Source: a bacterium (lineage in GTDB: Bacteria > Elusimicrobiota > Elusimicrobia > Elusimicrobiales > UBA9959). Taken from it: a stretch of DNA of 64,000 nucleotides. The notes beneath the pieces are model-generated. The model was not told the origin of the DNA. It saw nothing but the letters and a program-made list of their open reading frames with translations, and did no database searches. A program made the position numbers and the translations under genes. This document shows, in pieces, positions 1 through 64,000 of this stretch; position 1 is the first letter of the stretch; every line of letters begins with the position of its first letter. Location: assembly GCA_021786295.1 (NCBI GenBank), contig JAJYNO010000030.1, forward strand, positions 1-64,000, written 5' to 3'.

Positions 1-87
1 AAGCTGCTGGTGATCTTGAACACGATGATTCGGAACAATCAGATGTGGACCGGAGGGATAATACGACGGTGCGAGGTGGAAGCCTAA
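1..87 (+). CDS. IS110-family transposase, C-terminal fragment (cut by window edge)
   Basis: The frame open from base 1 reads KLLVILNTMIRNNQMW and stops at 85-87. That string matches the conserved C-terminal signature of IS110/IS116/IS902-type DEDD transposases (typically MRKLLVILNAMLR...W), so this is the end of an insertion sequence whose body lies outside the window. Nothing about catalytic residues can be judged. IS110 elements usually lack terminal inverted repeats, so the right end of the element cannot be placed here. Confidence 0.6.
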   Translation, partial: KLLVILNTMIRNNQMWTGGIIRRCEVEA

Positions 88-512
88 GGGTAAAAAATTA
101 CGCCTGTCAGACATCACAGTTGCTCCTTTATCCCGGCCTGCTGCTCATCTTCTGGATAGTCACCAAGGGCTATATCGTCTTCGGCGTCTCCGAGGAGGCC
201 GCGCAGGACGCTCTGAAGGCCGCCTTCGGCAAGCTGGGAGTGGGCTACGAGCAGCAGGTGGGCTCGCTCAAGCTCGACGACGGCGCCATCTTCCAGGCCT
301 CCGTGCAGGGCTGGGTGGGCACTATGCAGCTAAAGCCCAAGAACCGCCAGGCCAAAGAGCGCCTGCCAGCGCTGATAGCCGCCCTGTCCGAGCATTTCTC
401 CGCCGCGCGCACCGGTATAAGGTACCTGCCGTACTGGATATACGCCCTGACCGGCGGCGTAATGCTGTTCTTCTCCCTGCTGCTGCTCTGGCGCGTCCTC
501 GCCCTGCACTGA
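69..512 (+). CDS. Small two-TM membrane protein, unknown function
   Basis: I do not recognise this protein. It has a hydrophobic segment near the N-terminus (LLLYPGLLLIFWIV), a soluble middle of about 75 residues, and a second hydrophobic segment near the C-terminus (YWIYALTGGVMLFFSLLLLW). The start is uncertain. The GTG at 69 is preceded by GGAGGG at an 11-nt distance, whereas the ATG at 45 lies deep inside the transposase tail and has no good ribosome site. Because the frame overlaps the end of the IS110-like gene, the protein may be the C-terminal remnant of a longer gene into which the element inserted. Confidence is high that this is coding, low for its start and intactness. Confidence 0.5.
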   Translation: MRGGSLRVKNYACQTSQLLLYPGLLLIFWIVTKGYIVFGVSEEAAQDALKAAFGKLGVGYEQQVGSLKLDDGAIFQASVQGWVGTMQLKPKNRQAKERLPALIAALSEHFSAARTGIRYLPYWIYALTGGVMLFFSLLLLWRVLALH

Positions 513-670
513 GCGCCGCGCAACCGGGTCGCCGCAGAACCCCCTACCACGGCAGGCCCGATGAGCTGTAGTCAACAAAAGCGCGGCTATCGACAGCACT
601 CCCCCCGGACATTTTTCCCTATTTCCATTTTATCAGCAAACCCAAAAAGACAGGCTATTTTTTGCACACG

Positions 671-701
671 CAAAACAAAAGACCGGAGGGATATCCTCCG
701 G
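671..701 (-). terminator. Intrinsic terminator after dut
   Basis: A 7-bp GC-rich stem (CCGGAGG/CCTCCGG) around a 5-nt loop lies at 683-701. On the minus strand it is followed by TCTTTTGTTTTG. It sits 28 bp beyond the dut stop codon. The other side also has a short T run (CCTTTT), so it may act in both directions. Confidence 0.7.
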
Positions 702-728
702 CCTTTTGCATGGTCGACCCGCAGGGTT

Positions 729-1172
729 TCAATGCTTGCCGGTGCTGCCGAAGCCGCCGGCGCCGCGCGTGGTGGCGGCGAGCTCCGGCGCCTCCGCGAA
801 CGAGGCGTATTCCACCTTGTTGAACACCATCTGGGCCACCTTCTCGCCCTTCTTTATCTCGTACGGGGTCTTCGGGTCCAGGTTGATCAGTATGACGCCC
901 ACCTCGCCGCGGTACGGCGCGTCCACGGTGCCCGGGGTGTTGAGCACGGTGATGCCGTGCTTGAGGGCGAGGCCGCTCTTGGGACGGACCTGCCCCTCGT
1001 AGCCGTGAGGGATGGCCATTTTCAAGCCGGTGGGCACGAGAACGCGCTCGCCCGGGTTCAGCACGCGGTCTATGGCGGAATACAGGTCCACGCCGGCGTC
1101 GCCGTGATGGGCGTACGCGGGCGTTTTCACTTCGGGGGAAAGTTTCTGGACCGTTACTTGCAGTTCTGTCAT
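729..1172 (-). CDS. dut: dUTP diphosphatase (dUTPase)
   Basis: Hydrolyses dUTP to dUMP and pyrophosphate, keeping uracil out of DNA and supplying dUMP for thymidylate synthesis. All five motifs of the trimeric dUTPase family are visible: AGVDLYS, RPKSGLALK, GTVDAPYRGEV with the catalytic Asp, GEKVAQMV, and the C-terminal RGAGGFGSTG arm. At 147 residues it has the normal length. The start ATG lies 2 bp after the nrdG stop (TGACCATG), so the two are probably translationally coupled. Its position at the end of an nrdR-nrdD-nrdG run groups it with deoxynucleotide supply. The identification is secure. Confidence 0.97.
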   Translation of the reverse strand: MTELQVTVQKLSPEVKTPAYAHHGDAGVDLYSAIDRVLNPGERVLVPTGLKMAIPHGYEGQVRPKSGLALKHGITVLNTPGTVDAPYRGEVGVILINLDPKTPYEIKKGEKVAQMVFNKVEYASFAEAPELAATTRGAGGFGSTGKH

Positions 1173-1174
1173 GG

Positions 1175-1900
1175 TCAGCCTCTTATGCGGGTGTTGGGGA
1201 TATGCCTGACGGCCTCCTGATGCGCCGCCTGCAGCAGCTGCGGCGGGGTTTCGGGGAAGCTTTCCAGGCGCTTGTCCAGCAGGCCGTCCTTGCGCGGCAC
1301 GAACTTCTGGACGAAATATTTATGGGCATCGCTGCCGGTTACCGAGACTATCAGGCGAGCGGCGGCGGCTATCTCCTGCGAGGTGAGGAAGGAGATCTCC
1401 TCACCGGAGCGGACCACGGGCGCGATGGTGGTGCGGAACTCGTAATCGGGGAAGGAAGCGACGAGCTTCAGGCTTTCGGCCATGGCGCCCTCGTGGCCCT
1501 CCACGCCGGCGGTGGCTGGCCACAGGAAACGCGGCCCCTTAACGTCCATGGCCACGTAGTCCACCAGCTTCTCGGAGAGCAGCCTGGAGAGAACGCCGGG
1601 GTTGCTGCCGTTGGTGTCCAGCTTGACCGCCAGGTTCCTGGAGCGCACCGTCCGCGCGAACTCCTCCAGGCCGTCCTGGATGGTGGGCTCGCCGCCGCAG
1701 ATGACCACGGCGTTGACCCAGTCCTTCACGGTGTCCAGGTAGTCGAAGAAGCCCTTGTCGCCGATGTCGGCGGCCTTGGACAGCAGCGGGGCGGCGTGGC
1801 AGTGCGGGCACGCGTAATTGCACCCCGGCGTGAACGCCACCGCCGCTATCCTCCCCGGATAGTCGATCAGATTGAACTCGAGCGCCGCTCCAATTTTCAT
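1175..1900 (-). CDS. nrdG: Anaerobic ribonucleotide reductase activating protein (radical SAM)
   Basis: Generates the glycyl radical on NrdD using S-adenosylmethionine and a [4Fe-4S] cluster. The cluster motif CNYACPHC (CxxxCxxC) lies near residue 28, following the typical FNLIDYPGRIAAVAFTPG start of this family, and GGEPT marks the SAM-binding GGE motif. At 241 residues it belongs to the longer NrdG type also annotated as anaerobic RNR activator in many anaerobes. It lies downstream of nrdD on the same strand, separated by two copies of a structured palindromic repeat, and directly precedes dut. The function follows from family and context. Confidence 0.93.
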   Translation of the reverse strand: MKIGAALEFNLIDYPGRIAAVAFTPGCNYACPHCHAAPLLSKAADIGDKGFFDYLDTVKDWVNAVVICGGEPTIQDGLEEFARTVRSRNLAVKLDTNGSNPGVLSRLLSEKLVDYVAMDVKGPRFLWPATAGVEGHEGAMAESLKLVASFPDYEFRTTIAPVVRSGEEISFLTSQEIAAAARLIVSVTGSDAHKYFVQKFVPRKDGLLDKRLESFPETPPQLLQAAHQEAVRHIPNTRIRG

Positions 1901-1941
1901 CGTTATTTCACCGCGAGATGCCTAGTCGTGTCTGCCCGAGT

Positions 1942-2048
1942 GGATGGGCCCGTCGGGCACGGCGTCGCGAACACCGTTCGCGCGCCTTGTCACTCGGCCC
2001 TCGCGCTATGCAAGCTCGGGCCTCCGTGACAGCCCTCCGAACCCATCC
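1942..2048 (-). repeat. ERIC-like structured intergenic palindrome, copy 1
   Basis: Read on the minus strand, an outer stem GGATGGG/CCCATCC encloses a first hairpin with GCTTGC in its loop and a second with ACGGTGT in its loop. The same two-loop layout occurs at 2081-2220, 17281-17399 and 22269-22394. This copy lacks the GCAAAAC/GTTTTGC pair of the others, but keeps pairing at that place (GGGC/GCCC). It lies between nrdG and nrdD, tail to tail with copy 2. Confidence 0.75.
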
Positions 2049-2080
2049 CCTCGTCAGACCCTCCACCTTTACTGCACAGG

Positions 2081-2220
2081 GCGGCTGACGCGGGGATCGG
2101 GCAAGCAAAACGCTGTCGGAGGGGCGAGCTTGCGTAAGCGCGAGCCCCGAGACGGCGAAGGGCGAGCACGGTGTGCGAGACCCTGTTTTTGCGGTCCGAT
2201 CCCCGTGCCAGCCGCCCGCC
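2081..2220 (+). repeat. ERIC-like structured intergenic palindrome, copy 2
   Basis: Outer arms of about 20 bp pair with few mismatches (GGGGATCGG/CCGATCCCC at the inner part, GCGGCTG/CAGCCGC outside). Inside are GCAAAAC near 2104 and GTTTTTGC near 2185, hairpin 1 with the loop GCTTGCGTAAGC, and hairpin 2 with GCACGGTGTGC. The copy fills the space up to the nrdD stop codon. Together with copy 1 it accounts for nearly all of the 322-bp gap between nrdG and nrdD, which otherwise holds nothing I can recognise. Confidence 0.8.
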
Positions 2221-2222
2221 GC

Positions 2223-5200
2223 CTACTTCACCGCGTAGGCGCCTTCCACCATCTTGAAGTATTCCACTTCCTTGCGGCGCACCGGCTTGCCGCGCTTGAA
2301 CTCCAGCTCATAGCGCTTCGCGGTGCCGTTGTTCTTCACCAGCACCGTAGGGATCGGGTCCAGCGGGACGTTCCAGCGGGCGGCGGCCAGGCGCGCCTCG
2401 GGCTGGGTGAGGTCGTAGAACTCCACCGGGATCTCGAGCCCCTGGGACTTGAGCGCCTTCGTCAGCGAGGTCTTGGCCTCCTCGCACATCGAGCAGCCCT
2501 GCTTGCCGAACACCATCACCTTCTTGGAGCTGTCCGTCTCGTGCAGCCACGGCACGCCGGGCGTCATGTTGGCGTAGTGCTGCGCCACCGCCTCGCGCGC
2601 GCGGCTGATCTCCAGCTGCGAATCGTTCCAGCCGGGCAGGTTGGAGAAGTAGCCGACGATCTTCGTGCGCTTGGTCACGTTCCCGCTGCCGCACTTGCCG
2701 CACTTGTCCTTGAAGCCGAAGTAGTTGGTGTGGCAGTTGTTGCAGTGCGTGAACTCCGGGGACACCGTCACCTGGCTGGCGCGCGTGTTGCGGTAGGTCT
2801 TCTCTATCAGCGTGCCGATGGACTCCGGCGGTATCTGGGACTCGCCGCAGTAGACGTGGATGATGGCGCCGGACTCGATCATCTCGTGGAACTTGCTCTG
2901 CAACTCTATGCGGTCCAGGATGGACACCTCGGCGCCGGGGTTCAGGTGGATGGAGTTGGTGTAGTACGGGGCCCTCTTCAGGTCGCCCTTCACCACCTTC
3001 TTCGCCTCGGGGAAGCGCGCCATGTCGCCCTTGGCAAGTTTCTGCGTGGCGCTCTCGGCCGGCGTCTCCTCCAGAGTGATCTTGAGGCCGTGCTGCGCGC
3101 GCAGCTGGCCGATCTTCTGGTACATGTGGTCCACGATCTGCAGGCCGGTCTCATAGGCGTCCCGGCTCTCGTGCAGCTCCTTGCCGGTCAGGTACTGCAC
3201 CACTTCGTTCAGGCCGATGAGCCCGATGATGTAGGTGGCCCTGGAGAGGTCAACGTACGGAGTGCCGTCGTCGGACGGGATGCCGAGCGACCTGAGCGGG
3301 CTGCCGTCGGTGTCCAGCAGGACCTGCGTGTAAGCCTTCTTCTCGAGGTGGGCCTTCATCGCGATGTCCATCGCCTTAGAGATCTGCTCCAGCGTGCCCT
3401 CGAGCGTCTTGCCCTTGAAGGCCGCCTGCGGCAGGTTGATCGTGACGTTCTGGAAGCCGGTGAAGCGGATGCGCTCCGGGCGCTTGAGCAGGTCGGGGTC
3501 GGTCACCTTCTCCTTCAGGCGGCAGCACTGCGCCAGCGTCGCCCCCGCGCCGTCGCGGTCGAACATGAAGTAGGTGGAGCCGTTCTTGGCGGCCAGGCGG
3601 CAGCCGTAGTCGTAAACTTCGCGCTCCCCCGGGTCGGTCAGGGCCTCGTTGGAGACGTGCAGGTCGCACTTGGGGAAGGCGAACTGAAGGCCGTACTTGT
3701 CGCCGTCCTCCCACACCCTCATCAGCTCTATCGCGAACTCCTGCGCGGTCCTGACCAGGCGCGGGTCGCCGTAGGTGATGTACCTGCGGCCGTCGTCCGG
3801 GTGCACGACGTCGCCGTTGCGGGAATCGCCCTCGACGCCCTTGTAGCGCGGCGCCTCGTCGACGAGCTCGATGCCGCCCTGCGCGTCCTCCAGCATGTAC
3901 TTGCCGCCTGGCCCCATAGCCGGCACGTTGCGCAGGTACTGCGGCACGCCGGTGTGGATGTTGAAGTCTATGAACAGCGTCTGGCCGCCGCGGGAGAACG
4001 CGTTCTGGCTGGCCGAGAAGATCAGGTTCTGCGCTATCTGCCGCATCTCGCGGCGGCTGTGCCTGCTGAGCACGCGCACCTCGCCGGTCTTCCTGAAGTA
4101 CGGCGCGGCGGTGCCGTCGGTGAAGCTGACCGTGCCGGCCTCCGTCATGGCCTCCAGCGCGTCCCTCTTCAGGCGCACGGGCTTGCCCTCCAGTTCGCCC
4201 TCTATCATGACCTCGGGGCAGTTGAGCATGGGCGCGTACAGGATGTTCAGGAAACCGAAGCCGAGGGCGCCGGCGTAGCGGCTCTGCATCGCGGCCAGGA
4301 AGGTCTGGATGTGGCCGTTGAGCACCATCGCGGACTTCGCCGGCAGGCTCTTGTTCTGCAGGTTGGAGACTATCTTGTCGAGGCCGTACTTCTTGATGTA
4401 CTCGACGGAGTGGCTGGAGCAGTAGACGCGCTGCGGGTAGCCCAGGTCGTGGATGTGCACGACGCCGTTGTTGTGGGCCTCGGCCACCTCCTCGCTGAAC
4501 ACCTTGCGCAGGTTGTACTGCTTCAGCACGTATTCGGCGATGCCGAGGTTGACCGCCTCGGGGTTGTTGGTGGTGATGTTGCTGTTCTCCTTGCTGTTGC
4601 CGATGACCAGGCTCTCCACGGTGGAGATGGGCATGGCGAGCGCGGAGTTCTTGAGCGGGATGCCCATCATCGAGAGGTGGCTCTCGGCGATGCGGCGCAG
4701 GAACTGGGTGTCGTAGGACTTGGTGCCGTACTTCTCGGAGAGCTCGTAGGCGTTGTTCTCGGTCTCCTTGGCGATCATGCCGGCCAGTTCCGGAGTCAGC
4801 GCGTACTCCTTTTCCAGGGCCTGCGCCAGCCTCCGCCGGTCGAAAGGCTCTATCGTCTCGTTGGTGATGCTGGCCACCAGCAGCATCTGGTCGGTGATGT
4901 CGGCCTTGGCGGCCCTCTTGCGCACGGTCAGGCCGCTGCGGCGCACGCGGGAGCGGTCCAGCGCGTAGCTCTCGAACTTGTCGGCGGTGCGGTCGAAGCC
5001 CTTTTCGCGCAGCACGGAGACGCACATGGCGTTGGAGTCGTCCACGGTGGGGATGCGGTTCTTCAGCGTGAATTCGGTGTTCAGCCGCCGGGAGACCTCG
5101 TTGGCCGCGTCCACGGCCTTCTCCTCGTCGCGGCCGCCCAGCGTGTAGGCGGCCTTGTAAATGGCGGACTTTATCTTCTCTATGTTGAAAGGAGCCACCT

Positions 5201-5243
5201 TGCCGTCGCGCTTCTTTATGACTTTCGGAAAAAATTCGTTCAT
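2223..5243 (-). CDS. nrdD: Anaerobic (class III) ribonucleoside-triphosphate reductase with fused glutaredoxin-like domain
   Basis: Reduces ribonucleotides to deoxyribonucleotides by glycyl-radical chemistry in the absence of oxygen. Residues 1-100 form an ATP-cone (VIKKRDGKVAPFNIEKIKSAI), the allosteric site. The central part is the NrdD barrel. Near residue 850 a zinc site is formed by CNNC and CGKC, and KIVGYFSN just after it is the likely glycyl-radical loop. Unlike most NrdD proteins (about 700 residues) this one has 1006: the last 110 residues are a thioredoxin-fold domain beginning VMVFGKQGCSMCEE with a CxxC redox pair (Cys917, Cys920). This resembles the free NrdH/glutaredoxin partner used by some class III enzymes. 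It follows nrdR by 35 bp with a GAGGGG ribosome site. Confidence 0.95.
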   Translation of the reverse strand: MNEFFPKVIKKRDGKVAPFNIEKIKSAIYKAAYTLGGRDEEKAVDAANEVSRRLNTEFTLKNRIPTVDDSNAMCVSVLREKGFDRTADKFESYALDRSRVRRSGLTVRKRAAKADITDQMLLVASITNETIEPFDRRRLAQALEKEYALTPELAGMIAKETENNAYELSEKYGTKSYDTQFLRRIAESHLSMMGIPLKNSALAMPISTVESLVIGNSKENSNITTNNPEAVNLGIAEYVLKQYNLRKVFSEEVAEAHNNGVVHIHDLGYPQRVYCSSHSVEYIKKYGLDKIVSNLQNKSLPAKSAMVLNGHIQTFLAAMQSRYAGALGFGFLNILYAPMLNCPEVMIEGELEGKPVRLKRDALEAMTEAGTVSFTDGTAAPYFRKTGEVRVLSRHSRREMRQIAQNLIFSASQNAFSRGGQTLFIDFNIHTGVPQYLRNVPAMGPGGKYMLEDAQGGIELVDEAPRYKGVEGDSRNGDVVHPDDGRRYITYGDPRLVRTAQEFAIELMRVWEDGDKYGLQFAFPKCDLHVSNEALTDPGEREVYDYGCRLAAKNGSTYFMFDRDGAGATLAQCCRLKEKVTDPDLLKRPERIRFTGFQNVTINLPQAAFKGKTLEGTLEQISKAMDIAMKAHLEKKAYTQVLLDTDGSPLRSLGIPSDDGTPYVDLSRATYIIGLIGLNEVVQYLTGKELHESRDAYETGLQIVDHMYQKIGQLRAQHGLKITLEETPAESATQKLAKGDMARFPEAKKVVKGDLKRAPYYTNSIHLNPGAEVSILDRIELQSKFHEMIESGAIIHVYCGESQIPPESIGTLIEKTYRNTRASQVTVSPEFTHCNNCHTNYFGFKDKCGKCGSGNVTKRTKIVGYFSNLPGWNDSQLEISRAREAVAQHYANMTPGVPWLHETDSSKKVMVFGKQGCSMCEEAKTSLTKALKSQGLEIPVEFYDLTQPEARLAAARWNVPLDPIPTVLVKNNGTAKRYELEFKRGKPVRRKEVEYFKMVEGAYAVK

Positions 5244-5278
5244 TTCTGTCTTTCCCCTCTTGTTTCCCTGTTTATTCC

Positions 5279-5728
5279 CTACTTCTTTATCGACTTTATC
5301 TCTTTTTCAAAGTCCGCCACGTCCTCGAAGTCCTTGTAGATGGACGCGAAACGGATGTACGCTACCTTGTCCAGACGCTTGAGCTTCCTGGCCACCAGCT
5401 CGCCTATCCTGGCGCTCTGTATCTCGCTGGTCTCCTCTTCCCTCAGCGCGTTCTCTATTTCCCTTACCGCCTCCTCCATTTTCTCCAGGCTGACGTCCCG
5501 CTTCTGGCAGGATTTGACTATGCCGTTCATGACCTTCTCGCGAGAAAAACCCTCGCGGCGGCCGTCCTTCTTGACCACCACCAGCGGATGCTGCTCGATG
5601 CGCTCGTACGTGGTGAAGCGCTTCTGGCATTTTTCGCATTCGCGCCGGCGCCTTATCTCGAAGGCCTCGGACGAGTCGCGGCTGTCGGTCACCTTGGTGT
5701 CTTCGGCGCCGCAGAACGGGCATTTCAT
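5279..5728 (-). CDS. nrdR: Transcriptional repressor NrdR
   Basis: ATP/dATP-sensing repressor of ribonucleotide reductase genes. Residues 1-40 are a zinc ribbon (CPFCGAED... CEKCQKRFTTYER), followed by an ATP-cone (VVKKDGRREGFSREKVMNGI) up to about residue 140. At 149 residues it has exactly the family's usual size. It is the first gene before nrdD on the same strand. Two NrdR-box-like palindromes lie upstream, so the nrdR-nrdD unit is probably autoregulated. Confidence 0.97.
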   Translation of the reverse strand: MKCPFCGAEDTKVTDSRDSSEAFEIRRRRECEKCQKRFTTYERIEQHPLVVVKKDGRREGFSREKVMNGIVKSCQKRDVSLEKMEEAVREIENALREEETSEIQSARIGELVARKLKRLDKVAYIRFASIYKDFEDVADFEKEIKSIKK

Positions 5729-5808
5729 GGTCTGTTTTCCTGTCTCCGGGGCCGGCGAGCCCCCCCTGCCGGCGCCTTTGACTATACTATACTAGGCGCT
5801 CGCCAGAC

Positions 5809-5891
5809 TACTATAGATTGTATTTTTAGACCGCTCACCCACTATTAGTAGTGCCGGAGATATTCTAACACTAAAACAAAAAACTTGTAAA
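5809..5891 (-). promoter_or_regulatory. nrdR promoter with paired NrdR boxes
   Basis: On the minus strand, TTTACA (5886-5891) and TAGAAT (5862-5867), 18 bp apart, form a sigma-70-like promoter. Just downstream are CACTATTAGTAGTG (5840-5853) and TACTATAGATTGTA (5809-5822). They match the NrdR-box core CACTATATATAGTG at 11 and 10 of 14 positions and their centres are 31 bp apart, about three helical turns, as known for paired NrdR boxes. More ACTATA half-sites lie at 5781-5795. Confidence 0.7.
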
Positions 5892-5987
5892 GTTTTCATT
5901 GGCAAAACGCCGTATTGACGAGCCGCGCCGGAAGTATAAATGGTCACATGTAACCGCTGCGGGCTGGCGCAAGCGCGCGGCGGGGGC

Positions 5988-6060
5988 TATACTATTTATC
6001 GCACGGCGGCTCCCCGGGCTTTATCCATATATTATCCCGGGGGACGAACCGATGCAGGAG
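5988..6060 (+). promoter_or_regulatory. Leader of the type IV pilin gene
   Basis: TATACT at 5988-5993 is a possible -10 box, with only a poor -35. The leader contains a 7-bp hairpin (CCCCGGG at 6012-6018 with CCCGGGG at 6036-6042), then AGGAGG nine bases before the pilin ATG. No sigma-54 type promoter was recognised. The rest of 5892-6068 holds nothing clear. Confidence 0.35.
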
Positions 6061-6068
6061 GTAGTGTT

Positions 6069-6530
6069 ATGAAGAAAGCGAAGCAGGGCTTCACCCTGAT
6101 AGAGCTGATGATAGTGGTGGCGATCATCGGTATATTGGCGGCCATCGCCATACCGAAGTTCGCGGACCTCATCAACAAGTCCAAGGAAGGCGCCACGAAG
6201 GGCGGCCTCTCCTCGGTACGCAGCGCTATACAGGTGTACTACGGCGACAACGAGGGCTGGTTCCCGGCCGACGACCTGACCTGCCTGACGGCCAACTCCA
6301 AGTACATAGCGGAGATCCCGCTGGCCAAGCTGCCAGGCACCGGGCACGCCGACAGCAACTCGGTGGCGACCATCACCAGCGGCGCTACCGTGGGCGACGC
6401 GGGCGGCTGGGCGTACTACAACGACCCGACCGTGGCCTCCAACTGGGGCAACTTCGTGGTCAGCTGCACGCACGAGGACATAAAAGGCAGGGACAGCACG
6501 ACGATAGACACCCCCTGGTCGACCTTCTAA
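6069..6530 (+). CDS. Type IV pilin (major pilin-like)
   Basis: Structural subunit of a type IV pilus or type II pseudopilus, assembled in the inner membrane. The start at 6069 is chosen because AGGAGG lies at proper distance and because it gives a short class III leader, MKKAKQG, cut before FTLIELMIVVAIIGILAA; Glu5 of the mature protein is present. An upstream in-frame ATG (5940) would add an unrelated leader. The mature protein is about 146 residues, with the globular part after the alpha-1 helix containing two Cys residues (DLTCLT and VVSCTH) that could form a D-region disulfide. It is a stand-alone gene with its own terminator. No assembly ATPase or secretin gene lies in the window. Confidence 0.92.
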   Translation: MKKAKQGFTLIELMIVVAIIGILAAIAIPKFADLINKSKEGATKGGLSSVRSAIQVYYGDNEGWFPADDLTCLTANSKYIAEIPLAKLPGTGHADSNSVATITSGATVGDAGGWAYYNDPTVASNWGNFVVSCTHEDIKGRDSTTIDTPWSTF

Positions 6531-6551
6531 GGGAGGAGAGGGCGGCGGACG

Positions 6552-6586
6552 GAACCCCGCGCTTTAAGGCGCGGGGTTCTTCATTC
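6552..6586. terminator. Bidirectional intrinsic terminator between pilin and recG
   Basis: An 11-bp perfect stem (GAACCCCGCGC/GCGCGGGGTTC) with a 6-nt loop lies at 6552-6579, followed by TTCATTCT. It stands between the convergent pilin and recG genes. The T run is weak on both sides. Confidence 0.65.
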
Positions 6587-8662
6587 TCAGGACAGGTCTA
6601 TCAGGTCCCAGCGGGAGGCGTAGAGCTCCCGCAGCCTGCGGCGCAGGCGGCCGTGCCCGGGTTTTTCCAGGTCCGGATCGGCGGCCAGCAGCGCGTCGCG
6701 GTCCTCTATGGCCTGGGCCAGCAGCCCGGCGTCGCGCGACAGGTCGGCCAGCTTCAGGTCCATGTCCCCGTGCTGGCGCACCCCCAGTATCTCGCCGGCC
6801 CCCCTTATGTATATGTCCTTTTCGCTGAGCTCGAAGCCGCTGGAGCTGGCCACCATGGCGCGCAGCCGCTCGTCCGAGTCGCCGGAGCGGCCATGGGCCA
6901 CCAGCAGGCAGCGGGACTCGTGCTTTCCGCGCCCGACCCTCCCGCGCAGCTGGTGCAGGCTCGCCAGCCCGTAGCGCTCGGCGTTGTTTATCACCATCAG
7001 CGCGGCGTTCGGCACGTCTATGCCCACCTCGATCACCTGCGTGGCGACCAGGATATCGGTCCGGCCAGCGGCGAAGTCCTCCATCGCCAGACGCTTCTCC
7101 TCCCCGCTCATGCGGCCGTGCAGCATGGCTACCCTGCGCCCCCGGAAGAGCGTCTTCAGGCGCTCGAATTCGGCCTTCACCGACTTCGTGTCGGCCTCGG
7201 CGGTCTCTTCTATGACCGGGTAGACGATATAGACCTGTCGTCCCCTGGCCGCCTCGTCCCTGGCCGCCATGAAGGCCGTCTCCTCGGTGGCCTCGGCCGT
7301 CCTCACCGGCCTGCGGCCGGGCGGCAGCTCCCTGATGACGGAAAGGTCCAGGTCGCCGTAGAGGGCCAGGAACAGCGTGCGCGGGATGGGCGTGGCGGTC
7401 ATGATCAGCATGTCGGCTCTGTCCCCCTTGGCGCGCAGCGCCGCGCGCTGGCGCACGCCGAAGCGGTGCTGTTCGTCTATCACCACCAGCCGCAGGTTCC
7501 TGAACCTGACTCCCTCGCCCATAACGGCGTGCGTGCCGAGCAGTATGTCTATCCGGCCCGCGGCCAGGTCTTCGATCATCTTCTTCTTCTCCGAGGCCTT
7601 CATGCGCCCCTTCAGCAGGGCGAAGCGCACGCCGAGCCCTTTCAGGAAGCGCCCGAAGGTCAGGTAGTGCTGCTCGGCCAGTATCTCCGTGGGAGCAGCG
7701 AAAACGCTCTGGCCGCCGTTCTCGGCGGCCAGCAGCATGGCCGACAGCGCGACGACGGTCTTGCCGCTGCCGACGTCACCCTCCAGCAGCCGGGCCATCG
7801 GCGTCGGGGCCCGCATGTCGGCGAAGATCTCGTTTATGGCGCGGGCCTGGCCCGCGGTGAACCGGAAGCCGAGGCCGGCGCGGAACGGCGCCAGCAGGGT
7901 CTTCTTAACTTCATAGGCGAAGCCCTTCGCGACGCTCCTGGTCTGCCGCCGCTTTATGGCCCAGGCCAGAGCCAGCAGCAGCAGTTCCTCGTAGATGAAC
8001 CGCCGGCGCGCCTGCTCCAGCTCGAAGTTGTTCTCCGGGAAATGGATGGCCCTGGCGGCCGGCCCCGGGGACATGAGCCCGCGCCCCGCGACCAGCTCAG
8101 GCGGCAGGAAATCAGGGGCGGCCCCGGCCCCGGCCAGCACGGCCTCGTAGACCGCCTCGCGCACGAACCTGCCCGTCAGCCCCTCGGTAAGGGGATAGAC
8201 CGGCACGATTCTCCCCACGTGCATCCTCAGCGCGCGGTCGTCGTCGGCGGCGTAGTACTCCGCGGCGCGCAGGCGGCTCTGGAAAAGCGGGTCCTCCGGG
8301 ACGCCGGTTATCCAGACCTCCCGCCCCTCCGGCAGGTCCTTCCTCAGCTGGCCGAAGACGTCGAAGCGCGGGCTGTGGCGCTTAAAGAAGCTGGCCTCGG
8401 CCTCGCCGCGCGCGGTCTCCAGGAAGACCTTGAAGATGCGCAGCCCGCCGGCCGTGTACATGTCGCGGACGCGCTTTATCCTTCCCTTTATAAGCGGCAC
8501 CGGCTCCAGCAGCGGGGAAGTCTCCCTGGCGGCGGGCAGGCGCCTGTCCTCCCACTTGCGCGGGAAATAGGACAGCAGGTCGTCCAGCGACTCTATGCCG
8601 AGGCGCCCGAACAGCTCCGCTTTCTTAGGACCGACGCCTTTCAGGAACTGTATGGAGGCCAT
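6587..8662 (-). CDS. recG: ATP-dependent DNA helicase RecG
   Basis: Remodels stalled replication forks and Holliday junctions by double-strand translocation. The 691-residue length is typical. The N-terminal wedge/OB domain covers about residues 50-200, followed by the helicase core with Walker A GDVGSGKT near residue 294, DEQH (variant DExH box), TATPIPRT, and in the second RecA lobe the motifs GRMSGEEK, VATQVIEVGIDVPNA and LHQLRGRVGRG. The order and wording of these motifs are those of RecG rather than PriA or Mfd. It is transcribed away from the small RNA region at 8759-9331. Confidence 0.97.
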   Translation of the reverse strand: MASIQFLKGVGPKKAELFGRLGIESLDDLLSYFPRKWEDRRLPAARETSPLLEPVPLIKGRIKRVRDMYTAGGLRIFKVFLETARGEAEASFFKRHSPRFDVFGQLRKDLPEGREVWITGVPEDPLFQSRLRAAEYYAADDDRALRMHVGRIVPVYPLTEGLTGRFVREAVYEAVLAGAGAAPDFLPPELVAGRGLMSPGPAARAIHFPENNFELEQARRRFIYEELLLLALAWAIKRRQTRSVAKGFAYEVKKTLLAPFRAGLGFRFTAGQARAINEIFADMRAPTPMARLLEGDVGSGKTVVALSAMLLAAENGGQSVFAAPTEILAEQHYLTFGRFLKGLGVRFALLKGRMKASEKKKMIEDLAAGRIDILLGTHAVMGEGVRFRNLRLVVIDEQHRFGVRQRAALRAKGDRADMLIMTATPIPRTLFLALYGDLDLSVIRELPPGRRPVRTAEATEETAFMAARDEAARGRQVYIVYPVIEETAEADTKSVKAEFERLKTLFRGRRVAMLHGRMSGEEKRLAMEDFAAGRTDILVATQVIEVGIDVPNAALMVINNAERYGLASLHQLRGRVGRGKHESRCLLVAHGRSGDSDERLRAMVASSSGFELSEKDIYIRGAGEILGVRQHGDMDLKLADLSRDAGLLAQAIEDRDALLAADPDLEKPGHGRLRRRLRELYASRWDLIDLS

Positions 8663-8758
8663 AGATGCGCCCGCGGGAAAGCCGGCGGACGCTATATTTT
8701 AGGAAATTATACGGGCGCCGGGGAGCCTTCTCCGACGGGCGGGGAAGGCCGGGGATTA

Positions 8759-8812
8759 TTGAGCGGGGCTTGAGCCGGATTTGAGCGATTCTTGAACGGG
8801 TTTTACTATACT
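8759..8812 (+). promoter_or_regulatory. Four 11-bp direct repeats and -10 box before RNA 1
   Basis: TTGAGC occurs at 8759, 8770 and 8781 and TTGAAC at 8792: four units with an exact 11-bp period. Nine bases after the last unit comes TATACT (8807-8812), a good -10 box. The last unit takes the place of the -35 box. This is the layout of promoters activated by PhoB-type regulators, which bind 11-bp direct repeats. The same array recurs at 9032-9085. Confidence 0.75.
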
Positions 8813-8818
8813 TTAGGT

Positions 8819-9031
8819 GTAGTCAGGTTCTCTAAATCAGGCCAGGAAAGGCCGCACAGATCTCCAGCGTTGCGGGTACGCCCCCCTAACCCAAACCCCC
8901 AAGACGTGGAGCCTTCGGGTTCCATGCTCTATGTATCCGCAGCGCTGGCTGAATTTAAGCCCCGCCGGGCAGCGCGTAAGTCCGCTTTTTCAGTCTCACG
9001 TCAGGCGACACGATTCCGGCGGGGCGTTCTT
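8819..9031 (+). ncRNA. Sibling small RNA 1 (structured, C-rich loop)
   Basis: A transcript of about 213 nt is predicted from the promoter at 8759-8812 to the terminator stem GCCCCGCCGG/CCGGCGGGGC (8959-8968 with 9016-9025) and its T run. The core at 8864-8948 is a long hairpin: CCAGCG pairs with CGCTGG, then TGCGGGTAC with GTATCCGCA. It encloses a C-rich unpaired stretch (CCCCCCTAACCC, AACCCCCAAG) and a small stem capped by a C(TTCG)G tetraloop. RNA 2 has the same plan with compensatory changes. There is no plausible reading frame. The C-rich loop could pair with G-rich ribosome sites. It does not match 6S, tmRNA or SRP RNA as far as I can tell. Confidence 0.8.
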
Positions 9032-9085
9032 TTGAGCTTATATTGAGCGGTATTTGAGCGCTTCTTGAACGTGTTTTACTAAACT
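9032..9085 (+). promoter_or_regulatory. Four 11-bp direct repeats and -10 box before RNA 2
   Basis: TTGAGC at 9032, 9043 and 9054 and TTGAAC at 9065, again exactly 11 bp apart, are followed after nine bases by TAAACT (9080-9085). The bases between the units differ from those in the first array, so the repeat units are kept while their spacers have drifted. The first unit overlaps the T run of the RNA 1 terminator. Confidence 0.75.
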
Positions 9086-9091
9086 ATAGTC

Positions 9092-9331
9092 GTAGCAGGA
9101 AGTTCTTTAAAAAAGGTCCGCCGGCCCGGTTCCCGGGAGAAGGACGGACGAACAGATCCCCAGCGCGCGGGTGCGCCCCCCTAACCCAAACCCCCAAGAC
9201 TTGGGGCCTTCGGGCTCCATGCTCTAGCATCCGCGCGCTGGCCTAAATCAAGCCCCGCCGGGCGCAACAGGCAAGACTCCTTGTAAGGCAGCCGAACCGC
9301 ACCATGAAAATCCCGGCGGGGCGCTTTTTTC
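9092..9331 (+). ncRNA. Sibling small RNA 2 (structured, C-rich loop)
   Basis: A transcript of about 240 nt is predicted, ending at a strong terminator (GCCCCGCCGGG at 9252-9262 with CCCGGCGGGGC at 9312-9322, then TTTTTT). The core at 9160-9241 pairs CCAGCGCGCGGGTGC with GCATCCGCGCGCTGG. Compared with RNA 1, TGC...TAC/GTA...GCA became CGC...TGC/GCA...GCG, which keeps the pairing. The C-rich loop is identical over 26 nt, and the C(TTCG)G hairpin is kept (GGGGCC/GGCTCC against GGAGCC/GGTTCC). A separate 5' hairpin (GTCCG...CGGAC near 9116-9149) differs from RNA 1. The response regulator gene starts 40 bp downstream. Confidence 0.8.
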
Positions 9332-9371
9332 CCCGGCGGCCGCCCGCCGCAAGTATTATATAATCACTCAT

Positions 9372-10058
9372 ATGAAAGAGCGCGTCCTCATTGTGGATGA
9401 CGACCCGGAGCTGCTCGGGATACTGCAGAAATACCTCGAGAACCACGGGCTGGAGACCATAACGGCCGCCAACGGCTCGGAGGCCCTGGCCAAGGCTCCC
9501 TCCGGCAGGCCCGACGTCATAATAACCGACGTGGAGATGCCGCGCATGGACGGCTTCACGCTCTGCCGCCGCATAAAGGAGAACAAGGTGCTGGCCGACA
9601 TCCCGGTCATCATCATGACCGGCAAGAAGAAGTCGGAGGCGGACCAGGTGGCGGGCTACGGCTACGGGGCCGACGACTACGTGGTCAAGCCCTTTTCCTA
9701 CCCGGTGCTGCTGGCCAAGATAAAGTCTATGCTGCGCCGGACGGCCAAAGACAGGAAGAAGAGCGAAATCTTCAAGTCGCACGAACTGGAGTTCGACCTG
9801 GAGGGCAGGACGATAAAGATAAAGGGCAAGCCGGTAAAGCTGACCTCCAAGGAATTCGACCTGCTCTACACGCTCGCCTCCAAGCCCGGCAAGGTGCTGA
9901 GCCTCAACAGCCTGCTGGAGGCCGTCTGGGGCTACAACACGGCCGATTACAACGACCCGCACACCGTGGAGGTGCACGTTTCCAACCTGCGCCGCAAGAT
10001 AGGAGCGGCCGGCAAGCGCATATCGGCCGTGCCCGGGCACGGCTACAAGTTCGACTAG
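9372..10058 (+). CDS. OmpR/PhoB-family response regulator
   Basis: A two-component DNA-binding regulator. Residues 1-120 are the receiver domain: acidic pocket VDDDPE at 8-13, phosphoacceptor Asp53 in IITDVEMPRMDG, IIMTGKKK with the conserved Thr, and VVKPFS with the conserved Lys. Residues 130-228 are a winged-helix domain (LTSKEFDLLYTLASKPGKVLS, PHTVEVHVSNLRRKI), the fold that in PhoB binds 11-bp direct repeats. TATAAT at 9359-9364 lies only 8 nt before the ATG and there is no ribosome site, so the mRNA may be leaderless. The sensor-like gene follows after 9 bp. The adjacent 11-bp repeat arrays are attractive targets, by inference. Confidence 0.95.
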   Translation: MKERVLIVDDDPELLGILQKYLENHGLETITAANGSEALAKAPSGRPDVIITDVEMPRMDGFTLCRRIKENKVLADIPVIIMTGKKKSEADQVAGYGYGADDYVVKPFSYPVLLAKIKSMLRRTAKDRKKSEIFKSHELEFDLEGRTIKIKGKPVKLTSKEFDLLYTLASKPGKVLSLNSLLEAVWGYNTADYNDPHTVEVHVSNLRRKIGAAGKRISAVPGHGYKFD

Positions 10059-10067
10059 GGGGACACC

Positions 10068-12041
10068 GTGGCGGCGGCCAGAACCACCGGACAGGACACG
10101 GAAGCATTCGGCAGGGCGATGCAGGCCCTGCTGCTGGCCGCCTTCGTGCCCGCCAACTTCGAGCCCTTCCTGAAGAAAATACTGGCCGTTCTCGCTGGCC
10201 CCGGAGCGCTGGGGCGGCGCGCCTCCCTGGCCATAGTCCTTAACGGGAAATGCGGGCCCGCCGCCGCCATCTTCCGCAATACTTCTCCCGCCGACAGGAA
10301 GAGGATAATTTCGGGCGCGGGCAAGCCCTGCGGCGCCGACAAAGGCGTCCGTTTCTCCGCCGTTATAGAGGCGGGCGGCAAGCGCTGCGGGCGCCTGCTG
10401 GCCGGGGCCGCCGAAAGGCCCGCCGACCACGCCGCTGTCTTCAGACTGGTGGAGACGGCGGCCAAGATAGTCGCGGCCAGGATAGAGAACGAGAACCGGG
10501 ACGCGGACCTCGCCTTCGAGCGGGATATTTCCTCCTCGGTCAAGCTGATAGAGGAGATCTATCTGTCCTATCCGGGGATCTCGATCGAGGAGATCTCCCG
10601 GGCGCTGCTGGACGAGGCCAGGCGCATGACGGGCAGCTCCTTCGGCTTCGCCGGCTATACCGGCAGGGAGGCCGGGGAGCTCCTGATCCCGGCCTTCTCG
10701 GCCGAGGCCTTCAGCGCCGCTTCGCGGCCAAGGCCGCTGGTCCTGCGGGGGTTCAGGGGCCTCTGGGGCTGGGTACTGAAGCGGAAGAAGCCGCTGCTCA
10801 CCAACGACGCCCCTGCGGACAGGCGCTCCTGCGGCGTTCCCTACGGGCACATAAAGGTGCGGAAGTTCCTCGGGGTGCCGGCCATGTCCGGCCGCAAGCT
10901 CCTGGGGATGCTCGCGCTGGCCAACCCGCCGGGCGGCTACTCCGCCGGCGACCTGGCCGCGGCGCAGAAGCTGGCCCGCGTCTACGCGATGATCCTGCAG
11001 CGCAAGCTGGCCGAGGAGAAACAGAAAGAGGAGGACACGCGTTTCAGGGCCATAATCAACTCCACCAAGGACACCATCTACACCGCCGACATGCGCGGGC
11101 GCATAACCTACATCAGCCCCAGGGCGGAGGACTTCGGCTACACCCAGGAGGAGCTGATCGGCCGCAACGTAACGGATTTCGCCCACCCGGAGGACAGGGA
11201 CTTCACGGTGAAGGCGCTGGCCAACGCCGTGAAGACCGGGCGCACGCTGCCCATACTGCCCTACCGCCTGCGCCGCAAGGACGGCGCTTACGCTTACGTA
11301 GAGCAGAAGAGCGGCATCGTGCTCAAGGACGGCAGGCCGCTCTATTTCACCGGCGTCATCCGCGACGTCACCGAGCAGCGGGAGACCGAGCGCCTGCTGC
11401 GGGAGAGCGAGTTCCTGATGCGAATGGTCTTCGACACGGCCAAGGACCCGATCTTCATCAAGGACATGAACGGCATGTACGTCAAGGCCAACAAGGCCTG
11501 CGCCGAGCTGCTGAAGACCACGCCCGAGGCCATGATAGGGCGCACCGATTCCGATTTCTTTCCCCCGGCCGCGGCCGCGGAGATCTTCCGCACCGACAGC
11601 GAGGTGGTGCGCACCGGCAGGTCCCTGTCGCTGAACAACATGCACCCCTTCCCCGCCGGCGGGCGCTACGTCAACATCGTCAAGACGCCGCTGAAGAGCT
11701 CCTCCGGGCAGACCATCGGCCTGCTTGGCATAGCGCGCGACGTGACCGACCTCAAGAGGATGGAGGGGGAGCTGGCCCTCGCCAAGGCGGCCGAGGCGGT
11801 CAGCAGCGTGGCCAGGCCGATGGCGCACGACTTCAACAACGCGCTGGCGGCCATCAACGGCTACGCCACGCTGATAGACGACGAACTGAAGGCCAACAGC
11901 CCGATAAAGCAGGAGATCTCCCGCATCATCGAGGCTGTGAAGCGCGCCGCAGAACTTACCTCAAGGTTCCAGGATTTCGCGCGCAACCCCAAGATAAAGG
12001 CCCCGGGCGAGCCCGGGGAGAAGAAGGGGAACGCGGACTGA
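10068..12041 (+). CDS. Sensor protein GAF-PAS-PAS-DHp lacking the kinase ATPase domain
   Basis: The partner of the upstream response regulator by position (9 bp apart, GTG start after AGGGGGAC). Order of parts: residues 1-150 of unclear fold; GAF domain about 165-320; PAS 1 about 325-450 (IINSTKDTIYTADMRGRITYISPRAEDFGY); PAS 2 about 450-560 (FDTAKDPIFIKDMNGMYVKAN); then a DHp-like helix with the H-box ARPMAHDFNNALAAINGYA, where His587 is the likely phospho-site. The protein ends 71 residues from that His. No N, G1 or G2 box of a HATPase domain follows, and the next gene comes in head-on within 2 bp. No transmembrane segment is seen, so it is probably cytoplasmic. It may be a phosphotransfer protein or depend on another kinase. 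Confidence 0.88.
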   Translation: MAAARTTGQDTEAFGRAMQALLLAAFVPANFEPFLKKILAVLAGPGALGRRASLAIVLNGKCGPAAAIFRNTSPADRKRIISGAGKPCGADKGVRFSAVIEAGGKRCGRLLAGAAERPADHAAVFRLVETAAKIVAARIENENRDADLAFERDISSSVKLIEEIYLSYPGISIEEISRALLDEARRMTGSSFGFAGYTGREAGELLIPAFSAEAFSAASRPRPLVLRGFRGLWGWVLKRKKPLLTNDAPADRRSCGVPYGHIKVRKFLGVPAMSGRKLLGMLALANPPGGYSAGDLAAAQKLARVYAMILQRKLAEEKQKEEDTRFRAIINSTKDTIYTADMRGRITYISPRAEDFGYTQEELIGRNVTDFAHPEDRDFTVKALANAVKTGRTLPILPYRLRRKDGAYAYVEQKSGIVLKDGRPLYFTGVIRDVTEQRETERLLRESEFLMRMVFDTAKDPIFIKDMNGMYVKANKACAELLKTTPEAMIGRTDSDFFPPAAAAEIFRTDSEVVRTGRSLSLNNMHPFPAGGRYVNIVKTPLKSSSGQTIGLLGIARDVTDLKRMEGELALAKAAEAVSSVARPMAHDFNNALAAINGYATLIDDELKANSPIKQEISRIIEAVKRAAELTSRFQDFARNPKIKAPGEPGEKKGNAD

Positions 12042-12043
12042 AC

Positions 12044-12928
12044 TCAGCCCCGCCGCAGTTCCGCGGACCGCCGGAGCAGGCCGGCGGTCTCTTTTTTGGA
12101 AAGCCGCAGTCCGGCGGCGAACTCCGCGCCGGCGGGGCCCATCAGGGCGGCTATCCCCGCCAGGCGTTCGGGGGCCCCGGAAAGGCCGCGCAGGGAGGGA
12201 CCGAAGGCGAGATCAGGATGGATGAAGGCCAGCGCGCCCAGTTCCCGCAGCAGTTCCAGCGCCGGCAGAGGGTCGTCCTCCGAGAGTATCTTGACCAGCT
12301 CGTTGCGCAGGCGCTCGCGGGAGAGGCGTCCTGGCAGGCCGGCGCTCACGGCGGCGCGGGCCTGCTCCAGGGTGCCGGCCTCGAGGCGCCAGCCGAAGCG
12401 CCCGGCGAACCGGGCCGCCCTGTAAACGCGGGTGGGATCGTCCTCGAAACTCCCGGGGTGCAGCGCGCGCACCAGTCCGGCCCTCACGTCGGACGCGCCG
12501 TTGAACGGGTCCAGCAGCGAGAACCTTTCAGGCCCGTCCAGGCGCACCGCCATGGAGTTGCAGGCGAAGTCGCGGCGCTTGAGGTCCTCGGCCGCAGAGG
12601 CGGCCTCGCTGACGGCGGGCAGCGCGGCGGGAGCGGCGTAGGTCTCCCGGCGGAAACGGGCGAAGTCCAGCCTGCGCCCGGAGGCGTCGAAATAGCGCAC
12701 CGTCAGGAAAGGCGGGAACTTCCGGTGGCGCCCGCCGTACTCCTTCTCCAGGCCTTCCACCAGCGGGGTCTGGTCGCCGGAGACCAGAAAATCGATGTCG
12801 GCGCTCTCGCGGCCGAGCAGCCAGTCGCGCGCGCAGCCGCCTACCGCGTAGAGCTCCAGCCCGGAGGCGGCGGCCAGCGCGGCGGCCCTCTCCAGCAGCG
12901 GCAGATCGTTGAGCGGGAGCAGTTCCAT
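12044..12928 (-). CDS. tRNA nucleotidyltransferase / poly(A) polymerase family protein
   Basis: A class II nucleotidyltransferase of the CCA-adding enzyme/poly(A) polymerase family, acting on RNA 3' ends. The head domain shows YAVGGCARDWLLGRESADIDFLV with the metal-binding Asp pair (DID), RRDFACNSMAV, and the neck motif DDPTRVYRAARFAGRFGW. At 294 residues it is shorter than typical CCA enzymes (over 400), having the head and neck but little body or tail and no HD domain. Whether it adds CCA, only A, or only CC cannot be told from the sequence. It overlaps the CpXC gene by one base, so the two are likely cotranscribed. Confidence 0.85.
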   Translation of the reverse strand: MELLPLNDLPLLERAAALAAASGLELYAVGGCARDWLLGRESADIDFLVSGDQTPLVEGLEKEYGGRHRKFPPFLTVRYFDASGRRLDFARFRRETYAAPAALPAVSEAASAAEDLKRRDFACNSMAVRLDGPERFSLLDPFNGASDVRAGLVRALHPGSFEDDPTRVYRAARFAGRFGWRLEAGTLEQARAAVSAGLPGRLSRERLRNELVKILSEDDPLPALELLRELGALAFIHPDLAFGPSLRGLSGAPERLAGIAALMGPAGAEFAAGLRLSKKETAGLLRRSAELRRG

Positions 12929-13572
12929 CAGCTCTTAAGAAAGGTAAGTTCGTCGCCTTCCAGGGAGGTGAGCGCGTCTATCAGTTTTTTCAGGCGCGGC
13001 AGCGCGTCGTTCCGGGCGCGCAGGGCCTCGGCGGCCTTCAGCGCGGCGGCGCGGCCCTTCAGGCCGGCAGGCATGGGCACGGAGAAAGGGATATCCAGCT
13101 CTCGGGCCGAGGCCGGTTTTACGGCGAGCAGCTGCAGGCCGTCCTCGCGGGCCATGAATTCCAGCACCTCGGTCTCCTCCTCGCGGTCGCGGTCCTGTTC
13201 CAGCAGCGCGGTCAGGGGCGCGAGGCCGAACAGGTAGAGCGGGGTCCCGGAGAGGCCCTGTCCCGAGGCGAGGGAGGCGCGCAGGGGCTCGTAGTCCGCC
13301 TTCATGCGCGCCAGCCACTCGTCCTTCTTCTCCAGGTAGGCCTCCGGCATCACGAAGGCCAGCAGGTCCCGCGCGGGATCGATGTAGAGGAAAGGCTCCT
13401 CGTGCTGGAACATCTCCTCGCACTTCGGGCACATCAGCAGGTCGAACTCGCCGCTGAGGATCAGCTCCTTGACCTCGAGGTCGCGGTCGCCGCGGACCAC
13501 GGTCCAGAAGTCGGCGTCGAAGCTCTCCCCGCAGTGGGGGCATTCGACCCGGAACGCGCCCTTCGTGCTCAT
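12928..13572 (-). CDS. CpXC-domain protein
   Basis: The N-terminal 120 residues match the CpXC family: VECPHCGESFDADFWTVV, then LILSGEFDLLMCPKCEEMFQHEEPFLYIDP, with two CPxC pairs that probably bind zinc. The rest (about 90 residues) is helical and unrecognised. The biochemical role of the family is unknown. It shares one base with the downstream nucleotidyltransferase gene and is 12 bp from the PLP enzyme upstream, suggesting one transcript. Confidence 0.8.
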   Translation of the reverse strand: MSTKGAFRVECPHCGESFDADFWTVVRGDRDLEVKELILSGEFDLLMCPKCEEMFQHEEPFLYIDPARDLLAFVMPEAYLEKKDEWLARMKADYEPLRASLASGQGLSGTPLYLFGLAPLTALLEQDRDREEETEVLEFMAREDGLQLLAVKPASARELDIPFSVPMPAGLKGRAAALKAAEALRARNDALPRLKKLIDALTSLEGDELTFLKS

Positions 13573-13584
13573 GGGAAGCCGGGC

Positions 13585-15033
<1,449 letters not shown>

Positions 15034-15133
15034 TTGGCCTCCGTGGATATCTTCGCGAAAATCTTTTTTTATTATAGCAATATCCCGCCGGGCCCGACAG
15101 GGCGGGGATCCCCGTGACGGGGACAGCGGGACG

Positions 15134-16813
15134 TTATTTCTTCGCGCGGGAAAGGCGCGAGTCGCCGCCGTCCAGCTTCCACGGCGAGCCCTTCACCGGC
15201 CCGCTCGTCAGCACTACGGCGCCGTGCGGCGGGACGCTCACGGGCGAGCCGCCGCCCACCGTGACGGAGCCGCCGGAATAGAGGTCGGTATAGGCGCCGT
15301 CCGGAACTCCCGAGGAGGGCACGGAGGCCCGGCCGCCGGCCTTGTTAAGGAAGACGTACGCCGTCAGGCCGCCGTAGTCGCGCCTGAAGGCGAGCTGGTC
15401 CTGCGAGGCGTAGAGCGTGGTCTGCTTCCCCCTCCTCAGCGCCTCGCTGGCCGCCCGCACCGCGTTGAGCTTCTTCAGATGGGCGTAGACCGGGTCGCTC
15501 TCGGACCTTTTTATCCCGTCCAGGCCCAGCATGCGCCGGTTGTCCGGGTCGTTTCCGCCCGCCATCTCCTCCTCCGTGCCGTAGTAGACGCACGGGATGC
15601 CGCGGGCGGTGAAGTAGAAGTTCAGCGCGTCGAAGTACTGCTCCGTCGTGGCCGCGCTGCCGTCCCAGCCGGGGCCGTTGAAGCGCGGCTTGTCGTGGTT
15701 GTCCAGGAACGTGACCAGGTACGTGGCGTCCTGGTACTTGTCGTCGTTCTTCAGCAGGTCGGCCGCGCGCCGGTAGTCCCCGCCCTTGAACACCTGCTCC
15801 AGCTGGCCCCACGTGCCCATCGAGGAGCCTGGCATGTCCAGCACGCTCATGCCGGAGTTCATCGGGTCGCCGCCGCCCAGCTTGGTGTAGCTGGCCAGCC
15901 AGTTGAAGTCCCCGTTGGTCCACACCTCGCCGAACATGAAGAAGTCCTTCTTGTGGGCGTGCATCGCCGCCGTGAAGTCCTTCCAGAATTCGGGCTTCAT
16001 CCAGGCCACCGTGTCTATGCGGAACGCGTCCACGCCCATGTCCTGGTATTTCTCGTAGATCTTGTCGAACCAGGCCTGCACCGCGGGGTTGTCGTCGTTG
16101 AAGTCCAGCAGATCGGCGATGGCCGGGCCGGAGTGGTGGAACCAGTTGTGCGTGTCGTTGAAGTAATCGTAGGTCTGCCCCAGGCCGGAGACCTGGCCGC
16201 GCCGCGCGTACCACTTCACGCCCGGGCCCACGTCCGCCCCGTGGCCGTGGTTGCAGACGATGTCCTGGATCAGCTTCATGCCCTTGGCGTGCACGGCGTT
16301 TATCAGGTCCTGGTAGGTGGCGCCCTTGGATTCCAGGTGCGGGTCTATCCTGGAGAAGTCCCAGGCCCAGTAGCCGTGGTAGCCCGCGGCGTCGTAGGAG
16401 CCGCTGGAGTTAACGTAGCGGCCGGGCGGCTGCATCACGGGCGGGGTTATCCAGATGGCCGTGAACCCCATGTCCTTTATGTGGTCCAGGTTGTCTATGA
16501 GCCCCTTGAAATCGCCGCCCTGGTAGTACTTCAGGTTGCCCGGCCTGTACTCGTCGCCGTAGATGTCGTCGTTGCCCGGGTCGCCGTCCACGTAGCGGTC
16601 CGTCATCACGAAGTAGATCGTATCGTCGCGGAAGTCGCCGCCGGAGCGGGCGGGCTTCCCCTTCGCGGGCCCCGCGGCCTCGCCCCCAGGCAGCCCCCTG
16701 GAAGCACCGGTGGAAGCGGGCAGGTCCTTCGCCATGAGCGAAGGGAGTTCGAAGCCCGAAGCGGAAAAGACCGCCCCCAGGACCAGCGCGGCGGATATCA
16801 GCATCTTTTTCAT
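15134..16813 (-). CDS. Secreted alpha-amylase family protein (GH13)
   Basis: Hydrolyses or transfers alpha-1,4-glucans outside the cytoplasm. The chosen ATG (GGAGAGGGG upstream) gives a clear signal peptide, MKKMLISAALVLGAVFSASG. The GH13 barrel follows from residue 64 (DDTIYFVMTDRYVDGD). Region I is DIVCNHGHG near 184-192, the nucleophile is Asp267 in DAFRIDTVAW, the acid/base Glu296 in FGEVWT, and the third carboxylate Asp374 in FLDNHDKPRF. The C-terminal 80 residues form the usual beta domain. The 559-residue length and sequence resemble bacterial extracellular amylases and cyclodextrin-forming relatives; linkage specificity cannot be settled. Upstream in-frame codons were rejected because they would destroy the signal peptide. 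Confidence 0.93.
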   Translation of the reverse strand: MKKMLISAALVLGAVFSASGFELPSLMAKDLPASTGASRGLPGGEAAGPAKGKPARSGGDFRDDTIYFVMTDRYVDGDPGNDDIYGDEYRPGNLKYYQGGDFKGLIDNLDHIKDMGFTAIWITPPVMQPPGRYVNSSGSYDAAGYHGYWAWDFSRIDPHLESKGATYQDLINAVHAKGMKLIQDIVCNHGHGADVGPGVKWYARRGQVSGLGQTYDYFNDTHNWFHHSGPAIADLLDFNDDNPAVQAWFDKIYEKYQDMGVDAFRIDTVAWMKPEFWKDFTAAMHAHKKDFFMFGEVWTNGDFNWLASYTKLGGGDPMNSGMSVLDMPGSSMGTWGQLEQVFKGGDYRRAADLLKNDDKYQDATYLVTFLDNHDKPRFNGPGWDGSAATTEQYFDALNFYFTARGIPCVYYGTEEEMAGGNDPDNRRMLGLDGIKRSESDPVYAHLKKLNAVRAASEALRRGKQTTLYASQDQLAFRRDYGGLTAYVFLNKAGGRASVPSSGVPDGAYTDLYSGGSVTVGGGSPVSVPPHGAVVLTSGPVKGSPWKLDGGDSRLSRAKK

Positions 16814-16959
16814 AGACCCCTCTCCTGAAAGACGGAAGCTACATTCTACCAATTCGCGAACGCGCCGGAGAGCGTCAGCGGGGCCGCCTGTCCGCCCAGG
16901 GCCGGCCTGAACGGCTTCTCCTTGGCGGCCGGACTTCCGCAGCCGCGGAGAGTTCCGCC

Positions 16960-17232
16960 TCAGCTCACCCGGACGTCCCGGCCTATCCAGACGAAGGCGG
17001 AGGGGAGCACTATGCACTGGCAGTGCGAACTCAATATGGAGTTGGGGTCCGGGATGATGTTCACGATGCCGTTGCTCCAGGAGACGTAGCGGATATGCGC
17101 GGCCTCCAGCCATTCGTAGACCCGCGGGCCGACGCGCGGCATCGCGGTCCACACCACCGCCTTGTCCCACGGGATCTCCCCCGCGTCGGACGAGAACTTG
17201 ATCTCCGGTATCTTCGCAGCCAATGAGTCCAT
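16960..17232 (-). CDS. Small protein of unknown function
   Basis: A 90-residue frame starting at an ATG preceded by AAGGAAAGGGG, a good ribosome site. It contains WDKAVVWTAMPRVGPRVYEWL and a Cys pair (SSHCQCIVL) but no recognisable domain, signal peptide or membrane segment. It stands alone between the amylase and the structured repeat at 17281. Coding is likely from the ribosome site and amino-acid make-up; the function is unknown. Confidence 0.6.
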   Translation of the reverse strand: MDSLAAKIPEIKFSSDAGEIPWDKAVVWTAMPRVGPRVYEWLEAAHIRYVSWSNGIVNIIPDPNSILSSHCQCIVLPSAFVWIGRDVRVS

Positions 17233-17280
17233 ATAAGATTCCCCTTTCCTTAAATTTAAACCCGCCAGTGCCGGGGACGA

Positions 17281-17399
17281 CTTCGGGTTCGGGTTAGCAA
17301 AACCGTCTCGGAGGCCGAGGCTTGCGTAAGCGACGAGGCCGAGTGACGAGGCGCGCGCACGGTGTGCGCGACGCCGTGTTTTGCGTTCCGAACCCGAAG
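17281..17399 (+). repeat. ERIC-like structured intergenic palindrome, copy 3
   Basis: The outer stem TTCGGGTTCGG/CCGAACCCGAA encloses GCAAAAC (17297) and GTTTTGC (17378), hairpin 1 with the loop GCTTGCGTAAGC, and hairpin 2 with GCACGGTGTGC. It lies just beyond the 3' end of rnpB and could also shield or end that transcript. Confidence 0.8.
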
Positions 17400-17411
17400 G
17401 CGGACCCAAAA

Positions 17412-17786
17412 CGTCCAGACCGCGGACTGTACCCCGAATTCTGTCCGGTCCCTTGCGGGACTTGGAGGACCATTTATCTAATGCGGCCCACTCTGCGCTG
17501 CCCCGAAGGGCGGACGGGCAGTCCGTCGCGCATGTTTGGCCTTGCTTCAGGAGGGGCTTGCCCTGCCGCGCCGGTCGCCCGGCGCGCGGTGCGCTCTTAC
17601 CGCACCTTTTCACCCTTACCCTTGCGGGCGGTATGTTCTCTGTGGCGCTGTCCGTCGGCGGGGGATCTGGCCCCCGCCGCCCGGCCTATGGCCGCTTAGC
17701 GGCTTTGAACCGGCACCCTGCCCTTGAAGTTCGGAAGTTCCTCCCCTCCCTCGCGGGAAGAGCGGCCCTCCGTCCGCGGTCTGAAA
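17412..17786 (-). ncRNA. rnpB: RNase P RNA
   Basis: The catalytic RNA that matures tRNA 5' ends. On the minus strand the family's conserved blocks appear in order: GAGGGGAGGAA..TCCGAA near the 5' end, GGCAGGGTGCCGG, the CR I/II-like CAGAGAACATACCGCC, GGTAAGGGTGAAAAGGTG, CGGTAAGAGCGCACCG, and near the 3' end TAGATAAATGGTC and ACAGAATTCGGGGTACAG. The first and last bases pair (CAGACCGCGGAC/GTCCGCGGTCTG), giving P1 and about 375 nt, type A-like. It lies 14 bp downstream of the zinc-ribbon gene on the same strand. No clear separate promoter was seen. Confidence 0.95.
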
Positions 17787-17800
17787 ATCCAAAAGATCGG

Positions 17801-18547
17801 CTAGCCGTAGATCGTGCGCTCCAGGTACATGAAGCGGCGGCACTCGGGGCAGACGGCGAAGGTGTCGCTCTTCTTGACGTCCAGCGTCTTCTGCGGCGTC
17901 AGCGCCATGTGGCAGCCGCCGCAGGAGAGCTTGCCCGTGGCGGGGTCCTCGTGCACCGGGACCACGGCCACACCGGCGCGGCTGGCGCGCACGGTCTCGT
18001 ATTTTTCCAGCAGCCCCTTTTCTATGCCGCCGGCCTGGGCGGCGCGCTCGGCCTCGGCCGCGGCCAGTTCGGCGGCCAGAGCCCGGCCGGAGGATTCCAG
18101 CGCGCCCGCCTCCGCGTCCCTGACCTCCTGGGCCTTGCGGAGCTCAGCCTGCATGGCGCTGTCGGCTCCGGCGGCCTTATCCAGCTCGTCGAGCAGCAGC
18201 AGCACCTCGGTCTCCAGCCCGTCCTTGGCCGCCTTATCGCGCTCTATCTCGCCCAGCAGGGCCTTGAAAGCGTCGTTGTTCTTGACCTGGTTCAGCTCCC
18301 TCTGGTGCTTGCGTATCCCTTCCTCCGCCTCGGCTATAGCCAGTTCCTTTTCCTTCTTCCTTTTCTGCAGGTCCAGCAGGGCCTCGCGGGCGGCCCCCAT
18401 AGAGGCCTTCTTCCTCGCGAACTCCACTTCGAGCTTTTCCAGCTCGCGCGGGACGGCGGCCAGGCGGGTCTTCAGCCCGGAGATGGCCGCGTCCTTCTTC
18501 TGCAGCTCGGCCAGCCTCAAAGCGTCGGCGGTGTGTATGGTCTCCAT
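17801..18547 (-). CDS. Coiled-coil protein with C-terminal zinc ribbon
   Basis: A 248-residue protein. About 180 residues of charged heptad-like sequence (long antiparallel coiled coil) are followed by a C-terminal four-Cys zinc ribbon: LSCGGCHMALTP and FAVCPECRRFMYLE. This is the architecture of the widespread zf-RING_7 (C4-type) family, often described as putative nucleic-acid-binding proteins and frequently encoded beside rnpB, as here. The exact function is not established. It lies 15 bp downstream of metF, so the gene row metF, this gene and rnpB is likely one transcript. Confidence 0.85.
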   Translation of the reverse strand: METIHTADALRLAELQKKDAAISGLKTRLAAVPRELEKLEVEFARKKASMGAAREALLDLQKRKKEKELAIAEAEEGIRKHQRELNQVKNNDAFKALLGEIERDKAAKDGLETEVLLLLDELDKAAGADSAMQAELRKAQEVRDAEAGALESSGRALAAELAAAEAERAAQAGGIEKGLLEKYETVRASRAGVAVVPVHEDPATGKLSCGGCHMALTPQKTLDVKKSDTFAVCPECRRFMYLERTIYG

Positions 18548-18562
18548 TTTCCCCCCCGGCCG

Positions 18563-19432
18563 TCACGCCGCGGCCGCCCCCTTGACGTTCCTGAGTATCT
18601 CTATGGCGGCCCGGCTGCGGTTCAGCGTGTAGAGATGCAGCCCGGGCGCGCCGCCCCTGAGCAGCTCCTCGCCCTGGCGCGAGGCGTATTCCACGCTGAA
18701 GGCGAACAGCCCGGCCTTGTCGTTCTCCCAGCGCTCCAGGCCGGAGCGCAGCGCCGCCGGCACCGAGACGTTCATCAGCTGCGTGAACTTCCGCACCTGC
18801 CTGTAGCCCGTTATCGGCATCAGGCCCGGCAGCACCGGCACGCTTATGCCGGCGGCCGCAGTCCTCTCCAGGAACCGGAAGTAAGAGGCGTTGTCGAAGA
18901 AAAGCTGCGTTATCAGGTATTCCGCCCCGGCGTCCACCTTCTCCCTCAGGCGCCGGATGTCCTCCTCCGGCGTCGGGGCCTCCGGATGCTTCTCCGGGTA
19001 GCAGGCGCCGCCGAGCGAGAAGCCGCCGAGGCGTTTCAGGTCCGCGATCAGCTGCGAAGCGTAGCTGTAGTCGCGCCGCAGCGCGGCGGGGGCCACGTTC
19101 TGCGGGTCGCCGCGCAGCGCGAGGATGTTCTCGACGTCCATCTTGCGCAGGCCGCCGCAGATCTCCGCTATCTCCTCCCTGGTGTGGGCCAGGCAGGTCA
19201 GGTGGGCGACGACCTCCAGCCCGAGCTGGGCCTTCAGCACGCCGCACAGCGCCACCGTGCGGTAGGGGGCCGCGCCGCTCGACGAGTTGGTCACCGAGAC
19301 GAAATCCGGCCCCAGCCTCTTGAGCTCTACGGCCGCCGTGAAGAGGCGCGCGGTGTCCTCGTCCGTCTTAGGCGGATAGAACTCGAAGGAGAAGACCCTG
19401 CCGCCGGCCTTCAGGCGCTCCGTCACCCTCAT
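18563..19432 (-). CDS. metF: 5,10-methylenetetrahydrofolate reductase
   Basis: Reduces methylene-THF to methyl-THF for methionine synthesis. The protein of 289 residues begins MRVTERLKAGGRVFSFEFYPPKT, the typical MetF opening. It continues with PDFVSVTNSSSGAAPYRT (catalytic strand), NILALRGDPQ, and CYPEKHPEA with AEYLITQLFFD, all family signatures around the FAD/TIM-barrel site. The ATG shares a base with the lepB stop (TAATG), implying translational coupling. A longer upstream reading of this frame runs inside lepB and was not taken as coding. Confidence 0.95.
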   Translation of the reverse strand: MRVTERLKAGGRVFSFEFYPPKTDEDTARLFTAAVELKRLGPDFVSVTNSSSGAAPYRTVALCGVLKAQLGLEVVAHLTCLAHTREEIAEICGGLRKMDVENILALRGDPQNVAPAALRRDYSYASQLIADLKRLGGFSLGGACYPEKHPEAPTPEEDIRRLREKVDAGAEYLITQLFFDNASYFRFLERTAAAGISVPVLPGLMPITGYRQVRKFTQLMNVSVPAALRSGLERWENDKAGLFAFSVEYASRQGEELLRGGAPGLHLYTLNRSRAAIEILRNVKGAAAA

Positions 19433-20430
19433 TATTTCGGGAAGCCTATCCTCGAAGGCGGCCAGTAGGTGAACCAGGCCTCGCCCTTGATGTTGGCGGC
19501 CGGCACCGGGCCCCAGTAGCGGGAGTCGCAGGAGCGGTCGCGGTTGTCCCCCATCACCATGTACTCGCCGGGCGGCACCGTGACCGGCCCGAAGTTGTCG
19601 CGCACGTACTCGGAGAGCATCTTGCCCAGCATGCGGTCCTGCCAGTAGGTCTGGTAGTCCTTCGCCGGGATCCTCTCGTCGGCCTTGGGATAGCGGAAAT
19701 TGTCCTTGTAGATGGCGTAAGGCTCGTCCTTCACGGCCTTGCCGTTGACGTACAGCTGGCCGTTGCGCACCTCGACCGTGTCGCCGGGCAGGCCCACTAC
19801 GCGCTTGATGAAGTCCTTGCCGTACTGGCTGCCGCCGCACTGGAACTCCTTCGGGTCGTTGGAGGGGAAGCGGAAGACTATGATGTCCCCCCTCTTGACC
19901 TGCCGCAGCGCCAGGAACTTCTTATGTGTATAAGGGACGCGGAAGCCGTAGACGAACTTGTTGACGAACAGGTGGTCGCCTATCAGGAACGTGTTCTCCA
20001 TCGATCCGGACGGGATCTTGAAGGCCTGGATGAACAGGTACATGACCACCGAGGCCAGGATGACGGCCGAGAACACCGTCTCGGACCACTCCATGTCGTC
20101 CTTCATCGTCTGGTTCAGGCCGTCCTTCACCTTTGCCTTGTGCGCCCGGCCGCTCCAGAGCGCGTAGGCGGCTCCCGCGCAGGCCGCTATCAGCCCGTAG
20201 AGGAGCTGCCTGCCGCTGAAAAGCATCGTGGTCACGACGTCGCCCTTGCTGTTGTCCAGGCTGACGGAGGCCAGCACCGCGACGATGAAGGAAGCGATGG
20301 CCGCGAAGACCACGTGCCAGAAGCGCGTGAACCGGGTGTCCCCGCCGAACCTGCCCTTCTCCTTGAAATAATGGGACAGGAACAGGTGCACGCCCATCAG
20401 TATGCCTATCCAGAAAAGTTTCTCTTCCAT
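19432..20430 (-). CDS. lepB: Signal peptidase I
   Basis: Removes Sec/Tat signal peptides at the outer face of the cytoplasmic membrane. The catalytic Ser143 sits in IPSGSMENTFLIGDHLFVNK and the general-base Lys209 in KDFIKRVVGLPGD. MGDNRDRSCDSRYWGPV is the conserved box E. The 332 residues include an unusually long N-terminal part with membrane segments near 5-20, 38-58, 72-92 and 117-136, more than in E. coli LepB. The start ATG was chosen for the membrane segment at its head; upstream in-frame codons overlap lepA. It follows lepA by 11 bp and overlaps metF by one base. Confidence 0.95.
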   Translation of the reverse strand: MEEKLFWIGILMGVHLFLSHYFKEKGRFGGDTRFTRFWHVVFAAIASFIVAVLASVSLDNSKGDVVTTMLFSGRQLLYGLIAACAGAAYALWSGRAHKAKVKDGLNQTMKDDMEWSETVFSAVILASVVMYLFIQAFKIPSGSMENTFLIGDHLFVNKFVYGFRVPYTHKKFLALRQVKRGDIIVFRFPSNDPKEFQCGGSQYGKDFIKRVVGLPGDTVEVRNGQLYVNGKAVKDEPYAIYKDNFRYPKADERIPAKDYQTYWQDRMLGKMLSEYVRDNFGPVTVPPGEYMVMGDNRDRSCDSRYWGPVPAANIKGEAWFTYWPPSRIGFPK

Positions 20431-20441
20431 AGTTGCCGTCC

Positions 20442-22253
20442 TTATTTGTCCTGGCTGATCTTCAAAAGCGACATGAAGGCCTCCTGCGGGATCTCCACCG
20501 ACCCCATCAGCTTCATCTTGCGCTTGCCTTCCTTCTGCTTCTCCAAAAGCTTCCGCTTGCGCGTGATGTCGCCGCCGTAGCACTTGGCCAGCACGTCCTT
20601 GCGCTGCGCGCCTATCGTCTCGCGCGCGATGATCTTGCCGTTGACCTGCGCCTGCACGGCGATCTCGAACATGTGCTTCGGGATCAGCTCCTTGAGTTTC
20701 TCGCAGAGCTGCCTGGAGGCGGTCAGCGCCTTGGTCTTATGCGTTATGAAAGAGAGCGCGTCCACGGTCTCGCCGTGCAGCAGGATCTCTATCTTGACCA
20801 TGTCCGAGGAGCGGTACTCGTACGGCTCGTAGTCGAACGAGGCGTAGCCCTTCGACACCGATTTCAGCTTGTCGTAGAAGTCTATGATGATCTCGGAGAG
20901 CGGCAGCAGGTACTCCACGATCACGCGCGTAGCCGAGATGTACTCTATCTTGACGTGCTCGCCGCGCTTCTCCTTCAGGAGGTTCATGATGCCCTCCATG
21001 TAGGCCTGCGGCGCGATGATGTTGGCGCGGACGTACGGCTCCTTGATGTCCAGCACGTCGCCGTAATGCGGGAACTCCGCCGGGTTCGTCACCTCGACGT
21101 ACTTCGACTCCTTCGCGGCGTGGTGGGTCTTGGCCAGCACCCGGTAGATGACGTTGGGGTTGGTGGCTATCAGCGGTATGTCGAACTCGCGCTCGATGCG
21201 CTCGCGGATGATGTCGAGGTGCAGCAGCCCCATGAAGCCGAGGCGGAAGCCGAAGCCGAGGGCCTTCGAGGTCTCGCCCTGGAAGCTGAACGACGAGTCG
21301 GTCAGATTTATCTTTTCCAGCGCGGTCTTCAGCGCCGTGTAGTCGGTGGTGCTGACAGGGTAGAAGCCGGCGAACACGACCGGGTTCACCTCCTTGTAGC
21401 CGGGCAGCGGGGCGTCTATCTTCCTGTCCTTCTCGAAGATGGTGTCGCCCATCTTTATCTCGTGGATGTCGCGGATGCCGGGCACGATATAGCCCACTTC
21501 GCCGGCCTTTATGGAATCGGCCTTGACCAGCTTCGGCGTCAGGTAACCGAGCTCCTCCACCTTGTAGGACCTGCCGTTGGACCAGAACGAGATATGGCGG
21601 CCCGGTCTCAGCTCTCCGTCCACGACGCGGGTGTAGATGATGACGCCCTTGTAGACGTCGTAGAACGAGTCGAAGACCAGCGCCTTCAGCGGCCGCTCCC
21701 TGGAGCCGGCCGGGGCCGGGATCTCCTTTATGACGCGCTCGAGCACCTCGCGCGCGCCGCGGCCGTCCTTGGCGCTGATACGCGAGGACTCCACCGGGTT
21801 CTTCAGCACCTCCCAGATCTGCTCCTCGGTGGCGTCCGGGTCGGCGTGCTCGAGATCTATCTTGTTGATGACCGGGATGATCGTAAGGCCGAGCGACTGC
21901 GCCAGGTGCGCGTGCGCGAGCGTCTGGGCCTCAACTCCCTGAGACGCGTCCACCAGCAGGATGGCGCCCTCGCAGGCCGCCATCGCGCGGCTGACCTCGT
22001 ACGAGAAATCGACGTGGCCGGGGGTGTCGATCAGGTTGAGCACGTACTCCTCGCCGTCGTCGGCCTTGTAGAGCATGCGCACGGCCTTGGCCTTGATCGT
22101 GATGCCGCGCTCGCGCTCCAGTTCCATGCCGTCCAGGAACTGCTCCTTCATCTGCCTGTCCGGCACGGTGTTGGTGAGCTGGATGAAGCGGTCCGCCAGC
22201 GTGGATTTGCCGTGGTCTATGTGCGCTATGATGCTGAAGTTCCTGATGTTCAT
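20442..22253 (-). CDS. lepA: Elongation factor 4 (LepA)
   Basis: A translational GTPase that helps ribosome function and assembly under stress. Starting at MNIRNFSIIAHIDHGKSTL, the 603 residues show the G1 box AHIDHGKST, G3 DTPGHVDF, G4 NKID and the LepA-specific C-terminal domain (IGAQRKDVLAKCYGGDITRKRKLLEKQKEGK). The length is the family standard. An upstream in-frame extension exists but runs through the palindromic repeat at 22269-22394 and was rejected. The pairing lepA-lepB is a common gene order. Confidence 0.97.
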   Translation of the reverse strand: MNIRNFSIIAHIDHGKSTLADRFIQLTNTVPDRQMKEQFLDGMELERERGITIKAKAVRMLYKADDGEEYVLNLIDTPGHVDFSYEVSRAMAACEGAILLVDASQGVEAQTLAHAHLAQSLGLTIIPVINKIDLEHADPDATEEQIWEVLKNPVESSRISAKDGRGAREVLERVIKEIPAPAGSRERPLKALVFDSFYDVYKGVIIYTRVVDGELRPGRHISFWSNGRSYKVEELGYLTPKLVKADSIKAGEVGYIVPGIRDIHEIKMGDTIFEKDRKIDAPLPGYKEVNPVVFAGFYPVSTTDYTALKTALEKINLTDSSFSFQGETSKALGFGFRLGFMGLLHLDIIRERIEREFDIPLIATNPNVIYRVLAKTHHAAKESKYVEVTNPAEFPHYGDVLDIKEPYVRANIIAPQAYMEGIMNLLKEKRGEHVKIEYISATRVIVEYLLPLSEIIIDFYDKLKSVSKGYASFDYEPYEYRSSDMVKIEILLHGETVDALSFITHKTKALTASRQLCEKLKELIPKHMFEIAVQAQVNGKIIARETIGAQRKDVLAKCYGGDITRKRKLLEKQKEGKRKMKLMGSVEIPQEAFMSLLKISQDK

Positions 22254-22268
22254 TAAAAATCCGTTCTC

Positions 22269-22394
22269 AGCGGAGCCGGGACAGGCCCCGCAAAACACGC
22301 TCGGGAACACCGTTCCCTCGCTCGGTATTCGCCGGCCGCGCGATGCAAGCGGCCGGCTCAACGACGGTTTTGCGGAACCTGTCCCGGCTCCGCT
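22269..22394 (-). repeat. ERIC-like structured intergenic palindrome, copy 4
   Basis: A perfect 17-bp outer stem (AGCGGAGCCGGGACAGG with its complement) encloses, on the minus strand, GCAAAAC near 22370, hairpin 1 with GCTTGC in the loop and a GCCGGCC stem, hairpin 2 GAACGGTGTTC, and GTGTTTTGC. It fills the gap between ptsI and lepA, both on the minus strand, and would be part of their readthrough transcript. Confidence 0.8.
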
Positions 22395-22400
22395 GCGTCG

Positions 22401-24128
22401 TCACTTCACTTCCTCCTCCACGAGGCGCCGGATCTCCTCCGAGGTGGCCATGCTGAGCGCGCGCTGCGCCAGGCCGGAGAAGCGCTCGAAGTTCATCGAG
22501 CGCACGGAGTGCTTGGAGCGCAGGTACATCTTGGCCGGCACGGAAAGGATGTCAACGCCGAGGCCGACCAGCAGCGGGATCGCGTAGGGGTCCGAGGCCA
22601 TCTCGCCGCAGACGCTGACCGGCTTGCCCTTCTTGTGCGCCGTCTGCACCACCAGGTTGATAAGCCGCAGCACCGCCGGATGGAACGGCTCGTAGAGCTC
22701 CGAGACGTACTGGTTGATGCGGTCCACCGCCAGCGTGTACTGCACCAGGTCGTTGGTGCCTATCGAGACGAAATCTATCTCGCCCAGCAGCGAGTCCAGG
22801 ATCAGGGCCGCGGCCGGGATCTCGATCATCACGCCGAACTCCGGGATCCCCTTCACCGGGAAACCCTCCTCGGCCAGTTCGGTCTTCACGTCCTGCGCTA
22901 TCTTCTTGACGGTCAGCAGCTCGTCGGCCGAAGAGAGCATCGGGATCATCACCTTTATGTTCCCGTCGGTGTTGGCCTTATAGATCGCGCGCAGCTGCGT
23001 TTTCAGCAGCTCGGGGTACTTGATGAACAGGCGGATGCCGCGGAAACCCATGAACGGGTTGCGCTCGTCCTTGAGGCCCTTGATGCCGAGCTCCGTGGCG
23101 CGGTCGCCGCCGATGTCGGCGGTGCGGATAGTCAGCGGGATGCCCGGAGCGGCCTTCACTACGGCGGAGTAGGCCGCCAGCTGCTCCGCCTCGGTCGGCA
23201 CCGAGTCGCGGTTCATGTAGAGGAACTCGGTGCGGTAGAGCCCCACGCCCTCGGCCTTCACGGCGGGCAGCGACGGCGCGTCCTCCGCGGAGTCCAGGTT
23301 GCACATCAGGCTGATCTTGTGGCCGTCGCGCGTGGTGGCGGGCAGGCCCTTCAGGCGGTGGAAGAAGTGCTCCTGTTTCTGCAGGTCGTCCTTGCGGACC
23401 TTGTACTTCTCTATTATCTCCTGGGAAGGCGAGATGATGACCATGCCCTGCTCGCCGTCCACTATCAGCGTGTCGCCGCTCTGTATCTGGCGGCTGATGT
23501 CGGACAGGCCGACCACGGCCGGGATGCCCATGCTCTGCGCGAAGATCGCGGTGTGGCTGGACTTGGAGCCGAGGTCCATGCAGAAGCCCAGCACCTTGTT
23601 GCTCTCGCGGATGTGCAGCGTGTCCGACGGGTAGAGGTTGTGCGCGACGATGATCACCGGCTCCTTCAGGTCCTTCAGCGAGGTCTTTTCGCTGTTGACG
23701 AGATTGGAGATGATCTTCTTGCCCACGTCGAAGATGTCGTGCTTGCGCTCGCGGAAGAACTCGTCGTCTATCTTCTCGAACTGCTCCTCCGCCTTGTCCA
23801 GGATCTCGGACAGCGCGAATTCGGCGTTCATGCCCTTGGCGAGGATGAGCTTCGGCACCTCCTTCGTGATCAGCGGGTCCTGCAGGATCAGGTGATGGGA
23901 ATCTATCAGCTTGGCGTGCTGCTTGCCGAGCACGTTCAGGATCTTGCCGCGGATGGAGTCCAGGTCGAGCCGCGTCTTGTCGAGCGCGTCCTTGAAGCGC
24001 TTGACCTCGGCCTTGAGCTTCTCCGGCGGGACCTCCTTCTGCTCGATGAGGATGTTCTCCTCTTTGACTATATGCGCCTTGCCGACGGCTATGCCGAGGC
24101 TGGCTGGAACCCCTTTTTTGATCAGCAT
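22401..24128 (-). CDS. ptsI: PTS enzyme I (phosphoenolpyruvate-protein phosphotransferase)
   Basis: Transfers phosphate from phosphoenolpyruvate to HPr, the first step of the sugar phosphotransferase chain. The 575 residues show the phospho-His domain with His192 in GSKSSHTAIFAQSMGIPAVV, and the PEP-binding barrel with GLYRTEFLYMNR, GFRGIRLF, GTNDLVQYTLAVDR and the catalytic Cys in VCGEMASDP. Length and motifs are standard. It follows ptsH by 12 bp at the end of the mannose-type PTS run. Confidence 0.97.
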   Translation of the reverse strand: MLIKKGVPASLGIAVGKAHIVKEENILIEQKEVPPEKLKAEVKRFKDALDKTRLDLDSIRGKILNVLGKQHAKLIDSHHLILQDPLITKEVPKLILAKGMNAEFALSEILDKAEEQFEKIDDEFFRERKHDIFDVGKKIISNLVNSEKTSLKDLKEPVIIVAHNLYPSDTLHIRESNKVLGFCMDLGSKSSHTAIFAQSMGIPAVVGLSDISRQIQSGDTLIVDGEQGMVIISPSQEIIEKYKVRKDDLQKQEHFFHRLKGLPATTRDGHKISLMCNLDSAEDAPSLPAVKAEGVGLYRTEFLYMNRDSVPTEAEQLAAYSAVVKAAPGIPLTIRTADIGGDRATELGIKGLKDERNPFMGFRGIRLFIKYPELLKTQLRAIYKANTDGNIKVMIPMLSSADELLTVKKIAQDVKTELAEEGFPVKGIPEFGVMIEIPAAALILDSLLGEIDFVSIGTNDLVQYTLAVDRINQYVSELYEPFHPAVLRLINLVVQTAHKKGKPVSVCGEMASDPYAIPLLVGLGVDILSVPAKMYLRSKHSVRSMNFERFSGLAQRALSMATSEEIRRLVEEEVK

Positions 24129-24140
24129 ATTTCCCCGTTA

Positions 24141-24407
24141 CTAGTCCTCGTCGAATTTCCTGGCGAAGAGCTCGGCCACGGCCGCCACGGCCTCCGCTTC
24201 GTCGCCGCCGTGCGCGGTCAGCTCTATCACGCTGCCCTTGCCGGCCGCCAGCGTCATGATGCCCATGATGCTCTTGGCGTTGACCTCCATCCCGTCCTTG
24301 GTCAGCTTGATGTCGCAGGCGAACCGGGAGCAGACGTTGGCGATCATGCCCGCCGGGCGGGCGTGTATGCCCAGTTCGTTGATTATCGTGATGTCTCTTT
24401 TTATCAT
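24141..24407 (-). CDS. ptsH: Phosphocarrier protein HPr
   Basis: Carries phosphate from enzyme I to the IIA component. The 88 residues include the active His15 in LGIHARPAG and the regulatory Ser46 in AKSIMGIMTLAAGKG, the site phosphorylated by HPr kinase, whose gene is four genes upstream beyond rapZ and the PTS subunits. The start was chosen at the conserved MIKRDITIINE; it overlaps the IID stop by 4 bp (ATGA). Confidence 0.97.
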   Translation of the reverse strand: MIKRDITIINELGIHARPAGMIANVCSRFACDIKLTKDGMEVNAKSIMGIMTLAAGKGSVIELTAHGGDEAEAVAAVAELFARKFDED

Positions 24408-25240
24408 AAGTAAAGATTGAAAGGCCCGAGCCTCAGCACGCTGAACAGCGTCAGCGAGACCGCCAGCAGAAGCCCGGCGGCGAAGAACACCGAGCGGCCG
24501 AAAGCCCTGGATATCCTGTGCAGGGCCAGCACCGCCAGCACCACCCCGGCTTTCAGCAGCAGCTCCGGGTAGCCGCAGGTGAAACAGTTTACAGCCAGCA
24601 GCATGCCGAAGGCCAGCAGCATCAGGGCCAGCGCCAGCGCGAAGCCGGCGGCGGAGAGCACGCGTATCAGGCGCCGCCAGTCCGCGCTGTCCAGTCCGCA
24701 GGCGGCCGCCCCGCCGCAGGAATAGCCTATCTTCAGGCCCCTCCATCTCCAGTAGACGGCGAAAGCCGAATAGCAGGCTATCCCGGTCAGAGGCCCGGCC
24801 AGCAGCAGCCAGAACGGGACCGGGGTGTCGAGCCCGGTGAACAGCCAGCCGGAGAAGCCGCAGGCGGCCCAGGTAAGCAGGCAGAGTTCCGAGGTCATGG
24901 GCTTGAGCCTGCCCCAGAAGATCCTGTCGCCTATGGAGGCGAAACTTGTGGCCAGCGCCTGCTTCACCCCCGGCATGCTCCGCAGCGCCGCCTCCGGGTC
25001 CGGGGAGGAGGCGGCGGCGGCCTCCATACGCGCGATATTGCCCGCGACGAAGGAGGCCATATAGGGCTGGGTGTTGAAGAGCTGCAGGTGCCGGAGCAGC
25101 GCCGCCTTCAGCTTCTCCCTGTCCGGGTAGATCCGCTCCAGCGCCGGCTGCAGCATGAAGACGAAGCCGAGGTTCTGGAACCTTTCGTAGTTCCAGCCAG
25201 CCTGCAGGAAGAACGATCTCAAGAACATCCTGAAAAACAT
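24404..25240 (-). CDS. PTS mannose/fructose/sorbose-family IID component
   Basis: A membrane subunit of a mannose-type PTS permease. The protein starts MFFRMFLRSFFLQAGWNYERFQNLGFVFML, the typical IID opening, with LQLFNTQPYMASFVAGNIARME and GDRIFWGRLKPMTSELCLL further on. Several hydrophobic segments fill residues 120-275, and the 278-residue length is normal. It lies between IIC and ptsH with short or overlapping junctions. The sugar cannot be told. Confidence 0.9.
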   Translation of the reverse strand: MFFRMFLRSFFLQAGWNYERFQNLGFVFMLQPALERIYPDREKLKAALLRHLQLFNTQPYMASFVAGNIARMEAAAASSPDPEAALRSMPGVKQALATSFASIGDRIFWGRLKPMTSELCLLTWAACGFSGWLFTGLDTPVPFWLLLAGPLTGIACYSAFAVYWRWRGLKIGYSCGGAAACGLDSADWRRLIRVLSAAGFALALALMLLAFGMLLAVNCFTCGYPELLLKAGVVLAVLALHRISRAFGRSVFFAAGLLLAVSLTLFSVLRLGPFNLYL

Positions 25241-25253
25241 TTGTCAGTCCCGG

Positions 25254-25868
25254 CTATCCTTTCTTGTATATCTGCGCCCTGAACCTGAAATAAAGGCCGC
25301 TCAGGCCGAGCCACGGCATCAGCGAATAGGCGAAATCGGTCCCCGGGTAGAGCCTGGCCAGCCCCGGCACGCGGGCGAGCAGCGCCGCCAGCCCCGTGCA
25401 GGCCAGCACATAGGCCGTCATCGCCGCGTTCTCCGTCAGCATGGCCATGGCCACCCAGCGGCGCAGGGCGAAGACCCCGGAGCTCACTTCGTTCTCTATC
25501 CGCCCGCCCCAGGCGGACCGCGCCGACCGCAGCCTGTACTCCGCTGGCGAGAAGGCCGCCCCCGCCGCCAGCCCCATAAAGAAGGAAAGGGAGGGGGCGA
25601 TGCCGCAGCAGGAATAGGCAAGCACCGCCGCAGCCGCGGCGGCGGTCCCGTTGGGCGGGACCACGCCGCCTACGGGGATGAAATCTATATAGAGCAGCTC
25701 TATCAGTATGCCGAGCCTGGCGCCTTCCAGCGGGCAGCCGTTCAGCCAGCCCAGGACCGGGCCGAGGAAGGCCGGGCGCGAGAGCAGGAACTGCCCCGCC
25801 TGCACAGTGTCGAGCCCGAGCAGGCCCGCCAGCGCGGCCGAGACCAGGACCCTGAGCCATTCCGTCAC
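25254..25868 (-). CDS. PTS mannose/fructose/sorbose-family IIC component
   Basis: A multi-spanning membrane subunit of the PTS permease. Hydrophobic throughout, with GLLGLDTVQAGQFLLSRP and IELLYIDFIPVGGVVPPNGT, the conserved IIC region. At 204 residues it is shorter than enteric ManY (about 265), resembling the reduced IIC of deltaproteobacterial and elusimicrobial clusters. Its transport activity is therefore less sure; such clusters may be mainly regulatory. It stands 13 bp upstream of IID. Confidence 0.85.
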   Translation of the reverse strand: MTEWLRVLVSAALAGLLGLDTVQAGQFLLSRPAFLGPVLGWLNGCPLEGARLGILIELLYIDFIPVGGVVPPNGTAAAAAAVLAYSCCGIAPSLSFFMGLAAGAAFSPAEYRLRSARSAWGGRIENEVSSGVFALRRWVAMAMLTENAAMTAYVLACTGLAALLARVPGLARLYPGTDFAYSLMPWLGLSGLYFRFRAQIYKKG

Positions 25869-25917
25869 CGTGCTCGCTCCTTGCGCGCGGCTTTCCGGGT
25901 CTCCCTCATGACCGGCA

Positions 25918-26394
25918 CTAGGCTATAGCCTCCATAAGGTTGAGCGGCTTATCGGAGGGCACCCCGCGCCCCTCTATGGCTATGCCGGAAGAGGAGAGCT
26001 CCCTCAGCGCCGAGCAATCGGCCTCGCTGAGGAAGATGGCCTTGCCGATAGAAAGGTTCTTGCCCGCGGAATAGTGCATGCCGCCTATGTTAAGCGACGG
26101 GATCTTTATCCCCTTGGCTGACAGCGCCAGGGCCTCGTCCAGGCCCGGCAGCAGCAGCAGCACCCTGCGCCTGGAAGCCTGCGCCTCCGGCAGATAGGCC
26201 GCGGCCTCGTCCACCGTCATGATCTTCAGGTCCACCCCCTCCGGAGTGGCGAAGCGCATTATGGCCCGGCGCATCTCGTCGCCGGCCAGTTCGTCGGACA
26301 CGACGGCCAGCTCCTCGGCGTGCAGGTGCGGGACCCAGCCCTCCACCACCTGCCCGTGCACCAGTCTGTCGTCAACCCTGTAGAGTATGATCAT
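25918..26394 (-). CDS. PTS mannose/fructose/sorbose-family IIB component
   Basis: A cytoplasmic phosphocarrier taking phosphate from IIA to the sugar. MIILYRVDDRLVHGQVVEGW carries the active His13 in the family's DDRLVHGQV motif. The 158-residue length is typical of a separate IIB subunit. It follows IIA by 12 bp; a 49-bp gap without recognisable signals separates it from IIC. Confidence 0.93.
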   Translation of the reverse strand: MIILYRVDDRLVHGQVVEGWVPHLHAEELAVVSDELAGDEMRRAIMRFATPEGVDLKIMTVDEAAAYLPEAQASRRRVLLLLPGLDEALALSAKGIKIPSLNIGGMHYSAGKNLSIGKAIFLSEADCSALRELSSSGIAIEGRGVPSDKPLNLMEAIA

Positions 26395-26406
26395 AGGAGC
26401 TAAGCC

Positions 26407-26814
26407 TCATTTCTTCAGCAGCAGGCTCTTTACCTCGCAGACGGCCTTGCGCCCGTCGTCCACTATCTTCCGCCAGAGCCTGTCGAATTCCATCTCGCGC
26501 CGGTAGGCGAAGGCGGAGGTCATCATGTTGATGTTCACGCCGCAGATCACGGCGCTCTTCGGCATGTCCTTGGCCAGCGGCAGCACGACGTTCATCGGCG
26601 TGCCTCCCGGCATGTCTATCAGGAAGATCAGGCCGTCCTCCGAGCGCATCTCCGCTATGGCCGAGGAGATGACCTCTTTGACGCGGTCGAGCGTCATGCG
26701 CGGGGAAATGGAGACGTTCTTGAGACCCTCGCCCTGGGCCCCGACTATGCCCTCCGCCGCCTCTATCAGGTAGGCGCCGAAGTCGCCGTGCGTAATGACG
26801 ATTATATTGATCAT
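26407..26814 (-). CDS. PTS mannose/fructose/sorbose-family IIA component
   Basis: A cytoplasmic phosphocarrier accepting phosphate from HPr. MINIIVITHGDFGAYLIEAAEGIVG holds the active His9 (THG). The later DGLIFLIDMPGGTPMN is the conserved second half of the ManX-type IIA fold. The 135 residues are a complete IIA domain. The gene is first of the IIA-IIB-IIC-IID-ptsH-ptsI run and is separated from rapZ by the REPIN-like element at 26819-26911. Confidence 0.93.
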   Translation of the reverse strand: MINIIVITHGDFGAYLIEAAEGIVGAQGEGLKNVSISPRMTLDRVKEVISSAIAEMRSEDGLIFLIDMPGGTPMNVVLPLAKDMPKSAVICGVNINMMTSAFAYRREMEFDRLWRKIVDDGRKAVCEVKSLLLKK

Positions 26815-26818
26815 ATGT

Positions 26819-26911
26819 AGGGACGCCGCTTCCTAACTTCCTGACTTTTCGCTCCAGCCCGGACCCGATATCTTTGCCGACCGGGTTAGGAAGTCAGGAA
26901 GCAGCGTCCCT
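26819..26911. repeat. REPIN-like miniature element
   Basis: Arms of about 27 bp, beginning AGGGACGC[C/T]GCTTCCT, face each other (26819-26845 and 26885-26911) with three or four mismatches around a 39-bp middle that has its own CCCGG/CCGGG stem. The arm sequence matches the 32-bp ends of the RAYT transposon at 62767-63885 almost base for base. It contains no gene, so it is a miniature derivative that could be moved in trans. It sits between rapZ and the PTS IIA gene. Confidence 0.8.
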
Positions 26912-26919
26912 TCCCCTTC

Positions 26920-27783
26920 CTATTTCCTGATATCCCGGTGGTACTCCGAGACCGAGAAACCGCCGGCGGCCAGGTTCCTCGCTATCTCGCCGGCTATGTA
27001 GACGCTGCGGTGCCTGCCGCCGGTGCAGCCTATGGCGATCGTCAGGTAGGACTTGCCCTCCCGGATATAGAGCGGCAGCAGCGCCTTTATCTGCTCCGTA
27101 TAAGACTTCAGGAAATTCTTGAAGCCGGGCTGCCTGCGCAGGTAGGCCCCGACCGGGGCGTCCAGGCCGGTCTTCTTCCTGAGCGACGGCACGTAATAGG
27201 GATTGGGCAGGAAGCGCACGTCCATCACGATGTCGGCGTCCAGCGGGATGCCGTACTTATAGCCGAACGAGATGACGGAGAGCTTCATCTCCGCGGTGCG
27301 CTTCAGCTCCAGCGTGGAGGACAGGATCTCCTTCAGCTCGCCCAGAGTCAGCTTGGTGGTGTCTATCACCTTGTTGGCACGCGCCTTCAGGTCCGTCAGG
27401 ATGCGGCGCTCCTCGCGGACCGCGGCCGCGATGTTCTTGCCCAGCGGGTGGCGGTGGCGCGTCTCGGAGAAACGCTGCATCAGCGCCTCGTCCGTGGCGT
27501 CCATGAAGATGATCTTGTAGTCCAGCCCCAGTTTGCCGAGGTCGTCGAGCGTGCGGATGAAGTCCTTGAAGAAGCGGCCCTCGCGGATGTCTATGCCGAG
27601 CGCCACGTTCCTCAGGTAATGCCTGTCCCCCACGAGGCCCGCGAACTCGGGGATCAGCGAGATGGGCAGGTTGTCTATGCAGTAGAAGCCGAGGTCCTCG
27701 AACGACTTCAGGGCCTGGCTCTTGCCGGCGCCGGACATGCCGGTGATGATGAAGATCCTGCCTTTTCTCTTCTTAGCGGTCAT
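26920..27783 (-). CDS. rapZ: RNase adapter / nucleotide-binding protein RapZ
   Basis: In enterobacteria RapZ guides RNase E to small RNAs that control amino-sugar synthesis; in other phyla it is a nucleotide-binding regulator of less clear role. Walker A GMSGAGKS is at residues 15-22, followed by ALKSFEDLGFYCIDNLPISLIP. The C-terminal domain shows GCTGGRHRSVYIAGEIA, the conserved ligand-binding loop. The 287-residue length is standard. Position between hprK and the PTS genes is a well-known arrangement. Confidence 0.95.
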   Translation of the reverse strand: MTAKKRKGRIFIITGMSGAGKSQALKSFEDLGFYCIDNLPISLIPEFAGLVGDRHYLRNVALGIDIREGRFFKDFIRTLDDLGKLGLDYKIIFMDATDEALMQRFSETRHRHPLGKNIAAAVREERRILTDLKARANKVIDTTKLTLGELKEILSSTLELKRTAEMKLSVISFGYKYGIPLDADIVMDVRFLPNPYYVPSLRKKTGLDAPVGAYLRRQPGFKNFLKSYTEQIKALLPLYIREGKSYLTIAIGCTGGRHRSVYIAGEIARNLAAGGFSVSEYHRDIRK

Positions 27784-27811
27784 GCGGACAGGGCGTAAGG
27801 AGGGCGCGGCC

Positions 27812-28777
27812 CTACTTTTTGCCCATCTCCCTGATCAGGCTCTCGTTGAAACGCTTGGCCACGAAATACCCCTGGTTCTTGAGGCGCTGGTTCAGCGCGG
27901 CCACTTCTATCAGCACGGCGAGGTTCCGGCCCGGGGTCACCGGCAGCCGCAGCGACGGGACCGGCACGTCGAGGATCTGCACCTCGGCCTGCGACAGGCC
28001 GGTGCGGTCGTAGCCTCCCAGCGCGGCGCCGGGCGGAACGCTCTCGAGCTTCACGTGCATCTCTATCAGCGACTGGTCCATGATGGAGCCTATGCCGAAG
28101 AGCAGCTCCACGTCTATGATGCCGAGGCCGCGCACTTCCATGTAATGCTTGATGTTCTTCGGCGAGTTGCCGACGAGCATGTAACCGATGCGCCGCTTGA
28201 CCTCGACGACGTCGTCGGCTATCAGGATGTGCCCGCGCTTCAGCAGCTCGAGCGCGCACTCGGACTTGCCGACCCCCGAGTCGCCCTGGATCAGCACGCC
28301 CAGGCCGTACACGTTGACGAGCACGCCGTGCGCGTACGTGATGGCCGCGAGCTGGTCGTCCAGGAAGATCGTCAGTTCGCGGATGAAGGCCGAGGTGTCC
28401 GAGCTCGTGACCAGCAGCGGGATGCCGGCCTTCGCGCAGGCCTGTTTTATGACGCTCAGCGGCTTCAGGCCGCCGGTGACTATCACGCACGGGATGTCGG
28501 GCGACGAGAACATCTTCTGAAGGTGGGCCAGCACCTTGCGGGGGTCTTCCTTCTGACAGTAGGCGTACTCGCCCTGACCGATGATCTGGATGCGTTCCGA
28601 GCGGAACTGCTCCATGTGCCCGGCAATGGCAAGGCCGGGGCGGTTGATCTCGCTGACCGTGATATGGCGGGTCATGTGCCTGCCGCCGGAAACGGCCTTA
28701 AGTCCCAGGATCCTGCCCCGGGACTTTATAAGTTCCCTTACGGTTATGAACTTGGCCGGCCTCTGCTGCTCTGACAT
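27812..28777 (-). CDS. hprK: HPr kinase/phosphorylase
   Basis: Phosphorylates and dephosphorylates HPr at Ser46, linking sugar state to regulation. Walker A GDSGVGKS is at 165-172, LIADDVVEVKR follows, and the HprK signature MEVRGLGIIDVELLFG is present near residue 210. The N-terminal domain (1-130) is complete. The target serine is conserved in the HPr encoded at 24141-24407. It lies between hpf and rapZ on the same strand. Confidence 0.96.
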   Translation of the reverse strand: MSEQQRPAKFITVRELIKSRGRILGLKAVSGGRHMTRHITVSEINRPGLAIAGHMEQFRSERIQIIGQGEYAYCQKEDPRKVLAHLQKMFSSPDIPCVIVTGGLKPLSVIKQACAKAGIPLLVTSSDTSAFIRELTIFLDDQLAAITYAHGVLVNVYGLGVLIQGDSGVGKSECALELLKRGHILIADDVVEVKRRIGYMLVGNSPKNIKHYMEVRGLGIIDVELLFGIGSIMDQSLIEMHVKLESVPPGAALGGYDRTGLSQAEVQILDVPVPSLRLPVTPGRNLAVLIEVAALNQRLKNQGYFVAKRFNESLIREMGKK

Positions 28778-28792
28778 TTCGCCCCTGGCCGG

Positions 28793-29314
28793 TTACTTCT
28801 TCACCGGCTGCAGCAGCCCGTAGGTGCTGTCGAGCCGCTTGAAGACCACCTGCAGCTGCTTCGAGCCCCTGTCCTGGAACATCCAGAAGTTGAAGCCGAG
28901 CTTCTCCATTTCGATGACGGCCTCTTCCTTGTTCATAGGCCTGAGCGGGACGTCCTTGACCACGGAGAAGCGTATCTCGGGGCCCACCAGCGTGGTGAAC
29001 TCGCCCAGGTCCACGGTCTCTTCGGCGTGGTGATCGGTATAGCGCTCCTTGTACTTCTTTATCTGAGTCTCCATCTTGTCCATCGCCTTGTCTATCGCGG
29101 AATACATTTCGTCGGACTCGGCGGCGGCCTTCATGGTCTGGTGGCCGGCGTGCACGATGACCTCGGCTGAGTGGATCTTCTTCTCCACCGACACTATGAC
29201 CTGGGCCCAGAGTATGTTATCCAGGTACTCGTGGAGCTTCGAAAGCTTGTTCTCGATGAACTCCTTTATCGGCTTGGTCATCTTTATCTTGCGGGCCACA
29301 ATGTGTATTCTCAT
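28793..29314 (-). CDS. hpf: Ribosome hibernation promoting factor, long form
   Basis: Dimerises 70S ribosomes into inactive 100S particles in starved cells. MRIHIVARKIKMTKPIKEFIENKL begins the S30AE domain (residues 1-100). The C-terminal dimerisation domain follows at about 115-173 (DVPLRPMNKEEAVIEMEKLGFNF). The start at 29314 is chosen because GGAGG lies just upstream and the conserved N-terminus begins there; an in-frame ATG 33 bp earlier would add an unconserved tail. It is the first gene of the hpf-hprK-rapZ-PTS run. No rpoN gene precedes it, unlike in many proteobacteria. Confidence 0.95.
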   Translation of the reverse strand: MRIHIVARKIKMTKPIKEFIENKLSKLHEYLDNILWAQVIVSVEKKIHSAEVIVHAGHQTMKAAAESDEMYSAIDKAMDKMETQIKKYKERYTDHHAEETVDLGEFTTLVGPEIRFSVVKDVPLRPMNKEEAVIEMEKLGFNFWMFQDRGSKQLQVVFKRLDSTYGLLQPVKK

Positions 29315-29415
29315 CTTTTTCCTCCGTGCTGCTCTCGCTAAAAACACCGGCTCCCCCGCTTGGGGGCGGGGCCATCAACTATTTTATCAAATAATAGCTA
29401 TGCTATCATAGGCGT

Positions 29416-30084
29416 ATGGAGATAGCGGCCAGAGGGCTGGTAAAGGTCTTTCCGGCGCCGGCGCTTTCCGGCGGGGTTCCCCTGGCCGCGCTGGACGGGG
29501 TCTGCCTGGAGGCCAGGCCGGGCGTCGCCGGCGTGGAGGGGCCGAACGGCTCCGGCAAGACCACGCTGCTCAAGGCTCTCGCCGGCGTACTGGAGGCTGA
29601 CGCGGGGGAGGTGCTGGCGGACGGGATCCCTGCCGGGGCCGGCCGCCTCAGGGAGCTGGCCGCGTACTGCCCGGCCAACCCCAGGTCTTTCTATTTCCGC
29701 CTCAGCGCGGCCGAGAACCTCCGCTTCTTCGGGGCGCTGGCCGGCCTGGACGCCGGGACGGCGGCGGCGCGCGCGGCCGGCCTGGCGGAGCGCCTGGGAC
29801 TGCAGGCCGCCGAGCTGAGCAGGCGCTTCGACCGGCTGTCAGAGGGCAACATGCAGAAGATCTCGCTGATCCGCGCCTTCTCCCGGCGCGCCCAGGTCCT
29901 GCTGCTCGACGAGCCGTTCCGCGGGCTGGACGCCGCCTCGGCGGAAAGCCTGCTCGGCCTTATAGAGGAGGCCGGCCGCTATTCGGCCGTGCTCCTTTCC
30001 AGCCATTCGCCGCAGCTGCTGCGCAGGGCGGCCGGACGCGTATTGACCATGAGGGGCGGCCGCGTGACGGGGGAGGCCGCGTGA
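29416..30084 (+). CDS. ABC transporter ATP-binding protein
   Basis: The ATPase of an exporter-type ABC system. Walker A GPNGSGKTTLLKAL is near residues 39-52, the signature loop is the variant LSEGNMQKISL, Walker B is VLLLDEPFRGLD, and the H-loop His is in LLSSHSP. The 222-residue length is typical for the ABC-2 type. It overlaps the following permease by 4 bp (GTGA). The cargo is unknown. Confidence 0.93.
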   Translation: MEIAARGLVKVFPAPALSGGVPLAALDGVCLEARPGVAGVEGPNGSGKTTLLKALAGVLEADAGEVLADGIPAGAGRLRELAAYCPANPRSFYFRLSAAENLRFFGALAGLDAGTAAARAAGLAERLGLQAAELSRRFDRLSEGNMQKISLIRAFSRRAQVLLLDEPFRGLDAASAESLLGLIEEAGRYSAVLLSSHSPQLLRRAAGRVLTMRGGRVTGEAA

Positions 30085-30893
30085 GCGCCGCGCGCGCGGT
30101 AGCGGCCTTCGTCCGCAGGGATTTCCTGCAGGAGAGGAGCTACCGCCTCTCTTTCGCGCTCGGGGCCGCCGCCACGCTGGCGAACCTGGCCGTCTTCTAC
30201 TTCATCGGCAGGCTTTTTGGCGGGGAGCTGGCGCCCGGCCTGAAGCCCTACGGGACAGATTATTTCCCCTACGTCTTCGTCTCGCTGGCGTTTTTCGGCT
30301 ACATCGGCACCGGGGCCGGGTCCTATTCCGGCCGCCTGCGCCAGGAGCAGACCCAGGGCACGCTGGAGGCCGCTCTGTCCACGCCGCTCGGAACGCCCTC
30401 CTTCCTGGCGGCGCTGACGGCCTGGAACTTCCTGTTCGCCACCTTCGAGCTGGCGGTCTACGCGCTGGCCGGCGTCTTCCTGTTCGGCCTGCGCTTTCCC
30501 GCGGCCGACTGGCCGGCGGCGGCGCTGGCCTTCCTCCTGTCGGCCGCCTGCTTCGCCGCGCTGGGGATAATATCGTCCTGCTTCGTGATGCTCTTCAAGC
30601 GGGGCAACCCGCTGGCCTGGGTGCTGAACAATTTCGAGGGGCTGCTGGGCGGCGTGTATTTCCCGGTGACGGTCCTGCCCGGGTGGCTGCTGGCTGTCTC
30701 CAGGCTTCTGCCGGTCACCTACGCCGTGCGGGCCTTCCAGCTGGCCGTCAACGGCGGCGCGGGGGTCCGCGCTATCGGAGGTGACCTGCTGAAGCTAGCC
30801 GCCTTCGACCTGGTCCTGCTGCCGGCCTCGGTATGGCTCTTCGGCCTGTCCGTGCGCCGCGCCAGGAGGACGGGAACGCTCGGGGAGTACTAG
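30081..30893 (+). CDS. ABC-2 type transporter permease
   Basis: The membrane partner of the ATPase just upstream. The 270 residues form about six hydrophobic segments (for example ATLANLAVFYFIGRLF, FVSLAFFGYIGTG, ALAFLLSAACFAALGIISSCF) with an ABC-2 fold. The RQEQTQGTLEAALSTPL stretch is characteristic of ABC-2 permeases. It converges on the barrel-protein gene with a 4-bp overlap of the two stop regions. The substrate could be a lipid, a glycan or a drug; nothing in the sequence decides this. Confidence 0.88.
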   Translation: MSAARAVAAFVRRDFLQERSYRLSFALGAAATLANLAVFYFIGRLFGGELAPGLKPYGTDYFPYVFVSLAFFGYIGTGAGSYSGRLRQEQTQGTLEAALSTPLGTPSFLAALTAWNFLFATFELAVYALAGVFLFGLRFPAADWPAAALAFLLSAACFAALGIISSCFVMLFKRGNPLAWVLNNFEGLLGGVYFPVTVLPGWLLAVSRLLPVTYAVRAFQLAVNGGAGVRAIGGDLLKLAAFDLVLLPASVWLFGLSVRRARRTGTLGEY

Positions 30894-32383
30894 TTCCCGG
30901 TCCTCAGTCCGAGGGCGTAGCCGGCCGCGTAAGGAGCCGACGCGGAGAAAGAGCCGTCGGCCGAAGGCCCGCTCACGGCGGTCTCATCCCACATTTTCCC
31001 GTCCCTGAACATGAACACCGGCGCGCCGGGCCCCGAACCGGGCGGAAGCTTGAAGACGAAGGCGACGTCGCCCTGCACGTTGCCGGCCAGCCCGTCGGGG
31101 CGCCAGACCTTCAGCGGCAGCACTCCCGCCGGGAAGCCGTCCCCGAGCTCTCCCGACGGAGACCCTTCCGGCAGCGAGAACTCCGCCGGCGGCAGTCCCA
31201 TCAGCAGCGTCCTGAAAGAGAGAGAGGAAACGGCGCAGCCTGAGGAGACGGCCGTGATCTCGTACTTTATTCCCAGCCTGGAAATACCCAGCGGCCGCTG
31301 CGCCGACGAGAACAGGCAGCTGGAGAAACCTGGTGGAGGCTGAGGAGGCGCGGCGGGAGCCGCGGCGGACGGCGAGGAGCCGGGCGGCGCGCCGCCGAAG
31401 CGCAGGTTTATGGAGAACCTGTGCGAGTTGCCCAGCACGCCGAAAGGGCTGAAAGCGTAATCGAAGGTCAGCCTGTTGAACGCCACCCCGGCTCCGGCCG
31501 AGAAACCAGACCAGCCGCCCAGCTCGTTGCCGTGCAGCCTGTAGCTGTAGCCGCTCCTGACGGACAGGCGGTCCGTAAGCTTATATTCCGCTCCCAGGAC
31601 GAAGGACGGGTAATTGTCCACCGGCTTGTCAGCCTCCAGCGAGACCAGCAGGCCGTAGTCGTCGAAACGGCGGCTGAGGCCCGTCCGCAGGACCAGAGGC
31701 AGGCCGTAGCGCCTGGAGACGAACTTTATGCCGGGGCCAAGGTTCTGGAGCGAGGCTCCGGCCGTGTAGGCCGCGCCTCGCCAGGTGAAAGAGCGCAGCA
31801 GGCCCAGGTCCAGCGCCACGGAGGCGGCGGACTCGGTGTCTATGCTCTGCCGTATGACCTTGACGGCGCCGCCCAGCGCCAGGTCCGGCCTGTAGTTCCA
31901 GCCGTAAGCGGCGGAGAAGGCGAGGTCGTAAGCGCCGAACTTCCCCTCCACCGGAGAAGGGGTGGCAGTGTCCGGCTCGTACAGCCCGCTGCGCCGCTCC
32001 ATGTCGCTGGCCGAATAGAAATAGTCGAGGCCGAGGCCCAGGCCGCCGCCCCAGCGCCGCTCCGTATACGAGAGGAACTCCTGGCCCAGCCCCTGGAAAT
32101 AGTCGTTGTGGAAGAAGCCCAGTCCCCGCTCGCGCGGGGCGTAGGCCAGCCCGGCCGGGTTCCAGTACACGGCGAACGGGTCCCCCGGCACCGCGGCGAA
32201 GGCCCCGGCCATGGCGGCGGCGCGCGCTCCGACCGGCAGTTTGAGGAACGTGGCCGAGGTGCTGCCTTCGGACGGATAGATGCTGGCCGCGCGGGAAGCG
32301 GCCGGCAGCAGGCAGAGGGCCAGCGCCAGCTTCAGAAGCCGCGCGGCCCTTCCTCCGCCCCCCTCTCTTCCGGCTCCGCTCAT
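30890..32383 (-). CDS. PorV/PorQ-like outer-membrane beta-barrel protein with C-terminal beta domain
   Basis: A signal peptide (residues 1-33) is followed by a barrel of the PorV/PorQ (UPF0164) family: TSATFLKLPVGARAAAMAGA and AVYWNPAGLAY are its hallmark N-terminus, then alternating strands up to HRFSINLRFGG near residue 340. A Pro/Ala linker leads to about 150 further residues ending VFKLPPG...FMFRDGKMWDETAV...YAAGYALGL, which looks like a small surface beta-sandwich, not usual in PorV. PorV of Bacteroidetes is the outer-membrane shuttle of type IX secretion. It lies 28 bp after the PQQ/FN3 protein gene. Confidence 0.8.
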   Translation of the reverse strand: MSGAGREGGGGRAARLLKLALALCLLPAASRAASIYPSEGSTSATFLKLPVGARAAAMAGAFAAVPGDPFAVYWNPAGLAYAPRERGLGFFHNDYFQGLGQEFLSYTERRWGGGLGLGLDYFYSASDMERRSGLYEPDTATPSPVEGKFGAYDLAFSAAYGWNYRPDLALGGAVKVIRQSIDTESAASVALDLGLLRSFTWRGAAYTAGASLQNLGPGIKFVSRRYGLPLVLRTGLSRRFDDYGLLVSLEADKPVDNYPSFVLGAEYKLTDRLSVRSGYSYRLHGNELGGWSGFSAGAGVAFNRLTFDYAFSPFGVLGNSHRFSINLRFGGAPPGSSPSAAAPAAPPQPPPGFSSCLFSSAQRPLGISRLGIKYEITAVSSGCAVSSLSFRTLLMGLPPAEFSLPEGSPSGELGDGFPAGVLPLKVWRPDGLAGNVQGDVAFVFKLPPGSGPGAPVFMFRDGKMWDETAVSGPSADGSFSASAPYAAGYALGLRTGN

Positions 32384-32411
32384 ATGACCGTCCTCCGCTC
32401 CTCTTCCCGGC

Positions 32412-35400
32412 TCAATGGATTATCGCCAGTTTCTTTATCAGCGTCTTGCTGCCGGCGGCGCTGCGCGCCGTCAGCCTGTAGATGTAGACCCCGCTGGCTA
32501 TGCGCCTGATGCCCCACGGTATCACGCACGCGCCGCCGCCCAGGCAGCCGCCCCGCTCCAGGGTCCCGACCTTTTCCCCGGCCACGTCGTAGACGTCTAT
32601 CTTCACGTCCGAGTCGTAGGCCAGTATGGCCTTGAAGTACAGCGTGTCGCCCCTGGCCGGGTTGGGATAAGTATAGACCTCGTCGTCCCTGAAGACCTCC
32701 CCGGAAGGCAGGTACTCCATGACGCTGAACAGCGAGAAACTGGAGGCCTGCCCGCTCACCTTCCTGGCCTGCGTGTCCGGGGTCGACGAGGCCAGCGGCC
32801 TCCAGGCGCCTCCCGACAGGGTATAGAGGCGCAGGTTCTTCTGGTCCATGCCGGCCACCTCGGCGTCCGTATAGGGCAGAGTGACCGTGGCGTCGGCCAG
32901 CAGGCGCGTGGAGGGGTTCTTGAACTCCACCTCGTAGACTATGCCCGTTGGCACCGCGTCCGCCGCGGCCGCGATACGCATCGGGGCGTAGGTGGCCGGG
33001 TCCACCCTGACCATCAGGACGCTGTCGTTCTGGGAGACCGCGTTGCCGGGAATGTCCACCCTCGCCCCGTCCGGCAGCAGGAAATATCCGCCGTTGACCG
33101 CGTCCACGAAGCGGTAGTTGTCGATGGAAACGGCCGAAGCCTCGGCGGTGAGCGCGGAGTTCAGCGTGCTGTTGAAGGCCGCGGCCTCGTAGAAGAACCT
33201 CACGTTCTCGGTGGCCGCGGGGTCCCTGTACCCGGTCGCGCCGCGCGGGACCTCGGCATAGGGGGCGCTGGCCACGTAGACCCCGCTCTGCCTGCTCCTG
33301 TAGATCCTGTAACCGTAGACGTCGCCGGCCCCCGCGCCGTCGTCCGGGGAGCGCGTCCAGGAAAGGGTTATGCTGCCGCCGGCGTCGCCCGGGGTGTCCG
33401 CGGCGGTCAGGCCGGAGGGCGGCAGAGGCGGGACCGCGTCCCTGGCGGCGGCCGCGGAAGCCACGTTGGAGACCGCGCCGTAGTTCGGCACCTGATCCCA
33501 GGCCTCGAGGGCGAAATAATAGGTGACGCCGCCCGAAAGCCAGGGGATGCCGTCCACCTCGCTGGTCCCGGCCGGGCCGCTGACTTCGGCGGTGCTGACC
33601 TGCAGGCCGGCGCCTGGAGAGAAGGCGGCCCAGTCGTAGCCGGGGGACGTGGTGTACTTTATCACGTAACCGGAGGCCGTGCCGAAGTTCCCGTCGTTGC
33701 CGGGGGCGGTCCACCTGAGCGTCACCATGCCGGGCGCCGGACCGGGAACTGCGGAAAGGTCAGTCACCGCCGCCGGAGGAGTGGTATCGGAACTGTTGTT
33801 GACCGAGAAGGCCGAGACCTCGTTGGAATCGGCGGACTCGAGGAAACCGTCGTAGGCGCGCACCTCGTAGGTGAAAGTGGAACCGGTCACGGCGGCGGCG
33901 TCGGTGAAGCAGAGCGGGGACGGGGCGGTGGAGGCCAGCAGGGAGAAACCTGTCCCGTCGTTCCTGTAGACCCGGTACTCCGACACCCCGGGCGTCGGAG
34001 AGGCCGTCCAGCGCAGTTCCAGTTTGTTGCCGGTATCGTCGGGAACGTCGGCCGCGGTCAGGCCCGAGGGCGGCTCCGGCGGGGTGTCCACCCGCACGCG
34101 GGTCACCGCCGTGTCCGAATAGACCGGGGCGCCGGTCTCCTGCACCGTCAGCCTGAGGTCGTAATAGCCGTTGGGCAGGGCCGAAGCGTCCCACGCCCCC
34201 AGCTCCGAGCCGGGAACATGATAGGCGGTATTGCTCGAAACTATATTGTGCCACACCTCCGGCGAGCCGCCGGTGGAGTAGTCGAGGCTGTAGCCGGCCA
34301 TCGCCGGGTTGGCGGCGTAGCCGGCCGCCGCGACGGTCCCGTTGAGCACCGCGCCCTCTTCCGGAGAGGAGATGGCCGCCGTCCTGCCAGCGGCGAAGGC
34401 GTGCATGACGCCGCTCATATCGCCTATGTAGACGAACCCGTCCGAGACCGCCGGCGACGAATAGGCCGCGCTGGAAAGCGCCAGCGACGCCACCGCGGCG
34501 CCGGCGGAACTCAACGCCACCAGCCTGCCGTCCACGGTGCCCTGGTAGAGCAGTTCGCCTGCCATGGCCGGGGAGGAGAGCATCCCCATATTGCCTATGC
34601 CGCCCAGAGAAGGGGAGCTGGCCCACACCGAGGCCAGCGTGCCGGTGTCGAGCGCCGAGAAATAGTCCGCGCCCGCGGGGGAGGTGGCAGACTCCCCTAT
34701 GGCGCCGGAGAAATAGACCCTGTCCCCCGCCGCCACCGGGGAAGTGAAGGTCTGCCAGGAGACGGCCATCTCTCCGGCGGTGGACTTGCGTATCGTGTCG
34801 CCGGTGGCCGGGTCCAGCGCGTAGACCATTTTGTCGTCGTGCCCGGGCAGGGCGTAGACGACCCCTCCGGAGACCGCGACGGAGTTCAGCCCGAAGGAGC
34901 CGGCGCTCTGGCTCCCGATCCAGCCTGCCGGAGGCAGCAGGGAGGCCGCGTCCAGAGCGTGGACCCCGCCGTCGTTGGCCCCGAAATATACGTCGGGCCC
35001 GTAGGCCGCCGGAGCGGACTCTACGGGCTGCCGGGACTGGTAGAAGCCGAGGAGAGCCCCGCTCAGCGCGTCGTAGACGCGGAGCTTGTCGTCCGGCAGC
35101 CCGGTCCCGACGTAGACCTTTCCGCCGCTCGCCAGGGGCGAAGAATCCGAGGGAGCGCCCAGGTCGGCGCGCCAGACCTGCCTGCCCGTCAGCGCGTTCA
35201 GAGCGTAGAGATGTCCGTCCATCGAGGCCGCGTAGACCGTCCCGGAAGAGACGGCCGGGGTGGAATCCACCCAGTTGAGCGTATGGAAACTCCAGAGCAT
35301 CGCCCCCGTGCGCGCGTTCAGAGCGTAGATATAGCCGTTCCTGGTGCCGAAATAGAGGTAGCCGCGGGAGACGACCGGGCTGGAGACGATCGCCCCGGAG

Positions 35401-35612
35401 GCGGGGAAGGACCACTCCTCGCTGAACGGCGGGGCGGCCTGCTCCTGGACGTAGCCGGTCCTGGCGGGGTTGCCCCGGAAAGTCGGCCAGTCCGCGGCGG
35501 CCGCGGCCCGCGGGGCCGCCAGGAGGAGCGGCAGCAGCGCCAGCCGGAGGACGGCCGCCGGCGGCCGCGGGCCCGGACCTTCTTTCTTCTTTTCTGGTTC
35601 CGTCTTTGCCAT
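32412..35612 (-). CDS. Secreted PQQ-propeller/FN3 protein with FlgD-like (type-IX-like) C-terminal domain
   Basis: A protein of 1066 residues. A signal peptide (residues about 20-40) precedes a PQQ-like beta-propeller up to about residue 420, recognised by repeated blades such as GYLYFGTRNGYIYALNARTG and GTVYAASMDGHLYALNALTG. Next come Ig/FN3-like domains (PPSGLTAADVPDDTGNKLEL, TPPAAVTDLSAVPGP, PPSGLTAADTPGDAGG). The last 85 residues start YPNPARGDTLYF and end SGVYIYRLTAR...KKLAIIH, the pattern of FlgD-like/type A sorting domains used in type IX secretion. The ATG at 35612 is chosen, with GGCGGAAAAG upstream; an ATG 24 bp earlier overlaps the giant gene. Confidence 0.82.
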   Translation of the reverse strand: MAKTEPEKKKEGPGPRPPAAVLRLALLPLLLAAPRAAAAADWPTFRGNPARTGYVQEQAAPPFSEEWSFPASGAIVSSPVVSRGYLYFGTRNGYIYALNARTGAMLWSFHTLNWVDSTPAVSSGTVYAASMDGHLYALNALTGRQVWRADLGAPSDSSPLASGGKVYVGTGLPDDKLRVYDALSGALLGFYQSRQPVESAPAAYGPDVYFGANDGGVHALDAASLLPPAGWIGSQSAGSFGLNSVAVSGGVVYALPGHDDKMVYALDPATGDTIRKSTAGEMAVSWQTFTSPVAAGDRVYFSGAIGESATSPAGADYFSALDTGTLASVWASSPSLGGIGNMGMLSSPAMAGELLYQGTVDGRLVALSSAGAAVASLALSSAAYSSPAVSDGFVYIGDMSGVMHAFAAGRTAAISSPEEGAVLNGTVAAAGYAANPAMAGYSLDYSTGGSPEVWHNIVSSNTAYHVPGSELGAWDASALPNGYYDLRLTVQETGAPVYSDTAVTRVRVDTPPEPPSGLTAADVPDDTGNKLELRWTASPTPGVSEYRVYRNDGTGFSLLASTAPSPLCFTDAAAVTGSTFTYEVRAYDGFLESADSNEVSAFSVNNSSDTTPPAAVTDLSAVPGPAPGMVTLRWTAPGNDGNFGTASGYVIKYTTSPGYDWAAFSPGAGLQVSTAEVSGPAGTSEVDGIPWLSGGVTYYFALEAWDQVPNYGAVSNVASAAAARDAVPPLPPSGLTAADTPGDAGGSITLSWTRSPDDGAGAGDVYGYRIYRSRQSGVYVASAPYAEVPRGATGYRDPAATENVRFFYEAAAFNSTLNSALTAEASAVSIDNYRFVDAVNGGYFLLPDGARVDIPGNAVSQNDSVLMVRVDPATYAPMRIAAAADAVPTGIVYEVEFKNPSTRLLADATVTLPYTDAEVAGMDQKNLRLYTLSGGAWRPLASSTPDTQARKVSGQASSFSLFSVMEYLPSGEVFRDDEVYTYPNPARGDTLYFKAILAYDSDVKIDVYDVAGEKVGTLERGGCLGGGACVIPWGIRRIASGVYIYRLTARSAAGSKTLIKKLAIIH

Positions 35613-35622
35613 ACTTTTCCGC

Positions 35623-38600
35623 CTACGGCCCCACATAAACGGCGTAAACGCGCCCGTCGCTGGACCCGACCGAGACGGTGTCGTTGTCGCCGTCGAAGAC
35701 CGGGTCGGCGCGCACCGGGCCCCCGGTAGCTACCGGCCAGCCCGTCCTGAGCTGGCCGGTGTTTATGTTGACCGCGTAGATATAGCCGTCGTCGCAGCCG
35801 AAATAGACGTAATCCTGGCCGGCAGGCAGGCCGGCGAAGGAGGCCGGCACCACCACCGGGCCGGTGCGGATGGCGCCGCCGGCCTGGAAAGGCCAGCCCG
35901 CGGGCTCCGTCCAGGTCTGCGTGCTAACCTTGTGCAGCAGGCCTGAGTCGTCGCCGTAATAGACGAAGCGCTCACCGTTGTCCATGACCGGCCACAGGAA
36001 GGGAGAGGAATGGCTGGGGGCCCCCGCCTGGGCCGGCGGATAGACGTGGTTGGCGCTGCCGAGGTCCAGCGGCACCGCGTACAGATAGCCGTCCGAGGAG
36101 GTGATGTACAGCTTGTTGGTCGGAGAGACCGAGGCGACGTCGCCGAACGGCGAGGAATAGATGACAGACCCCAGGGAGGCCGAGGCCACCTGCCCGCCCG
36201 TGCCGGTCCTGAACTCCACCAGCGCGCCGCTCTCGGTCCCGATCCACGAGGCGTTCACGCCCGTCCTGTCGTCCACCAGCGGGGTATTGGAGACCACGCC
36301 GGAGACGGGCAGGTCGATCCAGCCCGCACAGTCGGCGCCGGAGGCGCTCGTCTTGTCGATGCAGTGCATCGCGTTGTCCGAGGCGCCGAAGTAGAGGCTG
36401 GTGCCGGAGTCTATCAGGCCCGAGCGTATCTGCACGCCCAGCGAGCGCTTCCAGACCAGCGACGCCGAGGTCCCGTTGTCCTGCACCTTGTAGACGTCCC
36501 CGGCGTCGTCGGCGAAATAGATGTCCCCCGCGGTCCCGGCGTCGGTCGGGTTGGAGTTTATCGGTGACAGCGGCGAAGTGGCGAAATCCCAGAGCAGGAG
36601 GCCGCCCGGAGAGAGCGCGCGGAGATGCCCGTCCGTGGAGGCGGCGTAGATGCGCGGCGACAGCGAGGTCCCGTCGTAGGACGTGGCCATCGTATTTATG
36701 GCGGCGGAGGAGGGCGTGATGTACGGCCAGGTGGAGCCGGCCGGGGGCAGCGCCGGCGCTATAAGGGTGACCGAGTCCGTCCGCACGTCGGCCGAGGGCG
36801 AGAAGTCCTGCGCCAGCAGGTCCGGCCCGTCAGCGATCACGGCCGAAGCCGGGGACAGGGAGGCCAGGAAGGTGTCCGGGCTGGCCGCCGAGGCGCCGGC
36901 CGTGGATTCCAGGACCAGGAAGAAAGTGGAGGTAGAAGCGGCCGGCACCGAGGCCTCGGAGAGGTACTGCTGGGAGACCGTCAGCGTGGAGAAGCCCAGC
37001 GCGTCCACCGAGATGGAGTTCATGGGCACGTAGGCGGCGGTGGTCACGTCCAGGGCCGGCTCGTAGACGCCGGCGTAGCCGTTGGAGTCGCGCACCAGCA
37101 TCACGGCGTTGAAGAGCGAGCGCGCGGCAGCCTGGGTCAGCGGGTTCAGGGCGGGGTCCAGCAGCCGGAACGTGACCGTGGCGAGCTCTATGGGGTTGAA
37201 GCCGGCCGGGCTGTTGTTGGAGACGTCCAGTCTGATCACGGCGGCGCGGGAGGCGTCGTTCATCCAGCGCGGGGCGTCCGTGCTGGCCGTGACCGCCTGC
37301 ACGCTGGCGTCGTACGTCACGGTATCCAGCACTATCGGCGGCGCGGAGGCCGTGCCGGTGCTGGAGTTGAGTATCATCCGGTAAGAGGCGCTGGAGACCA
37401 GCGGGCTGCCGTCCTGATCGTAGAAGGCGTAGCCGGTCTGGGCCGTGGTCTGGCGCGTCAGGGCGGAGAGGTCGAAGCCGATGTCGGCCAGGCGGTAGAG
37501 GTGCGGGGAATGCAGGTCCGCGCTCCCGCCGGTCCTTTCGAAGACGATGTTGTTGCCGCCGCCGGAGGAGGCCGCCCCGAGCGCGAGCGAGAGCCCGAAC
37601 CTGCGGGAAAGATAGCGCGGCGCCGAGTTGTCGCCCGGCAGGTAGAGGGTATCAGGCGCCGCCGTGCCGGCGCCGTTGTTGCGGGAGGCCGGAGTGACGA
37701 ACGCGGAGACGTAGAAGTCGGCGGCGTCGTTGCCGGTATCGGCCCCCTCAGTCGGGCCGCGGGCGATCGACGTGGCGGCGCCGGCCGGGGCGTGGGACGG
37801 ATAGTCGGTCAGCGCGCCCTTGTAGTTGTAGCGCGAGTAGGCGGCGCCGGACTGCCAGGTGACCATGTCCACCGTGGAACCCGTGGAGTTCTCCAGCGCC
37901 AGGAAATCCCCTGCGGGGGACGGGCCGGCGGCCCCGAAGACGTCGGCGAAGGTCTTGCCGTCGTCGCCGACCGAGGAATAGTCCAGCAGCGCGTAGTCCA
38001 GCGGGTAGATCTTCCTGGTGAACCGGAAGACCGCGCCGTTCTGCGACGAGACCGAGTCGCGCAGGGAATAGCCGGCCAGCGTGCGCGTGGAGACCGGGGA
38101 GGAGTTATAGAGCTCGACGAACTGCCTCCCGGCTGAATAGCCCACCTCGTTTATCAGCAGCGAGTCCGTGGAGACGGAGTTGGAATAACCCTTGGTCGGC
38201 GTAGGGTCTATCTCGAAGTACGGGTTGCCGTCGGTTATCCTGGCGAACGACTCGCCCAGGGACATGACGCCGGGGCCCGGCCACTGCACCTGGTCCGCCG
38301 CGGCGCCGGCAGGGTTGACCAGGCTGACATAGTAGCTCTGCGCGCCGTTCAGGGCCACCGGCAGGTTCGTTATGGTGAAGGTGGAATAGGCGTTTATCAC
38401 GGCGCCGGCCTGCCCGGTCCACAGCGTGTTGGCCGAGCCGCCGATGTCTATCGTGCTCTCCACGTAGTTCAGCTTCCAGCCGGCCAGCGACGGGGTGCTG
38501 GAGGTGTTGTTGTAGAGCTCCACCCAGTCGTCCGCGGCGGCGGCGCCGGTGGGATAGACCTCGTTTATCTGCACCGGGGCCGGCACCAGGACCTGCGGAT

Positions 38601-41600
38601 AGACCGTGTAGCCCTCCAGCTGCACGCCGGTGTCCTTCACCAGCCGCAGACAGTAGACCGCGCCCGGGGTGAGGCCGTTGTCCTTCAGCGAGAAATCCCA
38701 CATGCCGTCCTCGCCGCGCGGGATGGCCGCGACGGTATTGGTGGAATTGTTCTGCTCCACGTAGGTCTGGTCGATGGTTATATGGGTGCCGTATCTGGGG
38801 TCGTTCGCGTCCGCGGTCAGCGGCGTGTTGTCCGCCACGGACGGATTATTGTTGAAGGCCAGCGCCGTGGTGGACGTGACGTCCGTATAGGCCGCGGGGG
38901 TCCCGTTGGACGGGGCGGCGCAGGTGCCGTCTCCCATGCCGGCGAACTGCAGCCTGAAGCCCTGGCCGTTCAGCGGCAGGTCCACGTTGCCTATGTCCAC
39001 CAGCTGCCTCAGCCTGAAGGCCGAGCCGGCCGAGGGAAGAGTGGCCAGCGTGTCCTGGGCCGCCAGCGGAGCGCCCACGTCCGTTGAATCGGAGTCGGCG
39101 AAGACCCGGTAGGCGCTCTGGTCGAAGGTGGTGGTGGGCGGGGCGGGCCAGAACTCGAAGGAGTCCCCGGCCACCGCCGCCGAAGACAGGCTGGTCTCCA
39201 GCGCGGCCCCGCCGTCGGCGTCGCTCCAGGTGAAGGTCCCGGCGGAGTTCATTATCACCCTCTTGCCGAAAAGGTCGTAATTGGAATCGGCCACGGCCGC
39301 GATAGCCCTGTCGCGGTTCACGGGGTCCTGGCGCATGGAATAGCGGACCTGCGGACTGGCGAAGGCCGGCGTAGGGGAGAAGGCGGTCTGCTTCGTGAAG
39401 GTCCCGCCGCTGCCGGTTATCCACCCGAGAGTGGTGCTGTTGGCGTTGTCGTAGGTTATCACGCTGCGCGTGACGGTGCCGGAGCTCAGCCAGGCGGCGG
39501 CCACCAGCCTGGTGCCGGCCTGCGGCTTCTGCGCGGTGGTGACCAGGCCGGCCGTGTCCGTCCACGCCGAGCCGTTCCAGTAGCCGGCCTGCAGGTAGCC
39601 CCTGGAGTTGCCTATGGAGGCGAAGACCATCTCGCTGCTGGCCGGGTTGGCCGCCAGCGTCAGGTTGGTGGCGTCGTCGGTGAACGTAGGCGGCGTAGCG
39701 GGCGCGCTCCACGTGTGCAGCGGGCTCCCTCCGGTCCAGACGGCCCTGGCGTAGCGCACCCCGTTGGTCCCGCTGCCGCCGGAGGAGTTGGCCCAGACCA
39801 CCATGATATTGCCGGTGGTCGCCTCGTACTGCACGGCGAAGTCCTCCACGTCCTGCGCCGCCGACACGGCCTCCAGGGAGGTCTCCAGCGGCTGGGAGGG
39901 TTCGTTCTCCCACGAGGAGCCGTTCCAGACCATGGCGTCCAGGCGGGAGGCGTTGTCGGCCCAGATCGCCGCGATGTCGTTCTGGTCCGCCCTCGGGTCG
40001 GAGGCCAGTTTCACCCACTGCACTATGCCGGCGGTGTTAAGCGGGCTCAGGGAGGCGTCGGCGGACCAGCCGGACTGGCCGCAGCCCGCGGCCCCGGACT
40101 TGACCCTGTAGCCCAGCTGGGAGCTCCCCGAAACGTTGTGCGAATAAAGAACGACGGCGTCGCCGCTGTTGCTCTCGTAGGCTATGTCGAAGCGGCGGGT
40201 GGAGGCGTCCCCCCCGACGTACTGCGTCCACTCCTCCTCCCAGTTGGCCCCGTCGGAGCAGAGCACGTGCAGCGTGCCGTTGGCCACGTAGCCGGCGACG
40301 GCCTCCTGCTTGGTGGTCAGCGGGTCGGTCTTTATCACGAACAGCGAGCCCGGAATCCCGGAAAGGGTGGCCTGCACGGGGCTGAAGGAGTTGGAAGCGC
40401 CGTAGTAGTTGCGGAACTGCGGCGCGCTGTTGCCGGCCTGGCCGTACAGCAGCACGCCGTCCCCGGCGGAATGCAGCACGGGGAGGATCAGCGTCTTGAC
40501 GTAGCCGAGGCCGGTCCACGCCGTATAGCTGCCGTCGTTGTTCGCGGCCCTGACCCGGGCGTAGTAATAGGTGTTGCTGCTCAGGCCGCTGAAGGCCGCC
40601 CCCGGGCCGTAGACCGGCGCCGTGGAGAAAGTGACCTGATTTGCCGCTCCCGAGTTGAAGTCGGAGGCAGTGGAGACCTGCACCTGGTAGAGGGTGGCGC
40701 CGAGCGGGTTGGAATTGGCGTCCCAGGCAACGCTGAAGCCGTTGTCGGTCACGGCGCCGAACACCGCGCCCGGCGCGGCAGGCTGGTTGGCCAGCGTGGA
40801 AGCCGGCGGATAGGCGGCCCAGTCGCTGGCGTCCCCGGGGCCTTCGGCGCGGACGAACAGGAAGTAGGTGGTGTTGAGCGCGAGCGCCGGCTGGTAGACG
40901 GAAGCCTGCGCGGCGGCGGTCTCGCTGGACGCGTAGACCGGCGACGGGGGCGAGGCCGGGTTGACCGAGGCGGCCAGCAGATAGCCGGTGGCCCCTCCGA
41001 CTAGCGACCAGGAGGCGGTCAGGGAATAGGTGGAGACCTGCGTGACCTGCGCCGGGACGGGGGCCGGCAGCCGGAGCGTGGCGGTGGACCCCAGCTGGGC
41101 GTAGGAAGTATAGACGCCGTTGTTGTTCTGCGCGCGCAGGCGGAAATAGTAGAGGCTGCCGGAGAGCAGGCCGGAGAACGCGTACGAGGTCCCCTGCAGC
41201 GGGGCGGTCGAGGCCGTGACCTGCGCGTAAGCGCCGGGATTGAAATCGGGTGCGGTGGAAGCCTGGACCTGGTAGACGGTGCCGGCCGGGTTGGAGTTTG
41301 GCGACCAGGAGGCGGTGAAACCCTGCGAGGTGACGGCGCTGAACGTGGAGAGCGCCGTCAGCGGCGGGTTGGCCAGCGTCGAGGTGCCGGCGACAGCGGT
41401 ATAGGAGGTCTCCACCCCGTTGCGGTTGACAGCGGCCAAGGTGAAATAGCGCGTCGTGTTGGGCGCCAGGGCCGCGCCGCCGAGATAGAGGTTGTAGGTA
41501 AACGAGCTGGCCACCACGGCTCCGGAGGGGGCGAGCGGGTCCGGCGCGGTGGACGACAGGACATGGTAGAGCGTGCCCGGGTCCCGGTCGCCGTTGGCCG

Positions 41601-44600
41601 ACCAGTTGAACTGGAGCGCCGTCTCGGTCACGTTCGTGAAGCCCGCAGGAAGGGGCGGATAGGCCACCAGCGTGGCGGTCCCCTGCGCCGCGCTGTAGGC
41701 GGAAGCCACGCCGCTTATGCCCAGCGCCGCGGCGCGGAAATAATAGGTGGTGTCCGCGGACAGGCCGGAGGTGCTCAGCGAAAGGCCGTAGGTGTCGGAA
41801 CTGGTCACCGGAGCTCCCGCCGGGTTCAGCGGATCGGGAGCGGTGGAGACCAGCACCCGGTAAAGCGTCCCGGGGACCCGGTCGCCGTTGGCCGCCCAGT
41901 TGAACTGCAGCGCGGCCGCCCCCACGCCGCTGAAACCGGAGGGCAGCGGCGGATTGGCCCAGGTGGCGGTGGCCTGCGGGGCCGTGTAGTCGGTAAGCGC
42001 GCCGTCCTTGTTCACGCCGGCCACGCGGAAATAATAGGTGGTGTCGGCCGCCAGACCGGAAGCGCTCAGGGAGAGAGCGTAAGTATCGGAGGAAGCGACC
42101 GCGGCGCCGGCCGGGGAGAGCGGGTCCGGAGCCGTGGAGGAGAGCACCCTGTACAGCGTGCCCGGGTAGGCGTTCCCGTTGGCGCTCCACGAGAACACCC
42201 CCGAGGAGGCGTAGACTTCGGAGAAGCCGGAGAAGGCCGGCGGGTAGGCCAGCAGCGTCGCCCTGTGGGGGTAGGCCAGCCAGACGCCGGAGGTCCCCTG
42301 GCCGTTGGCCCGCACGAAGAGATAATACGAAGTGTCCGGCGTCAGGCCGGAGAGGGAGGCGGCGTTCTCCCCGTTGACGGTGGTGCTGGAGGCGGCTATG
42401 ACGGCAGGCGGGTCGTCCGGGGCGAGGGAGGCGGCCAGCGTGTAGCCGGTGGCGCCGGGCACCAGGTCCCACGAGGCGCTCATGGAGCTCACGAAGACCC
42501 CGGTTATGCTGCCGGCCGCGGGGCTGCCTATCTGCCCGGTGGCCAGAGTCTGCGCCTGGAACGGGGGGGCGCTCCAGGCGGTCTGGACGCCGTTATTGTT
42601 GAACGCGCTTACCCTGAAATAGTAGTAGGTGAGCGGCTCGAGACCGGCCGTGGAGACGTAAAGGTTGTAAGTATAAGCGGAGCTAACGGCGGCGCCGGAC
42701 GGGAGCAGCGGGTCCGGGGCCGTGGAGACCAGCACGTAGTAGAGCGTGCCAGGGCCGTTGCTCCCGCCCGCCCAGTTGACCTGGGCCGCCTGCGTGGTCA
42801 CGCCGGTGGAGTAAAGCCCGGACGGGGCGTTGGCCAGGGTGGAGGTGGCCGAGACAGCGGTGTAGGCGGTGGGGACCCCGTTCTTGTTGACGCCCGCCGC
42901 GGTGAAGTAATAGGTGGTGTTGCCGGCCAGCCCCTGCGAGGAGAGCGCCAGGCCGTAGGTGTAGGAGGAGAGAGCCACCGCTCCGCCCGGGTTCAGCGGG
43001 TCAGGGGCCGTGGAGGAGACGACCCTGAACAGCGTGCCCGGGTAGACGTCGCCGTTGGCGGCCCAGTTGAACTGCAAGCCGCTTTCGGTCACTCCGGAGA
43101 AGCCGGCCGGCAGCGGGGGGTAGGCCAGCAAAGTGGCCGTGCCGGCCGCCACGGTGTAGGCGGTGGCGACGCCGTTCTTGTTGACTCCGGCCACGCGGAA
43201 ATAATAGGTGGTGTCAGCGGCCAGCCCCGAGGAGCTCAGGGACAGGCTGTAGGTGTCGGAGGACGCCACCGCGGCCCCCGCAGGGTTGGCCGGGTCCGGC
43301 GCCGTGGACGACAGCACCCTGTACAGCGTGCCGGGGTAGGCGTTGCCGTTGGCGGACCAGTTGAACTGGACCGCCCCGGCCGCCACGCCCGTGAAATTGG
43401 AAAACAGCGGCGGGTAGCCCAGCAGGGTGGCCGTGCCAGCAGCCGCGGTGTAGGCGCTGGCCACGCCGTTGGCGTTGACCGCCGCCGCCCTGAAATAATA
43501 CGTGGTATCCGCCGAGAGGCCGGAGGAGCTCAGCGACAGGGCGTAGGTGTACGAGGAGGCCACCACGGCCCCGCCCGGATTGGCCGGGTCAGGCGCGGTG
43601 GACGACAGCACCTTATACAGCGTGCCCGCGGGATTGCCGGCGCCGGTCCAGCCGAACAGGACCGAGCCGGCCGTCACGCTCGAGAAGCCGGCGAAGGCCG
43701 GCTGGTAGGTCAGCGTCGCCGTGCCGGCCGCCGCGGTATAGGCGGTGGCCGCGCCGTTCTTGTTCACCCCGGCCACCCTGAAATAATACGTGGTGTTGGC
43801 GGCGAGGCCCGAGGAGCTGAGGAACAGGTTGTAGGTGTACGACGAGACCGCCACCGCCCCGCCCGGGTTCAGCGGGTCCGGGGCCGTGGACGAGACGACC
43901 TTGAAGAGCGTGCCCGGGTAGGCGTCGCCGTTGGCCGACCAGTTGAACTGGACCGAGGTCTGGCTTATGCCGGTGAAGCCGGAAGAGAGCGGCGGATAGG
44001 CCAGCAGAGTGGCCGTGCCGAGAGCGGCGGTATAGGCCGTAGGCACGTTGTTGTTGTTCACGCCGGCCACGCGGAAATAGTAGGTAGTGTCCGGGGAGAG
44101 CCCGGAGGAGCTGAGGGACAGGCTGTAGGTGTACGACGAGACCACGGCGGCGCCGCCCGGGTTCAGCGGGTCAGGCGCCGTGGAGGAGAGCACCCTGAAC
44201 AGCGTGCCCGGATAGGCGTTGCCGTTGGCCGACCAGTTGAACTGGACCGCGCCCGATCCCACGCCGGCAAACCCGGAGGCGGCCGGCGGATAGGCCAGCA
44301 GGGTCGAGGTGCCGGGATAGGCGGCCCAGGGACTGGAAAGGCCTTCCCTGCTGGAGCGGACGAACAGGTAATAGGTGGTATTGGGGGAGAGCGCCGGCAC
44401 GGAGAGCGTGGCGCCCAGGTCGCCCAGCGTGCTGCTGGAGGCGTAGACCGGCAGCGGCGGGTTCGCCGGGTTGACCGAGGCGGCCAGCGTGTAGCCGGTG
44501 GTCTCGTTCACCAGTCCCCACGAGGCGCCCAGCTGCGAGGCGCCCACGTTCGCTACGGCCGAGGTGGACGGCGAGGCCGGCGGCAGGGTCTGCAGCAGCT

Positions 44601-47600
44601 GCACCCAGGTATCCCCGGAAGCGCCGGCCGCAGGCCCGCCCACCGTCATGTAGACGCTCTTGCCGCTGGCGAGGTTGCCGCCCGCGGGCTCTATATGCAC
44701 CCTGACGGCCAGCCTGTCGCCGTTGGCCAGCGAGGTGGCCGAGGCCGCCGCGGTCCAGGTCTGCGCGGCCTCGGATATGCCCAGCTCGGCCACTCCCGTC
44801 TGCACCGAGGCTATCGTGGAGAGGATGTTGCCGGCGCCGTCGGCGCGCAGCAGCTCGGCCGTTATCCCGGCGTTGGCGTTGGTGGCGCTCTCCCAGGCGC
44901 GCAGGTTGAAGGTTACGTTGCCGGAGACTGAGACCGGGGCCAGCGGTCCGGTATACCAGGTCTCGGTCGGGCCGTTGGCCACTTTGGTGAACTGCGAGGC
45001 CGGGCTGGGCGGCGTGACGGTCCCGGCTGTCGCCTTGGTGTAGGTGACGGCCGCCGAACCGCGCAGCGTGGAGAGCACCCTGTCCTCGTTGGCGTCGGGG
45101 TTCGCGGTGGAGGTGGAATCCAGCAGGAAGAGCTTCGTCACGGCCTGCAGCGTGCGGGTGGACTGCGCGGCCATGTAAGCCGTGGCGACGCCGTTGTTGT
45201 TCACCCCGGCCGCGGTGAAATAGTACTGGACGTTGGTGGCCAGCCCGGAGGTGGTCAGGGAGAGGCTGTAGGTGTCGGAGGAGCTGACGACGGCCCCGGC
45301 CGGGTTCAGAGGGTCGGGCGCGGTGGAGACCAGCACCCTGTACATGGCGCCGGCCGGATTGCCGTTGGCCGTCCAGACGAACCGGAGGGAATCCGTCTGC
45401 AGATCGGTAAAGCCCGAGAAGGCCGGCGGATAGGCCAGCAGCGTGGAGGTGGCCGCCGGGGCAGTGTAGGCGCTAAGCGCGCCGTCCGTGTTCTCTCCGG
45501 CCAGCCGGAAATAATAGGTGGTGTCGGAGTAGAGCCCTGAGGTGCTGAAGCTCAGGCCGTAGACGTCCGAGGCGGTGACCGCCGCGCCGCCGGGGTTAAG
45601 CGGGTCCGGAGCGGTGGAAGCCAGCACCCGGTAAAGGCCGGGAGAGTTGTTCCCGTTGGGCAGCCAGTTCAGCGTCAGCGAAGAGGCCGAAACTCCGAAG
45701 GACGAGAAGAGCGGCGGATAGGCGAGCGTCCTGAACTGCTGGGAGGCCGTATAGGAAGTGAGGTCCCCGCTCCGGCCGGCCGCGGCGGCCCGGAAATAGT
45801 ACAGCGTGTCGGGGGAAAGGGAGGAGGCTGTCAGCGCCAGACTGTAAGTGTCCGAGGAGACGACCTGGGCGCCCTGCGGGGTCAGCGGGTTGGGGGCCGT
45901 GGACAGCAGGACCCGGTACAGGGTGCCGGCGGGGTTCCCGTCTGCCGACCAGGTCAGGGAGGCCGAGGAGGCCCAGACCGCCGCCGCCGCTGGGGAGAGC
46001 GGCACGGCCGCCAGCGTGGCCGTGGCCTGCGGCGCCGCGTAGGCCGTCGCCGTCCCGCCGCCGTTCACCGCCGCGGCGGCGAAGTAATAGGTGGTGTTGG
46101 GAGAAAGCCCGGAGGAACTCAGCACCAGGCTGTAGGTGTCGGACGAGCTGGAGACCGCGCCGCCGGGGTTAAGCGGGTCCGGGGCCGTGGACGACACTAC
46201 GCGGTAAAGCGTGCCGGAAGGGTTCCCGCCGGCCGAGAAGGCGAAGTCGGCGGAATTAGCGGAGAGATTGGCGAAACCCGAGAAGACCGGCTGCGCGGCC
46301 AGCGTATACGTGCCGGAGGGGACGGTCCAGGCCGTGGCGGCGCCGTCCTTGTTTATGCCCGCCGCCGTGAAGTAGTACGGCGTATTCGGGATAAGGCTGG
46401 CGGAGGTAAGGGAGACGCCGTAGGTGTCGGAGGAACTGGCCACGGCCCCCCCGGGGTTCAGCGGGTCCGGGGCCGTGGAGGAGAGCACCCTGAACAGCGT
46501 GCCCGGGTAGGCGTTCCCGTTGGCCGACCAGGAGAAGGAGACCTGCGACGCGGAAACGCCGCCGACGGCCGGGGAGGCCGGCGGGTAGGCCAGCAGCGTG
46601 GCGGCGGAAGGGTAGTCGGACCAGGCGCTGCTGCCGCCGGGACCGTTGGCCCGGACGAACAGATAATACCGCGTATCCGGGGAAAGGCCGGGCACCGAAG
46701 CGGAAAGCGCCCCGGCGGTATCGGAGGAAGAGATTATCGGGAACGGCTCCGCGCCAGTGCTGGAAGAGGCGGCGAGGGTGTAGCCGGTGGCCCCGCCCAC
46801 CAGCAGCCAGCTCGCCGTCATCGAGGAGATGTGCGGCGTCAGCGACATGGCCACCGGGGCGGCCAGGAAACCGGCCTGCAGCGTGGGCGTGGAGGCGGCC
46901 GCGGACCAGGCGCTGTAGACGCCGCCGTTGTTGCGGGCCCTCACGACGAAACCGTAGTAGGCGTTCTGGGTCAGGCCGGAGGTGGTGACGTAGAGGTTGT
47001 AGGTGTCCTGGGAGGAGACGGCCGCCCCTGCCGGATTGAGCGGGTCAGCCGCGGTAGAGACCAGCACGGTGTACAGCGTGCCGGGACCGTTGGTTTGCGC
47101 CCAGTCCATCCTTATGGAGTCGGAGCTGACGCCGGTGAAGTCCAGCCCGGAGGGCGCGGCCGCCAGCGTCGAGGTGGCCGCGGCCGCGCTGTAGGCGGTC
47201 GGAACGCCGTCCTTGTTCACCCCGGCCGCCGCGAAATAATAGGTGGTATTGCCGAAGAGGCCAGCCGAGCTCAGGTAACTGTTATAGGTGTCCGAAGAGG
47301 TCGCGGAAGCCGCACCCGGGTTCAGCGGGTCCGGCGCGGTGGAGACCGCCACCCGGAAAAGCGTGCCGGGATAGGCGTCCCCGTTCGGGGAGAAGTTGAA
47401 CTGCACTCCGGTTTCTGAGACGCCGGAAAAAGAGGAGAAGACCGGGGCGTAGGCCAGCAGCGTATGCAGCGTCTGGGCCGGGGTGTACTGGCTCTCGACG
47501 CCGTTGTTGTTGACGGCGGCCGCGCTGAAAGAATAGGCGGTGTCCGGGACGAGCCCGGAGCTGCTGAGCGAAAGGGAATAGGTATCGGAGGAGGTTACCG

Positions 47601-49275
47601 CGGCGCCGGCCGGGTTCAAAGGGTCGGGGGCCGTCGAGACCTTTATCCTGTACAATGTGCCGGCCGGGTTCACCGGGTCCGTGAACGAGAACTGCAGCGA
47701 ATAGGGGCCGGCCCCCGTTATCAGCCCGGAAGCGGGCGCGTCGGCCAGAGTCGAGGTGGCCGCCGCCGCGGAAAAGGCGGACTCCACCCCGTCGGCGTTC
47801 ACGGCAGCCGCCCTGAAATAATAGGTGGTATTGAGCGAGAGCGAAGAGGTGCTGAGGGACAGCCCGTAGACCCCGTGCTGCGTGACGGCCGCGGCGCCCG
47901 GTGAGAGCGGGTCCGGCGCGGTGGAGACCAGAACGCTGTAGAGGGTCCCGCTGGGATTGCCGGAGGCGGACCAGCTGAACCTCATGTCCGCGTCGGTCAC
48001 GGCGGTGAAGCCGGCCGGCGCCGGCACGGCCGCGAGGGTATGGGTGGACTGCGCGGCGGTGTAGGCCGTGACCGCGCCGGCGTAGTTTACAGCGGCCACG
48101 CGGAAATAATAGGCGCTATTGGGCGACAGGCCGGACGTGCTCAGGTAAGTGTTGTAGGTATCGGAGGAGGTCACGGCGGCTCCGGCGGGGGCGAGCGGGT
48201 CCGGCGCGGTGGAGACGTAGACGCGGTAAAGGGTGCCGGCGTGGTTGCCGTTGGCGGCCCAGTTGAAGCGCATCGAGGAGGCGGCCATGCCGTCGAAGTA
48301 GCCCGCGCCGGGAGCGTAAGCCAGCGTGACCGCGGCCGGCCAGGCGGCCCACGAGCTGGAGGTCCCGGAGCCGTTTGTCCGGGCGAAGAGGTAGTAGGTG
48401 GTGTCCGGGCTGAGGGGGCTGACCGCGGCGGAGGGGCCGGCGGAGTCGAACGAGGAGACCACCGTGGACATGCCGGCGTCCAGGGCGGCGGCCAGCGTGT
48501 AGCCGGTGGCCCCGTCCACCAGGCCCCACGAGGGCGTAAGAGAGGTCTGGGCGGCGGTCACGGCCCCAGTGGAAGGATGGGCCGGGGCCAGCGTCTCCGT
48601 CGTCAGCACCCAGGCGTCCCCGTCGGCGCCGGCCGTCGGGCCGTTGAGGTCCGAGGTGACGGTATAGCCGGACCTCATGTTGCTCGTCCCGCCGTCGTCT
48701 ATGTGCAGCCGCACGGCCAGCCGCTGGCCGTTGGCCAGCTGGACCAGCAGCGGCGTCACCTGCCAGTTCTGCAGGGCGGCAGTGGTCCCGAGCTTCGCCC
48801 GCCCGGTGGCTACGGCCGCTATGGTCGAGAGGATATTGCCGGAACCGTCGGCCTGCAGGAGCTCGGCCGTGATCGTGGAGTTTGACTTGGTATTGTTGGT
48901 GTAGGCCCAGAGATTGAAGGTGACGTTGCCCGAGATGGCGACCGCGTCCAGCGGATAGGAATACCAGGTCACCACGCTGCCCCCGGCGGTCTTGGTGAAC
49001 TGCGTGGCCGCGGTAGGCGGCGTCACAGGTCCGGCGGTCGTGTTCTTGACGTAGGAGAGCATCCCCACCCCTTGAAAAGGGTCCAGCTGCATGTACAGGT
49101 CGGTACCGGGGCTGACGGAGGCGGCGGAGTCGTGCAGGTAAAGCGCGGAGGCGGCCAGCGGAGGCGGCGCGGCGCAGAACAGCAGGCCCAGCGCCAGCGG
49201 CAGGACGGCGGAAAGGGCGCGGCGCGCCGCGCGCCCGCCCATCCTCCCCGCGTTTCCGTCTTCCCGCCGGTACAT
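35623..49275 (-). CDS. Giant secreted FN3-repeat/lamin-tail/propeller protein
   Basis: A protein of 4550 residues and 13.65 kb, about a fifth of the window. After a signal peptide (LPLALGLLFCAAPPPLAAS) comes a beta-rich domain (about 45-220) that recurs near 1380-1540. Five FN3-like units of type B (GATGYTLAAS...YYLFVRANG) and about 21 of type A (VSTAPDPLNPAGA...TTYYFRAAAVN) fill residues 220-2925. A propeller-like region follows (about 2930-3300), then two lamin-tail domains (INEVYPTGAAAADDWVELYN near 3565, INEVGYSAGRQFVELYN near 3707), and a C-terminal PQQ-like propeller (4180-4550). No sortase, type-IX or autotransporter signal is seen at its end. It follows the Rrf2 gene by 17 bp. A surface adhesin or sheath role is inference. 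Confidence 0.85.
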   Translation of the reverse strand: MYRREDGNAGRMGGRAARRALSAVLPLALGLLFCAAPPPLAASALYLHDSAASVSPGTDLYMQLDPFQGVGMLSYVKNTTAGPVTPPTAATQFTKTAGGSVVTWYSYPLDAVAISGNVTFNLWAYTNNTKSNSTITAELLQADGSGNILSTIAAVATGRAKLGTTAALQNWQVTPLLVQLANGQRLAVRLHIDDGGTSNMRSGYTVTSDLNGPTAGADGDAWVLTTETLAPAHPSTGAVTAAQTSLTPSWGLVDGATGYTLAAALDAGMSTVVSSFDSAGPSAAVSPLSPDTTYYLFARTNGSGTSSSWAAWPAAVTLAYAPGAGYFDGMAASSMRFNWAANGNHAGTLYRVYVSTAPDPLAPAGAAVTSSDTYNTYLSTSGLSPNSAYYFRVAAVNYAGAVTAYTAAQSTHTLAAVPAPAGFTAVTDADMRFSWSASGNPSGTLYSVLVSTAPDPLSPGAAAVTQHGVYGLSLSTSSLSLNTTYYFRAAAVNADGVESAFSAAAATSTLADAPASGLITGAGPYSLQFSFTDPVNPAGTLYRIKVSTAPDPLNPAGAAVTSSDTYSLSLSSSGLVPDTAYSFSAAAVNNNGVESQYTPAQTLHTLLAYAPVFSSFSGVSETGVQFNFSPNGDAYPGTLFRVAVSTAPDPLNPGAASATSSDTYNSYLSSAGLFGNTTYYFAAAGVNKDGVPTAYSAAAATSTLAAAPSGLDFTGVSSDSIRMDWAQTNGPGTLYTVLVSTAADPLNPAGAAVSSQDTYNLYVTTSGLTQNAYYGFVVRARNNGGVYSAWSAAASTPTLQAGFLAAPVAMSLTPHISSMTASWLLVGGATGYTLAASSSTGAEPFPIISSSDTAGALSASVPGLSPDTRYYLFVRANGPGGSSAWSDYPSAATLLAYPPASPAVGGVSASQVSFSWSANGNAYPGTLFRVLSSTAPDPLNPGGAVASSSDTYGVSLTSASLIPNTPYYFTAAGINKDGAATAWTVPSGTYTLAAQPVFSGFANLSANSADFAFSAGGNPSGTLYRVVSSTAPDPLNPGGAVSSSSDTYSLVLSSSGLSPNTTYYFAAAAVNGGGTATAYAAPQATATLAAVPLSPAAAAVWASSASLTWSADGNPAGTLYRVLLSTAPNPLTPQGAQVVSSDTYSLALTASSLSPDTLYYFRAAAAGRSGDLTSYTASQQFRTLAYPPLFSSFGVSASSLTLNWLPNGNNSPGLYRVLASTAPDPLNPGGAAVTASDVYGLSFSTSGLYSDTTYYFRLAGENTDGALSAYTAPAATSTLLAYPPAFSGFTDLQTDSLRFVWTANGNPAGAMYRVLVSTAPDPLNPAGAVVSSSDTYSLSLTTSGLATNVQYYFTAAGVNNNGVATAYMAAQSTRTLQAVTKLFLLDSTSTANPDANEDRVLSTLRGSAAVTYTKATAGTVTPPSPASQFTKVANGPTETWYTGPLAPVSVSGNVTFNLRAWESATNANAGITAELLRADGAGNILSTIASVQTGVAELGISEAAQTWTAAASATSLANGDRLAVRVHIEPAGGNLASGKSVYMTVGGPAAGASGDTWVQLLQTLPPASPSTSAVANVGASQLGASWGLVNETTGYTLAASVNPANPPLPVYASSSTLGDLGATLSVPALSPNTTYYLFVRSSREGLSSPWAAYPGTSTLLAYPPAASGFAGVGSGAVQFNWSANGNAYPGTLFRVLSSTAPDPLNPGGAAVVSSYTYSLSLSSSGLSPDTTYYFRVAGVNNNNVPTAYTAALGTATLLAYPPLSSGFTGISQTSVQFNWSANGDAYPGTLFKVVSSTAPDPLNPGGAVAVSSYTYNLFLSSSGLAANTTYYFRVAGVNKNGAATAYTAAAGTATLTYQPAFAGFSSVTAGSVLFGWTGAGNPAGTLYKVLSSTAPDPANPGGAVVASSYTYALSLSSSGLSADTTYYFRAAAVNANGVASAYTAAAGTATLLGYPPLFSNFTGVAAGAVQFNWSANGNAYPGTLYRVLSSTAPDPANPAGAAVASSDTYSLSLSSSGLAADTTYYFRVAGVNKNGVATAYTVAAGTATLLAYPPLPAGFSGVTESGLQFNWAANGDVYPGTLFRVVSSTAPDPLNPGGAVALSSYTYGLALSSQGLAGNTTYYFTAAGVNKNGVPTAYTAVSATSTLANAPSGLYSTGVTTQAAQVNWAGGSNGPGTLYYVLVSTAPDPLLPSGAAVSSAYTYNLYVSTAGLEPLTYYYFRVSAFNNNGVQTAWSAPPFQAQTLATGQIGSPAAGSITGVFVSSMSASWDLVPGATGYTLAASLAPDDPPAVIAASSTTVNGENAASLSGLTPDTSYYLFVRANGQGTSGVWLAYPHRATLLAYPPAFSGFSEVYASSGVFSWSANGNAYPGTLYRVLSSTAPDPLSPAGAAVASSDTYALSLSASGLAADTTYYFRVAGVNKDGALTDYTAPQATATWANPPLPSGFSGVGAAALQFNWAANGDRVPGTLYRVLVSTAPDPLNPAGAPVTSSDTYGLSLSTSGLSADTTYYFRAAALGISGVASAYSAAQGTATLVAYPPLPAGFTNVTETALQFNWSANGDRDPGTLYHVLSSTAPDPLAPSGAVVASSFTYNLYLGGAALAPNTTRYFTLAAVNRNGVETSYTAVAGTSTLANPPLTALSTFSAVTSQGFTASWSPNSNPAGTVYQVQASTAPDFNPGAYAQVTASTAPLQGTSYAFSGLLSGSLYYFRLRAQNNNGVYTSYAQLGSTATLRLPAPVPAQVTQVSTYSLTASWSLVGGATGYLLAASVNPASPPSPVYASSETAAAQASVYQPALALNTTYFLFVRAEGPGDASDWAAYPPASTLANQPAAPGAVFGAVTDNGFSVAWDANSNPLGATLYQVQVSTASDFNSGAANQVTFSTAPVYGPGAAFSGLSSNTYYYARVRAANNDGSYTAWTGLGYVKTLILPVLHSAGDGVLLYGQAGNSAPQFRNYYGASNSFSPVQATLSGIPGSLFVIKTDPLTTKQEAVAGYVANGTLHVLCSDGANWEEEWTQYVGGDASTRRFDIAYESNSGDAVVLYSHNVSGSSQLGYRVKSGAAGCGQSGWSADASLSPLNTAGIVQWVKLASDPRADQNDIAAIWADNASRLDAMVWNGSSWENEPSQPLETSLEAVSAAQDVEDFAVQYEATTGNIMVVWANSSGGSGTNGVRYARAVWTGGSPLHTWSAPATPPTFTDDATNLTLAANPASSEMVFASIGNSRGYLQAGYWNGSAWTDTAGLVTTAQKPQAGTRLVAAAWLSSGTVTRSVITYDNANSTTLGWITGSGGTFTKQTAFSPTPAFASPQVRYSMRQDPVNRDRAIAAVADSNYDLFGKRVIMNSAGTFTWSDADGGAALETSLSSAAVAGDSFEFWPAPPTTTFDQSAYRVFADSDSTDVGAPLAAQDTLATLPSAGSAFRLRQLVDIGNVDLPLNGQGFRLQFAGMGDGTCAAPSNGTPAAYTDVTSTTALAFNNNPSVADNTPLTADANDPRYGTHITIDQTYVEQNNSTNTVAAIPRGEDGMWDFSLKDNGLTPGAVYCLRLVKDTGVQLEGYTVYPQVLVPAPVQINEVYPTGAAAADDWVELYNNTSSTPSLAGWKLNYVESTIDIGGSANTLWTGQAGAVINAYSTFTITNLPVALNGAQSYYVSLVNPAGAAADQVQWPGPGVMSLGESFARITDGNPYFEIDPTPTKGYSNSVSTDSLLINEVGYSAGRQFVELYNSSPVSTRTLAGYSLRDSVSSQNGAVFRFTRKIYPLDYALLDYSSVGDDGKTFADVFGAAGPSPAGDFLALENSTGSTVDMVTWQSGAAYSRYNYKGALTDYPSHAPAGAATSIARGPTEGADTGNDAADFYVSAFVTPASRNNGAGTAAPDTLYLPGDNSAPRYLSRRFGLSLALGAASSGGGNNIVFERTGGSADLHSPHLYRLADIGFDLSALTRQTTAQTGYAFYDQDGSPLVSSASYRMILNSSTGTASAPPIVLDTVTYDASVQAVTASTDAPRWMNDASRAAVIRLDVSNNSPAGFNPIELATVTFRLLDPALNPLTQAAARSLFNAVMLVRDSNGYAGVYEPALDVTTAAYVPMNSISVDALGFSTLTVSQQYLSEASVPAASTSTFFLVLESTAGASAASPDTFLASLSPASAVIADGPDLLAQDFSPSADVRTDSVTLIAPALPPAGSTWPYITPSSAAINTMATSYDGTSLSPRIYAASTDGHLRALSPGGLLLWDFATSPLSPINSNPTDAGTAGDIYFADDAGDVYKVQDNGTSASLVWKRSLGVQIRSGLIDSGTSLYFGASDNAMHCIDKTSASGADCAGWIDLPVSGVVSNTPLVDDRTGVNASWIGTESGALVEFRTGTGGQVASASLGSVIYSSPFGDVASVSPTNKLYITSSDGYLYAVPLDLGSANHVYPPAQAGAPSHSSPFLWPVMDNGERFVYYGDDSGLLHKVSTQTWTEPAGWPFQAGGAIRTGPVVVPASFAGLPAGQDYVYFGCDDGYIYAVNINTGQLRTGWPVATGGPVRADPVFDGDNDTVSVGSSDGRVYAVYVGP
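40500..48600 (-). repeat. Tandem FN3-coding DNA repeats
   Basis: About 26 repeat units of roughly 240-290 bp, each coding one FN3-like domain. Neighbouring units, especially at 43000-44300, share long stretches coding SSTAPDPLNPGGA and DTTYYFRVAGVNKNG, which suggests recent duplication or gene conversion. Assembly collapse or copy-number change is likely here. Confidence 0.85.
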
Positions 49276-49292
49276 GGTCTTTTACCTGCGCC

Positions 49293-49709
49293 TCACGGCG
49301 CGTCCGCCGTCTTCCCGCCCCCGCCCTGGCGCTCCTCTTGGCGCGCGCTCTCTATTATGTCCTGCACGGTCAGGCCCACCAGCCAATGATTGACCTCGGC
49401 GCGCAGCGTCTCGTAGAGCTTGTTCGGCACCTGCGCCCTCTCCGACTTCGGCGCCCCGTTGAAGGTGAAGGCCTCCATCAGCTGCCAGACGCTGATGTCG
49501 TCCAGGTCTTTCGCCAGCCTGTAGCCCCGGCCTTTCTGCGACTCCACGAAACCGGCGTGGACCAGGGCCTGCAGCACCTTGGTGCAGTAAGGCGAGGGGA
49601 GGCCCTGGAAGCGCGAAATGTCCGCCACCTGGTTCCAGCTCCCGCCGTCGTTCTGTCCCAGGTAGTGCAGGCAGGCCAGTCCGTACGCCAGGGTCCTGTT
49701 CATCCGCAT
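49293..49709 (-). CDS. Rrf2-family transcriptional regulator
   Basis: A winged-helix regulator of 138 residues, starting MRMNRTLAYGLACLHYL, the usual Rrf2 opening, with the recognition region GSWNQVADISRFQGLPSPYCTKVLQAL and wing GFVESQKGRGYRLAK. Only two Cys are present (13 and 42) and they are not in the C-terminal cluster position of IscR or NsrR, so an Fe-S cluster of that type is unlikely. The start at 49709 is chosen for the conserved N-terminus and the GAGG site; a longer frame lacks conservation. It is 17 bp before the giant FN3 gene and has two palindromes upstream. Confidence 0.88.
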   Translation of the reverse strand: MRMNRTLAYGLACLHYLGQNDGGSWNQVADISRFQGLPSPYCTKVLQALVHAGFVESQKGRGYRLAKDLDDISVWQLMEAFTFNGAPKSERAQVPNKLYETLRAEVNHWLVGLTVQDIIESARQEERQGGGGKTADAP

Positions 49710-49758
49710 GATATGCCTCGCCTTTGGCTCCGGCTCAGGCCGGCCGGCACGACAAGAG

Positions 49759-49783
49759 CCATCGGACAAAAATTATCCGATGG
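49759..49783. promoter_or_regulatory. Candidate Rrf2 operator (25-bp palindrome)
   Basis: CCATCGGA and TCCGATGG flank an AT-rich centre (CAAAAATTA). Its form, ATCGGA-N9-TCCGAT, resembles operators of Rrf2-family proteins. It lies 50 bp before the Rrf2 start, between promoter and gene. No T run follows on either strand, so it is not a terminator. Confidence 0.55.
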
Positions 49784-49831
49784 CGGCCCAAAAAAAGAAC
49801 GGCTCCAGAAGATCGCGCCGTCCGTCCCGTC

Positions 49832-49864
49832 CTGATAGTATATCAGAGATACAGTGCTAGTCAA
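49832..49864 (-). promoter_or_regulatory. Promoter of the Rrf2-giant protein unit
   Basis: On the minus strand TTGACT (49859-49864) and TATACT (49837-49842) are 16 bp apart, a good sigma-70 promoter. The -10 box lies inside a perfect palindrome, CTGATA-GTA-TATCAG (49832-49846), a second possible operator. Confidence 0.65.
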
Positions 49865-49878
49865 GGCCCGAAAAAGGC

Positions 49879-50916
49879 CTATTTGCCGGCCGCGGCGCGC
49901 AGTACTGAAGCGGCCTCGCAGGTTCGAGGCGGAGGCTTCAGCGGGTCCCCGGTCTCCAGCAGGTTCAACCCCGGACAAAGGCCGCAATACCCGGCGTCCT
50001 TGCAGCCGGCGCAGCCCCTCAGGTCCTTTCCCGACAGGCCGCGCCAGCGTTCCAGCCAGGCGGAATCCCTCCAGAGCGCCGGGAAAGACCGCCGGGCGAG
50101 GTTCCCCAGCTTTACCGGCAGCTGCAGGCATGGATAGAGCTCCCCGGAAGGACCCACGGCGCAGACGTTGCGTCCGGCGCCGCATATAAAGCCCTCCTGG
50201 AAGCCCTCTTCCGGGGTTTTCTCCGGTCCTTTGGCCCCGCCGTAGACCTGCCTTACCGCCCGCCTGAGCGCCGCGCCGGAAAGCCGGTATCCCAGGGCGG
50301 CCCCGTCGCCGTCGTTCCCGGGCGCGATGGAAAGATCGAAGGAGATGGAAAAACCCTCCAGGGCCGCCAGCCTTTTCAGGCGGCCGGCCTGGCCCGCGTT
50401 CAGCGTCATCAGCGGCGTCTTCATCTTCACCGCCACGCCTTTCATTTTCAACAGGCGGGCGGCGGCCAGGCTGCGGGCGAACGCCCCCCTTACGCCGGTC
50501 ACGCGGTCATGGACCGCGGGGGAGCCGTAGAAACTCATCTCGAAAGCCGACACGCCGGCCTCTTTCAGCTCCGCGGCCAGCTCCGGAGTCAGGCCGTGCC
50601 CGGTGGAGAAGACCCTGACGTCGAACCTCAGTTCCCCGGCGTGGCGGCACAGTTCGGCCAGGTCCGGCCGGAGCAGAGGCTCCCCCCCTGTAAAGACCAG
50701 GTACAGCCCGCCGGCGGCGGCCAGGCCGGACAGTATCCTTTTCCACTCGGCCGTAGGCAGCTCCGGCGGCCTCGCGGCGCGGCCGCGGGTCTCCGGCAGA
50801 TAGCAGTGCAGGCAGGAAAGCGGACAGCGCCGGGTAAGCTCCGCGGTGACCAGGACCGGGACGCAGCGGGAAAGGCTCAGCGCGTTGAGCCTGGCGGAAG
50901 GGGCGCCTTCACTCAT
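49879..50916 (-). CDS. Radical SAM/SPASM peptide-modifying enzyme
   Basis: A 345-residue enzyme with the radical SAM motif CPLSCLHC near residue 35, the SAM-binding GGEPLL near 77, and a C-terminal SPASM region rich in Cys: ICGAGRNVCAVGPSGELYPCLQL and GCAGCKDAGYCGLCPGLN, enough to bind auxiliary Fe-S clusters. This architecture is typical of maturases for ribosomally made peptides (sactipeptide, PqqE or quinone-cofactor types) and of anaerobic sulfatase maturases. The neighbours (PqqD, 45-residue Cys peptide, peptidase, HprK-like kinase) favour a peptide substrate. The start overlaps the peptidase gene by 8 bp. A longer upstream reading of the frame was rejected. Confidence 0.88.
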   Translation of the reverse strand: MSEGAPSARLNALSLSRCVPVLVTAELTRRCPLSCLHCYLPETRGRAARPPELPTAEWKRILSGLAAAGGLYLVFTGGEPLLRPDLAELCRHAGELRFDVRVFSTGHGLTPELAAELKEAGVSAFEMSFYGSPAVHDRVTGVRGAFARSLAAARLLKMKGVAVKMKTPLMTLNAGQAGRLKRLAALEGFSISFDLSIAPGNDGDGAALGYRLSGAALRRAVRQVYGGAKGPEKTPEEGFQEGFICGAGRNVCAVGPSGELYPCLQLPVKLGNLARRSFPALWRDSAWLERWRGLSGKDLRGCAGCKDAGYCGLCPGLNLLETGDPLKPPPRTCEAASVLRAAAGK

Positions 50917-51232
50917 GCCGGAAAACCCTGGAAAGGGCACGGCGCAGCCTGGAATAGAAGAGGCCCGGCAGCCCCCCAGACAGCGGCCCGCCCAGCGCCC
51001 GGCCGCGCACGTCCCCCCAGGGGACGAAGTGCGGCACCAGCCGTCCGGCGTCGTCGCCGAACCAGGCTCCGTCGCCCGAAGCGCGCAGCACGCGGTGAAG
51101 CAGCTCGCGGCCCCTCCAGGAATAGACGGCGCAGTCGCCGGGCCGGGGTCTGGCCGCGCGGACGAGCGCGACCCCCCCCGGTCTGAAGACCGGCAGCATG
51201 CTGGACCCCTCCAGTCTGAACGCCCGCGGCAT
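50909..51232 (-). CDS. S24/S26-like peptidase (Ser-His type)
   Basis: A small protein of 107 residues: MPRAFRLEGSSMLPVFRPGGVALV has the Ser11-containing GSSM motif of S24/S26 peptidases. RPGDCAVYSWRGRELLHRVL and WFGDDAGR match the HR and GD boxes of Ser-His signal peptidases (SipW/Sec11-like), with His in place of the usual Lys. There is no obvious membrane anchor. It starts 1 bp after the precursor stop (TAGCATG), so its synthesis is coupled to the precursor's. A role in cutting the peptide leader is inferred. Confidence 0.75.
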   Translation of the reverse strand: MPRAFRLEGSSMLPVFRPGGVALVRAARPRPGDCAVYSWRGRELLHRVLRASGDGAWFGDDAGRLVPHFVPWGDVRGRALGGPLSGGLPGLFYSRLRRALSRVFRHE

Positions 51233-51233
51233 G

Positions 51234-51371
51234 CTAGGAGGCCTTCTTGAGGCTCTTGCAGGCCAGCTGGCCTATGGGGCCGGCGACGCACTTGCCGCAC
51301 GCCAGCGCGGCCGTCTCGAACACCTTTTCCGTCTTCAACGAGGGCTTCTCGTACCTTTTCTTTTTCTTCAT
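51234..51371 (-). CDS. Putative RiPP precursor peptide (45 residues, three Cys)
   Basis: A short frame of 45 codons between the pqqD-like and peptidase genes. The peptide begins MKKKKRYEKPSLKTEKVFE, like leader regions recognised by PqqD-type RREs (YEKPxL...EKVFE), followed by TAALACGKCVAGPIGQLACK with Cys25, Cys28 and Cys38, and ends SLKKAS. The Gly/Ala/Cys-rich half looks like a core for thioether crosslinks. The context on both sides, coupling to the peptidase (1-bp gap) and strand all support expression. It would not be called by an ORF cut-off of 60 residues. Confidence 0.75.
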   Translation of the reverse strand: MKKKKRYEKPSLKTEKVFETAALACGKCVAGPIGQLACKSLKKAS

Positions 51372-51398
51372 ATCCGATCCTTGGCGCCGGGGCGCGGT

Positions 51399-51659
51399 TC
51401 AGGCCGCGGAGACCAGGCCCGCCTTTCTGAGCTCCTCCACGAACGCGTCGTAATCCGCGCCGGCCGTCCCCTCGTCGACCTCGAACTCGGCCGTCAGCCC
51501 CCGCACCACGGCGGCCCTGCCGCGGCCGGCGGCCAGCCCCTCCCAGATAACGGCGGCCGGGCCATTGAGCTCGTGCAGGCGGGAAGAAGCCGCGTCGACG
51601 ATGAACACTTCCCCGGCGAGGCGCCTGTAGGCCAGGCCCCCTTTTATTCTCAGTCCCAT
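51399..51659 (-). CDS. PqqD-family peptide chaperone (RRE domain)
   Basis: An 86-residue protein of the PqqD family, which binds precursor leaders and presents them to radical SAM enzymes. GLAYRRLAGEVFIVDAASSRLHELNGPAAVIWEGLAAG is the typical first half (three beta strands then a helix); EFEVDEGTAGADYDAFVEELRKAGLV is the helical second half. The ATG at 51659 is chosen with GAGGGG upstream. It lies 10 bp after the HprK-like gene and 27 bp before the precursor. Confidence 0.9.
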   Translation of the reverse strand: MGLRIKGGLAYRRLAGEVFIVDAASSRLHELNGPAAVIWEGLAAGRGRAAVVRGLTAEFEVDEGTAGADYDAFVEELRKAGLVSAA

Positions 51660-51669
51660 GGTATGCCCC

Positions 51670-52500
51670 TCATACGATAAGTTCCAGAAAAGAGGCGTCC
51701 CGGTCCGAGAACTCCAGGACCCGGAAGGGCGAACCGGAAAGCAGGCCGGACGCCGCGTCCATTGCCCGCCCGCCGGCGGCAGCGCTCCTTTCAAAGTTCA
51801 GCAGGCAGCGCAGCAGCGGAGGCAGCGCCTCCGGGCCGCCGCACGCCGAAACCCGGTTGGCGCGGGCCTTCCTCAGCAAAAAGACCCCGCCCAGCGGCCA
51901 GGAGCCACGGCGCCCTTCGGAGCGCATCTCCCCCCAGAAAGGGGAGCCGTAGGCGCGCCATCGGCCGTTCTCCCGGCGCAGCATATTTATCTCGTCGCTG
52001 ACGACCTCCGCCGAGCCGGAAGCGCCGGCCAGCCTGGAAAGGGTGGATTTGCCGGCGCCGGACCTGCCCAGGAAAACATAGGCGCGGCCGTTCTTCACCA
52101 GGCCGGCGGAATGCAGCATAAGGCCGCCGGAGCGCAGCAGCAGGGCGCTCAGCAGGGAGCGCAGAAAAGCGTCCAGGCTCTGCTCCCGCGGCGAGGCCAG
52201 CAGCGTCCCGGAACCGGCCGCGGTGTCCAGCGAGGCCCCGAAATCCCCACGGCTCAGCCTCAGCCGCCGTCCCGCCCAGAGAACGGAAGGTCTGAAAGGG
52301 GCCTGCCGCCCCGGAGCCGCGGACACGGAGAAGGAGTAGTCCGCGCCCCCGCCGCCGGCGAAGCGGCCGTACCGCCGCCGCAATAGGGAAATGATACCTG
52401 CGGAGTCCGATTCAAAACCCAACCCGATCCCGCCCACCTCCAGGTTCAGGGAGCGGGACCGCCCGGGGGCCTGTCCGGTCAGGGCAGCGTCGAGGGCCAC
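51670..52500 (-). CDS. HprK-related kinase of a RiPP-type cluster
   Basis: The C-terminal half resembles HPr kinase: MLHSAGLVKNGRAYVFLGRSGAGKSTLSRLAG with Walker A GRSGAGKS, then EVVSDEINMLRR and AYGSPFWGE. The N-terminal half (LNLEVGGIGLGFESDSAGIISLLRRRYGRF) is as seen in HprK-related proteins of peptide clusters. In some lasso-peptide clusters such kinases phosphorylate the precursor's C-terminal serine. The true HprK is encoded separately at 27812-28777. The start is uncertain: GTG at 52500, ATG at 52521 or GTG at 52437 are possible, none with a good ribosome site. It overlaps the pseudopilin gene, implying cotranscription with it. Confidence 0.8.
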   Translation of the reverse strand: MALDAALTGQAPGRSRSLNLEVGGIGLGFESDSAGIISLLRRRYGRFAGGGGADYSFSVSAAPGRQAPFRPSVLWAGRRLRLSRGDFGASLDTAAGSGTLLASPREQSLDAFLRSLLSALLLRSGGLMLHSAGLVKNGRAYVFLGRSGAGKSTLSRLAGASGSAEVVSDEINMLRRENGRWRAYGSPFWGEMRSEGRRGSWPLGGVFLLRKARANRVSACGGPEALPPLLRCLLNFERSAAAGGRAMDAASGLLSGSPFRVLEFSDRDASFLELIV

Positions 52501-53735
52501 TTCTGGGTGCTGTCCAGCCATGAGACTCGCGTCAGGTAGATCTTCGTGGTCAGTATATTCGCGGCCACGTTCGGATCGTAGTATATCTTGCAATGCGAAT
52601 TGGAGTTGATGTTGGCGTTGCCGTTGACTATGACGGCCCCGTGCACCAGGTCGTCGCTGCCGCCGCCGTTGGGGAGCGTCATGTCGCCCCCCACGTACAT
52701 GAAGCCGTGTATGGCCGGATTTATGCTCGAGTACAGCCCGGTGCGCTGCGTGCTGTTGTTGATATTGCCGAAGCAGACCGGGCTGTCAGGCACCGAGGGA
52801 TCGTAGTTGTCCTGGTAATACCCCCAGTCGTCGCAGTACTGCTTCCACGCGGTGGGCGGGACGGCGGCGTTGTAGGAGCCCACGGTATGCTGGCTGCCGT
52901 TGGAGAAAGTGAAGTTGCCCAGCACTATTATGTTGCCGACGATAGCGCTCCTGAAGCCGGTCCAGCTCCCCGCTATATAATAGGTATTGCCGTTCAGGGA
53001 GTCGCAGTTCTTGCTGAAGTTGCCGGGCTGGTAATAGGCGTTGCCGCAGGGGTCCGTGCCTTCGGCTATGGCCGAGCTCTTGTACGCGGCGAAGTCTATC
53101 TGCGGCATCGGAGGGAGATTGGAGTCGTAGGAATGCCACCACCAGCAGTTGGGGGCGTCGCAGTTGGGAGGCGCGGCGCCGTTCGTGTCCTTGTCTATGC
53201 CGGCGGCGCTCCAGAACGAAGGATGGGTCTTCGTCAGTATCGAGACCGCGTTGGGGCTGGTGACCGCCCCCCACTCCACCTGGATGTTGCTGCCGTTCAT
53301 CGTAACGCCTTCGGCCGCGGCTACGCTGACGTCGTCCATCACCGAGTTCCCGTAGATCACCTTCAGCGCCCTGGTCTCCTTCTTGTACCTGTCCCTGCCG
53401 ACCGCCAGTATCGTGACCTGCTGGGTCAGCGGGCCGCTGGTTATAGAGATGGTGTACGTGCCGCCGGACATGTCCGTGTATACGGTGTCGAAGTTGAAGC
53501 CCGCTATCGGCAGGCCCTTCTTGATGTTGTTCCAGGTGGTAGTGGACTCGCAGACCTTCTGGTAGCCCCTGTCCACTGCCGCCTCGGCCAGCTGGAAGGC
53601 GTTGGTATTCTCGGCCTGCTTCTCGCTCCACAAGGACTCGTTGCGGATGTACTTTACCATGACCGGGACTATGATGGCCAGGACGGCCAGCAGCACCAGC
53701 ACTCCGACGAGGAACTGCCCCTTTCGGTTCTTCAT
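52479..53735 (-). CDS. PilX/GspK-like minor pilus-assembly protein
   Basis: A protein of 418 residues with a single N-terminal membrane helix after a short basic leader: MKNRKGQFLVGVLVLLAVLAIIVPVMV, then NAFQLAEAAVDRGYQKV, the pattern of PilX-type minor pilins. There is no canonical GFTLIE cleavage site. The large ectodomain holds several Cys (CDAPNCWWW, DPCGNAYY, NCDSLNG) likely to form disulfides, and repeated NGN/VGGDM stretches suggesting a beta-helix. Its ATG shares a base with the previous stop (TGATG). It is third in a run of three pilin-like genes. Confidence 0.78.
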   Translation of the reverse strand: MKNRKGQFLVGVLVLLAVLAIIVPVMVKYIRNESLWSEKQAENTNAFQLAEAAVDRGYQKVCESTTTWNNIKKGLPIAGFNFDTVYTDMSGGTYTISITSGPLTQQVTILAVGRDRYKKETRALKVIYGNSVMDDVSVAAAEGVTMNGSNIQVEWGAVTSPNAVSILTKTHPSFWSAAGIDKDTNGAAPPNCDAPNCWWWHSYDSNLPPMPQIDFAAYKSSAIAEGTDPCGNAYYQPGNFSKNCDSLNGNTYYIAGSWTGFRSAIVGNIIVLGNFTFSNGSQHTVGSYNAAVPPTAWKQYCDDWGYYQDNYDPSVPDSPVCFGNINNSTQRTGLYSSINPAIHGFMYVGGDMTLPNGGGSDDLVHGAVIVNGNANINSNSHCKIYYDPNVAANILTTKIYLTRVSWLDSTQKWPSTLP

Positions 53736-54241
53736 CAGTTCATTATCCTCACTTTCTGGATGGAGAGCTGCAGCGCCTTCTTGCCGCCGCGGTAGGTGGG
53801 GGACTGCATGGTCAACGCGACCGAGATGATGCTGGTATCGTCGGTGCGCGGATATGTGAAAGCTATGTAGGCCAGGCTGTCGGACAGCATCGAGACGTTG
53901 CCGTTGTTGTTCATGTAGAGCTTCTTGCCCTGCTGGTAGAACGAGACCGGCACGACGCTGCCGAACGCGTTCTCGTACTCGAACTGCAGCCGGGAGCAGG
54001 GCGGCTGGCCGGGAGCGCTGTCGATGACCACGGTGCCGCTCTGTGCCTGTCTGGTGAAGCGGTTGATGGTGTCCAGCGAGGTCCGGACGTCGCGCTGTAT
54101 GGTGTAGCGCGCGGAGGTCAGCCGCCAGAAGTTGGTCGTCTGCAGGAAAAGCGGCCCGGCGACGGTCACGACGGTGCCGAGTATGGCCACGGTGACCATC
54201 AGCTCCATGAGGGTATAGCCCCGGCGTCGTCCAGCTACCAT
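53735..54241 (-). CDS. PilW/GspJ-like minor pseudopilin
   Basis: A 168-residue protein with a class III leader MVAGRRRG cut before YTLMELMVTVAILGTVVTVAGPL; Glu5 of the mature form is present. The remaining 140 residues are a beta-rich head (SRLQFEYENAFGSVVPVSFYQQGKKLYMNN) as in minor pilins PilW or GspJ. It overlaps both neighbours by a few bases. It probably belongs to the initiating tip complex of the type IV pilus or a type II secretion pseudopilus. Confidence 0.82.
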   Translation of the reverse strand: MVAGRRRGYTLMELMVTVAILGTVVTVAGPLFLQTTNFWRLTSARYTIQRDVRTSLDTINRFTRQAQSGTVVIDSAPGQPPCSRLQFEYENAFGSVVPVSFYQQGKKLYMNNNGNVSMLSDSLAYIAFTYPRTDDTSIISVALTMQSPTYRGGKKALQLSIQKVRIMN

Positions 54242-56814
54242 GAGAAGTCCTGCTCCGTTATGGCGCCGGCGCTGACGCTGACGCCCGTGGCGTATTTAGA
54301 GGTATAGGTCACGGCCCCGCTGTTCGGGTCCACCACCGGATAGAAGGCCCTGACGTTGTACGCGCCGGCCCCCGCCCTGACCTCCAGAGTGTAGGTGCCG
54401 TCCGCCTGGCTGGAGACGGAATATAAGGCGGTCAGCGACGGGGCGGTGGCCGCGTTTACGGCAGGCAGCGGATCGGTCACGGCGGCCGTGCTGGCCACGA
54501 CCAGCACGCCGGTGGTGATGGCGGTGTTGCCCTGCGTCAGCGTGCCCTGGATGGTGCCCATCGCGCCCACCACGGTTATGGTCCCGCAGAAGACGGTGCT
54601 GCTGGCCGCCGTAAGGCTGCCGGAAAGCGGCGTGGCCGGCAGGGAGGTATAGCTCTGCAGCGGGTCGAGGACCGGGGAGACGCTGTACGCTACCGCTGAG
54701 GTGGCCGCGTAGATGTAGAAATGCCCGGTGATATCGCTGGTGCCCTGGTACACCGGACCTCCGTTGGAGGCCTGCACCACCACGTTTGGCAGCGCTCCCG
54801 TGCCGGAAGTGACATAGCCGGTAAGATAGCCGCCCTGCACCAGGTGGAAATCCGGGACCCGGGTGACCTGCCCGAGCTGCATGTTCACGTCCGCATCGCT
54901 CGGCTGGTAGCTGCCGTTGACGCTCCCGTAATTGGCGGTGACCGTGACCGTGCCGGTAGGCAGGAAGAGCATGTAAAAGCCCTGGCTGTTGGTATTGGAG
55001 GTGATGCCTTCCGCCCCCACCGTTATGGTCGGGCTGCCCAGCGGCCTGTTCTGGTCCGGACCGCTGCCGTAGACATAGCCGAAGGCTATGCCGCCGGTGA
55101 CCGAACTGGAAAGCACTATGGTCCCCAGATCGACGTTCGCGTTGGCCTGCGCCGTTACCGCGGAACTGGAGCCGAAGACGGTATTGGAGGCGACGGTCAC
55201 CGTCCAGCTGTTGTTCTGGTTCAGCACCGTGGTGGTGGCCACGTTGGTAAGCAGGAAATAGCCGGTGGACGAGACCAGCGCCGGGCCGGAGAGCCCGTCG
55301 CTGGCTGTCGCCGCGGCCCCGGCGGCGGGGGTGCCGGTGAGACACGCGGCGGAATAGGAGCTGTCGTGAGGCGGGTGCACGATGATCTGGTCGTCGGAAA
55401 AATCGTTCTGGTTGTTGTTGGAATCGTAGCAGCGCCCGTAGGCGTCGGAGAGCGCTCCGGCCGAGGTGTGGCGGGTGTACGACTCCCCGACCTCCAGGCC
55501 TATGGACTGCTGTATCGCGGTCCCCTCGTAGCCCTGGGCCAGCTTCTTGGAGCTGTTGCTGTTGCTGGTGGCGTTCCAGCCCACCATGTCCAGCGCCGTC
55601 ATCGTGGCCGCGTTGCCTATGACGACGTAGCCGGCCGGGGACGGATTGCCGGTGAGGATCATGTCGTCCTCGTCGTTCCAGTTGTTGTCCGTATCGTAGA
55701 CGGCGTCCGCCTGCACGGTGATCCCGTCGGCCGTGACGGTCCCCGTGTTGGCGAAGAGATAGTAATGGCCCGGGGCCAGCGCCGTAGTGCGGTAATCTAT
55801 GTTCGGAACGATCAGCGGGTCCCCGGACTGCTGGTAACCGACCTGCACCACCGCGTTGGAGCCGAAGCCGGGGCTGGTGGCCATGGTCCAGGTCCAGGTG
55901 CTTGGGTTGTAGACCTCCACCCACTCCGCGTTGCCGCCGTCCACGGTGAGCGAGCTGCCCACGACCTGGCTTATCACCAGGTGGTCCCGTATGTAAGCCA
56001 TGCCCGAGACCGTGCCGGTAGCTATCCGGTTCAGCGAGAAATTATAGGGCGTATAGGCGCCGGCCGTCACCGAAAGGGAGGGGCTGGTGGCGGAGAAATA
56101 CGGCAGCGTGGAACAGACAAGGGTATAAGAGCCGGGCGCCACCTGGAAGCTGTAGTTGCCCGAGGCGTCGGTGTAGGCCTGCCAGTTGGGAGAGCCGAGC
56201 ACCTGCACCTGGGCGTCCTGCACCGGCCCGCCGCCGGCGGCGTCGGTGACCTGGCCGCTGAAGCCGGCGCTGAGCATGGCGGCGGTGGGATTCTCGTAAT
56301 AGCTGGCCAGCTGGATCTTCTGGGCCGAACCGTTATTGGTCCACATCACCGTAACGGTGATCTTCTTCATGCCGGGGTCGTTGGCGGTGTACGGCAGCGG
56401 GCTCACCGTAGCCCCGGAGGCCGCGACATATTCCACGTAGACCACCCTGGTAAGAGGCGGCATGCCCCATAGCGTTATGGTCTGGGGAGGGTAGTTGGCC
56501 GTGTCGTACTCGAAGGAAGGGGTATAGCCCGAACTGACGGCCGGCGCGGTGGTCACCAGCAGCTGGAAGTAGGATTTATTCCTCAGGACCTCCATCTGCT
56601 CCTGGGCCAGATTGGTGGCGATGGTCTTTATCCGGGACTGCAGCATCGCCCTGTTGATGTACTTGAAGGCCCCCATGCTGCCTATCACGCCGATGGTCAG
56701 CACGGTGACGGCGACCATAAGCTCCGTCAGCGTCACGCCTGAGCGCCTGGCGGGGCGCCGCGCGCACGTTCCGCCTGGGAAGCCGTCTGTCATCCGGCGC
56801 AGCAGTTCTCTCAT
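54235..56814 (-). CDS. PilV/GspI-like minor pilin fused to a large multi-domain ectodomain
   Basis: A protein of 859 residues. A long basic leader ends at RRSG before VTLTELMVAVTVLTIGVIGSMGAF (Glu5 present). The pilin head reaches about residue 200. Beyond it are a carboxypeptidase-regulatory-like beta-sandwich (FSGQVTDAAGGGPVQDAQVQV, about 205-280), a lamin-tail-like domain (HLVISQVVGSS...AEWVEVYNPS, about 290-480), and further repeated sandwiches (GYVYGSGPDQNRPLGSPTITV, GYLTGYVTSGTGALPNVVV, IQGTLTQGNTAITTGVLVV). Minor pilins are normally 150-250 residues, so this is probably a pilus-tip adhesin. The start at 56814 is chosen because GGAGGGG lies upstream; an ATG 30 bp earlier is possible. 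Confidence 0.83.
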   Translation of the reverse strand: MRELLRRMTDGFPGGTCARRPARRSGVTLTELMVAVTVLTIGVIGSMGAFKYINRAMLQSRIKTIATNLAQEQMEVLRNKSYFQLLVTTAPAVSSGYTPSFEYDTANYPPQTITLWGMPPLTRVVYVEYVAASGATVSPLPYTANDPGMKKITVTVMWTNNGSAQKIQLASYYENPTAAMLSAGFSGQVTDAAGGGPVQDAQVQVLGSPNWQAYTDASGNYSFQVAPGSYTLVCSTLPYFSATSPSLSVTAGAYTPYNFSLNRIATGTVSGMAYIRDHLVISQVVGSSLTVDGGNAEWVEVYNPSTWTWTMATSPGFGSNAVVQVGYQQSGDPLIVPNIDYRTTALAPGHYYLFANTGTVTADGITVQADAVYDTDNNWNDEDDMILTGNPSPAGYVVIGNAATMTALDMVGWNATSNSNSSKKLAQGYEGTAIQQSIGLEVGESYTRHTSAGALSDAYGRCYDSNNNQNDFSDDQIIVHPPHDSSYSAACLTGTPAAGAAATASDGLSGPALVSSTGYFLLTNVATTTVLNQNNSWTVTVASNTVFGSSSAVTAQANANVDLGTIVLSSSVTGGIAFGYVYGSGPDQNRPLGSPTITVGAEGITSNTNSQGFYMLFLPTGTVTVTANYGSVNGSYQPSDADVNMQLGQVTRVPDFHLVQGGYLTGYVTSGTGALPNVVVQASNGGPVYQGTSDITGHFYIYAATSAVAYSVSPVLDPLQSYTSLPATPLSGSLTAASSTVFCGTITVVGAMGTIQGTLTQGNTAITTGVLVVASTAAVTDPLPAVNAATAPSLTALYSVSSQADGTYTLEVRAGAGAYNVRAFYPVVDPNSGAVTYTSKYATGVSVSAGAITEQDFSW

Positions 56815-56900
56815 CTTACCCTGACCCCTCCGCCAGTATAGCATACAAAAGAGGTTCGATAAACCGCGAGGAAAATGTCGGACCCCTGCCGTATAAACCC

Positions 56901-57608
56901 TCAGGGATAGGTGCCGGCGTCGGCCCCGTCCGGAGGGACGTCGGAGGACTGCGGAGAAGCGGCCCCCTGGCCGGCGGCCGGGGCCGCCTGCTGGTCCGGG
57001 GCGGCGGCCGGCTGCCGGTCCGCCGCGGCCCGTTCCGCCGCACGCCGTTCGGCCTCGGAGGCGGGCTTTTTCCGGAGCACGCGCTTTAGCCGCTTGACCC
57101 TTATGAGCCGGCGCTTCCTGACCGGAGCGGGCGCCGGGGCGGCCTTCTCCTCCGTCTTTTCCGCTGCCTTGGCGGCGGCCTCTTCCGCCGCCTTCTTCCT
57201 GGCGGCTATCAGGTTGTCGAAGGCGTCCCGCTGCTCGTCGTCGAGGAAATCCCTTATCGTGTCCGGCAGGTCCCTGTCTATCTTCAGCATCTTATAGCGC
57301 GCGTCGTCGGCTTTGTAGCGCCATTTCTTCTCCTGCTCCGTATCGTCCCCGTACTCCTTCATCAGCTTGTCGAACTCGGAAGCCTTTTTCTTTATGGCCG
57401 AGGAGATGCGGTCCTGCTGCTTGGAGCTCAGGCGCAGGGCGGCGGAAAGGTCGGCGAGTATCCCCTGCGCGTCGGGCCTTCTCAGGGCAGCTTCGGTCCC
57501 GGGCTCGGCGCCGGCCGCGGGCGGCTGCGCCGGGGCAGCCTTTCCCTGGTCCTGGCAATAAGCGGCGGAGGGCAGGCAGAGCAGCGCGAGTACCAGTATT
57601 TTCTTCAT
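56901..57608 (-). CDS. Periplasmic Spy/CpxP-like helical protein with basic C-terminal part
   Basis: A signal peptide (MKKILVLALLCLPSAAYC) is followed by a Pro/Ala linker, a helical domain (about 50-140) with the Spy-like LRLSSKQQDRISSAIKKKASEF and LDDEQRDAFDNLIAARK, an Ala/Glu/Lys-rich helix, the very basic stretch VRKRRLIRVKRLKRVLRKK, and an Ala/Pro/Gln-rich disordered tail. The 235-residue protein is not a clear member of any family. It is transcribed away from the STI1-like gene. The function is unknown; a chaperone-like role is only a guess. Confidence 0.7.
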   Translation of the reverse strand: MKKILVLALLCLPSAAYCQDQGKAAPAQPPAAGAEPGTEAALRRPDAQGILADLSAALRLSSKQQDRISSAIKKKASEFDKLMKEYGDDTEQEKKWRYKADDARYKMLKIDRDLPDTIRDFLDDEQRDAFDNLIAARKKAAEEAAAKAAEKTEEKAAPAPAPVRKRRLIRVKRLKRVLRKKPASEAERRAAERAAADRQPAAAPDQQAAPAAGQGAASPQSSDVPPDGADAGTYP

Positions 57609-57780
57609 GTTCGTCTCCGTTCGATACGCCGTCCGCCGCTAAAGGCGGGCGAAAGCCATACGGGCGCCGGCCCGGCTGAAGCGCCGGCCGATGGATATCG
57701 TAATGATACAAATGATGGGGGTCCCTGGCAAGGCTGGCCGGGAATTATCCGCGCCCCCACGGCGGCCGCCGCGCGCAGTG

Positions 57781-57809
57781 TTGACTGCCGGACTTTTCGG
57801 TGTTATATT
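57781..57809 (+). promoter_or_regulatory. Strong promoter, probably leaderless transcript
   Basis: TTGACT (57781-57786) and TATATT (57804-57809) stand 17 bp apart. The ATG of the next gene follows after only 6 nt, where transcription should start, and there is no ribosome site. Confidence 0.75.
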
Positions 57810-57815
57810 ATAATC

Positions 57816-58706
57816 ATGGCCGAAGAAGGGAACAAAAGACCAGCCTGGAAGATCTGGCTGTACCTCACTCCGCTGTACGTCGTCATCGCCATCCCGCTGC
57901 TCCTCTGGATCAAGAAGGTGAACTCCGGAGACCTGAGGATGTCGAAGGACGAATACAGCGCCTTCAACAGCGACCAGGGCACGGTGAAGAAGTATTCGGA
58001 CGCCGGCTACAACCCGGAACTGATGGACGGCTCCGAGTTCGTGCGCTACCGCGAGCAGGGCGCCGCGCTGGGCTCGCTCCCCGGGGACAACGCCCCGAAG
58101 GCGGAGATAGCCCGCGTTCAGCGGGAGGCCGAAGCCCGCGGCCAGGCCTCGTACGGCGGGGCCGGAGCGGCGGGCGGCGGAGACGCCCGGTCGGCCTCTC
58201 AGCGGGCGCTGGAATCCGGCGACACCAGGGACAAGGAGCAGATGGCGGCCGGCTACAAGGCCGGGTACCTTTCCTACGCCGTAAGCAAGATCCTCGGGAG
58301 CCCGGGGGCCGTACACGCCCTGCTGAGCAACAAGTACGTCATCGACGGCTTCATGGCCCGCGGCTCCGTGAAGGCGGCCACCGGCAGCGCGCAGGGGCTG
58401 GCTAATTACCTTAAAGGACCGGGGCCGTCCAACTTCATAAATAATCCCATCGTCAAAGAGGCCCTTAACAATCCGGCCGTGGTGAGCGCGGTGGCCTCCA
58501 GCGGCATTGTCCAGGCCCTGATGAACACTCCGGCCGCGCAGCAGCTGATGGCCGACCCGCAGGCCCTTGGCGATCTCGTCAACAACAATCCGCAGCTCAT
58601 GCAGCTGGCCATGCAGAACCCGCAGACCCTCTCCACGCTGATGAGCAACCCGCAGGTCTCCGGCCTGGTCGGGAAGTTCGATACCAGCAAGATAAAGACC
58701 TACTGA
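57816..58706 (+). CDS. Membrane-anchored protein with STI1-like Asn-Pro repeats
   Basis: A protein of 296 residues. One membrane helix near the N-terminus (IWLYLTPLYVVIAIPLLLWI) is followed by a charged and Gly/Ala-rich linker to about residue 145 and a helical C-terminal half. The half consists of short repeats around Asn-Pro: NNPIVKEALNNPAVVSAV, ALMNTPAAQQLMADPQALG, LVNNNPQLMQLAMQNPQTLS, LMSNPQVSGL. Such repeats resemble STI1/Hsp70-cochaperone-type modules. The function is not recognised. The start is fixed by the promoter and membrane helix. Confidence 0.72.
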   Translation: MAEEGNKRPAWKIWLYLTPLYVVIAIPLLLWIKKVNSGDLRMSKDEYSAFNSDQGTVKKYSDAGYNPELMDGSEFVRYREQGAALGSLPGDNAPKAEIARVQREAEARGQASYGGAGAAGGGDARSASQRALESGDTRDKEQMAAGYKAGYLSYAVSKILGSPGAVHALLSNKYVIDGFMARGSVKAATGSAQGLANYLKGPGPSNFINNPIVKEALNNPAVVSAVASSGIVQALMNTPAAQQLMADPQALGDLVNNNPQLMQLAMQNPQTLSTLMSNPQVSGLVGKFDTSKIKTY

Positions 58707-58740
58707 TACCCCTGGGGAGCGGCCGGCGCGCTCCGGAGGC

Positions 58741-58774
58741 AAAAAACCCCGCGGCCCGGGCCGCGGGGTTTTTA
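58741..58774. terminator. Strong bidirectional terminator
   Basis: A perfect stem CCCCGCGGCCC/GGGCCGCGGGG is framed by A6 on the left and T5 on the right, between the converging genes ending at 58706 and 58792. It serves both strands. Confidence 0.9.
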
Positions 58775-58791
58775 TTGCGCGCAGCCTGGCC

Positions 58792-59529
58792 TTACCAGCC
58801 GAAGCCCTCCCCCGTAAGCTGGTCGAGGCGGAGGTCCACTATCTTGTCCTTGTTAACCTTGCGCACGTCCAGCCTCTTCTGCAGGCGGGCTATGTCCGCC
58901 TGCATGCGCTTGACGCGCCGCTCCTGGATGCGGCTCTTGACGTCGAAGAGGTCGGAAAGGACGGCTCGCAGCCTGGCCTTTACGGCCTTCTTGTCCGCGT
59001 CGGAGGCCTTAGAGTACTGCAGCGAGAGCTCTCTGCTCTGGAAGTCCAGGGACAGGTCTTTTACGGCGTCCCGCTCCATATTCTCGCTCTGGTCCATTTT
59101 GGCCGCGAACAGCGACCTTCCGGCCATCTGCATCACCATCATGTACTTGGCCGGTTCGCTGTCGCGCATGGCCTCCACCTTCTTGGCGAAGTCCGGATCG
59201 TACTTCTTTATCTCCGCCAGGGTCTTTTCCGGAGGCATCGCCATGAAGCCCGGCCCACCCATGCCAGGCCTCCCCATTTTATTGCGCATCATGCCGCCGC
59301 GGCTCATTCCCATGCCCTGTCCCATTCCGGACCCCATCCCCATGCCCGGGCCCATCCCCATGCCGGGCCCCATCCCCATGCCGGGCCCCGGCTGCCAGTC
59401 GGCCTGCCCTGGCTGCGCCGCCTGGGCCTCCTCCTGCTGACCGCCGGCCGCTCCCTCTTGCGCCGCGGCCAGCGCCGGGGCGCAAGCCAGCGCCAGCGCC
59501 AGCGTCCACAACACCTTACCGTTCTTCAT
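58792..59529 (-). CDS. Periplasmic Met/Gly-rich repeat protein, candidate metal sensor
   Basis: A signal peptide (MKNGKVLWTLALALACAPALAAA) is followed near residues 47-75 by a Met-Gly-Pro repeat (GPGMGMGPGMGMG and similar), MSRGGMMRNKMG, then a helical domain of about 140 residues (LAEIKKYDPDFAKKVEAMRDSE, SRIQERRVKRMQADIARLQKRL). Met-rich repeats often bind Cu(I) or Ag(I); the helical part recalls CnrX/ZraP/Spy-type periplasmic sensors. It is last in an operon after an ECF sigma factor and its anti-sigma factor (26 bp gap), which suggests a part in envelope or metal sensing. That role is inferred. Confidence 0.72.
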   Translation of the reverse strand: MKNGKVLWTLALALACAPALAAAQEGAAGGQQEEAQAAQPGQADWQPGPGMGMGPGMGMGPGMGMGSGMGQGMGMSRGGMMRNKMGRPGMGGPGFMAMPPEKTLAEIKKYDPDFAKKVEAMRDSEPAKYMMVMQMAGRSLFAAKMDQSENMERDAVKDLSLDFQSRELSLQYSKASDADKKAVKARLRAVLSDLFDVKSRIQERRVKRMQADIARLQKRLDVRKVNKDKIVDLRLDQLTGEGFGW

Positions 59530-59555
59530 AATATAAGCCCTCCTGTAATACCGTC

Positions 59556-60035
59556 CTAAACGTTCTTATCGAGTTCCAGAGTTTCGTCCTCCAGGTCGCT
59601 GAACCTGTAATCCCAATCCCGCGGCGGCGAAACGAGATCTGCCTGCTCCTGGTATACGGAGTACTCCACCGAGTCCAGGCCGGAATCTATGCCGCTGTTC
59701 CAGGCCAGGTCGGCAGCGGCCCGGCGGCCTGAGACCGAGAAGACCACGGCCGCGAGCGAGGCCAGAGCTCCGGAAAGCAGGAACTCGCGCCAGCCGAAAG
59801 CGAAGCGGCGGGGGAACGGGACAGTCTCACGGACCGCCCGCATGACGGCGGCCTGGGCCCATGGGGAAGGCTCTGCGGGAGATGCCGCGAGGAATTCCCC
59901 GGCGTCCTTAAGCGCCGCGGCCTCGCCGCGGCATGCAGGGCAGGCGGCCAGATGCGCCTCCACCTCGGCCGCCAGGTCCGCTCCGGCCTCGCCGTACACG
60001 TAAAGCACCAGTTTTTCCGAATATCCGCAGCTCAT
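59556..60035 (-). CDS. Anti-sigma factor with zinc-binding (ZAS) motif
   Basis: Holds the ECF sigma factor at the membrane until a signal arrives. The cytoplasmic N-terminus shows the His-x3-Cys-x2-Cys motif (HLAACPAC: His28, Cys32, Cys35), followed by one membrane helix near 90-108 (FLLSGALASLAAVVFSVSG) and a short acidic periplasmic part of about 50 residues. The ATG at 60035 is chosen for the AGGAG site 8 nt upstream; an earlier ATG lacks one. It follows the sigma gene by 38 bp. Confidence 0.88.
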   Translation of the reverse strand: MSCGYSEKLVLYVYGEAGADLAAEVEAHLAACPACRGEAAALKDAGEFLAASPAEPSPWAQAAVMRAVRETVPFPRRFAFGWREFLLSGALASLAAVVFSVSGRRAAADLAWNSGIDSGLDSVEYSVYQEQADLVSPPRDWDYRFSDLEDETLELDKNV

Positions 60036-60073
60036 AACAGGCTCCTGTAGATACAACGCCGAGTCCCAGTTTT

Positions 60074-60643
60074 TTATTGCAGGTCCTCAAGCTTGCCGCG
60101 CAGGCGCGCCGCGGCGCGGCTCATCCTGGCCAGGACGGTCCCTATCGGCGTCCCCAGCATCCCCGCTATCTCCCTGAACGAAAGGCCGGAGTAGTGCCGG
60201 AGGTAGAAGACCTCGCGCTGCTCGTCCGAGAGCGAGGCCAGCGCGGCCTCGATGCGCTCGCCCGCGGTCTTGTTGTCGAACGCCTCCGCGGGCCCCGGCT
60301 CGGACGAGGGAGCGGTCTCCCCCGGACCCGGCCGCTCTTCCTCCCCCTCAAGCGGCACTTCCCCCCTGGCAGAATCCCGCCTGAAGCGGTCCATGGCGGC
60401 GTTCCGGGCCACCGTGAACAGCCAGGCCCTGAACCTCTCCCTTTCGCTGTATGCCGCCGGGTTCCTGATCAGTTTCAGGAAGACCTCCTGAAAAATATCG
60501 TCGGCGGCGTCGGCCCGCGAGGTAAGGCGCAGCAGATAGCCGTAGAGAGCGGCTTTATGCCGCTCCATCAGCAGGCCCATGGCGGCGGCGTCGCCGGCCC
60601 TGAAGGCCTCCATCAATTCCGCGTCGGAACGGTTCTCCGGCAT
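60074..60643 (-). CDS. ECF RNA polymerase sigma factor
   Basis: A sigma-70 family member of the extracytoplasmic-function group with 189 residues. Region 2 covers about 20-95 (ALYGYLLRLTSRADAADDIFQEVFLKLI, RFRAWLFTVARNAAMDRFRR), followed by an acidic Pro/Glu-rich linker (about 95-125) and region 4 (ALASLSDEQREVFYLRHYSGLSFREIAGMLGTPIGTV...). A good AAGGAG ribosome site precedes the ATG. It heads the operon with anti-sigma and Met-rich protein genes and is divergent from the SpoIID-like gene. Confidence 0.95.
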   Translation of the reverse strand: MPENRSDAELMEAFRAGDAAAMGLLMERHKAALYGYLLRLTSRADAADDIFQEVFLKLIRNPAAYSERERFRAWLFTVARNAAMDRFRRDSARGEVPLEGEEERPGPGETAPSSEPGPAEAFDNKTAGERIEAALASLSDEQREVFYLRHYSGLSFREIAGMLGTPIGTVLARMSRAAARLRGKLEDLQ

Positions 60644-60707
60644 AGCTCCTTATATATCGCCAGGCGTATTCTATCGCCCGCCAATAATTTCATACGATAT
60701 AGACGTC

Positions 60708-62771
60708 GTGCGGAAACTCCATCTTATTCTTTTATTCCTGCTGTTTCAATCCCGGGCCGCGTTCCCGGCCGAAACTCCGTACGAACTTTACCTCAAAGGC
60801 GATCTCAGCCGCGCGGCCTCATCCTATCTGCAGCTGGCCGCCGAAAGCCCTTCCGAGCCGGAGCCGCTGCTGGACGCGGCCATGTGCCTGCGTCAGGCAG
60901 GGCGCTACTACGACGCCGCCAACGTGCTGGTAAGGGCCCTGGAACGCGCTCCGCAAAACCCCGACATCTATACCGAGCTGGGCTGGCTGCGCTTCCATCT
61001 GGCCGACTACAACGGGGCCAGGTCCGCCTTCGAGACGGCCATCAAGCTGGAGCCGGACGACGCCCGCGCCGAACTGGGCCTGGGCAGCGTCTATTCCAAT
61101 CTCGGGGACAAGGCCAGGACGCTGGAGCATCTGGCCAGGTACAAGCAACTGCGGCCGGACCTGGCCGGCGCCGACTACATCCTGGCCTGGAACTACATGA
61201 ACTTCAAGATGTACGACAAGGCCGAACAGGAACTGATAGAAGCGCTGCGCAAAGACCCCTCCTTCGTGGAGGCCCGCCTGCCGCTGGCCGGCCTCTACGT
61301 AAGGCAGGGGAAGTTCAACGAGGCCTGGAACCAGTACTACCGTGTGCTGGACTACGCGCCCGGCCACCCAGTGGCCTCGAAGATGATGAAGATACTTGAG
61401 GGCAAGCTGACCAAACAGCCAGAGGAGATCCGCCCGCCCTTCCATATAGCCAAGCCGCTGGTAATGGAGCCCGTGGACGCGCTGGCAAGGCTCTCTCGGT
61501 CGGTCCAGATACGCGTGGGCATAGGCACCACCTCCATGGGGCACCAGGGCTTCAACAACCTGCTGAGGATAAAGTCCTTCGAGGGCCTGACCATCAAAGG
61601 CAAGGCCACCGGCAAGGTCTACGCCGAGATCCCGCCGGACGAGACCTGGACACTGCTGGCCGACGGCGGGCGGGTCGTTTTGAAGGGCCCGGACGGCACC
61701 GTCTACGGCCGCTTCAGCGGGCCGGTACTGGCCGTCCCCGCCAAGAAGAACGGCACGATCATCTTCGACGCCACTTCGAAGACCCGCAACCCCTGGTTCC
61801 GCTCGGCGGACCGCCAGTACCGCGGCTACATGGAACTCTACCCCGACGGCTCCCGCGGCATAGGCGTGGTGAACGTGGTGGACATGGAACAGTACCTGCT
61901 GGGCGTGGTCCCCAGCGAGGTCGACCCGCAGTGGCCCTATGAGGCTCTGAAGGCGCAGGCCGTGATAGCCCGTACGCAGGTGCTGATACGCATGGCCAAC
62001 GGCGGCCAGCACAGGAAGGAGGGATATCACCTCTGCGACAGCGAGCACTGCCAGGCCTACCACGGCAAGTACGGAGAGGCGAACACTACCACGCGCGCCG
62101 TGATAGATACCGAGGGCGATATCCTGACCTACCACGGCCGCCCCGCTTACGCCTTCTACCACTCCAACTCGGGCGGATGGATACAGGCCTCCAAGGAAGT
62201 CACCGGGTGGGGCGCCGTCCCCTACCTGGTCACCAAGCCGGACATCGCCCCCGGCACGACCGAGGCCCCGCTGGACCCGTGGCACTGGCACCTGTGGATA
62301 ACCGGGGACCCGCCGGCCAACTGCAACTATCCCGGCTACGAACACGCCTCCAACTTCCGCTGGCTGAAGATCATCCGCGAGAAGGACATGACCTACCGCA
62401 TCAACAGGGACTACAAGGTCGGAAAGGTGCTCAACCTGATCCCGCTGCGCCGAGCGCCGTCCGGCAACGTCAACTCGCTGCGCGTAGTGGGCAGTAAGCG
62501 CACCATCGATATCGACAAGGAAAACCTAATACGCAACCTACTGGGCTTCAGCTCACTGAAGAGCACGCTGTTCGACCTTGAGGTGGACCGCTTCAAGGAC
62601 GGCCGGATACGCAACTTCTGGATCTACGGCGGCGGCTGGGGCCACGGCGTAGGCCTTTGCCAGAGCGGCGCCGCCGGACTCGCCGGCAAGTACGGCCTGA
62701 ACTACCGCCAGATACTCCGTTTCTATTTCCCCGGCACCCGCATCAGCCGCATCAAATACGTAAGGAAGTAG
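60708..62771 (+). CDS. TPR and SpoIID/LytB-domain protein
   Basis: A 687-residue exported protein. The start is taken as GTG 60708 because it leads straight into a signal peptide (RKLHLILLFLLFQSRAAFPAE). Residues 25-240 are tetratricopeptide repeats (PQNPDIYTELGWLRFHLADYNGARSAFETAI and others). From about 320 a beta region leads to the SpoIID domain: VVDMEQYLLGVVPSEVDPQWPYEALKAQAVIARTQ, then CDSEHCQAYHG, HSNSGGWIQ and the end GGWGHGVGLCQSGAAGLA. SpoIID enzymes cleave denuded peptidoglycan strands. Its stop codon lies within the left end of the RAYT transposon. There is no ribosome site, and GATATAG lies shortly before the GTG, so the mRNA may be leaderless. Confidence 0.88.
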   Translation: MRKLHLILLFLLFQSRAAFPAETPYELYLKGDLSRAASSYLQLAAESPSEPEPLLDAAMCLRQAGRYYDAANVLVRALERAPQNPDIYTELGWLRFHLADYNGARSAFETAIKLEPDDARAELGLGSVYSNLGDKARTLEHLARYKQLRPDLAGADYILAWNYMNFKMYDKAEQELIEALRKDPSFVEARLPLAGLYVRQGKFNEAWNQYYRVLDYAPGHPVASKMMKILEGKLTKQPEEIRPPFHIAKPLVMEPVDALARLSRSVQIRVGIGTTSMGHQGFNNLLRIKSFEGLTIKGKATGKVYAEIPPDETWTLLADGGRVVLKGPDGTVYGRFSGPVLAVPAKKNGTIIFDATSKTRNPWFRSADRQYRGYMELYPDGSRGIGVVNVVDMEQYLLGVVPSEVDPQWPYEALKAQAVIARTQVLIRMANGGQHRKEGYHLCDSEHCQAYHGKYGEANTTTRAVIDTEGDILTYHGRPAYAFYHSNSGGWIQASKEVTGWGAVPYLVTKPDIAPGTTEAPLDPWHWHLWITGDPPANCNYPGYEHASNFRWLKIIREKDMTYRINRDYKVGKVLNLIPLRRAPSGNVNSLRVVGSKRTIDIDKENLIRNLLGFSSLKSTLFDLEVDRFKDGRIRNFWIYGGGWGHGVGLCQSGAAGLAGKYGLNYRQILRFYFPGTRISRIKYVRK

Positions 62772-62798
62772 GGACGCTGCTTCCTAACTTCCAAACTT
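62767..62798 (+). repeat. Left inverted end of the RAYT transposon
   Basis: 32 bp identical to the reverse complement of 63854-63885. It contains the SpoIID-like stop (62769-62771) and the transposase stop (62784-62786, minus strand). Confidence 0.9.
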
Positions 62799-63752
62799 TT
62801 TCAGCAGCGCCTTTCCTTTCGCCACCAGCTTGGATACGGCGCCGGAAGTCATTCCCAGTTCGCGCATCAGCTCGCTACCCCCAACGCCAGCGTCCCTGAC
62901 GCTGAGATAGCAGTACGCAGCGCGCGCCTGCGCCGGGGCTTTTCCATGGCTATGGCTAAGGATCTCCATTCTGGACACCCCCGTAGACCTTTCCACCTCC
63001 GCCAGCACTTCCGCGCGGCTCTTAAATGCCGGAGCATCTTCCCCTGCGGCTTTCAGGACCGATTCCACGAAGTCACGTCCGCCAAGTATCCGCCGGTCCA
63101 AGGACTTTCGCCCGCCGTCCCCGGAGCCCTTTTGCCGTGAGGTTGAGCCATGCCCGGACGATGACACTGCGCCGCTGAGCTCCATGCTGCCGCTGTCCCC
63201 GGCCCTTTCAAGGACAGCCCGCAGGTAGGCATCCGCCGCCCCCTCCTCTTCCCCGCCGAAGCGGGAAAGGAGCTCATCCCTGTCCAGAATACCGTCACAC
63301 GCACCCGTGAGCGCCGCAGCGTGACCGCACCACCGGTAACCCTTGAGTTCTTCCGGGGTCGCCACCAACCCGCCGCGCAGTGGATTAAGATGTATGTAGG
63401 GGACAGCCTCTTGCAGATATCTTTCCTCACCGCAGATCACGGCCTTGTACCTGTTCTGGAACAGATGCCCGGCTCGCTTGTACTTCAGATTGAAGTGCAC
63501 AGCGTAGCCGGTCATGACGTGGCGCATGATTTCAGACAGCGGCCGCTCCCCGCGCAGCACCAACAGGTGGAAATGGTTCGGCATAAAACACCAGGCAAGG
63601 CATCTGGCGCCGGAATTTTTCAACCATACCGAGACCCTAGTCCGCAAATCTTCACAATCGGCCTCTTCCGAGAAGATGGCTCGACGCTCGATGCCGCGCG
63701 CCATTACGTGATATATCTGGCCGGGCATATCTATCCTGGCTTGTCTTGGCAT
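62784..63752 (-). CDS. REP-associated tyrosine transposase (RAYT, Y1/HUH family)
   Basis: A single-strand transposase of 322 residues. The N-terminal Y1 domain begins MPRQARIDMPGQIYHVMARGIERR, with the metal-binding HUH pair in MPNHFHLLVL (His-Phe-His) and the catalytic Tyr probably in FNLKYKRAGHLFQNRYKA. It is longer than most RAYTs (about 150-220): residues 200-322 add a helical part ending SELMRELGMTSGAVSKLVAKGKALLKKF, which looks like a helix-turn-helix. The start at 63752 is chosen for AAAGGGGGG upstream. The last codons and stop lie inside the left inverted repeat. The gene looks intact. Confidence 0.93.
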   Translation of the reverse strand: MPRQARIDMPGQIYHVMARGIERRAIFSEEADCEDLRTRVSVWLKNSGARCLAWCFMPNHFHLLVLRGERPLSEIMRHVMTGYAVHFNLKYKRAGHLFQNRYKAVICGEERYLQEAVPYIHLNPLRGGLVATPEELKGYRWCGHAAALTGACDGILDRDELLSRFGGEEEGAADAYLRAVLERAGDSGSMELSGAVSSSGHGSTSRQKGSGDGGRKSLDRRILGGRDFVESVLKAAGEDAPAFKSRAEVLAEVERSTGVSRMEILSHSHGKAPAQARAAYCYLSVRDAGVGGSELMRELGMTSGAVSKLVAKGKALLKKFGS

Positions 63753-63853
63753 ATACCCCCCTTTCCCGGGGATATCATAGCAGAGCACCCCGACAACTGC
63801 CTGTCGGGGTGCCGCGCTCTCTCAAGACCGGCCGTGGACAACGCCACAGCTTC

Positions 63854-63885
63854 AAGTTTGGAAGTTAGGAAGCAGCGTCCCTACT
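63854..63885 (-). repeat. Right inverted end of the RAYT transposon
   Basis: 32 bp identical to 62767-62798 in inverse orientation. It contains the stop codon (63881-63883) of the minus-strand gene that enters from beyond the window. Confidence 0.9.
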
Positions 63886-64000
63886 TCATTTCCCAGGCGT
63901 CGGGGCCGGCGAGGAGGGTTTCGAGCTCGTGCTCCTTCGTGTCTCCGACGGCCTTCACGTGGTCGTAGTAGAGCTCCTCGTAGGAGGGCCTGCGCACGGC
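63881..64000 (-). CDS. C-terminal fragment of an unrecognised protein (cut by window edge)
   Basis: The minus-strand frame gives 39 residues, including RRPSYEELYYDHVKAVGD and ending GPDAWEMK, then TAG. The sequence is well formed and clearly coding (no stop in the other codons, ordered acidic/aromatic make-up), but too short to name. Its stop codon is supplied by the right inverted repeat of the transposon, so the true C-terminus may have been altered by the insertion. Confidence 0.65.
   Translation of the reverse strand, partial: AVRRPSYEELYYDHVKAVGDTKEHELETLLAGPDAWEMK

Follow-up and report, generated by a model that had tools for sequence, protein, structure and literature searches.

A conserved peptide gene in a candidate RiPP cassette of Elusimicrobiota and its co-inheritance with giant beta-propeller proteins

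Several described systems share parts with the locus analysed here. RREs of lasso, PQQ and some sactipeptide pathways recognise the YxxP motif (PMC12710340; PMC10368454). In lasso pathways, the kinases PadeK and ThcoK phosphorylate the C-terminal Ser of the precursor (PMC9266682), and Ser3 is another target of HprK-like kinases of these pathways (PMC10368454). For PQQ biosynthesis, a radical SAM/SPASM enzyme without an RRE of its own relies on PqqD in trans (PMC8326336), and discrete lasso-type RREs that adjoin radical SAM enzymes have been noted previously (PMC7470986). Names in NCBIfam for the SynChlorMet, HPr-rel-A and GeoRSP cassettes couple radical SAM/SPASM enzymes with HprK-like proteins, PqqD-like proteins or both. 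The literature that we searched contained no paper on Elusimicrobia, radical SAM enzymes and RiPPs together, none joining SPASM enzymes with HPr kinase and none naming SynChlorMet.

The locus and its precursor gene

The window (the whole stretch of 64,000 nucleotides that was analysed) is from a draft MAG of Elusimicrobiota, 2.3 Mb in 37 contigs. The genes considered here, with their positions in the window, are:

52479-53735, 53735-54241 and 54235-56844, minus strand: three prepilin-like genes, two of them with an N_methyl motif
51670..52500, minus strand: HprK/PEPCK-fold kinase-like protein, about 276 aa; start uncertain, GTG at 52500 assumed
51399..51659, minus strand: PqqD-family RRE protein, 86 aa, Pfam PF05402
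51234..51371, minus strand: precursor peptide, 45 aa
51300-51371, minus strand: probable leader, residues 1-24, boundary placed by the A-L-A/C motif
51237-51299, minus strand: probable core, residues 25-45, Ser45 at the C-terminus, boundary placed by the same motif
50909..51232, minus strand: S26/S24-like Ser-His peptidase, 107 aa
49879..50916, minus strand: radical SAM/SPASM enzyme, 345 aa, PF04055 and PF13186 above cut-off
49293..49709, minus strand: Rrf2-family regulator, PF02082, 67.5 bits
35623..49275, minus strand: giant secreted fibronectin-III repeat protein, 4550 aa, with a C-terminal BamB/PQQ-like beta-propeller at 35626-36645
32412..35636, minus strand: second secreted PQQ-like beta-propeller protein, 1074 aa, PF13360 103 bits

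The operon runs on the minus strand from the HprK-like gene through pqqD, the 45-codon peptide gene and the S26-like gene to the radical SAM/SPASM gene. An earlier note on this DNA had given this order, and all frames lie where it placed them; the junctions that it called short or overlapping are gaps of 10 nt, 27 nt and 1 nt, then an 8-nt overlap. To its description we add the flanks of the cassette: the conserved Rrf2 gene, the giant secreted protein, the second propeller gene and the prepilin genes. The note mentioned neither the lasso-like features of the leader, PqqD and kinase nor a link to giant propellers.

The peptide, MKKKKRYEKPSLKTEKVFETAALACGKCVAGPIGQLACKSLKKAS, carries Cys25, Cys28 and Cys38 as the note had claimed. 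We collected the surroundings of S26 matches in the class, 30 loci with the window among them. The peptide gene is directly upstream of the S26 gene in 29, and the remaining locus is cut by a contig end. Identity of the peptide across these loci is 67-84%, with 18 invariant columns that include all three Cys. Among the 18 columns invariant in a 25-sequence alignment are Y7, K9-P10, E15, F18-E19, A21-A22-L23-A24-C25, C28, C38 and S45, and position 12 is hydrophobic. Within the class, raw pN/pS comes to about 0.20, and pS is close to saturation. A chance or spurious reading frame was considered, and is excluded by conservation and pN/pS. The overlooked peptide gene proposed in the note is real, since homologous peptides adjoin the S26 gene in 29 of 30 loci. 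We also looked for relatives that keep the enzymes and have lost the frame or its Cys, the finding that the note had said would count against it; relatives with the enzymes retain both frame and Cys.

The leader half is rich in Lys and contains YxKPx(L/I/M/V). Next comes EKVFETAALAC; before the first Cys, Ala stands at -3 in 62 of 63 precursors and Ala or Gly at -1 in all 63. The core follows the pattern C-x2-C-x(9-11)-C and has 20-23 residues, 21 in most. All 63 precursors have three Cys, and 62 have Ser as the last residue. The precursor is usually single-copy in the window's phylum. No NCBIfam family matched the peptide, its Pfam matches were at chance level only, and its PDB matches were likewise chance matches.

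Enzymes encoded beside the peptide

The PqqD protein matches Pfam PF05402 above cut-off (51.8 bits). Its best NCBIfam model is lasso_PqqD (45 bits, below cut-off), PqqD_rel_X reaches 20 of the 35 bits of its cut-off, and the best PDB match is the TfuB1 lasso RRE (6jx3). The locus pairs a YxxPxL-type leader with a PqqD-type B1 protein, as expected of lasso peptides, and sets a conserved precursor gene with a leader motif beside an RRE and a modifying enzyme, as expected of RiPPs. A second PqqD in the window's genome (locus L001) adjoins another radical SAM gene and a gene for an acyltransferase-like protein, without such a peptide.

In the radical SAM enzyme the CX3CX2C motif and six SPASM Cys are invariant. 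SkfB and PqqE tie as its two best PDB matches; among NCBIfam models AhbD, PqqE and NirJ2 tie, all far below cut-off, and the enzyme is as near to PqqE, AhbD, NirJ and mycofactocin MftC as to AlbA, SkfB, StsB and PapB. Because scores are tied and all far below cut-off, its reaction cannot be named. The earlier note had suggested sactipeptide or ranthipeptide thioether formation. The ingredients that it listed, a radical SAM/SPASM enzyme, an RRE and a Cys-containing peptide, are all present; the family assignment fared less well, with scores below cut-off for the sactisynthase models SkfB (55/300), StsB (55/625) and AlbA (44/850) and for the ranthipeptide maturase model PapB (42/340). We consider a Cys-based crosslink of some kind on the core probable, and a true sactionine or ranthionine thioether possible but somewhat doubtful.

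The NCBIfam models ScmC, HprK_rel_B and HprK_rel_A match the kinase with 27-31 bits, under their cut-offs. Its AF2 model (pLDDT 91) has the PEPCK fold (VIA Z 14); PEPCK chains occupy the 50 VIA matches listed, and HprK structures are not among them. His137, Lys158 (P-loop), Asp176 and Glu177 are invariant, so that Glu177 replaces the last Asp of the PadeK-type His-Lys-Asp-Asp motif. A precursor ending in Ser, as expected with a PadeK-type kinase, is found in 62 of 63 cases. Phosphorylation of the C-terminal Ser is plausible, at slightly under an even chance. Only two of five precursors in more distant related cassettes have a terminal Ser, and the kinase may therefore act on a different residue.

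In the S26-like peptidase the nucleophile position, 11, is Ser in 41 and Cys in 7 of 51 sequences, and His46 is invariant. The AF2 model (pLDDT 92) has a LexA/signal-peptidase fold (Foldseek probability 1.0, but E 4e-3). The Pfam S24 match is weak in the window and above cut-off in an Armatimonadota homologue (L188). Overall, nucleophile, His and fold are those of an S26/S24 peptidase, while family matches are weak in the window's genome. The pattern A-x-A before the cut is the one that signal peptidases cleave. Leader removal by this enzyme fits the A-x-A before Cys25 and the LexA/signal-peptidase fold, and we regard cleavage near Ala24/Cys25 as evenly balanced between right and wrong.

Distribution and the giant propeller proteins

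The peptide occurs in 54 of 341 genomes of the window's phylum (56 matched, and two doubtful ones were left out). Exact degenerate patterns, run in a single scan against 84,980 species, gave 41 loci, all from Elusimicrobiota or MAGs of an unnamed phylum except one Armatimonadota MAG. Contamination as the source of the Armatimonadota match is ruled out, as the peptide and orthologous enzymes turned up in 11 genomes. Specifically, 11 of 201 Armatimonadota genomes have the peptide (E of 1e-18 or better). All 11 have the HprK-like gene, mostly at other loci. A radical SAM orthologue of full length (192-222 bits, 36-40% identity) is present in 10, again mostly unlinked to the peptide gene. Of the 190 genomes that lack the peptide, 5 have an HprK-like match and 3 a radical SAM match with the same bit scores (Fisher p about 1e-14 and 1e-13, respectively, uncorrected for shared ancestry). 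An S26-PqqD-peptide operon is found in many of the 11 peptide-bearing genomes (L188-L195).

Since the peptide and the enzymes recur together in two phyla, even where unlinked, we regard them as one co-inherited system. The earlier proposal of a RiPP-type cassette with an overlooked precursor gains strong support from conservation and from co-inheritance, also where the genes are unlinked, and the locus very probably encodes a RiPP system. Wider relatives include HprK-PqqD-radical SAM cassettes with other Cys-bearing YxxP precursors (L236, L238, L241, L242, L246). The system studied here is thus a single, well-conserved branch within a wider group of such cassettes.

At the class level, the cassette lies between prepilin-like genes, which are conserved upstream, and the Rrf2 gene with the giant FN3 protein. 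The Rrf2 gene is conserved in the class, and stays next to the giant gene or close to it also in genomes that have the cassette at another place. In a sister genome 99% identical to the window's (G140) the cassette is seemingly missing because the contig starts at the Rrf2 gene. In other classes the giant gene directly follows the S26 gene, and at three loci (L124, L125, L129) S26 is fused to the giant protein as its N-terminal domain. The C-terminus of the giant protein is a BamB/PQQ-like propeller, and the second propeller gene comes next; the product of the latter has a T9SS-type C-terminal tail (Por_Secre_tail 19.8 bits, below Pfam cut-off). PF13360 is found in only three genes of the window's genome, two of them at this locus.

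Peptide and propeller co-occur across the 341 genomes: 50 have both, 4 the peptide only, 8 the propeller only and 279 neither. Propellers are thus present in 50 of 54 peptide genomes and in 8 of 287 others (p 1.7e-46, uncorrected for shared ancestry). Outside the window's own family the corresponding counts are 16, 2, 4 and 261 (p 1.4e-20, likewise uncorrected). Five of the eight propeller-only genomes (G105, G140, G146, G158, G337) end at contig edges; contig ends do not account for every genome that has one partner alone (four with the peptide, eight with the propeller).

Our leading hypothesis, in which we have neither more nor less than even confidence, is that the peptide works with the propeller proteins. 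The strongest competitor is that the link is ancestral synteny only, with a role of the peptide unrelated to propellers. Most pairs are adjacent, so they may have been lost or kept jointly. However, both were retained in two genomes (G107, G109) where peptide and propeller are clearly unlinked, deep inside different contigs; S26 has been fused to the N-terminus of the giant; and a propeller is beside the peptide in Armatimonadota too, where in L083 and L196 the peptide gene is directly 3' of a prepilin-propeller pair. Synteny alone is a serious alternative, though we judge it appreciably less probable than a working partnership with propellers. A conserved Cys that could serve as an attachment point in the propellers was sought by eye in a few sequences, and none was invariant. 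No export route for the peptide was found, though the propeller proteins are secreted.

Proposed product and comparison with known systems

The sequences show the operon, its conservation and its co-inheritance; the chemical steps and the role that follow are all inferred. PqqD would grip the YxKPxL leader of the 45-residue precursor, and the radical SAM/SPASM enzyme would modify the core around the three invariant Cys, by a thioether or another crosslink. The HprK-like enzyme may phosphorylate the peptide, perhaps at the conserved C-terminal Ser. The S26-like peptidase would cleave after Ala-Leu-Ala to give a product of about 21 residues with Cys first, which would serve the giant propeller proteins, whether as their ligand, as a prosthetic group or in their maturation. 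Taken jointly, an RRE-guided, radical-SAM-modified, kinase-phosphorylated and S26-trimmed RiPP that most likely serves propeller proteins is the reading that we favour, with some reserve.

Such a role, rather than that of a variable antibiotic, is suggested by the near-invariant product, the usually single-copy precursor, the lack of an obvious exporter or immunity gene and the co-inheritance with propellers. RiPP precursors normally vary fast. A core of about 21 residues that is near-fixed in two phyla, with enzymes kept together though scattered, suggests that the product is physiological, as PQQ and mycofactocin are. Overall, the evidence points to a modified peptide of a new kind, for the cell surface, and not to an ordinary antibiotic.

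A secreted antimicrobial or signal of the sactipeptide/ranthipeptide kind, with Cys joined by thioethers to neighbouring residues and the leader removed by S26 at export, is unlikely. It would account for the combination of radical SAM/SPASM enzyme, RRE and Cys peptide, for SkfB as one of the two best PDB matches and for the nearby Rrf2 gene; but the core is nearly invariant over two phyla, unlike those of bacteriocins, the conserved neighbourhood of the cassette holds no exporter or immunity gene, PapB and AlbA scores are far under their cut-offs, and the genes are scattered in Armatimonadota. Slightly less probable still is that the propeller proteins use a peptide-derived redox cofactor of the PQQ or mycofactocin kind. 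The nearness of the enzyme to PqqE, AhbD, NirJ and MftC models, PqqD acting in trans as for PQQ synthesis and the co-inherited PQQ-like propellers would suit it. Yet the propellers are nearer to BamB and other structural PQQ-like proteins (88 bits) than to quinoprotein dehydrogenases (44-46 bits), the core has no conserved Glu-x3-Tyr or Val-Tyr, and a C-terminal Ser with a kinase is foreign to such pathways. Least probable is a small protein that binds metal or Fe-S (CxxC...C) or acts as a regulator, with PqqD merely as chaperone, which the three invariant Cys, the Rrf2 neighbour and very slow evolution would fit, but which the lasso-type YxxP leader with RRE, the AxA site, the adjoining peptidase gene in the window's phylum and the co-inheritance of radical SAM enzyme and kinase even when unlinked speak against.

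A further step from the RiPP that serves propellers is that the crosslinked, probably phosphorylated peptide belongs to giant propellers as a dedicated part, whether ligand, prosthetic group or maturation tag, in at least two phyla. We offer this as speculation that is unlikely to hold in full; if true, it would be a RiPP with a structural or housekeeping role at the surface, not a secreted antibiotic or free cofactor. A link to giant surface propellers would give these phyla, whose members are almost entirely uncultured, a first function that can be tested.

The NCBIfam-named cassettes are not close matches: SynChlorMet models stay far below cut-off (ScmC 31/125, ScmE 88/400, ScmF 60/400), as does the GeoRSP radical SAM model (104/400). 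With sactipeptides and ranthipeptides the system has in common the radical SAM/SPASM enzyme, RRE and Cys-containing precursor; here, however, the enzyme falls below the family cut-offs, a kinase and S26 peptidase are added, the precursor is nearly invariant and the thioether is putative. PQQ biosynthesis (PqqA/PqqD/PqqE) likewise uses a radical SAM/SPASM enzyme without its own RRE and PqqD in trans, and PqqE is among the best models. In contrast to it, the operon has no other pqq genes, no Glu-x3-Tyr core and an added kinase and S26 peptidase, and the core would persist as a peptide of 21 residues. Phosphorylated lasso peptides (paeninodin PadeK/ThcoK) share the YxxP leader, the separate PqqD-type RRE, the HprK-like kinase and the C-terminal Ser of the precursor (PMC9266682, PMC10368454). 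They differ in that a radical SAM/SPASM enzyme, an S26 peptidase and a Cys-bearing core occur here instead, and in that lasso kinases have Asp-Asp where the present kinase has Asp-Glu; neither a lasso B2 transglutaminase-type protease nor an asparagine-synthetase-like cyclase was found among the operon genes or conserved neighbour clusters. The system merges the recognition and kinase logic of lasso pathways with radical SAM chemistry and with a presumed leader protease that resembles signal peptidases, a combination undescribed in the literature searched.

Propeller genes, regulator and secretion

Across the Elusimicrobiota the RiPP cassette co-occurs with both the giant secreted FN3-repeat/propeller protein and a second propeller protein. 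In the window, the giant gene and the adjoining propeller gene overlap by 14 nt on the minus strand.

30890-32383, minus strand: PorV/UPF0164-like outer-membrane protein
32412-49275, minus strand: giant FN3/propeller gene and second propeller gene
49293-49709, minus strand: Rrf2 regulator

In the window's Rrf2 regulator, the region where IscR usually carries its cluster contains no Cys. Where the cassette lies elsewhere, as at L165 and L166, the Rrf2 gene is still found beside the giant gene or close to it. In the window, the PorV/UPF0164-like protein adjoins a propeller protein whose tail is of T9SS type, a pairing that is a hint of type IX-like secretion in the Elusimicrobiota.

Scattered and distant peptide loci

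Several scattered peptide copies occur within one genome (L197, L199, L200 and L083; G341, G343), each with different neighbour genes; the L200 copy ends in PQY, not Ser. More distant HprK-PqqD-radical SAM cassettes were seen at L234, L236, L238, L239, L240, L241, L242 and L246, some with S26, and other YxxP (leader motif) peptides containing Cys are present in five of these eight, including:

L241 6603-6788: Cys-containing YxxP peptide
L238 7320-7571: Cys-containing YxxP peptide
L246 3362-3694: Cys-containing YxxP peptide

The window's own genome also has a second PqqD locus, possibly another peptide or polyketide cluster, where PqqD has a malonyl-transferase-like gene as a neighbour, along with a radical SAM protein that is not the one of the cassette:

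L001 469-2778 (G000:C27): second PqqD locus

Peptidase nucleophile

Cys replaces the Ser nucleophile of the S26-like peptidase (GGCMRP) at L086, L090, L093, L134, L135, L136 and L139, a natural Ser/Cys swap inside one family.
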